NCBI GenBank assembly: GCA_009846005.1
Contig: VXYL01000075.1
Coordinates: 26,053 to 63,763 of the forward strand
Length of the DNA: 37,711 nt
Source of the DNA: Gammaproteobacteria bacterium
Lineage (GTDB): Bacteria > Pseudomonadota > Gammaproteobacteria > Pseudomonadales > Azotimanducaceae
Direction of reading: 5' to 3'
Of this stretch, positions 1-37,711 are shown piece after piece. Position 1 is the stretch's first letter. Each line of letters begins with the position of its first letter. The notes below the pieces were generated by a model. The model ran no database searches, had not been told where the DNA came from, and saw nothing but the letters and a program-made list of their open reading frames with translations. The position numbers were made by a program, and so were the translations under genes.

Positions 1-29
1 ATGTCAAACCAACACGGCCAACCCGCGCC

Positions 30-248
30 GTAGGGGACGGGCTTGTCCCGTCCCGCGCCGAAACCCCGATGCCGTCCCGGGCGACGACAAGCGTCGCCCC
101 TACGGCCAATGCGCGACGCCGGTCATCGTCCGTCCGCGACGCGCTTGTCCCGTCCCGCCGTTGTAGGGGACGGGGCTTGTCCCGTCCCGTCGTTCAGGAA
201 GCGGCACGGGCGACCGCGCGCCCTGACGGGCGCGTTAGGGTCGCCCCA
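30..248. repeat. REP-like palindrome cluster (types A and B)
   Basis: No supported gene lies in bases 1-280. Type A is GTAGGGGACGGG, loop CTTGT, CCCGTCCC, an 8-bp perfect stem; copies lie at 30-54 and, with one extra G, at 163-188. Type B is GTAGGGGCGACC, loop, GGTCGCCC; an inverted variant lies at 79-103 and a longer copy with an inner GC-rich hairpin at 205-248. The TAG at 31-33 closes frame 1 from base 1 (ten codons), so a gene lying mostly upstream of the window may end there. The long reading frames across this cluster are repeat artefacts. Confidence 0.8.
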
Positions 249-280
249 ACGGGTCGGTTCAACGCGACATCGCAACGGGT

Positions 281-1603
281 ATGACCTCGACAATCGAGCG
301 ACGACGGACGGCGCTGCGGCGCTCGGCGCTGTCTTCGCCGATGCAGCATCTGCTCCGGTTCGGCTTCCTCGACGGCACCCGAACGCTCTTCGACTACGGC
401 TGCGGCCGAGGCGACGACCTGCGCCTGCTCGCCCAGATGAAGGTGCCTGCGGCCGGCTGGGATCCGGTCTTCCGCCCGGATGTGGATCGGCAGCCGGCGG
501 ACATCGTCAACCTCGGTTTCGTCTTGAACGTCATCGAGGACGCCGGCGAAAGACGGGAAACGCTGCAAGCCGCGTTCAAGCTCGCCCGCAAGGTGCTGAT
601 CGTCAGCGTCATGCTGGGCTACCAGACTAAGCGGGAGCAGTTCGCCGCCTTTGAGGACGGTGTGAGGACGCAGCGCAACACGTTCCAGAAGTACTACATG
701 CAGGACGAGTTCCGGTCCTACGTGGAAAAGACGCTCGGCGCGAACGCCATTCCGATCGCAGCGGGCATCTGCCTCGTGTTCAAGGACGGCGTGGAAGAGC
801 AGCTGTTCCTGCTCGCGCGGCAGCAGGTGAGGCGGGAGTGGCGGCTTCTGAGGCGGGAACCCGACGGGGCGGCGGTCGCGTCGATGATCGAAGACCACAA
901 GGAGCAGATCGACGCGTACTGGCTGCGCGCGCTCGAACTCGGCCGTCCTGCGGCGCCGGAGGAGTGTCCGGAGGCGCAATCGCTGATTCGGCTGGTGGGT
1001 TCCTGGCGGCGGGTTCATGAGTGGGTCGGCCGGTTCTTCAATCCGGCGGAGTTCGAGGCCGCGGCGATCGGGCGGCAGGAGGATCTGCTCGTCTACTTCG
1101 CTCTGGGCCACTTTGGCCGGCGGCGACCGGTCAGCGAACTGCCCGACCGGCTGCAACGGGATGTGCAGTTCTTCTTCGGCAGCATCACCAAGGCGCGGAA
1201 CGCCGGGAAACGAGCTTTGTTCGCGACGGGCGACAGTGCCCGGCTGGAGGAAGCGGCGGCCTTCTGCCATGGCGAACTCGGCATCGGCGTCCTGAACGAC
1301 GACCACGACCTGACGTTTCACCAGTCGGTCCTGGGCGAGTGCCTGCCACTCATCCGCATCTACGTGGGCTGTGCATTGCAGCTCTTCGGGGATGCCGGAT
1401 CGGTCGACCTGATCAAGGTGCATCTGCAGTCCGGGAAGGTGACGTTCCTGGTGTACGACGACTTCGAGGGGGCGGCCACGCCTCGGCTGATCGAGCGGAT
1501 CAAGGTCGACCTGTCCCGGCTTCGGGTGGACTTCTTCGACTACGTGGGGGAGTACGAGCCGCAGCCGTTGAGCGAAGACCGAGAAGGGTTCTACCAGCGA
1601 TGA
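281..1603 (+). CDS. DNA phosphorothioation-associated putative methyltransferase
   Basis: 440 aa. The N-terminal part has the layout I associate with the TIGR04096 family: an RTALRRSALSSP opening, then a class I SAM-binding motif FDYGCGRGDD at residues 37-46, GWDP near 60, and VNLGFVLNVIEDAGERRE near 76-93. The C-terminal 200 residues are the long family-specific extension. Members often sit beside dnd phosphorothioation genes or in defence islands and are presumed to act on DNA, but their substrate is not established to my knowledge. No dndA-E gene is visible here, so this copy is an orphan in the window. The ATG at 281 has only a weak ribosome site; it is chosen because the conserved region starts directly after it. 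The next gene is a deaminase/ATPase fusion 238 bp downstream on the same strand. Family call fairly sure; activity inferred. Confidence 0.8.
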   Translation: MTSTIERRRTALRRSALSSPMQHLLRFGFLDGTRTLFDYGCGRGDDLRLLAQMKVPAAGWDPVFRPDVDRQPADIVNLGFVLNVIEDAGERRETLQAAFKLARKVLIVSVMLGYQTKREQFAAFEDGVRTQRNTFQKYYMQDEFRSYVEKTLGANAIPIAAGICLVFKDGVEEQLFLLARQQVRREWRLLRREPDGAAVASMIEDHKEQIDAYWLRALELGRPAAPEECPEAQSLIRLVGSWRRVHEWVGRFFNPAEFEAAAIGRQEDLLVYFALGHFGRRRPVSELPDRLQRDVQFFFGSITKARNAGKRALFATGDSARLEEAAAFCHGELGIGVLNDDHDLTFHQSVLGECLPLIRIYVGCALQLFGDAGSVDLIKVHLQSGKVTFLVYDDFEGAATPRLIERIKVDLSRLRVDFFDYVGEYEPQPLSEDREGFYQR

Positions 1604-1683
1604 TTGCTTGCCTGGCCCAACGCGTTTTCGCTATGGATCCGCGTAAGGATGCCTACCGGGGGCTCAATCCCGCGCACCCATGG

Positions 1684-1818
1684 AGTCCCGACACGAATCC
1701 CGTCACTCTGTCGGGATTTATCAATATATTGGATATGTCAAAGATAATCCCGACACGTTTGCTCCATATATGTCGGGATTAGAGACTACATATTGACTCA
1801 ACGGGAGAATCCCGACAC
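1684..1818. promoter_or_regulatory. 62-bp-period array of inverted AATCCCGACA half-sites
   Basis: Five copies of AATCCCGACA (or its complement TGTCGGGATT) alternate in orientation: forward at 1684 (one mismatch), reverse at 1709-1718, forward at 1746-1756, reverse at 1771-1780, forward at 1808-1818. Starts are spaced 25, 37, 25 and 37 bp, so one inverted pair repeats every 62 bp. The sequence between half-sites is not well conserved, which favours a protein-binding operator over simple duplication. The last site lies within 25 bp of the downstream start and overlaps the predicted -10. Each pair could also form a 10-bp stem with a 15-nt loop. No T-run follows, so a terminator is unlikely. Confidence 0.6.
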
Positions 1819-1821
1819 AAT
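1793..1821 (+). promoter_or_regulatory. Candidate sigma70-type promoter of the deaminase fusion gene
   Basis: TTGACT (1793-1798) and CACAAT (1816-1821) are 17 bp apart and match the consensus at five and four positions. The last inverted-repeat half-site (1808-1818) overlaps the spacer and the -10, so a bound protein would be expected to block it. The transcript would start only a few bases before the ribosome site at 1829-1833, which is tight and lowers confidence. Confidence 0.35.
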
Positions 1822-1841
1822 CTACTGCGGAGGTAGTGGCC

Positions 1842-3374
1842 GTGGTTGGCACACCCAATCTCAATGCACGTGAACTGATGGAACAGGCCGTCCAAGTTAT
1901 GCGACGGTCGGTTGCCGAACCTCGGGCCGACGGAAAGTCGAATCCCCTGGTGGGTGCCGTGCTTTGGGAACCGGACGGCTACGTGGAGACCGCCTATCGG
2001 GCCGAGTTCCGCGACGGAGACCATGCGGAATACACCCTGCTGGAGCGAAAGAAACAAGCTGCGAGGTTGGACAAGGCGGTGCTGTTCGTCACCTTGGAGC
2101 CGTGCGCTCCCGGCGCTCGGCAGTATCCGAAGCTGAGTTGTGCCCAGCGGATTGTCCTTGCGCGCATCAAGGAGGTCTGGGTGGGCATTGAGGACCCTGA
2201 TCCCACGGTGGACCGCAGGGGCATTCGGTACCTGCAGGAGAACGGCGTAGCGGTGCATATGTTCGACTTGGACTTACAACGCGAAATCAGAGAGGCGAAC
2301 AAGCCGTTTCTCGAACAGGCACTGGCGCGGGCGGAGGCCGAAGAGGAAGGGGAGTTGGTAGAAACCCCGTCGCTCTCCAGTCTGGAACGCGTAATCCCGT
2401 CGGTCGATCTCCGCGACTTCTCTTCAGAGGCGTTGGATCGTTACCGGGAGATGGCCAACATCGACGATCCAACGGATTCCGCAGCCTTCCTCCGTCGTCT
2501 GTTGCATCTCGGACTACTCGAAGAAGGTTCCGGCGGGCGCGCCGTGCCCACGGGATTCGGATTGCTTGTGTTCGGTCGGGAGCCTCGGCCAGCCCTTCCC
2601 CAGGCCGGTCTGCTTGCGACCATCCACCTTGAGGACGGGCGGGAAGAGGTCCGCGATTTCGATGGTCCTCAAGTGTTCGCGCCTGAACAGGCACTGCAAT
2701 GGCTCCGCGACCGATTGCCCAACCCCATCGACCGTTCGGACGCTCGACGCCTGGAAGTCAACAAGAGGCTCTGGGAGATGGTCAGGGAAGCGGTGGTCAA
2801 CGCACTCATCCACCGCGACTACTCCATCAAGGGCGCCAAGTGTCAATTGATCGCCACCGAGGACACGATCAACGTCATGAGCCCCGGCGAACCCGTAGAG
2901 CCCATCACGCTGGAACAGATGCGTTCGCTGAATGCGCCGATGCTGAGTCGCAATCCCGTTCTCCACTACGTCTTCTCTCGCATGGAACTGGCGGAAGAGC
3001 GGGGATTGGGGCTCAAGTCCCTGCGCGACGGCGCCGAGTCCGCCGGGCTGCCCCTGCCGCAGTACAAGTGGGTGCCACCGTACCTGTCGTTGACGATCTA
3101 TCGGAACGCTGCGGCATTGGCCGCGGAATTGGCGGGTCCCGCAGAGTCGGAGCGTCTATCCGGAGACAGGAAGACCGTGTGGGAGATCGCCTCGGCGCGG
3201 GACGAGATAACGACGCGCGAACTGATCGAGCGGACCGGCTACGACGAGCGGAAGATCCAACGCATCCTGGCGGACTTGCGCGACGGCGGTCTCCTGCAGC
3301 GCACGGGGAACGGACGGGCAACACGCTACGAGGTCTGCCAGACGGAAGGTCCCTCACGCCGCCAACACCACTGA
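1842..3374 (+). CDS. RibD-like deaminase fused to COG2865-type GHKL ATPase and winged helix
   Basis: 510 aa from GTG 1842. GGAGG at 1829-1833 is 8 nt upstream; an in-frame GTG at 1836 is only 2 nt from it. Residues 10-150 are a cytidine-deaminase fold of RibD type: HAE zinc/proton-shuttle motif (H61, E63), then TLEPC with C88 and a second ligand C100, and a DPDP segment. Residues 190-300 resemble the linker of COG2865 'RecG-like' regulators (VPTGFGLLVFG). A GHKL ATPase follows, with an N-box at E316 to N320 (EAVVNALIHRDYS), a SPGEP turn and EERGLGL. A winged helix occupies about 447-500. Normal COG2865 proteins carry an AlbA_2/Schlafen domain at the N terminus; here a deaminase takes its place. 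The substrate is unknown and could be a free base, nucleotide or nucleic acid. The upstream inverted repeats suggest autoregulation through the winged helix (inference). Confidence 0.75.
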   Translation: MVGTPNLNARELMEQAVQVMRRSVAEPRADGKSNPLVGAVLWEPDGYVETAYRAEFRDGDHAEYTLLERKKQAARLDKAVLFVTLEPCAPGARQYPKLSCAQRIVLARIKEVWVGIEDPDPTVDRRGIRYLQENGVAVHMFDLDLQREIREANKPFLEQALARAEAEEEGELVETPSLSSLERVIPSVDLRDFSSEALDRYREMANIDDPTDSAAFLRRLLHLGLLEEGSGGRAVPTGFGLLVFGREPRPALPQAGLLATIHLEDGREEVRDFDGPQVFAPEQALQWLRDRLPNPIDRSDARRLEVNKRLWEMVREAVVNALIHRDYSIKGAKCQLIATEDTINVMSPGEPVEPITLEQMRSLNAPMLSRNPVLHYVFSRMELAEERGLGLKSLRDGAESAGLPLPQYKWVPPYLSLTIYRNAAALAAELAGPAESERLSGDRKTVWEIASARDEITTRELIERTGYDERKIQRILADLRDGGLLQRTGNGRATRYEVCQTEGPSRRQHH

Positions 3375-3403
3375 ACCTGCCGAAATCGGGCATCAAGACC
3401 AGC

Positions 3404-4960
3404 ATGACGCATCCACTCGAGATCGATGAACTGGCGTGCGGCGCCGGCGTCGTCGGCATGACCCTGTGTCCGGGCAAGCGGGTGCAGAGCTACTTCGGCG
3501 GACACTGGGAACGGAATCTGGCGGCCGACATGGGCGTCGTCGCGGATTGGGGTGCCACGGCTGTCGTGACGCTCATGGAGGGCTTCGAGCTCGAACAGCT
3601 TGGCGTAGGGAACCTCGGGAACCTCGTCGAGGCGGTCGAGCTCGACTGGCATCACCTTCCGATCCCGGATATGCAGGTTCCCGACGAGCGCTTCGAACGG
3701 CGCTGGACCTACACGGGCCACGTAGTGCGCAGCAAGCTCGCATCGGGCGAACGCGTGCTGCTGCACTGCCGCGGCGGTTTCGGACGAACCGGGATGATCG
3801 CTGCACGTTTGGCCATCGAACTCGGCGTGGCACCGGATGCTGCGTTGCGTGCGGTGCGCGTGGCCCGCCCGGGTACCGTCGAGACGCCTTTGCAGGAGGC
3901 CTACGTCCGAGCCTGCCGGCCGAGCCAAGCCGACGACGCGCATGCGGAACGTGTCCTGGGCTGCTTGCTTGGCGGGGCGGTCGGCGATGCCCTGGGCTAC
4001 GCGGTCGAGTTCAATACGCGCCCGCAAATCCAACACCGATACGGCGGCGATGGTATCCGTCATCCCGAGTTCAACCGCGCCGGCGAGGCGGAGGTCTCCG
4101 ACGACACCCAGATGACCCTGTTCACGGCTGACGGGTTGCTACGGTGCCTGGTTCATGCAGACGACGTCGATCAAGGCAAGATCCTGGATGCGGTTCGCGA
4201 CGCCACGTTGGCGTGGTACGCGTTGCAGACCGGCGTGCGCTTGCCCAATGACACGCGGCAGGGCCTAACCAGGTACGCCACCCTCCTCGCCAAGTCCCAA
4301 GCCCCCGGTACGACGTGCATGAACGCCTGTGCCGCAGGCGCGACGGGTACGCCGGAGGACCCGATCAACAACTCGAAGGGATGCGGCGGCGTCATGCGTG
4401 TCGCGCCGGTGGGTCTGCTCCACGAACTGACTCCGACGCGAGCGTTCGATCTCGCCGCCCGCTCGGCGGCGCAGACGCACGGCCATCCATCGGGGTACCT
4501 GAGCGCGGGCGTCCTCGCGGCGGTGGTCAGCGGTTTGTGCGGTGGATTGGACCTCGACGCTGCCCTCGCCGATGCGCTGGGCCTTGCCAGTCGCTGGTCC
4601 GGGTGCGCCGAGACGGTCGCGGCGGTTCGACAGGCCGAGGTGTTGTCGGCGTCGCACAGCATCGACCACCACGAGGCCATCGTTCAACTCGGCGAGGGTT
4701 GGGTTGGCGAGGAAGCGCTCGCCATCGGGTTGTATTGCGCCATGGTCGCCTCGGATTTCCGCGAAGCCGTCCGCATGGCCAGCAACCACGGCGGCGACAG
4801 CGACTCCACGGCGTCGATCGCGGGGCAGATCCGTGGTGCCTGGAAAGGGCTGGACGGCATTCCGAACGCGTGGATCCGACGCCTCGACGTGTTCGAGGCG
4901 CTACTCGATGTCGCTGGTGGGCTGATCGGCCAAGCAACGGATCGATCGGGTGTGACTTAG
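3404..4960 (+). CDS. Dual-specificity phosphatase / ADP-ribosylglycohydrolase fusion
   Basis: 518 aa from ATG 3404, 29 bp after the preceding stop. Residues 1-175 are a cysteine-phosphatase domain of CDKN3-like type with the HC(X)5R signature HCRGGFGRTG (C122, R128) and an upstream general-acid region near D89-D94. Residues about 183-505 are a DraG-type ADP-ribosylglycohydrolase: GCLLGGAVGDALGY, the Mg-binding SDDTQMTLFT, SKGCGGVMRVAP, and the second metal motif NHGGDSDSTASIAG near 470. DraG enzymes remove ADP-ribose from proteins or other acceptors. The phosphatase may act on phosphoprotein or on an ADP-ribose-derived phosphate (inference). Both active sites look intact. Reading frame continues open upstream to 2699 inside the previous gene, but the family start and spacing favour 3404. 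It could be co-transcribed with the deaminase fusion. Confidence 0.85.
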   Translation: MTHPLEIDELACGAGVVGMTLCPGKRVQSYFGGHWERNLAADMGVVADWGATAVVTLMEGFELEQLGVGNLGNLVEAVELDWHHLPIPDMQVPDERFERRWTYTGHVVRSKLASGERVLLHCRGGFGRTGMIAARLAIELGVAPDAALRAVRVARPGTVETPLQEAYVRACRPSQADDAHAERVLGCLLGGAVGDALGYAVEFNTRPQIQHRYGGDGIRHPEFNRAGEAEVSDDTQMTLFTADGLLRCLVHADDVDQGKILDAVRDATLAWYALQTGVRLPNDTRQGLTRYATLLAKSQAPGTTCMNACAAGATGTPEDPINNSKGCGGVMRVAPVGLLHELTPTRAFDLAARSAAQTHGHPSGYLSAGVLAAVVSGLCGGLDLDAALADALGLASRWSGCAETVAAVRQAEVLSASHSIDHHEAIVQLGEGWVGEEALAIGLYCAMVASDFREAVRMASNHGGDSDSTASIAGQIRGAWKGLDGIPNAWIRRLDVFEALLDVAGGLIGQATDRSGVT

Positions 4961-5008
4961 GGCGTTGACCTATAATCGCGTGCCGATCCCGCAACAAGAG
5001 AACGGCTG

Positions 5009-5839
5009 ATGTCCGAAGCAGCCATCGCAATCGAAGAGAACGCCGTCCGCACCACGTTGGCCTACGCCACCGACGAGGGCGACAAGTACTACTACGAAGT
5101 CGCGACGCCGGAAACGGAAGGGCGGAACATCGGTCGCGGGACCGCGAAACACGACATGACGATCTTCGACGCCCGGGAGTGGCCGGAGCCGCTGACGCTC
5201 GATGTGCACGGCTTCGAACTCATGAGCGGACCGTTGCCACCCATCGACTTCCTCGACGACGCCTGCGTGAAGCGCCTCTACTACCCGGCGATGGAGAAAC
5301 TGGCCAAGGAGTGTACGGGAGCGGCGCGGATTCACATCTTCGATCACACGGTCCGACACGGCGATCCGGACGTGCGCCGCGAGATGAAGGTCAAGCCGCC
5401 GGCGAGGGGCGTTCATAACGACTACACGCATTGGTCCGCGAGAAAACGGATGCGCGATCTATTGCCCGACGAAGCCGAGGAGTTGCTCGGCCGGCGGTTC
5501 GCCATCGTGCAGGCATGGCGGGCAATCGGCCATCGGATCGAGTCGGATCCGATCACCGTTGCCGATGCGCGTACCGTCGAGGAGTCCGACTTCGTGCCAG
5601 TGCCCCGTACCGCCCCGGGGCGTGTCGGGGAAACGTGGCGGGCGCTCTACAACCCGGAGCACCGGTTCTTCTACTATCCGTACCTAAGCCCGGACGAGGC
5701 GATCTTCTTCAAGGTCTACGATTCGGCCACCGACGGTCGGGCGCGATTCACGCTGCATACGGCGTTCGAGTTGCCGGACGCGGGTCCGAATGCCGCTCCG
5801 CGGCACAGCGTCGAGATGCGGCTGTTCGCGTTTTACTAG
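5009..5839 (+). CDS. CmcJ/NvfI-family non-haem iron oxygenase
   Basis: 276 aa. The pattern matches the CmcJ/NvfI/gibberellin-desaturase-like family: DFLDDACVKRLYYPAMEKL, IFDHTVR, then the VHNDYT segment carrying an HxD pair expected to bind iron, DEAEELLGRRFAIVQAWR, and near the C terminus the SPDEAIFFKVYDS...RARFTLHTAF region with the likely third histidine. Such enzymes are Fe(II)/2-oxoglutarate-type oxygenases of fungal and bacterial secondary metabolism; bacterial housekeeping-context members are mostly uncharacterised. There is no signal peptide. A perfect TATAAT lies at 4971-4976, so the gene may have its own promoter, but the -35 is not convincing. No biosynthetic cluster is visible around it, so the substrate cannot be guessed. 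Confidence 0.8.
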   Translation: MSEAAIAIEENAVRTTLAYATDEGDKYYYEVATPETEGRNIGRGTAKHDMTIFDAREWPEPLTLDVHGFELMSGPLPPIDFLDDACVKRLYYPAMEKLAKECTGAARIHIFDHTVRHGDPDVRREMKVKPPARGVHNDYTHWSARKRMRDLLPDEAEELLGRRFAIVQAWRAIGHRIESDPITVADARTVEESDFVPVPRTAPGRVGETWRALYNPEHRFFYYPYLSPDEAIFFKVYDSATDGRARFTLHTAFELPDAGPNAAPRHSVEMRLFAFY

Positions 5840-5890
5840 CGCCACGTTCGTGTCGCTTCGACGTCGCATGGTGTCGGAACGCCTAGGCAA

Positions 5891-6301
5891 GTGAATTCCC
5901 GGGAAGAACTCGAGAAGCTACTGCGCCGATTGCTCGGAACCGGACGCTTCGAGGGGTTCCCGCGACATCCGGACCACTTAGATAGCATCCTCGCCGTTGC
6001 CGCCTGCCAGTTGCACCGACGAAGACCCTACGGGGAGCGGGAGGTCAACGAGGCGCTCAGCGAGTGGCTCCAATCCGTTAACTCGCCGGTCGATCACGTC
6101 ACGCTGCGGCGACGGATGGTCGACTGCGGGTTCCTCAAGCGAACGACCAATGGATCTCGGTACTTCCTGAACTATGGCCGGGTCGCGGGCGTGCTCGGCG
6201 ATCCGGCCTTGGAAGTCGATGCGGGAGCCATCATCGACGATCTGCACTGCGAGCGGGAGGAACGCAAGCGCGCTCGCATGGACGAATCCGCGGCCCGTTG
6301 A
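5891..6301 (+). CDS. DUF2087 domain protein
   Basis: 136 aa from GTG 5891, 51 bp after the oxygenase gene. Residues about 15-95 match DUF2087, a small helical domain that often forms the C-terminal half of predicted transcription regulators: FPRHPDHLDSILAVAACQL, then the YGEREVNEAL and DHVTLRRRMVDCGFLKR segments, and NGSRYFLNY. No separate DNA-binding domain is attached; the DUF2087 fold itself has a winged-helix look in LRRRMVDCGFLKR. Function unknown. It may be co-transcribed with the oxygenase gene. A repeat cluster starts 10 bp after its stop. Confidence 0.7.
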   Translation: MNSREELEKLLRRLLGTGRFEGFPRHPDHLDSILAVAACQLHRRRPYGEREVNEALSEWLQSVNSPVDHVTLRRRMVDCGFLKRTTNGSRYFLNYGRVAGVLGDPALEVDAGAIIDDLHCEREERKRARMDESAAR

Positions 6302-6310
6302 ATTCTCTCC

Positions 6311-6451
6311 GTAGAGGCGACCGCGCGCCCTTCGGGCGCGTTGTGGTCGCCCGTCGGGATTCCGCAGCGTTGATCCGGGGGTACGAGAACGCGGCAGCAT
6401 TCTCGATCGCGCCCGCAGGGCGCGCCGGGACGGGACAAGCCCGTCCCCTAC
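6311..6451. repeat. Composite REP-like element (B, C, D, A modules)
   Basis: From left to right: a type B palindrome with a GCGCGCCC/TTCG/GGGCGCG inner hairpin (6311-6353), a module C palindrome with arms GAGAAcGC and GCATTCTC (about 6381-6406), a GC-rich hairpin, and an inverted type A palindrome (6427-6451). The same modules recur at 8782-8966 and 12111-12274. No gene is supported between 6302 and 6493. Confidence 0.75.
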
Positions 6452-6493
6452 GACCGTGTCGGCCCGGCCCCTGGGGTCGAACCGTTCGACCGT

Positions 6494-7183
6494 TCAGGCG
6501 GTTCTGAGACCCGCATCAAGTCCTTCGAGTACCTCTGAAATGGAGGGACCCCGCAACGACTGTTTGACCGCAGCGTAGGCGGCGCCGTCGAGTTCCACCA
6601 TTGCGCGGGCGCGTTTCTGCGCGGTTTCCAGAATCTCGTCGGCGGCAACCACTTCGTCGAGGAATCCCGCGTCGGTGGCTTCCGCTGGCGAGAACATCGT
6701 GGCCGCGATCGTGGCGCGGCTGAGGTAGCGTTTGGAGAGCCGTTCCTTGGCGAGCATGAGTCCGAACGGCGGCAGGCTCATGCCGATGGCGGTCTCGTTC
6801 AGTTGAATGCGGAAGTCGCCGTGGGTGCCTAGGCGGTAATCGCCCGTCAGGAGGCAGAACGCGCCCAGGGCGACCGCGTGTCCGGTGGCGGCGATCACCA
6901 GCGGTTGCGGGTGGCCGTAGAGGCGCATCATCAACCGCGCACCGCCGAGGGTCATCTCGCGCGAGGCCTTCGGGTCGTCGCCGCGAATGACCCGCAGGTC
7001 GAACCCGCCGGAGAAAAGGCCCGGGCGGCCGGCCAGCACGGTGGCTTTCGCCTCGGCCTCGGCGCGGTCGAGTCGCTCGTTCACCGCGGCGATCATGTTC
7101 GGGCCGAAGGCGTTGGCCTTGCCGTCGTTCATGACGATCACCGCGACATGATCGATGAGTTCGTAGGTCGTGAATTCGGACAT
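6494..7183 (-). CDS. Crotonase / enoyl-CoA hydratase family protein
   Basis: 229 aa, ATG at 7183 with GGGAGG 6 nt upstream. Crotonase-fold features are the oxyanion-hole segments FSGGFDLRVI (near 58-67) and GHAVALGAFCLLTGDYRLG (near 102-120), then NETAIGMSLPPFG. The two glutamates of a true enoyl-CoA hydratase are not both obvious: the second oxyanion loop reads ALGAFCLLTGD, so the exact reaction (hydration, isomerisation, dehydration or thioester hydrolysis) is open. The gene is divergent from a BCCT transporter across a 96-bp gap. That pairing recalls carnitine use (transporter plus a CaiD-like crotonase), but no CoA-transferase or ligase is present, so this is only a suggestion. Confidence 0.8.
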   Translation of the reverse strand: MSEFTTYELIDHVAVIVMNDGKANAFGPNMIAAVNERLDRAEAEAKATVLAGRPGLFSGGFDLRVIRGDDPKASREMTLGGARLMMRLYGHPQPLVIAATGHAVALGAFCLLTGDYRLGTHGDFRIQLNETAIGMSLPPFGLMLAKERLSKRYLSRATIAATMFSPAEATDAGFLDEVVAADEILETAQKRARAMVELDGAAYAAVKQSLRGPSISEVLEGLDAGLRTA

Positions 7184-7279
7184 CGTCGCCTCCCGGAAAA
7201 CGGGCAGTTTACAACGCGCCTCGCCAAGGCCGTGCGGCGCGTTAACATGGCGACAGCACACGGGGGAACGGGTGGGCGT

Positions 7280-8773
7280 ATGAAGCCGCGGGTCGACTGG
7301 GTACTGTTCACCGCCAGCGCCGGACTGATCATCGCCGTCTGCATTCCGATGGCGCTCGCACCCGAACGATCCTCCGAGGTCGTCGGTGCGATGTACAAGT
7401 GGATCGCCGGCGACGTGGGTCTGGTCTACCAGTGGATGGTGGTCGTCTCCACGGTTGTGCTCGCGGTCATCGCGCTGCGCAAGACCGGTGGTCGTCGCCT
7501 TGGGGGGGACGACGCCGCGAAGGAGTTCTCCGACCTGTCCTGGATGTCGATGCTGTTCTGCGCCGGCATCGGTGCCGGCATCATGTATTGGGCGACCATC
7601 GAGTGGGCATACTATCTCGACCAGCCGCCGTTCGGCGCCGAGCCCGGTTCGGCGGAAGCGCAGGAGTGGGCCGCGACCTACGGCATTTTCCACTGGGGGT
7701 TGTCGGCGTGGTGCCTTTACTGCCTGCCGACCGTGGCGATCGCCTATCCGTACTATCAGCGGAAGATTCCCTACCTCCGGCTCTCCACGGCGCTGACGGG
7801 TCTCTTCGGCGACGACATCGCCAACCGTCCGCTGGGCCGGGTCGTCGACTTCATCTTCATTATCGCCCTGGTCGGCGGCACGGGAACGTCGCTCGGGCTC
7901 GCAACGCCGATGCTGGCAGCCTGCGTCGCGAAGCTGTTCGGCATCGAGCAGACGGCCTTGCTGGAGTACGCCGTCGTGCTGCTGGCGGTGGCGCTCTTCG
8001 CGTACAGCGTGTTCCGCGGCCTCACCAAGGGCATTAAGGTCTTGAGCGACATCAACATGACGGTCGCCGGTGCATTCGCGCTGTTCGTGCTGTTCACGGG
8101 GCCCACGCTTTTTGCGTTGAAGCACGGCACCAACAGCCTGGGTCTGATGGTTCAGGACTTCATCCGTCTCAACACCTGGACCGATCCGGTGCTCAAGACG
8201 AACTTCGTCGAGGACTGGAGCATCTTCTACTGGGCCTGGTGGCTCGCCTACGGGCCGTACATGGGGATCTTCGTCACCCGGATCTCGCGGGGGCGAACCT
8301 TGCGGGAGTTGATCTTCGGGATGGTCGGCTTCGGCACGGTGGGGTGCGCACTGTTCTACATCACGATCGGCAACACGGCCATGTGGATGGACCTGGAGGG
8401 TCTCGTGCCGGCGCGGGAGCTCGTTGCCGCCGGCCAGGCGGAGCAGGCGATCGCCAGCGTCATGGCTGCGATTCCCTGGCAGCCGTTGCCGCTCATCGCC
8501 TTCATACTGGTGACGTTCATCTTCGTGACGACGACCTACGACTCGGCGTCCTACGCGATTTCCGCCTCGGCGACGCGGCAGTTGCAGGCCGGCCAGAATC
8601 CCGCGCGTTGGCATCGGGTGTTCTGGGCATTCGCATTGGCCGTGCTGCCGCTTGCGCTGATGTTCCTGGGCGGGCTGGACGCGATCAAGTCGTCGGTGCT
8701 CGTGGTGTCGCTGCCGCTGCTGGTGATCGGCGTGGCGATGATCGTGTCGCTGTTTCGGACGTTGCGCGAGTAG
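7280..8773 (+). CDS. BCCT-family betaine/carnitine/choline transporter
   Basis: 497 aa, about 12 membrane segments, inner membrane. The family signature is clear: WSIFYWAWWLAYGPYMGIFVTRISRGRTLREL spans the conserved tryptophan-rich helix and the RISRGRT loop (about residues 315-346), and the glycine-rich helix reads GIGAGIMYW with WATIEWAYY after it. These carriers import quaternary ammonium compounds such as glycine betaine, choline or carnitine, driven by sodium or protons or by exchange. The GIGAGIMYW helix is closer to the carnitine/exchanger style than to BetP (weak inference). There is no long C-terminal osmosensing tail. ATG 7280 is chosen because hydrophobic sequence begins soon after; an upstream in-frame ATG at 7247 would add 11 residues. 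Confidence 0.92.
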   Translation: MKPRVDWVLFTASAGLIIAVCIPMALAPERSSEVVGAMYKWIAGDVGLVYQWMVVVSTVVLAVIALRKTGGRRLGGDDAAKEFSDLSWMSMLFCAGIGAGIMYWATIEWAYYLDQPPFGAEPGSAEAQEWAATYGIFHWGLSAWCLYCLPTVAIAYPYYQRKIPYLRLSTALTGLFGDDIANRPLGRVVDFIFIIALVGGTGTSLGLATPMLAACVAKLFGIEQTALLEYAVVLLAVALFAYSVFRGLTKGIKVLSDINMTVAGAFALFVLFTGPTLFALKHGTNSLGLMVQDFIRLNTWTDPVLKTNFVEDWSIFYWAWWLAYGPYMGIFVTRISRGRTLRELIFGMVGFGTVGCALFYITIGNTAMWMDLEGLVPARELVAAGQAEQAIASVMAAIPWQPLPLIAFILVTFIFVTTTYDSASYAISASATRQLQAGQNPARWHRVFWAFALAVLPLALMFLGGLDAIKSSVLVVSLPLLVIGVAMIVSLFRTLRE

Positions 8774-8781
8774 TCAGGAGC

Positions 8782-8966
8782 GGGCGACCACAAGGGTCGC
8801 CCCTACGAGACCTCGGCGTAGCAGAACAAACCGTAGGGGACGGGCCTGTCCCGTCCCGGCGCGCCCTACGGGGCACAATCGAGAATGCTGGCGCATTCTC
8901 GTACGAGCGGACCAACGCTGCAGACTCGGCGGGCCGCCACAAGGGTCGCCCCGGGGTCGCCCCTAC
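8782..8966. repeat. Composite REP-like element between BCCT and protease genes
   Basis: Contains an inverted type B palindrome (8782-8806), a type A palindrome with one loop change (8833-8857), a module C palindrome GAGAATGC/GCATTCTC (8881-8904), and a duplicated inverted type B end (8933-8966). The last copy supplies the TAG stop codon of the protease gene on the minus strand. No gene is supported between 8774 and 8962. Confidence 0.75.
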
Positions 8967-9340
8967 GCTCGATAGAGGGGCGCGTCGGGGCTCGCGGGAT
9001 TCACCGTCACCGTACCGAGCTTGGGGTTGACCACGAGGTCCATGTCTTCCATGGGCACCGCGCCTAGGCGCACCTCATTGCCCATCACCAAGGCACCGAC
9101 GAAACAGGTCCGGTTGCCGAACCGAACTTGCACCGGGCCGACGTAGGGCACCGAGGCTCGCCTGCCGTCCGCGACCTCGACGTTGCGCATGGACTCGAGT
9201 TCAACGCCCAGTTGCTGTGCGACGCCATCGGGAACACAGAGCATCATCGACCCGGTATCTGCCCGTGCGTTGACGACCACAGGCTGCTGTCTCGGTTCAC
9301 GCGGGTTGCTGAGTTCGACTTCGGTGACAACGGAGCCCAT
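8963..9340 (-). CDS. Retropepsin-like clan AA aspartic protease
   Basis: 125 aa from ATG 9340. The active-site motif is ADTGS (D28-T29-G30) after strand VVVNAR, followed by the LGVE, GRRASVPYVGPVQV and ALVMGNEVRLGAVPMEDMDLVV segments that complete a single retropepsin lobe. Proteins of this kind are expected to act as homodimers, each chain giving one aspartate. There is no signal peptide or membrane segment, so it is probably cytoplasmic. It starts 14 bp after the second of two tandem small membrane-protein genes, suggesting one operon. The stop TAG (8963-8965) lies in the first bases of a type B repeat, so the last codons end exactly at the repeat edge. Substrate unknown. Confidence 0.75.
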   Translation of the reverse strand: MGSVVTEVELSNPREPRQQPVVVNARADTGSMMLCVPDGVAQQLGVELESMRNVEVADGRRASVPYVGPVQVRFGNRTCFVGALVMGNEVRLGAVPMEDMDLVVNPKLGTVTVNPASPDAPLYRA

Positions 9341-9354
9341 GGCGTTCCCCCGGT

Positions 9355-9570
9355 CTAAGCGGCTGGCTCGGTTCGGGCACGACCCGTGAACCCTTCGAAC
9401 AGACCTTCTAGCCGCGCCATCCGCTCGCGAAGATCCGCAACGTCGCTGCGCACATCCTGCATCTCGACACGGATGTCATGCATTTCGACGCGAACGGCGC
9501 GCAACCCGGTCAGCATCAGCCCCGCAAGTGCAACGCCGACGGCAAGGACGGCGATCAGTTCAGCGCTCAT
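9355..9570 (-). CDS. Small membrane coiled-coil protein, copy 2
   Basis: 71 aa. Residues 3-23 are one hydrophobic helix (ELIAVLAVGVALAGLMLTGL), followed by a charged coiled coil (about 25-62) ending ADLRERMARLEGLFEGF. ATG 9570 overlaps the stop of copy 1 as ATGA, so translation is probably coupled. About three quarters identical to copy 1, with a longer heptad region (an extra EMQDVRSD block). The protease gene begins 14 bp downstream. Small proteins of this design are common in bacterial genomes; I know of no function for them. Confidence 0.65.
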   Translation of the reverse strand: MSAELIAVLAVGVALAGLMLTGLRAVRVEMHDIRVEMQDVRSDVADLRERMARLEGLFEGFTGRARTEPAA

Positions 9571-9782
9571 CGCGCCAACGGTCCAGGTACTGCCGAGGGT
9601 TCGGATCGAGTACGGCCCGTGAACCCTTCGAACAGGCCTTCTAGCCGCGCCATCCGCTCGCGAAGATCACCCACGTCGTTCCGCAGGTCATGCACTTCGA
9701 CACGAACAGCGCGCAGACCGGTCAGCATCAGTCCCGCCAAGGCCACCCCAACCGAAATCACGGCGATCAGTTCAGCACTCAT
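9567..9782 (-). CDS. Small membrane coiled-coil protein, copy 1
   Basis: 71 aa from ATG 9782 with GGGAG 8 nt upstream. One membrane helix (residues 3-23), then a coiled coil with DLRERMARLEGLFEGFTGR, the same block as in copy 2. Its C-terminal tail (SAVPGPLAR) differs from copy 2. First gene of a three-gene minus-strand operon with copy 2 and the protease. The two copies clearly arose by tandem duplication: the DNA at 9386-9420 and 9623-9660 is nearly identical. A cytoplasmic coiled coil anchored in the inner membrane is likely; function unknown. Confidence 0.65.
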   Translation of the reverse strand: MSAELIAVISVGVALAGLMLTGLRAVRVEVHDLRNDVGDLRERMARLEGLFEGFTGRTRSEPSAVPGPLAR

Positions 9783-10026
9783 CGTGTTTCACTCCCAGGT
9801 CCACACGCTGCGGAACACCCGGCATAGGGGGTTCCACGTACTCTCTGGATCCGAATCGTAACACCGACGGGTCGAGGAGAGGGTGCGACATTGACCCTCC
9901 CCAGCGTAAGCGATTTCTCTTTCTTTCCCTGTCGAAGGGCGGAACAATCCGCGCGCCATTCCGCTCCAAGAATCTGAGCTCACCCCCGGCCATTCGGGTC
10001 GACGAAGTTACGGAGGTACCGAGCCC

Positions 10027-12114
10027 ATGACACGACTGCTGGTCTGCCCGCCCACCTATTTCGGGGTCGAGTACGTCATCAATCCGTGGATGGCCGGCAA
10101 CGTGGGCGAGGCCTCGCAGACGACCGCAATGCGGCAATGGGATGCACTGGTCTCGATCCTCGAAGACCACGCCGATGTGTACGGCGCTGAACCCCAGCCG
10201 GGCCTTCCCGACATGTGCTTCGCGGCCAACGGCGGGCTTGTCCTGGACGAGACCTTCGTGCCGGCGACCTTCAGCGTCGCCCAGAGGGAACCCGAGTCCG
10301 GCCTGTACCGGGCCTGGGCCGAAGCCGCCGGGTTCGAGGCTGCCGAGGCGGACGATGCCCTAGCGTTCGAAGGCGAAGGCGATGCGCTATGGTGGCCCGC
10401 CGAGGGGAACTCCAAGCCGGTGCTGTGGGCCGGCTACGGCGTCCGTACGAGTCTCGAAGCCCATCGGATGCTCACCGAGCAACTACACGTCGAGGTGGTG
10501 TCGCTGCGGCTGGTCGACCAGCGGTTCTATCACCTCGACACCTGCTTCGTGCCGTTGCCGGAGGGGCGCATGATCTACTACCCGCCGGCGTTCGACGAGC
10601 CGTCAAGACAACGCATCGAGTCCCTCGTGCCCCCGGATCAACGCATCGAGGTCGGCGACGAAGATGCCTACGGATTCGCCTGCAATGCGGTTCGCCTCGG
10701 CAACACCTTGGTCACCAGCCACGCCACCGGCGCACTCCGCAAGGCACTGGACGCGTGGGGCTTTGACGTGATCGCGACCCCGCTGACGGAATTCATCAAG
10801 GCGGGCGGCGCGGCCAAGTGCCTGACGCTGGTGCTCGACCAGGATCTGCCAGACGACTTCCGCCAGCGGGCGCCCGTGGAGTCGCCGATCCGGTCGCGAT
10901 TGGTGGAACTCGAGGGACATCTCCTCGACGAGGGCGTCATGAACCACGCCTTCGACACGGTCAATCGGTCCGGAAGCAGCTTCCGGTTGGAGCGGTTCCG
11001 GGCGGGCGAGCGTAGCGATCAGACGAGCCTCGTGCGTTTCGTGGTGAGCGCGCCGAACCGGGAGCGATTGGACGACACCATCGAACGGCTTGATCAGTAC
11101 GGGGCACGCATGGTCGAAGCCGCGGCCCCGGCCACCCTGGTTGCGGTGGACCAGGACGGCGTCGCGCCGGACGATTTCTGCTGCTCGACGATCTATCCCA
11201 CCGAAATTCGTGTCGGCGGAAGCTGGGTTCCGGTGAAGCACCAACGCATGGATGCCGCGATCGTGGTCGATGGGAACGCCCAACCGCCGACCGCCCGATG
11301 TACGTTGATGCGCGACTTACGCCGGCGCGACCAAGTCGTCTGCGGCGAGGCCGGGGTGCGGGTGCGGATTCCGGACCCGCGCCACGCCGAGCGCGAGTTC
11401 GCCTTCATGTCCTCCGAAGTGACGACCGAACGCCGGGCCGAGGGCCAGATCGAGGAGTTGGCGCTGGAGATGCGCCGCATCCGAGCCCGGGGCGGGCGGA
11501 TCGTGGTGGTTGCCGGTCCGGTCGTGATCCACACCGGGGGCGGCCGACACCTCGGGGCGTTGATCCGAGACGGCTACGTGCAGGCGTTGCTCGCGGGCAA
11601 TGCGCTGGCCGTTCACGACATCGAGACGAACTTCTACGGCACGTCGCTCGGCGTCGATCTCAATCGGGGCTTGGGCGTCCAGGGCGGCCATCGGCACCAC
11701 CTCACCGCGATCAACCGCATCCGCGCGGCCGGGTCCATCGACGCCGCAGTCGCGGCAGGTGCGGTGACCGGCGGCGTGATGTACGAATGCGTGAAAGCTA
11801 ACGTTCCCTACGCGTTGGCGGGCTCGATCCGGGACGACGGCCCGCTGCCCGATACGATGATGGACCTCCTCGACGCCCAGGCCGCCTACGCGCGGCTGAT
11901 CGAAGGCGCGGACCTGATCCTGATGCTGTCGACCATGCTCCACGCCATCGGCACAGGCAACATGACGCCGGCCGGGGTGCGCATGGTGTGCGTGGACATC
12001 AACCCGGCGGTGGCCACCAAGCTCGCCGACCGGGGAAGCGTCGAATCCACCGCGATTGTTACCGACGTGGGGTTGTTCTTGAACCTGCTGGCACGGGCAT
12101 TGATTGATCCGTAG
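10027..12114 (+). CDS. agrE: Bifunctional arginine dihydrolase / ornithine cyclodeaminase (AgrE/ArgZ type)
   Basis: 695 aa, close to the roughly 700 aa of cyanobacterial AgrE/ArgZ. Residues 1-275 are a guanidine-modifying (amidinotransferase-fold) domain: PDMCFAANGGLVLD, YHLDTCFVPL with the histidine, and EFIKAGGAAKCLTL with the catalytic cysteine at 265 (264 in ArgZ). This half should convert arginine to ornithine, CO2 and ammonia. Residues about 285-400 match the LOR/SDH conserved region. The C-terminal half holds the TIGR00300-type NAD-binding domain (AGPVVIHTGGGRHLGALIRDGY, AVHDIETNFYGTSLG), which should turn ornithine into proline and ammonia. GGAGG lies about 10 nt before the ATG. The TAG stop lies inside a type A repeat. 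It acts in the cytoplasm in arginine catabolism and nitrogen release. High confidence in the family; its presence in a proteobacterium is notable. Confidence 0.88.
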   Translation: MTRLLVCPPTYFGVEYVINPWMAGNVGEASQTTAMRQWDALVSILEDHADVYGAEPQPGLPDMCFAANGGLVLDETFVPATFSVAQREPESGLYRAWAEAAGFEAAEADDALAFEGEGDALWWPAEGNSKPVLWAGYGVRTSLEAHRMLTEQLHVEVVSLRLVDQRFYHLDTCFVPLPEGRMIYYPPAFDEPSRQRIESLVPPDQRIEVGDEDAYGFACNAVRLGNTLVTSHATGALRKALDAWGFDVIATPLTEFIKAGGAAKCLTLVLDQDLPDDFRQRAPVESPIRSRLVELEGHLLDEGVMNHAFDTVNRSGSSFRLERFRAGERSDQTSLVRFVVSAPNRERLDDTIERLDQYGARMVEAAAPATLVAVDQDGVAPDDFCCSTIYPTEIRVGGSWVPVKHQRMDAAIVVDGNAQPPTARCTLMRDLRRRDQVVCGEAGVRVRIPDPRHAEREFAFMSSEVTTERRAEGQIEELALEMRRIRARGGRIVVVAGPVVIHTGGGRHLGALIRDGYVQALLAGNALAVHDIETNFYGTSLGVDLNRGLGVQGGHRHHLTAINRIRAAGSIDAAVAAGAVTGGVMYECVKANVPYALAGSIRDDGPLPDTMMDLLDAQAAYARLIEGADLILMLSTMLHAIGTGNMTPAGVRMVCVDINPAVATKLADRGSVESTAIVTDVGLFLNLLARALIDP

Positions 12115-12274
12115 GGGACGGGCTCGTCCCGTCCCGGCGCGCCCTTCGGGCGCGATCGAGAATGCTGCCGCATTCTCGTACCACAACCCCGACCGATGCG
12201 GGTTCGGCGGGCGACCACAAGGGTCGCCCCTACGCGGCCATTGGCAACCGTAGGGGACGGGCTCGTCCCGTCCC
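12111..12274. repeat. Composite REP-like element after the agrE-type gene
   Basis: Type A palindrome (12111-12135, supplying the TAG stop of the preceding gene), a GCGCGCCC/TTCG/GGGCGCG hairpin, module C GAGAATGC/GCATTCTC (about 12157-12181), an inverted type B palindrome (12209-12233), and a second type A palindrome (12250-12274). It fills the gap between convergent genes. Confidence 0.75.
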
Positions 12275-12290
12275 GATCACGCCACGCGGG

Positions 12291-13934
12291 TCACCGGGAA
12301 GGGCGACTCAATAGTTCGACAATCTCTGCCGTCGAGTCGTCGCGGGCGATGTCGATGAGCGATCGTCCCTCGCTATCGGCAACGTCCACGCGCGCGCCGC
12401 GATCAAGCAGTAGCCTCGCTGCCGCGACCCGTCGCCGCAGCACGGCGAAGGCCAGCGGCGTCTGCCAGTCCGCTTCGTGGGCTTCATCGCCGCCTCGCTC
12501 GGCGCCGATCGTCGATTCGAGCAACGACGGATCGTCGTCCAAAAGCGAACCCAAGCGATCCAGATCCTCCGCCACCACCGCGTCGAACACGCCGATGGGC
12601 AGGTTCTTGAGATAGTCGGCGACGTCAGAGCTACCTGCGGTCAGCGCCCATTGAAGCGGGGTTGCCGCGTGGTGGTTGTCGCGGACGCTCAACGACGCGC
12701 CCTTCCCGAGCAGCAACTCCACCATGGCCCGGTGACCTTGGAACGCGGCCTGGTGCAGCGGTGCGACATCGGCAACCCTCCCTAGGTCGAATCCCAACTC
12801 CGCCATCAGTCGAACCGCCTCCACGCGGTTCCCCCCGGCGGCATCGACCACGAGATCGGGCTCCGCTTGCTGCACCCGCTCGATCAGTCCGGGATTGTCG
12901 TGGACCAACTGCCGCGCGGTGTCGGCATCGCCCGCCTGGCATGCGCCGATCAAACGTGCCGAGACGTCGAGTTCCGCTGCCTCGGCACCGCGCTCCGCCA
13001 GGTAGCGGGCGAGATCGGGATGTCCCGCCCGCACGGCCGCCTCAAAGAGCGTCTTGCCGTCCGGCGTGCGTCCCGTGGCGTCGGCGCCGTGGTCGAGGAG
13101 GAGCTTCGCCCGGTCGACGTGGTGCTTCTGCACGGCCCAGTTCAACTGGTAGTCGAGGGTTCGGTCCGGGTTGTCGTTGTATACGCCGTCTTCGGCCGCC
13201 CAGCGCCAGTTGTTCCGGTGTTCATGGGTCAAGCCATGGTCGAGGAGCATGGCGAGACACTCGTGACCCGGGGTGAACATGGTGTTGTAGAGCGCCTGGC
13301 TGTCGTTCGGGTCGGCACCGGCATCGAGCAGCAAGCCTGCGAGCGCCACGCATTGCTCGTGCGCGGGCTGGTTGACCGGACCCATCTCGCCTTCGCCGAA
13401 TGCGCCCGTCAGCGCGGTGAAACGGTACTGCCCGCTCCACATGTAGTGGCTGTCCGGGTCGGCGCCGCGCTCGATCAGGAGGCCCGCAACGCCGAGCGTC
13501 GAACGATTCGGGAGATTGAGGCGCGAGTAGCAGGCGTAGAGCAGCGGCTCCCAATCGAAGTACCCGCCACGTCGATTGACCAAGGCCGGCTCCGCGTCGA
13601 GAAGCCGCGCCACGGTCGCCACGTCGCCAACGCACGCCGCATGCCAGATGTCGCGGGAGGCGAGGCCGGGATCGTCTGCGAGCATCGCACGGGCGCGTTC
13701 GACGTTCTCCGGCCGGTCGGTCTGGAAATACGTCAGACAACTGAGCAATAGGAAGTCCGAGTGGTCCCCCGGGTGCGTCACGTGGGCTTCGATCTGGCGC
13801 CAGGAGGCGAATCCATATTCCGTCGCAACGGCCAACCTTGCATCGGCCTGCGAGACGTTGTCGCGTTTCTGGCAGGACGCCACCCGGGAATGCACCTTGC
13901 GCAATGATTCGCCCCAGGGCAGTTGCTTCGGCAT
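12291..13934 (-). CDS. Ankyrin-repeat protein
   Basis: 547 aa from ATG 13934. The N-terminal NVSQADARLAVATEYGFASWRQIEAHV block (residues 26-52) is the short leader seen in many bacterial ankyrin proteins. At least eight ankyrin-type units follow; good ones read LLLDHGADATGRTPDGKTLFEAAVRAGHPDLARYL, PLHQAAFQGHRAMVELLLGKGASLSVRD and AARLLLDRGARVDVADSEGRSLIDIA. There is no signal peptide or membrane helix, so it is probably a cytoplasmic protein-binding scaffold. Partner unknown. It is divergent from the exported TldD-like pair across 171 bp. Such proteins are frequent in host-associated bacteria, but this does not prove symbiosis. Confidence 0.85.
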   Translation of the reverse strand: MPKQLPWGESLRKVHSRVASCQKRDNVSQADARLAVATEYGFASWRQIEAHVTHPGDHSDFLLLSCLTYFQTDRPENVERARAMLADDPGLASRDIWHAACVGDVATVARLLDAEPALVNRRGGYFDWEPLLYACYSRLNLPNRSTLGVAGLLIERGADPDSHYMWSGQYRFTALTGAFGEGEMGPVNQPAHEQCVALAGLLLDAGADPNDSQALYNTMFTPGHECLAMLLDHGLTHEHRNNWRWAAEDGVYNDNPDRTLDYQLNWAVQKHHVDRAKLLLDHGADATGRTPDGKTLFEAAVRAGHPDLARYLAERGAEAAELDVSARLIGACQAGDADTARQLVHDNPGLIERVQQAEPDLVVDAAGGNRVEAVRLMAELGFDLGRVADVAPLHQAAFQGHRAMVELLLGKGASLSVRDNHHAATPLQWALTAGSSDVADYLKNLPIGVFDAVVAEDLDRLGSLLDDDPSLLESTIGAERGGDEAHEADWQTPLAFAVLRRRVAAARLLLDRGARVDVADSEGRSLIDIARDDSTAEIVELLSRPSR

Positions 13935-14105
13935 CGGTCATCCGTCCCCGCGGAAGGTTCTCGAAGGCACTAATGTACATCCGCTGCAACATCGCGTTCG
14001 ACGCGTCGATCCAAGCCCCTTCCGCCAACGCGCCATCGGTTTACACGGGCGATGATTCTGCTACGCTCTTAGCACTTCGTGGTGACGCTCAAAGGGAGGC
14101 TCGTC

Positions 14106-15824
14106 ATGGGCGAGAGCGACTATTCGAAGGCACCGCGCGCGGCGTGGATCTGTCTGATCGGGATGGGCCTCGTCGCGGTATGTGCCGCTGCGGAGAGCAG
14201 CATGCTCAAGGCCATGAAAGCGGAACTCGACCGGTCCATGGAGGTGTTTGGCGAGCAGCCGGTACCGCCTTATTTTCTGAGCTACGAGATTACCGAGACG
14301 AAAGGAATCTCGGCCGGGGCGCAGTTCGGCGCACTGGTGTTCAGCAATGACGCCCGCGGGCGCGTACTCGACATCGATCTGCGCGTCGGCGACTACGGGC
14401 TCGACAACACCCGTCCGCTGCGCGGCCAAGGCGGATTCTCGTTCTTCGGCACCGATATGGTCGTCGCACCGGTCGAGGATGACGTCGATGCGATTCGCGC
14501 CCTGCTCTGGCACGAAACCGACAAGCGCTACAAGCGGGCGCTGGAGGAACTCACCACCGTCAGGACCGATGTGCAGGTGACGGTGGAGGCCGAAGACAAG
14601 GCCGGCGACTTCTCCCGCGAGGAACCCTCCAAGGGCATGGAAGCCGAACGGCCGATCGAGGTCGATCTCGCAGAATGGGAGCGGAAAGTCCAAGACTACA
14701 CGGCACCGTTCGCCCGTTACGGTGATTTCTACGACGCCAGGGCGTCGTTCTCCGCCAATGTCGAGACGCGTTGGTTCGTGAACAGCGACGGCTCGGAGAT
14801 CCAGACCTCCGAGACGCTCTACCGGTTGTTCATCTCGGCCAGCACAAAAGCCGACGACGGCATGGTGCTGCCCCTCTACAAGAGCTACATCGCGCTGACA
14901 CCCGAAAGCCTGCCGGACGATGAAACCGTGGCAGGTGATGTCGCGAATATGGTCGAAACCCTGCTCGCGCTGCGCGACGCGCCGCTCGTGGAACCGTATA
15001 CGGGGCCGGCGATCCTCTCCGGCGAGGCCAGCGGCGTGTTCTTCCACGAGATCCTGGGACACCGCCTCGAAGGGCATCGCCAAAAGCTCGAAGACGAGGG
15101 CCAGACCTTCAAGAAACTGCTCAACGAGCGGGTCTTGCCGACGAACTTCTCGGTGCACTTCGACCCCACGACATCGCGCCATGGCGGCACCGATCTCGTG
15201 GGTACGTACCGGTTCGACAACCAGGGAATTCCGGCACGCCGGGTCACCGTCATCGACAAGGGGATCTTGAAGGCATTCCTGCTGTCGCGCCGACCCATCG
15301 ACGGCTTCCCGAAATCCAACGGCCACGGACGCAAGCAGGCGGGCTTCAAGCCGGTCGCACGGCAATCCAACCTGATCGTCGAAGTCACCGATCCGCTCAC
15401 CGTCGACGAACTGAAGGGGGAGTTGCTCGCCGCGATCGAAGCCGAGGGCAAGCCGTTCGGACTGCGTTTCGCGGCCATTCAAGGCGGGTTCACGACGACC
15501 GGCCGGTTCATGCCGAACTCGTTCAACGTGACGCCGCTGGTCGTCTACCGCGTCTACCCGGACGGCCGCGAGGAACTGGTTCGGGGCGTCGATCTGATCG
15601 GCACGCCGCTCACCACCTTCAGCCGGGTGGCAGCGGGGGACGACCAGATCGCGGTGTTCAACGGCACCTGCGGCGCGGAATCGGGCGGTGTCCCGGTTTC
15701 CGCCGCGTCGCCCGGCATCCTGGTATCCCAGATCGAGGTGCAGAAGAAGGACAAATCGCAGGATCGCCCACCGCTGCTTCCGGCGCCCCTCGGGGATGAC
15801 CGTCTGGGCTTTTCGGTGTACTAG
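14106..15824 (+). CDS. Exported TldD-like zinc metallopeptidase
   Basis: 572 aa from ATG 14106, chosen because AAAGGGAGG lies 6 nt upstream and a signal peptide follows (KAPRAAWICLIGMGLVAVCAAAE). An in-frame GTG at 14079 would add 9 residues. The TldD/PmbA signature HEXXXH is present as HEILGHRLEGH near residue 315, and a conserved CG (NGTCGAESGGVP, near 525) supplies the likely third zinc ligand. Cytoplasmic TldD of E. coli works with TldE as a heterodimeric protease that degrades unfolded peptides. Here both partners have export signals, so this is a periplasmic or secreted version. The partner gene follows after 9 bp. The metal site looks intact. Confidence 0.85.
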   Translation: MGESDYSKAPRAAWICLIGMGLVAVCAAAESSMLKAMKAELDRSMEVFGEQPVPPYFLSYEITETKGISAGAQFGALVFSNDARGRVLDIDLRVGDYGLDNTRPLRGQGGFSFFGTDMVVAPVEDDVDAIRALLWHETDKRYKRALEELTTVRTDVQVTVEAEDKAGDFSREEPSKGMEAERPIEVDLAEWERKVQDYTAPFARYGDFYDARASFSANVETRWFVNSDGSEIQTSETLYRLFISASTKADDGMVLPLYKSYIALTPESLPDDETVAGDVANMVETLLALRDAPLVEPYTGPAILSGEASGVFFHEILGHRLEGHRQKLEDEGQTFKKLLNERVLPTNFSVHFDPTTSRHGGTDLVGTYRFDNQGIPARRVTVIDKGILKAFLLSRRPIDGFPKSNGHGRKQAGFKPVARQSNLIVEVTDPLTVDELKGELLAAIEAEGKPFGLRFAAIQGGFTTTGRFMPNSFNVTPLVVYRVYPDGREELVRGVDLIGTPLTTFSRVAAGDDQIAVFNGTCGAESGGVPVSAASPGILVSQIEVQKKDKSQDRPPLLPAPLGDDRLGFSVY

Positions 15825-15833
15825 GGAGGAGCT

Positions 15834-17591
15834 ATGAAGAACACCACACGCCCGTTCCCCACCTTCGCCGGCACCGTCGCGCTGGCGCTACTCGTCCCCA
15901 CCGCACACGCGGATGAAGACGTCCTGATCCAGGCCATGCGCGATGAGCTTGCCCGCACCATGAACGAACTCCGCATGGAGGACATGGACGAACCCTACTT
16001 CGTGGCCTACACCGTTCGCGACACCGAGCTTGTTTCGGCCGGTGCCAGTTTCGGGGCGTTGCTTCCGAGTTCGACGAGCCGGTCCCGGCGGCTCGGCGTT
16101 GAACTGCGGGTCGGCGATGCGTCGTTCGACAACACCAACTTCCGCGGTTTGGGTTTCTTCGGCGGCAGCGGCAGTGCGAGCCTGCCGCTGACGGACGACG
16201 CGGTCGAGATTCGCCGGCAGATCTGGTTGGCCACCGACAACGCCTACAAGAACGCGCTCAAGCAGATCGCTGCCAAGCGCGCGGCGCTGCAGAACGCAAC
16301 CCGGGTCGAGGATCTCGGCGATCTGTCCCCCCAGGAACCCTATGAGTACGCCGAGGAACCGGGCCGGGAACTGCCCGAGTTAGCCGACGTCGAGGCTCTG
16401 GTCCGCGACCTCTCCAATCGGTTCCGAGACATGCCGCACGTCATGGATTCCAGGGTCGGAGCCCGCATAAGCCGGGGTCGCACCGTGTACGTGAACAGCG
16501 AGGGTTCTACCTTTGTCCGATCCAATCCGGCAGCGCATTTGACAGTGACCGCGCAGACGCAAGCCGACGACGGCGCGATGCTGCACGATTTCCGCGCCGT
16601 CTACGCGAACGGTTGGGACGACATCGTCGAACGCGGCGACCTCGCCGCCGAGGTCGACGCCTTGGGTGCCGCCATCGCCGAACGGCGTTCGGCGTCGCAA
16701 CTCAAGGACCGCTACATCGGCCCGGTGCTGTTCGAAGGCCAAGCCGCTGCCGAGCTGACCGCCCAGGTGCTGCTGCCGAGGCTCCGCGGCGTACGTGCAC
16801 CCGAGACCGAGCGTCGATTCTCCATGCGGGGCTCGGGCAATCCCTTCCAGGACAAGCTCGGCGCCCGGGTCCTGCCGCGTTTTCTGAGTCTCACCGATGA
16901 CGCAACGCTCACCGGCAACGGTTTCGTGAGCGGCTACCCCGTCGACGACGAGGGCGTTCCCGCGCAGCCTACCCGTCTGGTGGAGAACGGCATCCTGAAA
17001 ACCCTCCTCACGACCCGAAATCCGGTTCGGGGCGTCGACGGCAGCACGGGAAACCGCCGTGGCAGCGGGCCGCAGCCGAGCAACCTCGTAGTGACCAACA
17101 GACGCGGCATGACGCGCGGGGAACTCTACGATGAGCTCAGGCTCTTGATGGAGGAACGCGAAGCCGAGTACGGCATTGTCGTCCGCCGCCTCGGCAACCC
17201 TGGCCTGAGGCCAGCGGCGGGTGGGCGTTTTTCGATCAGTCTCGGCGGCGCCGGCGCGGGCCAAAGCAATGTCGCAAACGCCTTGGTCGCCTACAAGGTC
17301 TACGCGGACGGACGCGAGGAACTGCTGCGCACGGTCGAGTTCGCCGGGATCGCCGATTCGGTATTCAAGGAAATCGTGGCGGCATCGGCGTCGAACACCA
17401 CCTACACCCGTGCGGGTTCGTCGGGTTTCGCCAGCGGCCTCGTGATGATGGTTGGAATGACGCCAGCATCGGGAGGGACGACCGTGACGCTATCCGTGCC
17501 CGACCTTCTGTTCGAGGAAATGAGCGTGCGAAATCCGACCGGAAACCTGCCGCATCCGCCGGTGGCGAATCATCCGTTCTTCGAGGAGTGA
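15834..17591 (+). CDS. Exported TldE/PmbA-like partner lacking the zinc site
   Basis: 585 aa from ATG 15834 with GGGAGGAG just upstream and a signal peptide (FAGTVALALLVPTAHA). It aligns along its length with the preceding gene (AGASFGALLPSS, RVGDASFDNT, NPVRGVDGSTGNRRGSG, VYADGREELLRTVEF), but the HEXXXH position reads EGQAAAELTAQVL and the cysteine ligand is gone. That matches TldE, the non-metal-binding half of the TldD/TldE pair. The two genes therefore probably form an exported heterodimer. The C terminus ends PHPPVANHPFFEE. A degenerate copy of this end lies at 22437-22496, past the next operon. Confidence 0.82.
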   Translation: MKNTTRPFPTFAGTVALALLVPTAHADEDVLIQAMRDELARTMNELRMEDMDEPYFVAYTVRDTELVSAGASFGALLPSSTSRSRRLGVELRVGDASFDNTNFRGLGFFGGSGSASLPLTDDAVEIRRQIWLATDNAYKNALKQIAAKRAALQNATRVEDLGDLSPQEPYEYAEEPGRELPELADVEALVRDLSNRFRDMPHVMDSRVGARISRGRTVYVNSEGSTFVRSNPAAHLTVTAQTQADDGAMLHDFRAVYANGWDDIVERGDLAAEVDALGAAIAERRSASQLKDRYIGPVLFEGQAAAELTAQVLLPRLRGVRAPETERRFSMRGSGNPFQDKLGARVLPRFLSLTDDATLTGNGFVSGYPVDDEGVPAQPTRLVENGILKTLLTTRNPVRGVDGSTGNRRGSGPQPSNLVVTNRRGMTRGELYDELRLLMEEREAEYGIVVRRLGNPGLRPAAGGRFSISLGGAGAGQSNVANALVAYKVYADGREELLRTVEFAGIADSVFKEIVAASASNTTYTRAGSSGFASGLVMMVGMTPASGGTTVTLSVPDLLFEEMSVRNPTGNLPHPPVANHPFFEE

Positions 17592-17704
17592 ACGACGCTG
17601 TAGATTCACCGCCAAGATGCACCTGAGGTGCCTTTGCCAAGTGCACCTTGGTCTCCGTCGACAAGATGACAGGCTGGTCCGCAGTGGTCCGCCAGCCAGT
17701 CCTC

Positions 17705-18574
17705 TTACCCTCCATCGATGGTGATCGGCTCTGGCCAAGGATCGCTGCGAACCGTATACGCGCCGAACATGCCTTCGATGAGCTTGTCGTGGGCCTGCTG
17801 CCACCGTGCCTTGGCGTGGCGTGACGTCAGGTCCCAAACGCGTACCCAGAACACGCAGGAATAGCTTCGCACGCGCTTCGACTTCCCCGCCTCGTGGATG
17901 GGATTGAGGTGCCTGACGACCTGGGCGTCCGTCAGGCGCACGTCATAGGGGATTGCGCCGAATCCCAAGCGCTCGGCTTCGCCGGCGAAGCTGCCGCCGT
18001 TGTCGTCGGCTGCGCCACCCGGGGGCGTCACCGCCCGGCGCACCACGATCGCGTCGTCGAACACGCCGAGGTTGAACGAGTAGTAGGGCTTCTCGCGGGT
18101 GCCGTCGCCGTCCGCTCGCGGCACCACCCGATACCAGCAGGGAGGGTTGTGGCCCTTGGCGCGGAACACCCGCAGTTCCTCCATGGCCTCCTCGGCTCGG
18201 CGTTCGGCCTCCTGAGCCACCCGCACCGCCTCGGCTGCGCCGCCATCCTCCTTGGCCAGCACGTCGCGAAGCGCTTCATTCTGTCGTCGGTGCCTCTCGG
18301 CTGCTTGCTCGGCACGTTCCTTGTCGCGCTTTAGCGTCACGACTTCGTCCGGCGTTTCGAACTCCTCGGTCACCGGACGCCACTCCTCCAGGGCGACCAG
18401 TTCATCGCGCAGTTCCTGGGCAGCCGCAGTCTCCGACTCGCGCTTGCGCTCCCAGCTCTGGGCTAGGGCGAGGAACGCCAACAGGATCAGAAACAGCAGG
18501 AGGATAAAGATCTCGGCCATGGTCAATCCCAAGACCGTTCCGCGCCGATAGGCAGCGTCGGGCCCGGCTGTCAA
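17705..18574 (-). CDS. MotB/ZorB-like single-helix membrane protein with novel C-terminal domain
   Basis: 289 aa. TTG 18574 overlaps the upstream stop as TTGA, and DAAYRRGTVLGLT before the first ATG looks conserved, so the TTG start is preferred; ATG 18520 is the alternative. One membrane helix (residues 20-38, AEIFILLLFLILLAFLAL) begins with acidic E21. In MotB, ExbD and ZorB an aspartate at that place carries protons, so Glu21 may play the same part (inference). Residues 40-140 are a coiled coil rich in ERAEQAAERHRRQ. The C-terminal 145 residues (CWYRVVPRADG...YYSFNLGVFDDAIVV...LTDAQVVRHLNPIHEAG...CVFWVRVWDLT) are a globular, probably periplasmic domain that I do not recognise; it is not an obvious OmpA peptidoglycan-binding domain. 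Last gene of a four-gene operon. Confidence 0.7.
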   Translation of the reverse strand: MTAGPDAAYRRGTVLGLTMAEIFILLLFLILLAFLALAQSWERKRESETAAAQELRDELVALEEWRPVTEEFETPDEVVTLKRDKERAEQAAERHRRQNEALRDVLAKEDGGAAEAVRVAQEAERRAEEAMEELRVFRAKGHNPPCWYRVVPRADGDGTREKPYYSFNLGVFDDAIVVRRAVTPPGGAADDNGGSFAGEAERLGFGAIPYDVRLTDAQVVRHLNPIHEAGKSKRVRSYSCVFWVRVWDLTSRHAKARWQQAHDKLIEGMFGAYTVRSDPWPEPITIDGG

Positions 18575-20142
18575 CGCACCGATCCGGTGCCGCCCGACAT
18601 CGGCGACTCGGGTTCCTGCATTGAAGCGGAGCGACGCCGGCGCCAGCTTCCGGTTGGTCTGTCGTCCGCTTCCGTTGGAGACGCGAGGTCGTCGGAGACG
18701 CCCGTCGCCGTCTCCCGCACCGCCCCGTCCCCACCACTGGCGGCGGAACCTTGGACAACGGACACCGCGGGAACATTCGCCGCAAGTTCCTTCACGGCCT
18801 CGACGGCGTCACCGAGGGCGTCTCGCAACGGCGCCGCCTCGTCAGTCCACGACTGCACCTCGCGGGCGGCCAACTCGGTCAGGGCGTTGGTTGTTTCCGT
18901 GTTCCGATCCGCGGCGTCCTGCTGTCGGACGATGGCGAGGTTGAGTTGCTCGATTGCCGTCGGCAGTGCCTTGCCGACCGCTTCCAGCTCGCGAGCCGTT
19001 CCGGCAAAGTCATCGATGCTGCGGCGCAGCGCATCCAATCCGTCCTCCTGGTACTTCCTGACGTTTTCGGCCAACGCCCGATGTCCCTCGACGATGCCGG
19101 CGACGCGGCTGTCGAGATCGCCGGCAATCGACGTCGCGGTGTCACCGAGCGCTTGCACGCGACCGTGCGCCAACGCCAGGTTGCCGGCGAAGGACGACAG
19201 GCCCTCGTTGATCGCGGCGAGCTGGTGGACGATCGCGGCGACCGCCGCCGCCGTTCGCTGCACGTCCTCCCTCGTCGACTCCGCGGCTGCCTGCGCATCG
19301 TCGGCCAGACCGCGCCAGGCCGTCTCGGCCCGGCTTGTCGCATCGCCGATCGCGTGGTCGAACCGCTCCACGACCTTCGCAGCCTGCGATCCTACGTTTT
19401 CAGCCGTTTCCTGCCAGGCAGCCGCCGTGGCGCTCAGACCGGCTTGCGCCTGCTCGCGCGCCGTCGATTCGAGTTCCCGCCAAGCCGCCGCCGTGCTACG
19501 CAGGCGCGCCTGGCCGACCTTCTCGAGGCGCTCGTTGAACTCCTGCGACAGCACTTCCGTGTGGGTCTTCGTCTGATCGGCCTGGGTCAGAGTCATCCGG
19601 GTGAAATGGGAGAAGGCGTTCCTGGCTTCCCGCAACTCATCGCGCAACGCCCGCATGGATTCCGCGAACTCGGCGTGGAGGGCTTGGTCCCCGAGGCCGG
19701 CACCGTGCACGGGCGCCTCTGGTCCTGTCGGCGGGCGTTCGTCGAGCTCTGCCTCTCTGGCAGGGTCTTTGGAGCGGTCTTGCAGGAGGATGCGACCGAC
19801 GATGCCGGCAACGGTCGAGAACAGCGCGATGCCGAAGTTGCCGATGAGCCCATGGGTGCGTGCCTCGAGTTCCTCGCTGGGGTTCCAGACGAACAACTGC
19901 CATAGCGCGATGCTGAGCGACACCAACGTGAAGAGCAGGCCGAGGTAGTAGAGGTCGTCCCCGGCCTGGTTCGAATCGACGTCGGCTTGCTTCCAGTAGT
20001 AGATGCCCAAGACCGTGATAGCGGCGATCGCCGCCACGACGGCGACAACTGCCCCGGCCAACCCCGAAACAAGCCACCGCGACAGCAGGATTGCCAATAC
20101 GCCGGTGCCCAAGGCGGTCAGGAACGGTTGCTTGCCGCCCAC
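18571..20142 (-). CDS. MotA/ZorA-like four-helix membrane protein with long coiled-coil tail
   Basis: 523 aa from GTG 20142, which overlaps the upstream TAG by one base (TAGTG) with AGGAG 8 nt before. Membrane segments are near residues 8-22, 25-47, 64-84 (LYYLGLLFTLVSLSIALWQLF) and 98-120 (GLIGNFGIALFSTVAGIVGRIL). The last two resemble the pore helices of MotA/TolQ/ExbB/ZorA channels, including a mid-helix threonine (T110). Residues 170-470 are a long alanine-rich, mostly coiled-coil tail (AAAWRELESTAREQAQ, TSRAETAWRGLADDAQ and similar), as in ZorA. The tail would project into the cytoplasm. The C terminus is disordered. With the next gene it is proposed to form an ion-driven stator. No direct family match is claimed; an ordinary structural coiled-coil membrane protein is the alternative. 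Confidence 0.65.
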   Translation of the reverse strand: MGGKQPFLTALGTGVLAILLSRWLVSGLAGAVVAVVAAIAAITVLGIYYWKQADVDSNQAGDDLYYLGLLFTLVSLSIALWQLFVWNPSEELEARTHGLIGNFGIALFSTVAGIVGRILLQDRSKDPAREAELDERPPTGPEAPVHGAGLGDQALHAEFAESMRALRDELREARNAFSHFTRMTLTQADQTKTHTEVLSQEFNERLEKVGQARLRSTAAAWRELESTAREQAQAGLSATAAAWQETAENVGSQAAKVVERFDHAIGDATSRAETAWRGLADDAQAAAESTREDVQRTAAAVAAIVHQLAAINEGLSSFAGNLALAHGRVQALGDTATSIAGDLDSRVAGIVEGHRALAENVRKYQEDGLDALRRSIDDFAGTARELEAVGKALPTAIEQLNLAIVRQQDAADRNTETTNALTELAAREVQSWTDEAAPLRDALGDAVEAVKELAANVPAVSVVQGSAASGGDGAVRETATGVSDDLASPTEADDRPTGSWRRRRSASMQEPESPMSGGTGSVR

Positions 20143-20918
20143 TACACCGACTCCTGCCAGATGACCTCGCCCCCTAGGGATTGCACGAGCTTGGTCCACC
20201 AGTAGTAGTGGTCCCTGGTCTGCCACCGCGCATCGCGGCTGCGTTCGAGCCGATACAGACTCGCCTCCACGCCCGTGAGGTCGACCTTGAGATGCCGGAG
20301 TCCGGCCGTTCTGCCAACCGCTTCCGCCGCCGGGTGGGGACCGTAGTGGGAAAGGTCGTCGGAGTGCTGCAGCAGGTCCGAGTAGACGATGAGGTGGGTC
20401 CGCGTCTTTGATTCCATGCGCGAGCTCGGCACATGCCGGGGGACGACCACCCCGAGGAACTCGATGATCGGCGAGCGCGACTGCGCGGACGAGCCCGTCG
20501 CCGCGAAGAGCGGCTCAACGCTCTCCTGGAATCGCTGCCAGCGGCGCAACGCGATGGCCTTGCCCTCGGTGAGTTCGCGCTTCCAAGTCCAGTCGTCGGG
20601 CCGGTCGCCGGGATTGCAGACGCGTATCCGAGGTTCGACTTGGGCGAGATCCTGCGTCAGCTCGTAGACGACCAGCGCGTCCCCCGGGCGGATGCGGAAG
20701 TCCGGCGGGCCATCGGGTTCCTGAAGTTCCTTCACCAGCCTCGCGAAGACCTCGCGCTGCTTGGGATTCAGCGGATCAGAGGTGTCCAGCAGGAGGACAG
20801 TGGTGCGCGCCGGTGTCTGTCCCACCGGACAGAGGTTCTCGTCGAGCCGGACGCGGTCGCAAGCCGCGAGGGCGAAAACGAGCGAGACGGCCGCGAGACC
20901 GAAGCGCGCGCCCGTCAC
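20142..20918 (-). CDS. Inner-membrane lipoprotein with VWA-like segments
   Basis: 258 aa from GTG 20918 (GTGA overlap with the upstream stop). A lipoprotein signal ends in LAAC|D near residue 19; aspartate at +2 is the classic inner-membrane retention signal in enterobacteria. The mature part has the alternating strands of a VWA-like or related Rossmann domain: TTVLLLDTSDPLNPKQREVF with a D-x-S that could be a partial MIDAS, then ALVVYELTQDL, SPIIEFLGVVV and THLIVYSDLLQHSDDLSHY with a possible metal-binding aspartate. It probably faces the periplasm, tethered beside the membrane partners encoded on either side. No better family match known to me; the VWA call is a guess from pattern. Confidence 0.6.
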   Translation of the reverse strand: MTGARFGLAAVSLVFALAACDRVRLDENLCPVGQTPARTTVLLLDTSDPLNPKQREVFARLVKELQEPDGPPDFRIRPGDALVVYELTQDLAQVEPRIRVCNPGDRPDDWTWKRELTEGKAIALRRWQRFQESVEPLFAATGSSAQSRSPIIEFLGVVVPRHVPSSRMESKTRTHLIVYSDLLQHSDDLSHYGPHPAAEAVGRTAGLRHLKVDLTGVEASLYRLERSRDARWQTRDHYYWWTKLVQSLGGEVIWQESV

Positions 20919-22372
20919 GCGTCGCGCCCGTCGCTGTCAAGCTCCTCGAGCGTCGGGTACCTGCGAGCGGCTTTGCCGTATTCGTCCTGGAGTTCCTCGA
21001 TGGCACCGTGGACATGTTCCATGACGTCGTTGAGCATCGTCGGCGGCGGAGGATTGAAAGCGGGCGGGGTGTTGATAACGTCCGCATCGACGCACACACG
21101 CGCCTCGAAGTGTCGCGGTGCCGGTTCTGTTCGCGCAGTCCGATTGGCTGTTCGGTATTCTTCGATGAGATGATCCAGATCGTGGGGGTACTGGCCCAGG
21201 TTCAGCCTGTAGTCGTCGACCAAGTGCTGCCCCCGAACACAGATGTCCTTCCACGCGCTCTGCTTGATCTTGAGCTTCTCCCGGCGATCCTCAAGCTTCG
21301 ACGCGAATTCGTCGTGTTCGTTCTTGAGGTCGCGCCGCGCCGTATCGAAGCGTTCGATGTAGCCATCTCGCAGCGACTGCAATTGGCGATGTCGGCGACC
21401 GTAGTCCGGATACGAATCGTCGCGTTGTAGCCACTTCCACGATGCGATGCAGAAGAACACGAACCCGAGCAACGCGAGCAGATATGACTGGAACGAATCG
21501 AGGGCCGCCGCGTTCGCCAGGAAGCGGTCCACGACATCAGTTCCCAATGCGAGCACATCGGCACTGGGATCATTGACGACTGCCTGCATGCTATCTCTGA
21601 AGTGGCCGATCGCCAGGTTGAACGCGACGGTCGTCCCCAGCAGGAAGGCGATGCCGATCCACGCGAGCGACCGGCGTAGCAGGGCCACGTGGTTGCGTTG
21701 GCGCAGCAGGAAGCCCATGGCCATGCCTGCGGCGAATATGTTCACGAAGCTGATGAGCGCCATCTGGATGCTCGAGCCCACCAGGCCGAATGCATTGACC
21801 TCCATCAACAGCGTCGCGTTCAGAACGATCTCGACGACGAAGCACGTGAGAATCACAGGCAGGGACCACCGGCGATGGGAGTAGTCGGCCTGCCGCGTCA
21901 GGCGCGCCCGGCGTCGAAACGCCCGAAAATCGGCGGTGTCCTCCCGCACCGCTTCCTTGGCTGCCAGGAGCAAATGCCCGCCCTGCTCCACCTGCCCGCC
22001 TAGCGCCAATCGGCCGTTTCTGCCCAGTTCGCTCACCTCCAGCTTTAGGTCCTCTAGATCCCGGTCGCTCTCCATGTCGACAAGCTCCCGTTCGAGGTCG
22101 GCTAGATGGTCACTCACATTGCGGCGGCAGATCCGGGCGCGGCGGTTTACCCAGGCGCGGATTCTCTCCTCTGTGGCATCCAAGCCGTCGGTTTCGGGTG
22201 CCGGCAGGTTCGCCGCGCCTTGGCGACGACCCTCCTCTCGCACAGCATGTTTGGATAGCCATGCTTCGAGGTCGAGCTGGACGTAGCGTTCCTTGACCTC
22301 GTCGAAGCCGGGTTCGTTGTCCCAGTCCACCTGGTGTCCTTGCCACGATCTGGCGGCCAAGCATAGCAGCAC
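20915..22372 (-). CDS. Four-helix membrane protein with N- and C-terminal coiled coils
   Basis: 485 aa from GTG 22372 (GGAGG 7 nt upstream). GTG 22330, with AAGGA 6 nt upstream, is a good alternative, so the start is uncertain; the open frame to 22564 runs into repeat DNA and is not coding. Residues 15-165 are charged and helical (WDNEPGFDEVKERYVQLDLEAWL; HLADLERELVDMESDRD). Four membrane segments follow near 170-190, 200-222, 235-255 and 293-313; the first pair carries an acidic and Asn-containing stretch (VEIVLNATLLMEV, GLVGSSIQMALISFVNIF). The C-terminal 160 residues are coiled coil, then a Pro-rich tail. First gene of the operon; each downstream junction overlaps by 1-4 nt. Family not named. 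Confidence 0.65.
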   Translation of the reverse strand: MLLCLAARSWQGHQVDWDNEPGFDEVKERYVQLDLEAWLSKHAVREEGRRQGAANLPAPETDGLDATEERIRAWVNRRARICRRNVSDHLADLERELVDMESDRDLEDLKLEVSELGRNGRLALGGQVEQGGHLLLAAKEAVREDTADFRAFRRRARLTRQADYSHRRWSLPVILTCFVVEIVLNATLLMEVNAFGLVGSSIQMALISFVNIFAAGMAMGFLLRQRNHVALLRRSLAWIGIAFLLGTTVAFNLAIGHFRDSMQAVVNDPSADVLALGTDVVDRFLANAAALDSFQSYLLALLGFVFFCIASWKWLQRDDSYPDYGRRHRQLQSLRDGYIERFDTARRDLKNEHDEFASKLEDRREKLKIKQSAWKDICVRGQHLVDDYRLNLGQYPHDLDHLIEEYRTANRTARTEPAPRHFEARVCVDADVINTPPAFNPPPPTMLNDVMEHVHGAIEELQDEYGKAARRYPTLEELDSDGRDA

Positions 22373-22436
22373 CACTGTCCCTCCAAGCCGAGGGAGCGTC
22401 GACGAACTCCGCGTCCCGGATGCGGGTCTCGGTTCG

Positions 22437-22496
22437 CCGGGTCCAACCGGAAGCCCGCCGCCTCCGGTGGCGGAGCATGCGTTCTTCGATGAGTAG
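22437..22496 (+). pseudogene. Remnant of a TldE-like gene 3' end
   Basis: The frame ending GPTGSPPPPVAEHAFFDE-stop (TAG 22494-22496) matches the last residues of the exported TldE-like protein (NPTGNLPHPPVANHPFFEE-stop). Over the final 36 nt about 29 bases agree with 17556-17591, and a 3-nt gap extends the match upstream. Before about 22437 the similarity fades and the frame has no recognisable TldD/E sequence. It looks like the tail of a lost paralogue. It lies just upstream of the minus-strand membrane operon. Confidence 0.5.
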
Positions 22497-22524
22497 GCTT
22501 CCCGCGGCAGTCCCATACCCACCG

Positions 22525-22611
22525 GCGGGACGGGACAAGCCCAAGCGGGACGGGACAAGCCCAAGCGGGACGGGACAAGCCCAAGCGGGACGGGACAAGC
22601 CCGTCCCCTAC
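22525..22611. repeat. Four tandem type A REP arms
   Basis: Three 20-bp units (GCGGGACGGGACAAGCCCAA, starting at 22525, 22545 and 22565) are followed by a complete inverted type A palindrome (22585-22611). Only the last unit retains the CCGTCCCCTAC arm. The complete copy supplies the TAG stop of the S46 peptidase gene. It lies between the operon start and that gene's 3' end. Confidence 0.75.
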
Positions 22612-24788
22612 GGGACCACTGTCATTTCGTCGATCAGCCAATCGGCGGCGTCGATCTTCTCCATCACCCACAGCATGTAGCGGGTGTCGACGTGGATCGT
22701 GCGCGTGGTGCGGGGGTTGAAGTCCCAGTCCGAAACAACGCTCTCTAGCGTGCCGTAGAATAGCAGGCCCACCAGTTCACCATGGGCGTTCAAGGTCGGG
22801 GAGCCGGAGTTGCCGCCGGTGGAGTCGAGATCGGTGAGGAAGTTGACCGGTACCGAGCCGATGGACTCGAGGCGGTACGTGCCGTGGTCCTTGGCGCGGG
22901 CGCGTTCGAGCAGCCTGGCCGGCGCGTTGAAGGGCGACATCCCGGAGTCCTTCTCGAGGATGCCTTCGAGGCGCGTGAAGGGTTCGTAGACGAGCCCGTC
23001 CATCGGTGAACCACCCAGCACCGTGCCGTAGGTCACGCGGAGGGTGCCGTTGGCATCGGGATAGGTGGTACGGCCTTGGGACCGCTGCCAATCGATGATC
23101 GCCTGCATGTATTGAGGGAGGAGCACGTTGCTGCGACCACTGCGGGTCTTCGAAGCCTCTTCGCGTTCCATGTCCGAGTCGTAGACGGCGGCGGCGAGAC
23201 GCAGGAACGGGTCGGCGTGCTCCCCTAGCGCCTCCGGCGTCGCGTCCATCAACGCCAGGCGCGTGTCCCGGTCTTCCAGCACGGTGTTGGCGTAGTACCC
23301 GTCGAGCATCGACGAGAGTGCGGCGTCATCCGTGGCCTCGGCAAGCCCGAGTGCTTCGTCGAACGCGGCGACGCGATTCTCGGTGGGCTGCGGGAGGTAG
23401 CCGCCGAGCCCATGCATCCACAGCGCCTTGTCGACGCTCGCGTGGTAGCCGCGATCGAGGCGACTCAACCGCTGCCGGAAGGACCGCAGATCCCGCCGCT
23501 GGTATCCCGGCTCGCGCTCGGCGTCGGGTTTTTGCTGCTCCCGCGCCAAGCGATACAGCCGCCGCGCAACGTCGAACAGTTGCGAACCCCGGGCGCCGTT
23601 GTAGTAGTAGTAGCGGCGACTTACTTCCGCGGACTCTCGGGCCAGTGCGTCGTACTCCCGAATCGCTTGCGCGAGTGGTGCGCTTCCCTCGTCCGCCGCG
23701 ACCCACTCGTAGAGCGCCGCATCGCGTTGTGCCCGGCGCTCGACGAGTCGCTGCCGGCGCGCACCCTCAAGCTGACCCTCGGCGTTCTTCATGCCGTTGT
23801 TGATGCCGGCCAGCTGACCCGTGTAGCGGATGCGCAGGTCGCTTCCCTCGGGCGCCGCAGCCTCGATCACCGCGATCCGATCACGGCTTCTCTTGATAGC
23901 GCGCGGATACTCGCGCTCGAACCGGTTCTCCACCGTGACGTGGCGAGCGTAGCGGGACGTGCCCCCGGGGTAGCCGATGGCCATGACGAAGCCGCCGTCG
24001 TCGAGCCCCGCCGCCGACACGGCGAGGAAGTGCGCAGGCTGGTAGGGCACATTGTCCGTGGAATGGTCGGCCGGTTCGCCTTGCGGCGACACGTAGGCCC
24101 GGTAGAACGCGAAGTCGCCCGTGTGGCGTGGCCAACGCCAGTTGTCGATGTCGCCGCCGTAGCGGCCGATGGCGTCCGCAGGCGCGTAGACGAGGCGCAC
24201 ATCGCGGATCTCGAGGTACTTGACGAGCTTGTAGTGAAGGCCGCCGAAGAAGGCGCTCACGCGGCATCGGTGACCCGTGTCGGTCTCGCATTCCTTCATA
24301 AGCGCCTTGCGTCGGTCCTGCATGACTTGGAACCGGTCCCGGGGCGGCAACGCGGGACCCAGGCCACCCGAGACCTGCTCGGTCACGTCCTCGGCACCGA
24401 CCGCGACGAAGACCCGGGAACCCGGCGACGCCGGCAGTTCCTCGGCCATCGACGCCGCCAGGAATCCGTCTTCGAGGTAGTTGTGCTCGGGCTTCGAGTG
24501 GAACTGCACCGAGCCGCGCGCGCAGTGATGGTTCGTGACGACCAAACCGTCGGGGGACACGAACGAGGCGCTGCAGCCGCCGAGCGAGACCACCGCGGCC
24601 ATGGGAAACGCGGTCAGGTCGCCGAGCGTCGCCGGGTCGAGCTTCAACCCGGCGTCGCGCAGGTCCTTGGCAATCGCCGGAAGCTGCTCCGGCGTGAACA
24701 TGCCCTCCCGGGCGTGGGGTTGACCCGCGACGATGGCGAGGATCGCGGCGACTCCCCCAACGGCGAGGGGGCGGACTGGCCCGGCCAT
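22608..24788 (-). CDS. Exported S46-family dipeptidyl-peptidase (DPP7-like)
   Basis: 726 aa, typical for the S46 family, with a signal peptide (PLAVGGVAAILAIVAGQPHA). The catalytic triad fits: NHHC near H86/H87, GGDIDNWRWPRHTGDF with D213/D215, and STGGNSGSP with S661. S46 enzymes remove dipeptides from peptide N termini in the periplasm. The residue that sets specificity, 18 positions after the serine (673 in Porphyromonas DPP7/DPP11), is Gly679 here. That is the DPP7 state (hydrophobic/broad P1) rather than DPP11 arginine (acidic P1). ATG 24788 abuts the upstream stop (TAG then ATG), so translation with the previous gene is coupled. The stop TAG lies in a type A repeat. Confidence 0.9.
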   Translation of the reverse strand: MAGPVRPLAVGGVAAILAIVAGQPHAREGMFTPEQLPAIAKDLRDAGLKLDPATLGDLTAFPMAAVVSLGGCSASFVSPDGLVVTNHHCARGSVQFHSKPEHNYLEDGFLAASMAEELPASPGSRVFVAVGAEDVTEQVSGGLGPALPPRDRFQVMQDRRKALMKECETDTGHRCRVSAFFGGLHYKLVKYLEIRDVRLVYAPADAIGRYGGDIDNWRWPRHTGDFAFYRAYVSPQGEPADHSTDNVPYQPAHFLAVSAAGLDDGGFVMAIGYPGGTSRYARHVTVENRFEREYPRAIKRSRDRIAVIEAAAPEGSDLRIRYTGQLAGINNGMKNAEGQLEGARRQRLVERRAQRDAALYEWVAADEGSAPLAQAIREYDALARESAEVSRRYYYYNGARGSQLFDVARRLYRLAREQQKPDAEREPGYQRRDLRSFRQRLSRLDRGYHASVDKALWMHGLGGYLPQPTENRVAAFDEALGLAEATDDAALSSMLDGYYANTVLEDRDTRLALMDATPEALGEHADPFLRLAAAVYDSDMEREEASKTRSGRSNVLLPQYMQAIIDWQRSQGRTTYPDANGTLRVTYGTVLGGSPMDGLVYEPFTRLEGILEKDSGMSPFNAPARLLERARAKDHGTYRLESIGSVPVNFLTDLDSTGGNSGSPTLNAHGELVGLLFYGTLESVVSDWDFNPRTTRTIHVDTRYMLWVMEKIDAADWLIDEMTVVP

Positions 24789-25676
24789 CTAGGGGACACT
24801 CACTTTGGCGCGCTCGCTTCGGTACCAGTCGATATGCGACTGGTCGGTCCACGACCGTGCCAGTTCGTCCGCCTCGGCAAGGCACCGCGCTGCGGACGCT
24901 TCCTCGGCCCGTGCGGTATGCGCCGTCGCAGCCGCCAAGCGGATGAACGCCTCGTCCACGGGCTGCTCGCCGTTGGCGGCGATGAGGTCCAGCGCGGCGT
25001 TCGCGAAGCCGATGGCCCGGCCGTGGTCACCCGCGCGGTTGTGCACGAGCGCGAGCAGGTATAGGGCGCGCTCCTCGTTGACCCAGGTGCCGCAGCGCTT
25101 CCAGAACGTGTGGGCGGCCTTGGCGCAATCCAACATCAACCGGCTCTCCTCGGCATCCAGGTTCTCGGACTCCACCAGCTCGCTCGCCAGGTTGTTGTTG
25201 GCGACCGCCATGCCTCGATCCGACGCCCGGGACTCACCGAGACTTCCGGCCAGACGATTGGCCGCACGGATGACCAAGCCGGCATCGGCGCACCGTCCCG
25301 ACCCCGCGAGGGCGCGCGCCAGGGACGACTTGACCGAGAGATAGGCGGCGAGCGGATCGTCCGCAGCCTGGACGGCGTCGACCTCAGCCCCCTGCGCGGC
25401 GATGGGCGCATCGTCCATGTAGCGTGCGACCGCCAGGTGCACACCGACCCCCGGACTTCCGGAACCCGGTCCGGCGCCGTGCACGGCCTCCGCGAAACGC
25501 CTCGCCCGCGCCCAGTCGCCGAGGTGCTCGCCGATCGTATGGTTGGCGAGCATGAGGCACTGCGCCGGCTCGTCGCCCTGCCAGGCGTCGAGATCCGCGC
25601 CTTCCAGTTCGTCCGCTAGGCGTTCGCTCTCGGTGTCGTGGTACCCCCAGCCTTCACGAATCAGATCCTTGATCAA
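24789..25676 (-). CDS. Helical (TPR-like) repeat protein
   Basis: 295 aa from TTG 25676, chosen because GGAGGG lies just upstream and the frame further upstream overlaps holA. The protein is almost entirely helical, with TPR-like pairs such as AQCLMLANHTIGEHLGDWARARRFAEAV, ERALYLLALVHNRAGDHGRAIGFANAAL and FIRLAAATAHTARAEEASAARCLAEADELA. There is no signal peptide or membrane helix. It begins 31 bp after holA and its stop abuts the S46 peptidase ATG, so it is likely within the leuS-lptE-holA transcript. Family and partner unknown. Confidence 0.65.
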   Translation of the reverse strand: MIKDLIREGWGYHDTESERLADELEGADLDAWQGDEPAQCLMLANHTIGEHLGDWARARRFAEAVHGAGPGSGSPGVGVHLAVARYMDDAPIAAQGAEVDAVQAADDPLAAYLSVKSSLARALAGSGRCADAGLVIRAANRLAGSLGESRASDRGMAVANNNLASELVESENLDAEESRLMLDCAKAAHTFWKRCGTWVNEERALYLLALVHNRAGDHGRAIGFANAALDLIAANGEQPVDEAFIRLAAATAHTARAEEASAARCLAEADELARSWTDQSHIDWYRSERAKVSVP

Positions 25677-25707
25677 ACTCCCTCCGATCCCCGTGGAACA
25701 GTGCCGT

Positions 25708-26724
25708 TCAGATCCGAAGCAGGTCGGCTTGCTCTGACAGCCTTGGTTGCGGCACGCCGGCGACGCCGAGCAGGACGCACTCCAGCGACTGCCACGCGTC
25801 ACCGCGCAGCATCCCCTTCGACTGGAGATCGAGCAATGCGCACTCCTTCTGCAGTTCGTCGACGCCCTGCGACCCCAAACGTCTGACCGCGGCGTTGAGG
25901 GTCGGCAGGCGGCTGCGCGCGATCCGTGGATTCCGCCCGGCCGCGAGTTCGGCAGCGCGCTGTAGCTGGCTCGCGAGCGCGGCGATCACCATGAACACGG
26001 CGACGCCCTCCTGGCGCAGTATTCCCACCATCCGCTGGACCCGGGCGCCACGCCCGGCAAAGGCGGCGTCGATCAATTCGAAGGTGTCGAAGTGGGCGGC
26101 GTCGCCGACCCCGTTCTCGACTTCGGAGACGCCAAGACGGCCCTCGCCATGCAGCAGCTTGAGCTTGGCGATTTCCTGGACGGCCGCCAGCAGGTTGCCC
26201 TCGACGCGTTCGGCAAGGGCGTCCAAGGCGTCGCGATCGAGTTCGAGCCCTGCGCGACGGCAGCGCCCGTCGAGCCAACGCGGAAGGTCGCGGCCATTGA
26301 TGGGCCACACGGGAATCACCGCCCCGGCCCTCTCGATCGCCTTGTACCAAGCGTTGGTGCGCTGCCGCCAATCCAGCCCGGCGGCGCGGCACAGCACGAG
26401 TGTGTCGGCCAGCGGCGCTTCGAGGTAGCGGCGGATCGCATCGGACCCGGCGCGGTCGAGGCCGCGCGGTGGAACGCGCACGTCGAGCAGCCGCTTGGTC
26501 GCGAACAGCGAGAGATTGCCCGCCCCTGAGAACAGTTCGTCCCAGGGCGCCCTGGGCATCGCTTCAAAGATCGTGCGTTCGTCGTAGCCGAGGTCCGTCG
26601 CAGCGGCCACGATTTGGTCGCAGGCTTCGTCCACGAGAAGCTGCTCGTCGCCGCTAATGAGGTAGATGTGCCTCAAGTCGCCGCCTTCGAGATGCCGTTG
26701 AAGTTGGTCAGCGCGGATCTGCAT
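25708..26724 (-). CDS. holA: DNA polymerase III delta subunit
   Basis: 338 aa from ATG 26724. HolA pattern: MQIRADQLQRHLEGGDLRHIYLISGDEQLLVDEACDQI at the N terminus (AAA-like domain without a working Walker A), FATKRLLDVRVP, PLADTLVLCRAAGLDWRQRTNAWYKAIERAGAVIPVWPING, and ALAERVEGNLLAAVQEIAKLKLLHG, then the C-terminal collar domain. Delta opens the beta sliding clamp in the clamp-loader complex. Start codon overlaps the end of lptE by 17 nt, as usual in leuS-lptE-holA. Confidence 0.93.
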   Translation of the reverse strand: MQIRADQLQRHLEGGDLRHIYLISGDEQLLVDEACDQIVAAATDLGYDERTIFEAMPRAPWDELFSGAGNLSLFATKRLLDVRVPPRGLDRAGSDAIRRYLEAPLADTLVLCRAAGLDWRQRTNAWYKAIERAGAVIPVWPINGRDLPRWLDGRCRRAGLELDRDALDALAERVEGNLLAAVQEIAKLKLLHGEGRLGVSEVENGVGDAAHFDTFELIDAAFAGRGARVQRMVGILRQEGVAVFMVIAALASQLQRAAELAAGRNPRIARSRLPTLNAAVRRLGSQGVDELQKECALLDLQSKGMLRGDAWQSLECVLLGVAGVPQPRLSEQADLLRI

Positions 26725-27217
26725 CCGTCGGTTCCGGTCGTCTCGACAAGGCATCCAGCGTGCGCACCATGCGGTCCACCAGGTCCTCCCGGGCCTCGGC
26801 GGCGAGCAGCCTGCGTTCTTCGCTGCTGCCGATGAGATTGTCGCGGTCGAGCCGGGCCACGCGTTCGCTGCGCAGCACCCTCGCGGCGGCGAGCTCAGCG
26901 CCGCTGCCGTCGTCTACGGCGAACGTCACCTGCAACGCCATTTCGTATTCGGCGGTGCGAGCGCCACGGGTCACCGACACGCTGCGCCAGTCGTCGCGCT
27001 GGTCCGACAAGCGAACCACGACCGCGGCATCGGCATCGACCAGCCGCACGCCTGCGGATTCGAGGGCGCTCGCAAGGTCGATGTCCAGATCAACGCCGTG
27101 CTCGGCATCGATGCGGGCGGTGTCGAACGTCGTCGTGAAGTTCCAGGTTCGTAGTTGGAACCCGCACCCGGCCAAGGCCAGGATGGCGAGCCATGCCCCA
27201 GCGCTGGCACGGGTCAT
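26708..27217 (-). CDS. lptE: LPS-assembly lipoprotein LptE
   Basis: 169 aa from ATG 27217, overlapping the leuS stop as ATGA. A lipoprotein signal ends LALAGC with GFQLR after it, the typical LptE start of the mature protein. The remaining part fits the LptE fold: TFDTARIDAEHGVDL, ALESAGVRLVDADAAVVVRL, RTAEYEMALQVTFAVDDG, and a C-terminal helix LVDRMVRTLDAL. LptE plugs the LptD barrel in the outer membrane, so this organism is expected to make LPS. Position between leuS and holA supports the call. Confidence 0.92.
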   Translation of the reverse strand: MTRASAGAWLAILALAGCGFQLRTWNFTTTFDTARIDAEHGVDLDIDLASALESAGVRLVDADAAVVVRLSDQRDDWRSVSVTRGARTAEYEMALQVTFAVDDGSGAELAAARVLRSERVARLDRDNLIGSSEERRLLAAEAREDLVDRMVRTLDALSRRPEPTDADPR

Positions 27218-29643
27218 CCGACCACCAGGTTCACGAGCTTGCCGGGCACGACGATGGTCTTTCTCAACACGCCCTCGCCCAAGTACCGGGCGACGTTCGC
27301 ATTCGCCTTGGCGGCGGCAACCACGGTGTCTTCGTCCGCGTCCGCGGCGACGGCTACCTGGCCGCGTACCTTGCCGTTGACCTGCACGGCGAGTTCCAAG
27401 GTCGACGCCAGGGTCTTCGCCTCGTCGTAGTCCGGCCAGCGCGCCGAGTCGAACAGACTGTCGTTGTGCCCGAGCCGCGAATAGAGTTCCTCGGCGATGT
27501 GCGGCGCGAAGGGTGCCAGCATGACCACCAGCGGCACGAGTTCCTCGCGCCTCGGTGTGCGACCGCCGGCGCGCACCCGATTCAGGTACTCCATCATCGC
27601 CGCGATGGCGGTGTTGAATTGAAGTGCAGGCACCTGCTCGCTCACCTGCTTGATGGTGCGATGCAGCGCGCGCTCGACGCCCGGGTCCGGCTGACCATCC
27701 GCTGCGTCGACGACGCTCTGCCAGAGGCGGTTCAGGAACCCTCGCGGCCCCTGGATGCCCAGACTCTGGTAGTCGGCGACCTGGTCGTAGGGGCCGAGGA
27801 ACAGCAGGTAGAGGCGCATTGTGTCCGCGCCGAATTCGTTGATGATCTCATCCGGCACAATGACGTTGCCGCGGCTCTTGGACATCTTGCGGCCGTCGCG
27901 GATGAGCAGCCCGTGGGCGCGGAACTTGGCGAACGGCTCGTCGAACTCCAACTCGCCGAGGTCGGCCAGCGCCATGGTGAGGAACCGGGCATACATGAGG
28001 TGCAGCACCGCATGTTCGTTGCCGCCGATGTAGGAGTCCACGGGCAGCCATCGCCGCGTCATCTCGGCATCGAAGGGCACGGCATCGCAATCCGCGCTGG
28101 GATAGCGGAGGAAATACCAGCCGCTGCACAGGAAGTTGTCGGTGACATCGGTGTCGCGGTGCGCCGGTGCGCCGCAGCTTGGACAGGGCGTCTCGTACCA
28201 ATCGGTCGCGCGTGCCAAGGGGCTCACGCCCGAGTCGTCGGGCTGGAAGTCGATGAGATGCGGAAGCTCGACCGGCAGCTCGGATTCGGGCACGGGTACC
28301 GGCCCGCAGGCGTCGCAGTGGATGATTGGGATGGGAGGTCCCCAGTAGCGTTGCCGGGAGACGCACCAGTCGCGTAGGTGGTAGTTGACCTGCGCCTCGG
28401 CCACGCCGCGTCCGGCGAGCCATTCGACGATCGCGTTCTTGCCGTTGGCGACCGACAGGCCGTCGAAGTCGCCGGAGTTGACCATCGTCCCGTCGCCGAC
28501 AAACGCCTCCTCAAGCGGCGTGTCCGCGTCCTCGCCCGGCGCGGCGATGACACGCACGATGGGCAGGTCGAAGGCTTCGGCGAATTCGAAATCCCGGGTG
28601 TCGTGGCCCGGCACGGCCATGATCGCGCCGGTGCCGTAGCCCATCAGCACGTAGTCCGCGATCCACACGGGGATTTCCGCGCCGTTCACCGGGTTGATGC
28701 AATACGCGCCGGTGAACACGCCGGTCTTGTCCTTGTCGATCTTCTGCCGCTCGACGAGGTCCTGCTTGGCGACCTTGTTGCGGTAGGCCTCGACGGCTTG
28801 GCGCTCGGCGGGGGTCGTGACCACTGGCACCAGCGGGTGTTCCGGGGCTAGGACCATGTAGGTGGCGCCGAACAACGTGTCCGGTCGCGTCGTGAAAATG
28901 CGGATCGTCTCGTCGTGGCCGGCGACGCGGAAATCCACTTCCGCCCCTTCGCTGCGACCGATCCAGTTGGCTTGGGCCTTCTTGGTCTTGTCCGACCAGT
29001 CGATCACGTCGAGGTTGTCGAGCAGGCGCTCGGCGTAGGCCGTGATCTTGAAGAACCACTGCGGCAGTTGGCGTTGCTCCACCGTCGCTTCGCAACGCTC
29101 GCAGAGGCCGTCCAGGACTTGCTCGTTGGCGAGTACGGTCTTGCACGACGGGCACCAGTTGACCGGCGCCTCCCGGCGCTCGGCCAAGCCCCCTGAGAGG
29201 AGCTTCAGGAACACCCACTGCGTCCACTTGTAGTAGCCGGGATCGGTGGAGTTGACGGTGTGCGTCCAGTCGTACATGCCGCCGAAGCGCTTCAGCACCC
29301 CGGTGAAGTTGGCGACGTTCTCGGGGATGAGGTCGTTGGGGTTCTTGCCCACCTTGAGGGCGTAGTTCTCCGAGTGGATGCCGAACGCGTCGAAACCGAT
29401 GGGCTCGAACACGTCCTTGCCCATGAGCCGCCAGTAGCGACCGTTCACGTCGGCGCCCGTATAGGCGTACAGGTTGCCGATGTGCAGCCCCTCCGCGGAC
29501 GGGTATGGGAACATCATGAGGTTGTAGTAGGGATCCCGGGCGCTCCGCAGATCCTCGTCGTTCCACGCGTTGGTGCCGCGGCGTTCCCATTCCGCCTGCC
29601 ACTTGGCCTCCACGGCCTGCGGGTCGTAGCGTTCGCTGCTCAT
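27214..29643 (-). CDS. leuS: Leucyl-tRNA synthetase
   Basis: 809 aa from ATG 29643. HIGH-type motif HIGN at residues 54-57 and KMSKS at 586-590 (GRKMSKSRGN); the editing domain includes TTRPDTLFGATYMVLAPEHP, and zinc-ribbon-like CPSCKTVLANEQVLDGLCERC is present. C-terminal anticodon-binding domain ends VQVNGKVRG. Charges tRNA-Leu. The N-terminal text (MMFPYPSAEGLHIGNLYAY, PIGFDAFGIHSENYALKVG) is unlike E. coli-type LeuS (FPYPSGxLHMGHVRNY) and closer to the form in Chloroflexota, Deinococcota and Actinobacteriota, as I remember it. First gene of leuS-lptE-holA and the genes behind it. Confidence 0.95.
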   Translation of the reverse strand: MSSERYDPQAVEAKWQAEWERRGTNAWNDEDLRSARDPYYNLMMFPYPSAEGLHIGNLYAYTGADVNGRYWRLMGKDVFEPIGFDAFGIHSENYALKVGKNPNDLIPENVANFTGVLKRFGGMYDWTHTVNSTDPGYYKWTQWVFLKLLSGGLAERREAPVNWCPSCKTVLANEQVLDGLCERCEATVEQRQLPQWFFKITAYAERLLDNLDVIDWSDKTKKAQANWIGRSEGAEVDFRVAGHDETIRIFTTRPDTLFGATYMVLAPEHPLVPVVTTPAERQAVEAYRNKVAKQDLVERQKIDKDKTGVFTGAYCINPVNGAEIPVWIADYVLMGYGTGAIMAVPGHDTRDFEFAEAFDLPIVRVIAAPGEDADTPLEEAFVGDGTMVNSGDFDGLSVANGKNAIVEWLAGRGVAEAQVNYHLRDWCVSRQRYWGPPIPIIHCDACGPVPVPESELPVELPHLIDFQPDDSGVSPLARATDWYETPCPSCGAPAHRDTDVTDNFLCSGWYFLRYPSADCDAVPFDAEMTRRWLPVDSYIGGNEHAVLHLMYARFLTMALADLGELEFDEPFAKFRAHGLLIRDGRKMSKSRGNVIVPDEIINEFGADTMRLYLLFLGPYDQVADYQSLGIQGPRGFLNRLWQSVVDAADGQPDPGVERALHRTIKQVSEQVPALQFNTAIAAMMEYLNRVRAGGRTPRREELVPLVVMLAPFAPHIAEELYSRLGHNDSLFDSARWPDYDEAKTLASTLELAVQVNGKVRGQVAVAADADEDTVVAAAKANANVARYLGEGVLRKTIVVPGKLVNLVVG

Positions 29644-29693
29644 GCCTAACGGGTGTTCGTGCGGGGTGCGCCACCTTAATCGAAATGGGAGTG

Positions 29694-29716
29694 GGACACA
29701 CGCGATTCCGTCCCAC
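29694..29716 (+). repeat. GGACACACGCG motif and GTGGGAC hairpin near transposase 3' flank
   Basis: The motif occupies 29694-29704 and lies inside a 7-bp hairpin (GTGGGAC 29691-29697, GTCCCAC 29710-29716). Inverted copies lie at 31162-31172 and, one base shorter, at 31223-31232, so the motif flanks the transposase gene on both sides. The 254-bp gap 29644-29897 also holds the leuS upstream region; no gene is supported in it. Confidence 0.45.
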
Positions 29717-29897
29717 ACGATTTATGGGAAATCTCCCCAAAACGCATTCGCCATGATGCCTGGCCAGAACAGTCGTTGACGCGTTGTCCGTACAAGAACG
29801 TGCAGCCAACGATAGGAGAGGGGCTGCTTACGAGTCGGACCAGAGGGACCGGGCGAGGAATCAACCGACAAAGGGACGCCATCCGCATCCCGTGTCA

Positions 29898-31046
29898 TCA
29901 GGCAGGCAGAGGGGTCTCCCGAAACTGCATGTTTCGGTCGGCAATCCACTGCCGCAGCACGGACTCGCTGCCGTAAGCACGTTGCCGCTTCCGCAGAGCC
30001 TTTGTTCGTCCCAGCCAACGCCTGACCCTGTCCGACGTATTGGTGGTCGGCGTGTTCTCCACCTGCGCCATGGCACGGACGAGCTCTAGGTATTGCGCCA
30101 ACGTGACGTGGGGACGCGGTCGCCTGGGCGGCTCGCGACGATCCTCAACGTCGGGTTTGGGCTCCGGGACCGTCTCTGCGGGTTCCGGATCGGCCGTTTC
30201 CGCGCCAGCGTCGCATCGACGTTCCGGGTCCGGCTCCTCCCCAGCGCCGTCCGGCTGACTCCTGGACGTGGCTTCCTGCGGCCCGAGCGCCTCCATTGAC
30301 CCGCCGATGGGCGATCCGACTACTGCTACGACACCTGGCGATGCAGATGCCAGCGGGTGGTCGAGACCGGACAGCACGGGTCGTAGGTAATCCTCCAACG
30401 CGCGGGTGCTGTTCTCCAGCAGTCGGTCGCAGATCGACGTCTCCCGGATCTCCTCGATGTGTTCGGCCAATTCCGCCCTGACGGGGTTGAGGTCGACGTA
30501 TGCCATGGCGGCGATCAACGCCTCCTCGGTCAAGAGCGCGCCCGAGTAGAAGCGCTGCTCGAAGAAATGGCCGGTGCAGTCATCCTCGAGGTTCGCGCGC
30601 CGCGCGATGGGCTGCTTCAAGTGCTTCATGAAATTCGACATCGATCCCAGCGTGCAACGGGCGCGCGCCAAGCGTTTCGGGTTGTCCAACATGAGCTCGC
30701 GACGCTCGGGTTTGAGTGCTTCCACGACCGCGCCCTGCTCGGTGGGCGGAAACGCCTCAAACCACCGCCACGCCACTTCCTCGTCGCTCCACCAGCGGTG
30801 CGCGAGCGGATCGTGGCGAAGCACCAGGTGGAAGTGGTTGCTGAGCACGGTGTATGCGTAGACGTCGACGGCGAAACAGGGCGACAACTGCTTCAATCGG
30901 TCGACAAGCCAAGTCCGGCGGTGGGAGCAGTTGCGACCGGTGTACTCGTCGACGCCGCAGAGGAAGGCACGTCGGACGCACCGAGACGCGAGGTGGTAGT
31001 CGCATTCGTTCTCGGGGTCCACCAACAGATGTCGTGGGGTTGCCAT
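29898..31046 (-). CDS. REP-associated-type (Y1) HUH transposase
   Basis: 382 aa from ATG 31046 with GAGGAA 9 nt upstream. Y1_Tnp pattern: DYHLASRCVRRAFLCG, then VYAYTVLSNHFHLVLRHDP carrying the HUH pair H71 and H73, and AYVDLNPVRAELAEHIEEI. Members nick single-stranded DNA and are thought to move or spread REP palindromes. The C-terminal 150 residues are a disordered acidic/Pro-rich linker and a basic helical tail (RVRRWLGRTKALRKRQRAYG). The gene interrupts the usual leuS/lnt neighbourhood and is flanked by inverted GGACACACGC motifs. Frame intact, so probably functional or recently so. Confidence 0.82.
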   Translation of the reverse strand: MATPRHLLVDPENECDYHLASRCVRRAFLCGVDEYTGRNCSHRRTWLVDRLKQLSPCFAVDVYAYTVLSNHFHLVLRHDPLAHRWWSDEEVAWRWFEAFPPTEQGAVVEALKPERRELMLDNPKRLARARCTLGSMSNFMKHLKQPIARRANLEDDCTGHFFEQRFYSGALLTEEALIAAMAYVDLNPVRAELAEHIEEIRETSICDRLLENSTRALEDYLRPVLSGLDHPLASASPGVVAVVGSPIGGSMEALGPQEATSRSQPDGAGEEPDPERRCDAGAETADPEPAETVPEPKPDVEDRREPPRRPRPHVTLAQYLELVRAMAQVENTPTTNTSDRVRRWLGRTKALRKRQRAYGSESVLRQWIADRNMQFRETPLPA

Positions 31047-31161
31047 GCGCCAATGTTCCTCGAATGGACCCGTTGGCGGTATTGGCGAATTGCCGCAATT
31101 ACCGTAGGAAAACAACCCCGGGCACTGGCGGGATTCGGCGAGACCCGCTGTGGGCCAAATC

Positions 31162-31232
31162 CGCGTGTGTCCGAAACCCTACACTGAGCGATTTCGCCCA
31201 AGCTTGCTGTAGGACCGAATTAGCGTGTGTCC
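31162..31232 (-). repeat. Two GGACACACGC direct repeats at the lnt 3' end
   Basis: On the minus strand TCGGACACACGC occurs at about 31164-31174 and again around 31223-31234, each followed by a loosely similar 30-bp stretch (AATTCGGTCCTACAGC against GATTTGGCCCACAGC). The proximal copy encodes the last residues of Lnt (GHTLIRSYS); the distal one lies just after its stop. A third, inverted, copy is at 29694. It may mark the right end of the transposase element. Confidence 0.45.
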
Positions 31233-32804
31233 GAGTCCGACGATGGCGCAGACACCCAGCACGATCCAAAGCGGCTGGTGCAGCCATCGGGAGTAGGGCG
31301 TGGTGCCTGAGACCGCGTGGAAGGTGCCGGTCAGCACACCGGATTCGAAGCGCGGGAGCCGTTCGACGACGTCGCCGTTGTCGTCCACGATTGCCGTAAT
31401 GCCGTCGTTGGTCGCGCGGAGCAGGTATTTGCCGTTCTCCTTGGCCCGCATCCGGGCGATCTGGAAGTGCTGGCTAGGACCGATGGATTCGCCGAACCAG
31501 GTGTCGTTGCTGATCGTGACCAGCACCTGGGCCTGGCGGCCGTCCGCCGCGACCGTCGCTGGGTAGGCGATCTCCCAGCAAATGGCCATCGCCAGGTCGA
31601 TCTCAGCCGCGCGCAGCAGGGGCTGTTCGGTTTCGCCCGCCGTCGTGGCGGACATCGGCAGATCGAAGAACGAGATCAGCCCGCGTAGCACGGATTCAAA
31701 CGGCACATGGTCGCCGAAGGGCACCAAGTGTCGCTTGCGGTAGACCGCGTCGTCGCCCGTTGCGATGGCGGCGTTGTAGTAGTCGACCACATCGGTACCT
31801 TCCCTTGCTTCAGCCACGAGAATGCCGGTGATGATGTCGGTCGACCCTCGGCGTTGGGCTTCGATGTAGCGCTTTGTGCGGCGCAGGTAGTCGGGAATCG
31901 CCGCCTCCGGCCACACCACGATATCCACGTCGCCGGCCGATGCCGTGAGTTCGCGATAGGTCCGACGGGACTGTGCCACCCCCTCGGGCGTCCACTTGGT
32001 GGTCTGCGGGATGTTGCCTTGGGCAAGCGCAACCGTTCGGGTTTCGCCGCGTTCCGTCCAGGTCACCGAGCCGAGTGCCCATGCCGCGATCCATATCGAC
32101 ACCAGCACCGCGACGACCCCCCATCGTAGGCGTGAAAACACCCGTTCCGGGCGACCCCAGCGCGTCCGCCACGAGGCCCGGTCGCCCGCATGCGGCGGTG
32201 CGGATTCGCTGGCGCCGGACGGGCCAAGGCCGCGGGACGGGACAAGCCCGTCCCCTACGGCGGCTACCGCAAGCGATGCCGTCAGTACGGCCGCGAACGA
32301 CACGAGCAACACGCCGCCCACCGGTGCCAAGCCCGCCAGCGGCGTATCGACGAACGCGTAGCCCGCGAACAACCACGGGAAGCCGGTGAGGAACCAGGTC
32401 AACAACCACTCCAGCGAGGTCCACAAAACGCCGAAGGTGAACGCCGCGCCGGTTTCACTCGCCTGACGGCGGGCGAGGCGATGGAAGACCCAGCCGAAGA
32501 GGCCGTTGAAGAGAGCCATGCCGCCAACGAACACCGTCACCAGCAACAGTGCGAGCCAAGGCGCGGTTTCTCCGTAGACGTGGATGCTGACGTACACCCA
32601 GGAGGCACCTGCCCCGTACTTCCCTACGCCGTACAGCCAGCCCCGCCAGAACGCGCGCTTTCCCGTCTCCGTCCCCCGCAGCACCCAGAACAGCGCGCCC
32701 GCCGAGACCAGCAAGAGCGGCCAGACAGCGAACGGCGCCAGCGCCAACGGCAGCAGCGCGCCTGCGGCCAGTGCCGCTAGCGAGCGCGCGTATCGCCTTG
32801 GCAT
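31179..32804 (-). CDS. lnt: Apolipoprotein N-acyltransferase
   Basis: 541 aa from ATG 32804. N-terminal membrane helices (LPLALAPFAVWPLLLVSAGALFWVL; GFPWLFAGYAFVDTPLAGLAP), then a nitrilase-fold periplasmic domain with the Glu-Lys-Cys triad motifs WPEAAIP, RKRHLVPFGDHVPFE and CWEIAYP, and a last helix near the C terminus. Adds the third acyl chain to lipoproteins. Longer than the E. coli protein partly because a type A repeat (32234-32258) is read in frame as VGDGLVPSR (residues 183-191), followed by about 30 low-complexity residues, in a loop between two membrane helices. Last gene of miaB-ybeZ-ybeY-corC-lnt. Confidence 0.93.
   Translation of the reverse strand: MPRRYARSLAALAAGALLPLALAPFAVWPLLLVSAGALFWVLRGTETGKRAFWRGWLYGVGKYGAGASWVYVSIHVYGETAPWLALLLVTVFVGGMALFNGLFGWVFHRLARRQASETGAAFTFGVLWTSLEWLLTWFLTGFPWLFAGYAFVDTPLAGLAPVGGVLLVSFAAVLTASLAVAAVGDGLVPSRGLGPSGASESAPPHAGDRASWRTRWGRPERVFSRLRWGVVAVLVSIWIAAWALGSVTWTERGETRTVALAQGNIPQTTKWTPEGVAQSRRTYRELTASAGDVDIVVWPEAAIPDYLRRTKRYIEAQRRGSTDIITGILVAEAREGTDVVDYYNAAIATGDDAVYRKRHLVPFGDHVPFESVLRGLISFFDLPMSATTAGETEQPLLRAAEIDLAMAICWEIAYPATVAADGRQAQVLVTISNDTWFGESIGPSQHFQIARMRAKENGKYLLRATNDGITAIVDDNGDVVERLPRFESGVLTGTFHAVSGTTPYSRWLHQPLWIVLGVCAIVGLGHTLIRSYSKLGRNRSV
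32234..32258 (-). repeat. Type A REP palindrome inside lnt
   Basis: A complete type A palindrome lies within the coding region. Its length of 25 bp plus flanking bases keeps the frame, so it adds VGDGLVPSR and neighbouring residues to the loop between membrane segments. Confidence 0.8.
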
Positions 32805-32829
32805 GGGGACCGGGGCGCCCGGATCGAGA

Positions 32830-33747
32830 CTAGGCGCGGGTCAGGTGGAGCAGTCGAACGCGGCGGCTATCGGCGTTGATGACGCGAATGTCGAACGGCG
32901 CGATGTGGATGGTCTCTTCGCGCTGCGGCAGGTACCCGAACGCCTTGACCACGATGCCGCCGATGGTATCGAGATCCCTGCCCACGAACTTGGTGTCGAA
33001 GTACTCGTTGAACTCCTCGATGGGCGTCGTGGCCTTGACGGTGTAGCTATGGCGGTCCAACTGCTTGATGAAGCTGTCGTCGTCCACATCGTGTTCGTCC
33101 TCGATGTCGCCGACGATCTGCTCCAGAACATCCTCGATCGTCACGACCCCGGCGACGCTGCCGTATTCGTCGATCACCAAGGCCATGTGATTGCGGGTCT
33201 CCCGGAACTCCTGGAGTAGATCGTTCAAGCGCTTGCTCTCCGGCACGACGATCGTCGGACGAATATAGTCCTTGATATCGAAATCGTCCCAGTCGTTGAG
33301 AAGCAGCAACTTCAGCATGTCCTTGGCATGGAGGATGCCCTTCAAGTCGTCCATGTCGTCGCCGATTACCGGGAAACGCGAGTGCGTGGACTCAATCACC
33401 GTCGGCAGGAATTCCTCGACACGGCTATCAAGTTCCACCGTGACCACCTGCGAGCGGGGAATCATGATGTCCCGGGCACGCATGTCGGAAACCGCCAGCG
33501 CGCCGTGGATGATGTTCAACGCCTCCTTGTCGAACAACCGCCGCTCGCTCGCGTCCTTGAGCATCTCCAGGAGTTCCGGGCGATCCGTCGGCTCAATGGG
33601 CAGAAGATCGGCAAGCCAGTCCCGCCAAGTCTTGCGGAACTCCTTCTTGATGTCCGCGCCGTTGCCGCTCTGACGGTCGCCCGGCCCGTCGCCACGATCC
33701 ACCGCCGAAGACGAGCGCTTGATACTGCGCGACTCTCCCTCGCTCAT
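32830..33747 (-). CDS. corC: CorC/HlyC-family CBS-domain protein (YbeX)
   Basis: 305 aa from ATG 33747, overlapping the ybeY stop by one base (TAATG). It lacks a membrane DUF21 domain, like E. coli YbeX/CorC. Two CBS motifs (about 95-215; RDIMIPRSQVVTVE, FPVIGDDMDDLKGILHAKDML, NHMALVIDEYGSVAGVVTIEDVLEQIVGDIEDEHD) are followed by a CorC_HlyC domain (YTVKATTPIEEFNEYF, DTIGGIVVKAFGYLPQREE). Role debated: magnesium/cobalt efflux or ribosome-linked. Called from sequence and operon position. Confidence 0.93.
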   Translation of the reverse strand: MSEGESRSIKRSSSAVDRGDGPGDRQSGNGADIKKEFRKTWRDWLADLLPIEPTDRPELLEMLKDASERRLFDKEALNIIHGALAVSDMRARDIMIPRSQVVTVELDSRVEEFLPTVIESTHSRFPVIGDDMDDLKGILHAKDMLKLLLLNDWDDFDIKDYIRPTIVVPESKRLNDLLQEFRETRNHMALVIDEYGSVAGVVTIEDVLEQIVGDIEDEHDVDDDSFIKQLDRHSYTVKATTPIEEFNEYFDTKFVGRDLDTIGGIVVKAFGYLPQREETIHIAPFDIRVINADSRRVRLLHLTRA

Positions 33748-34174
33748 TAATGATCTCCGTAGGGATCGACGATCCCAAAACGTCTGAGTACCTGAATTTC
33801 CTTCGCTTCCATGTCCGCCGCTTTGGGCGGTGTGTCGTGATCCAAGCCGAGCAGATGCAAGACCCCGTGAACCACGAGATGGGCAAAGTGATCGGCAAGA
33901 GCCTTGTCCTGTTCGCGGGCTTCCGTTGCCGCCACGGGTGCACAGATGGCGATGTCGCCGAGGACGCCGGGTTCGGCGGCCGGAAAAGCCAAGACGTTCG
34001 TCGCCCTTGCCCGGTTCCGGAAACGCGCGTTGAGCGCGGTCGCCTCGGTCTCGCCCACCACGCGCAGGCAAAGCGACCGGGTATCGTCGCCGCGGGCTTC
34101 TGCCGCCCAGTGTGCGATCTCGGCGGCCGACGGCGTGGCGGCACCGTCGAGTTCGGCGATCTGCACGTCCACGG

Positions 34175-34178
<4 letters not shown>
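33747..34178 (-). CDS. ybeY: Endoribonuclease YbeY
   Basis: 143 aa from ATG 34178, overlapping the ybeZ stop as ATGA. Zinc motif HGVLHLLGLDHD (H-x3-H-x5-H) near residues 104-115, after TNVLAFPAAEPGVLGDIAIC. YbeY takes part in 16S rRNA 3'-end maturation and ribosome quality control. Usual length and context. Confidence 0.95.
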
Positions 34179-35227
<1,049 letters not shown>

Positions 35228-35249
35228 ATGGTTTGGTTGAGGTGTGTCC

Positions 35250-36605
35250 CTATGACGCCAAGCATAGCCCGCTCGTAAGCGGTGTCAATCGCCCGCGCAG
35301 GGAGTTGGGCAACGCCTCGGTGATCTCGACTTCCACGAAATCGCCGACTATCGACGAGTCGTCGCGACCCCGCACCGCGAAGTTCACCACCCGGTTGTTT
35401 TCGGTGCGGCCAGCCAACTGACCGGGATCCCGTTTCGACCGCCCGGTAACCAGCACCCGTTGCCGGGTTCCAACCATGGCTCGGGCGTGGGCAGCCGCTT
35501 GTCGCCTAAGCTGCGCCTGCAGCGCCGCGAGCCGACGTTGCTTCACGTCGCCAGGCGTGTCGTCCGGCAGCGACGCGGCCGGCGTTCCCGGGCGCGGGCT
35601 GTAGATGAAGCTGAAGGAGATGTCGTAGTCGAGTTCCTCGACGAGCGCGAGGGTCGCCTCGAAGTCGCGCTCCGTCTCGCCGGGAAAGCCGACGATGAAA
35701 TCCGAGGACAGGCTGACACCGGGTCGCGCCCGGCGCAGCGCGCGGATCTTGGCCTTGTATTCCAGGATCGTGTGACCGCGCTTCATCATCGCGAGCACGC
35801 GATCCGAACCGGATTGCACCGGCAGGTGGAGGTGGCTGACCAGCTCGGGAACCTCCCGGTAGACATCGACCAGGCTCGGCGAAAACTCCACCGGGTGGGA
35901 GGTCGTGAACCGGATCCGGTCGATGCCATCGACCCGTGCCGCGTAGTGGATCAACTCGGCGAGGTCGGCCTCGGCGCCGTCGATCTCGCCCCGGTAGGCG
36001 TTGACGTTCTGGCCGAGGAAGTTGATCTCGCGCACGCCCCGCCCGGCGAGCTGCACGACCTCGCGCATGACACTCGAGACCGGCCGCGAGACCTCCTCAC
36101 CTCGGGTATACGGAACCACGCAGAACGTGCAGTACTTGCTGCAGCCTTCCATCACCGAAACGAATGCCGACGGTCCGTCCACGCGCGGTTCCGGCAGCCG
36201 GTCGAACTTCTCGATCTCCGGGAAGCTGATGTCCACCACCGGAGCCCGACGGCGGCGGCTCTCGTCGACCATGGCGGGTAGCCGATGCAGGGTCTGCGGG
36301 CCGAACACCAGGTCCACGTAGGGGGCCCGCGCCGTGATCGCCCTGCCCTCCTGGCTCGCCACGCAACCGCCGACGCCAATGACCAGATCCGGATTGGCGC
36401 GTTTCAGGCGCTTCCAACGGCCAAGCTGGCTGAACACCTTCTCCGCGGCCTTCTCGCGTACCGAACAGGTATTGAGCAGCACAAGATCCGCGCCCGCGGG
36501 ATCGTCCACGAGGGTCGCATCGTGACTCTCCCGCAGCACGTCCACCATGCGCGACGAGTCGTACTCGTTCATCTGGCAACCGTGGGTCTTGACGTAGAGT
36601 TTCAC
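35250..36605 (-). CDS. miaB: tRNA-2-methylthio-N6-isopentenyladenosine synthase MiaB
   Basis: 451 aa from GTG 36605 ([16 protein letters not shown] follows, as in other MiaB proteins); the TTG at 36614 would add 3 residues. N-terminal UPF0004 domain with cysteines in GCQMN, NTCSVRE and GVGGCVA; radical-SAM cluster CSKYCTFC near 154-161; C-terminal TRAM domain. It adds the methylthio group to i6A37 in tRNAs. TATAAT on the minus strand at 36639-36634 is a possible -10, without a good -35. Confidence 0.95.
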
Positions 36606-36633
36606 GGCATACAAGTGCGTTTGCGGGGCGCGG

Positions 36634-36639
36634 ATTATA
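36634..36639 (-). promoter_or_regulatory. Candidate -10 box for miaB operon
   Basis: Perfect TATAAT on the minus strand, 29 nt upstream of the GTG start of miaB. No convincing -35 lies 16-18 bp further upstream, so the call rests on the -10 and its position. Confidence 0.35.
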
Positions 36640-36681
36640 GCCGTGGCGGCGTACGCCGGTCCGGTGCGGCATTATTTCCGC

Positions 36682-36710
36682 TTGAAATCGCCCAATCGAT
36701 ACCTATTAAT
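36682..36710 (+). promoter_or_regulatory. Candidate promoter of the DUF1820 gene
   Basis: TTGAAA (36682-36687) is 17 bp from ATTAAT (36705-36710), or 16 bp from the overlapping TATTAA. A start near 36717 would leave a short leader before GAGGG and ATG 36740. The 134-bp gap to miaB thus seems to hold two divergent promoters. Confidence 0.4.
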
Positions 36711-36739
36711 CGCAGAACCGGCACCCATCGAGGGTTGGC

Positions 36740-37066
36740 ATGCCCCAGGACGCGCACATCTACCGGATCTACTTCCATAGTCACGGGCAGATCTACGAGG
36801 TCTATGCCCGCTCCTTCTACCAGAGCGATGTCTACGGCTTCGTCGTCATCGAGGACTACATCTTCGGCGAGCGTTCGCAGATGGTCATCGACCCCGCAGA
36901 GGACAAGCTGCGCAGCGAGTTCGATACCGTTCAGCGCAGCTTCATCCCCATGCACGCGGTGATCCGCATTGACGAGGTCGAAAAGGAAGGCGTCGCCAAG
37001 ATCACCGACAGTTCCGGCAGCAACGTCACGCCGTTCCCGGTGCCGATCCCCGACACCAAGTCGTAG
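36740..37066 (+). CDS. DUF1820 family protein
   Basis: 108 aa from ATG 36740 with GAGGG 8 nt upstream. Matches DUF1820 along its length: HIYRIYFHSHGQIYEVYARSFYQSDVYGFVVIEDYIFGERSQMVIDPAEDKLRSEF, then RSFIPMHAVIRIDEVEKEGVAKI. This small cytoplasmic family is found in gammaproteobacteria, which supports the lineage call. Function unknown. The TAG stop (37064-37066) is the second to fourth base of a type A repeat arm. Confidence 0.85.
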   Translation: MPQDAHIYRIYFHSHGQIYEVYARSFYQSDVYGFVVIEDYIFGERSQMVIDPAEDKLRSEFDTVQRSFIPMHAVIRIDEVEKEGVAKITDSSGSNVTPFPVPIPDTKS

Positions 37067-37197
37067 GGGACGGGCCTAGGAGTCTGCGCCGCAGAAGGGG
37101 CACGAAGTGCCGCTGCAAGGCGAGGAGTCCTAGGTAGGTGGGGCTGGGGCCAGACGGCGCGGGCGCGCCCGAGCGGTCTGGCGGCGTTGTCCCGTCC
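37063..37197. repeat. Type A REP arms split by about 110 bp
   Basis: The left arm GTAGGGGACGGGCC ends at 37076 and TTGTCCCGTCC resumes at 37187-37197. Between them lie a near-inverted CCTAGGAGTC/GAGTCCTAGG pair (about 37075-37084 and 37125-37135) around a GGCAC/GTGCC hairpin, then a GCCAGAC/GTCTGGC hairpin with a GGGCGCGCCC core (about 37150-37181). No gene is supported between 37067 and 37229. Confidence 0.5.
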
Positions 37198-37229
37198 GGC
37201 TGGTCGGTAGGCCGACGCATCTGGCGCGT

Positions 37230-37711
37230 CTACGGCGTGTCGTCGCGGGCGCCGGCCGCGCGAGACGACCAGTCGCCTGCAGGAATCCCGTACACGTTTG
37301 GGCCGATCCTCACGTGGTTGTACCGTGGGCGCAGCACGGTGATCGGCGGATCGCGCAGCAATTCGAGAACCCGCTCGGAATCCTCGAAACCCTCCCGGTT
37401 CTCTCCCGTGCGCAACGGCTCGACATACCAGCCGTCGCCGTCATGGACGATGACGTACGCATCGAGGCGATAGGAGACATGCGCGGGAAACTCGCGCCAC
37501 CCCGGGAATTCGGATTTGTTCATGCCAAGCAGCAGGTACTCCCCCCGTGCCGGGTCGCCGTCGAGATCGACACGCAGAATCGTCGGACGTTCGGTGCGTG
37601 ACAATAGCCACGGATCCTCGTCGATCGCCTCTCGCGCGCCCTCCGGCAGGGCGAAGGGTTCGCCCCGGTAGCTCACCTCGGCCCAAAAGTCCCTCTCGGG
37701 CGGCTCGGCAT
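37230..37711 (-). CDS. Unrecognised protein, 3' part (5' end beyond window)
   Basis: The frame is open to the last base of the window, reading PPERDFWAEVSYRGEPFALPEG before the first possible start (GTG 37676), so the gene very likely continues upstream. The visible 160 residues include RPTILRVDLDGDPARGEYLLLGMNKSEFPGWREFPAHVSYRLDAYVIVHDGDGWYVEPLRTGEN and a polar C terminus. It looks like a soluble beta-rich domain. I do not recognise the family. It faces the DUF1820 gene across a repeat region. Confidence 0.55.
   Translation of the reverse strand, partial: AEPPERDFWAEVSYRGEPFALPEGAREAIDEDPWLLSRTERPTILRVDLDGDPARGEYLLLGMNKSEFPGWREFPAHVSYRLDAYVIVHDGDGWYVEPLRTGENREGFEDSERVLELLRDPPITVLRPRYNHVRIGPNVYGIPAGDWSSRAAGARDDTP

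Follow-up and report, generated by a model that had tools for sequence, protein, structure and literature searches.

In the window, by which we mean the whole stretch of 37,711 nucleotides of DNA that was analysed (Gammaproteobacteria, Azotimanducaceae; contig VXYL01000075.1), four genes, designated A, B, C and D in order of transcription, form an operon. The last two very likely encode a 5:2 stator, as judged from sequence comparison and a structural model, because the model of C resembles type II ZorA, relatives of D resemble ZorB, and Glu21 of D is kept. We somewhat favour the reading (probability roughly 0.55) that the operon is a mobile, envelope-acting defence system built on an ion-driven C5D2 motor with A and B as partners. 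The features, in window positions, are as follows.

17592..22607, no strand: stretch holding the cassette, bounded by the 3′ end of a tldD-like gene on one side and that of an S46 peptidase gene on the other
20915..22372, minus strand: gene A, 485 aa, with a soluble N-terminal part, four transmembrane (TM) helices by eye and a coiled-coil C-terminal part; the start codon at 22372 is uncertain
20142..20918, minus strand: gene B, 258 aa, VWA-like by eye and predicted to be periplasmic, with the lipobox LAAC|D
18571..20142, minus strand: gene C, 523 aa, candidate ZorA/MotA-like pore subunit with four membrane helices and a cytoplasmic tail of ~400 residues, largely coiled coil
19885..19974, minus strand: pore helix TM3 of C, residues 57-86; D62, Y65, Y66, G68, T72, L73, S75 and L76 identical in 30/30 C proteins
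19771..19869, minus strand: pore helix TM4 of C, residues 92-124; F103, G104, S109, T110, G113 and R117 identical in 30/30
17705..18574, minus strand: gene D, 289 aa, candidate ZorB/MotB-like axle subunit with one TM helix, a coiled coil and a C-terminal alpha/beta periplasmic PCW domain
18512..18514, minus strand: Glu21 codon of D, inside the TM helix
17732..18157, minus strand: PCW domain of D, residues 140-281, with the motif KGxNPPCWY; C146 and C240 invariant in 15/15 near-clade D proteins

All four open reading frames lie on the minus strand and are coupled by overlaps, GTGA between A and B (A ends at 20915, B starts at 20918), TAGTG between B and C (20142 is both the end of B and the start of C) and TTGA between C and D (C ends at 18571, D starts at 18574), exactly as an earlier note on this DNA had described them. 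Protein comparison with the nearest relative yielded 94, 86, 78 and 90 % for B, A, C and D, respectively, and with the next two relatives 59-69, 51-56, 34-40 and 53-60 %. Since the proteins are conserved and the gene order recurs, A-B-C-D are genuine genes and not chance open reading frames. The order A-B-C-D was found in 34 non-redundant loci, of which one is the window's, 12 come from near relatives and 21 from distant ones, bearing out the expectation that the four genes are kept together elsewhere, but A and B were also found without C and D in seven fetched loci (L104, L105, L106, L107, L116, L117 and L118) and thus are not obligate stator partners. For these counts L057 and L058, weak D matches without A, B or C, were dropped, L024 was left out as it holds a D fragment only, and L098, whose contig has the same length as that of L081 (the Tistrella pTM3 record of 1126962 bases), was merged with it and counted once. 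Nine of 24 plasmid records were fetched; matches in G588, G479 and G767 lie outside the fetched set.

The AlphaFold2 model of C showed membrane helices at residues 5-24, 28-51, 57-86 and 92-124 and a further helix at 151-214, within the tail of ~400 residues after TM4. The earlier note had described two pore-like helices and a 400-residue tail; the tail and the pore-like pair (57-86 and 92-124) were recovered, but the model contains four membrane helices instead of two. Fifteen positions of the core are identical in 30/30 C proteins. The core model superposed on type II ZorA (8vvi_C) with a Foldseek probability of 0.99, a TM score of 0.74 on the target and 2.6 A over 92 columns of the 99-residue chain, at rank 10 with an E-value of 0.53; no Foldseek match of the core model fell below E 0.001. 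At the sequence level, C is weakly tied to MotA/ExbB/ZorA. Window C was not matched by Pfam MotA_ExbB, and the C protein of L056 reached 0.031. The best PADLOC ZorA match of window C, to the ZorA1 profile (4e-6), is weak and lies on the coiled-coil tail (residues 285-456); one PADLOC ZorA match lies on the helices (7e-4), and coiled coil accounts for much of the signal that C gives with PADLOC and PDB sequences. Searching PDB sequences with a TM-only profile of C returned EccD5 alone, at 0.2. The C core was also compared by hhalign with one set of four ExbB/TolQ-like proteins from its own genome and with two ZorA sets, each with reversed controls, and probabilities were not significant (0.8, 0.3 and 1.7 % versus 0.1, 0.2 and 2.9 % for the reversed sets); for the ExbB set and one ZorA set, the best alignments, equally not significant, placed the GTV/GTF motif in register.

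In gene D, the position of Glu21 is occupied by Glu in 36/36 proteins examined (L114 aligned by eye), so that the proposed invariance held. D is indeed a single-helix protein carrying Glu21, but this residue does not lie at the membrane edge, as had been suggested; by eye it is ~8 residues into the hydrophobic stretch. Two distant relatives, the D proteins of L053 and L056, matched the ZorB2 profile (1.4e-27 and 3.9e-27), and L056 D matched 8vvi_A, the B-type chain in the solved structure of type II ZorAB to which 8vvi_C also belongs (9.4e-11). Together with the C model, the invariant Glu and the 34 loci, these matches support the earlier proposal that the last two genes form a stator. The PCW domain occupies the place of an OmpA-like domain in other D proteins, which was recognized by motif in 17/21 distant ones and confirmed by Pfam in some; window D yielded no OmpA Pfam match. 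The possibility that PCW is a degenerate OmpA domain was rejected, as hhalign gave a probability of 0.13 % compared to 2.6 % for the reversed control. When the D model was used for a fold search, the PDB gave neither a match at E <= 0.001 nor a meaningful one.

The four TM helices (by eye) and long coiled coils of A agree with its previous description as a four-helix coiled-coil protein. It had no Pfam or NCBIfam family above cut-off, and its best PADLOC match was PbeC (0.01). Window B carries the predicted lipobox at its N-terminus; a simple pattern applied to the first 60 residues found a lipobox in 7/15 near-clade B proteins, so it is not universal, and by eye the B proteins of L025-L027 have a TM-like stretch but no Cys. 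The B motifs LLLDTSDP, SP(I/L)(I/L)E and SDLLQHS resemble VWA/MIDAS by eye, with D45, S47, S149 and D181 as MIDAS-like residues, and D45xS47, S149 and D181 appear conserved on inspection. VWA Pfam models matched none of 15 B proteins, and B had no Pfam family or PDB match. As put forward in the earlier note, lipoprotein B may sense the periplasm and A may act as a second membrane partner.

C and D share with MotAB/ExbBD/TolQR (Pfam MotA_ExbB) genes for a pore subunit and a single-helix subunit and an acidic TM residue. Known stator families carry Thr in both pore helices, and the pattern of C and D is alike. Unlike these families, to which C has no significant sequence match, the first two helices of C run almost straight into TM3 and its long domain is C-terminal. 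Zorya type II (ZorA-ZorB-ZorE) resembles the operon in a ZorA with a compact membrane core of ~100 residues and a long cytoplasmic tail, as in C, in a ZorB with one acidic TM helix and an OmpA-like domain, as in most distant D relatives, and in an HNH-type nuclease (ZorE), HNH being fused to D in L053. It differs in the Asp of its motor helix, where D has Glu, and in lacking the conserved genes A and B; furthermore, the nuclease of the operon, where present, is predicted to be periplasmic and mostly an SNase, and window D has the PCW domain and not OmpA. Types I and III share the ZorAB core and the long ZorA tail. However, PADLOC models of ZorC, ZorD, ZorE, ZorF and ZorG matched none of the nine genes flanking the window operon at E <= 0.01, and the annotated neighbours of plasmid relatives include none named ZorC/ZorD or ZorF/ZorG. 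With A and B as additional conserved genes, Glu instead of Asp, and no Zor partner in the nine flanking genes, the operon is not Zorya as defined, as had been stated before. The ion-coupling residue of ZorB is Asp (D24/D21), and Zorya defence depends on this residue, on the PG-binding domain and on the tail of ZorA (PMC11890865).

A nuclease fused to D or an SNase gene within 2 kb was present at 14/21 distant loci. SNase is fused to the periplasmic end of D in L056, L097 and L103 and GmrSD_C/HNH to D in L053, two different nuclease folds thus being fused at the same end, and ten more of the 21 loci have a separate SNase gene within 2 kb; the other seven have neither. On pRL11 of Rhizobium johnstonii 3841, a thermonuclease gene adjoins A, B, C and D. 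Seven of 13 whole genomes had an SNase within 2 kb or as part of D, whereas the 35 SNase matches present in these genomes would lead one to expect 0.06. The nuclease is predicted to be periplasmic, being placed after the TM helix and OmpA domain of D or encoded as a neighbour that looks secreted by eye. In the window's clade, no SNase-like open reading frame was found near the operon in 13 complete loci, and none of 15 near-clade D proteins had a nuclease Pfam match, so that only homology carries the nuclease argument over to the window. Because no SNase was found in this clade (0/13 loci) and A and B also occur without C and D, we can only infer the function of the operon.

The operon was present in 4/16 genomes of the same genus, and its flanks differ between loci. 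Two same-genus genomes showed an empty site, with the 3′ ends of the tldD-like and S46 genes ~0.56 and ~0.82 kb apart and no cassette; this search used two of eight operon-free genomes, the other six being without an S46 match at E <= 1e-100. Relatives were found in 24 plasmid records, and 15 of these plasmids are conjugative or mobilizable; the viral_contigs and phages collections held no relatives. P0001 had no match in plasmids and, among 274 genomes of the class, matched its own only. The window operon is surrounded by housekeeping-type genes (tldD-like, S46 peptidase, holA). PADLOC detected no known defence system in the nine flanking genes, the only match being to the candidate family PDC-M72A (protein at 12291-13934), and no fifth conserved neighbour was seen in the window's clade beyond genes common to sister genomes or single pairs.

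In the proposed mechanism, five C proteins would surround two D helices, giving an ion-driven 5:2 motor of the same kind as ZorAB/MotAB. Glu21 of D, the putative ion carrier, would face a ring of Ser/Thr of C (T72, S75, S109 and T110), and the long C tail would extend into the cytoplasm. The periplasmic domain of D, PCW here and OmpA-like in most distant relatives, would provide anchorage, either to the cell wall or to a partner in the periplasm. B, membrane-anchored, periplasmic and VWA-like, and A, with its four helices and coiled coils, may detect envelope disturbance and gate or transmit the motor action, so that entry of phage or plasmid DNA would unlock ion flow through C5D2. In many distant relatives the motor, tied physically or genetically to a predicted periplasmic nuclease, would then bring about cutting of incoming DNA; candidates for the effector in the window's clade are the PCW domain, the C tail and some protein encoded elsewhere. 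A more specific version is tentative and, in our estimate, falls short of even odds: a proton- or sodium-driven C5D2 rotary immune machine, gated by the VWA-like and four-helix coiled-coil proteins and working outward, whose periplasmic arm wields a nuclease (SNase or HNH fused, or SNase encoded beside) against DNA crossing the envelope, the window form using a PCW effector on the same arm.

A 5:2 motor might instead serve a non-immune envelope role, in remodelling or maintenance or in powering transport as do TolQR and ExbBD, with the periplasmic nuclease of the relatives scavenging nutrients from extracellular DNA. The OmpA-like motifs in 17/21 distant D proteins, the secreted appearance of the SNase neighbours (by eye), the housekeeping-type surroundings in the window and seven other MotA/ExbB-family matches in its own genome are consistent with such a role. 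Nevertheless, we consider it unlikely in view of the very patchy occurrence within one genus (4/16), the varying insertion sites and existing empty sites, and plasmid carriage; two nuclease folds at the same end of D are better explained by effector swapping in defence.

Still less probable is that A and B are a general two-gene sensor or scaffold, a VWA-like and a four-helix membrane protein, which joins different machines including C and D and has its main job in conjugation or DNA transfer. This would account for the seven fetched loci with A and B only and for L117, where the end of B is overlapped by a gene resembling that of a VirD4/TraG coupling protein; the L117 context, however, is a single case named by eye, and C and D follow A and B in 9/16 genomes matched by the A profile for which the fetched contig extends beyond B (D had led first to two of these nine; the own genome, two contigs that stop after A and after C, respectively, and an unfetched one are excluded). 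We strongly doubt that C and D are membrane-anchored coiled-coil proteins merely resembling a stator. Although window C has no significant sequence match to MotA/ExbB and its PADLOC and PDB-sequence signal is largely coiled coil, the C model matches type II ZorA, D relatives give ZorB-class matches, and the acidic TM residue of D and Ser/Thr in both pore helices of C are invariant.

Motors of the 5:2 class are known to power flagella, gliding, type 9 secretion, Ton/Tol and Zorya, whose DNA-acting effectors are taken to be cytoplasmic. The operon would add a 5:2-motor family that has conserved partners of its own, Glu in place of Asp as the invariant residue and repeated nuclease-axle fusions on the predicted periplasmic side, and, if the favoured reading as a defence system holds, such motors would act on DNA outside the cytoplasm. 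Some species combine motor subunit and nuclease in a single polypeptide, which would then allow a direct test of the motor's contribution. SNIPE, a membrane-tethered anti-phage nuclease with DUF4041 and GIY-YIG, likewise holds a nuclease at the envelope, where DNA enters, but has another fold and no motor. As a separate observation, in Sinorhizobium fredii a DUF4041/T5orf172 gene adjoins a thermonuclease gene beyond the operon.

The four coupled genes, named A, B, C and D in transcription order, are flanked by a pair of tldD-like genes on one side and by an S46 peptidase gene on the other, and were delimited as follows:

22372-20915, minus strand, gene A, 485 aa (start uncertain)
20918-20142, minus strand, gene B, 258 aa
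20142-18571, minus strand, gene C, 523 aa
18574-17705, minus strand, gene D, 289 aa

The GTGA, TAGTG and TTGA overlaps joining the genes were confirmed on the window sequence. The earlier note, which read the genes as an ion-driven stator system, had expected them to be kept together in other genomes, and this was borne out by 34 complete, non-redundant loci with ordered A-B-C-D: the window, 12 near loci of its clade and 21 distant ones, including plasmid loci. Gene B was present in four of 16 host-genus genomes (the window's counted) and absent from 42 other family or order relatives in the same search. The three other B-bearing genomes also have the complete ordered A-B-C-D set; its flanks are those of the window in one genome and differ from them in the other two. 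Near loci were obtained by scanning 84,980 species genomes with two peptide patterns from the D alignment; as only two patterns were used, distant D forms were missed. The scan yielded 15 loci (L013-L027) from Gammaproteobacteria/Pseudomonadales MAGs and one Candidatus Binatia MAG. Twelve hold the complete ordered set; in L017 and L018 B-C-D is present at the start of a contig, and L024 has just a D fragment. No extra neighbour gene is widely shared among near-clade loci.

A D profile matched 11 of 398 Pseudomonadota genomes, the window's own included, and six (L051-L056) of eight loci fetched from the other ten carry A-B-C-D in order. Using tblastn with an A protein, matches were detected in 24 plasmid records from five alphaproteobacterial genera, 15 of them conjugative or mobilizable; all nine records fetched contained A-B-C-D. 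Searched with an A profile, 14 of 385 genomes in the class of genome G648 gave a match, as did 6 of 369 in the window's class, its own genome among them. Among the 16 new loci fetched from both searches, L097-L100, L102, L103 and L114 are complete, L098 appearing identical to the L081 record and being counted once, and the sequences of L101 and L115 stop after C and A, respectively.

Protein C is not matched by Pfam MotA/ExbB, nor did hhalign comparisons with ExbB-like and ZorA sets reach significance. Sequence profiles alone thus gave no connection to MotA/ExbB, whereas an AlphaFold2 model of residues 1-215 (mean pLDDT 75.7, pTM 0.52) did. Foldseek aligned this model with 8vvi_C, the type II ZorA of Sulfuricurvum kujiense, at a probability of 0.99 and a target TM-score of 0.74 (2.6 A over 92 columns), although this chain ranked only 10th by E-value (0.53); ExbB and TolQ chains occupied ranks 2-5 with poor superposition. 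Fifteen core positions are identical in 30 of 30 C proteins, including T72, S75, S109, T110, G113 and R117. The window's own genome has seven other MotA_ExbB-family matches above the Pfam cut-off, four of TolQ/ExbB type by eye, and therefore also contains ordinary stators.

For protein D, the Glu noted previously is conserved: the motif (G/S)(L/F)Tx(A/T)E is present in 35 of 36 D proteins, and the remaining one (L114), when aligned by eye, has Glu in the corresponding position. By eye, the topology also fits a stator B-subunit, with YRRG ahead of the helix and a long coiled coil and a domain behind it. The membrane region of window D matched ZorB weakly (0.0043), and D of L053 and L056 matched ZorB2 over the OmpA-like domain (1.4e-27 and 3.9e-27); L056 D also matched 8vvi_A, the B-type chain of the solved complex containing 8vvi_C (9.4e-11). 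In contrast to the Glu found here, the Zorya motor residue is an Asp (D24 or D21), which, according to PMC11890865, packs against a ZorA Ser/Thr, D24 being required for defence. Taken together, C and D very probably form an ion-driven stator (probability roughly 0.87), for which we infer a 5:2 stoichiometry and ion flow.

Behind this motor part, D bears exchangeable, predicted periplasmic domains. The C-terminus of 19 of the 36 D proteins, the window's included, is a domain termed PCW after its motif (P/S)(P/S)CW, in which C146 and C240 are invariant in the 15 near-clade proteins. The D model folds it as alpha/beta, for the most part at pLDDT above 70, and no convincing PDB match was obtained for it; a relation to the OmpA-like domain was rejected by profile comparison. 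No nuclease Pfam family was found in the 15 near-clade D proteins. The other 17 carry OmpA-like domains by motif, for some with Pfam or PADLOC support, and in four of them a nuclease follows: SNase in L056 (2.3e-13), L097 (3.4e-13) and L103 (3.5e-5), and GmrSD_C/HNH in L053 (2.3e-11).

Ten loci (L051, L052, L054, L055, L074, L077, L078, L079, L080 and L082) have a separate SNase-family gene within 2 kb of the operon, with one gene in between in L055 and L082, and several of these stand-alone proteins show a signal-peptide-like start by eye. A nuclease is thus fused or within 2 kb in 14 of 21 distant loci, and absent by this measure in L075, L076, L081, L099, L100 (where just a short SNase-like remnant is present), L102 and L114. 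As a control, PF00565 matches were counted in the whole genomes of 13 distant carriers and numbered 35; in seven of these genomes a match lay inside D or within 2 kb, versus 0.06 expected at random. Because the genomes are partly related, the probability calculated from this overstates their independence. Since an SNase model, the one nuclease model applied to the near-clade flanks, found no such ORF in any of the 13 complete loci of the window's clade (the window counted), the nuclease link reaches the window only by descent. In L055, a DUF4236 protein (6452-7651) whose start overlaps the D stop is followed by the convergent SNase gene. In L082 (Sinorhizobium fredii), a DUF4041 and T5orf172 protein (12995-14470), which we take to be of SNIPE-like architecture, adjoins the thermonuclease gene near the operon.

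Neither A nor B matched a Pfam or NCBIfam family above cut-off, and the best PADLOC match was PbeC at 0.01, for A. In the PLSDB records consulted, both are annotated as 'hypothetical protein' (one A as 'DMT transporter'), C as 'hypothetical' or 'methyl-accepting chemotaxis protein' and D as 'hypothetical' or 'OmpA family protein'. Protein A shows, by eye, four membrane helices; it also contains long coiled coils, a conserved HxRD and, in most cases, a (D)PYPGYG-like motif. B has an N-terminal membrane anchor, in the window a lipobox, and D45xS47, S149 and D181 with a MIDAS look by eye. A and B occur without recognisable C or D in the sequence covered for seven loci (L104, L105, L106, L107, L116, L117 and L118; L107 covers 3.1 kb past B), and hence constitute a separable module. 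In L117 (1061-4945), they are followed by an overlapping VirD4/TraG-like coupling-protein gene by eye. A ParA-like ATPase gene (by eye; 2927-3982) lies immediately upstream of A at the contig end of L115, and L027 encodes a second, divergent B-like protein immediately downstream of D (8877-9746; 29 % to window B).

We propose that the four genes encode an envelope-located motor, for which a role in defence is slightly more likely than not. A and B would sense that the periplasm or membrane is disturbed, whereupon C5D2 would be unlocked and powered by the ion gradient, and the periplasmic arm of D would act once the motor runs. In many distant forms this arm might carry or position a nuclease onto DNA crossing the envelope; the window form might act by its PCW domain or via the C tail. 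PADLOC identified no known defence system in the nine genes flanking the window operon, so no defence island is visible there; the protein at 12291-13934, two genes past the tldD-like pair, matched candidate-defence model PDC-M72A (3.3e-19). No description of the operon was found in open-licence PMC full text on Zorya, stators or ZorAB with periplasmic nuclease or SNase. The MotAB-relative survey PMC12505986 describes diverse 'generic ion transporters', and the part consulted does not describe this gene set.

The operon is patchily present within the host genus and has relatives on plasmids. In two operon-free genomes of the genus (G003 and G010), the tldD-like and S46 genes are adjacent, ~0.56 and 0.82 kb apart, compared to 5.0 kb in the window; six other operon-free genomes searched lack such an S46 gene and are uninformative on this point. 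In the window, the two adjacent plus-strand tldD/pmbA-like genes (14079-17591) both contain Pfam PmbA_TldD_3rd and show ~30 % identity to each other's counterpart in sister locus L006. A 40-nt direct repeat (17550-17589 and 22455-22494, 83 % identical) borders the cassette and may mark its mode of insertion. On the left it forms the 3' end of the tldD-like gene, and on the right it matches the sequence where tldD ends in an empty-site genome (L121); the repeat was not found in L006. Between A and the S46 peptidase gene lies a tandem 20-nt G+C-rich repeat, GCGGGACGGGACAAGCCCAA (22525-22604), which may be a dispersed intergenic repeat, because own-genome locus L030 shows a similar peptide-level trace by eye.
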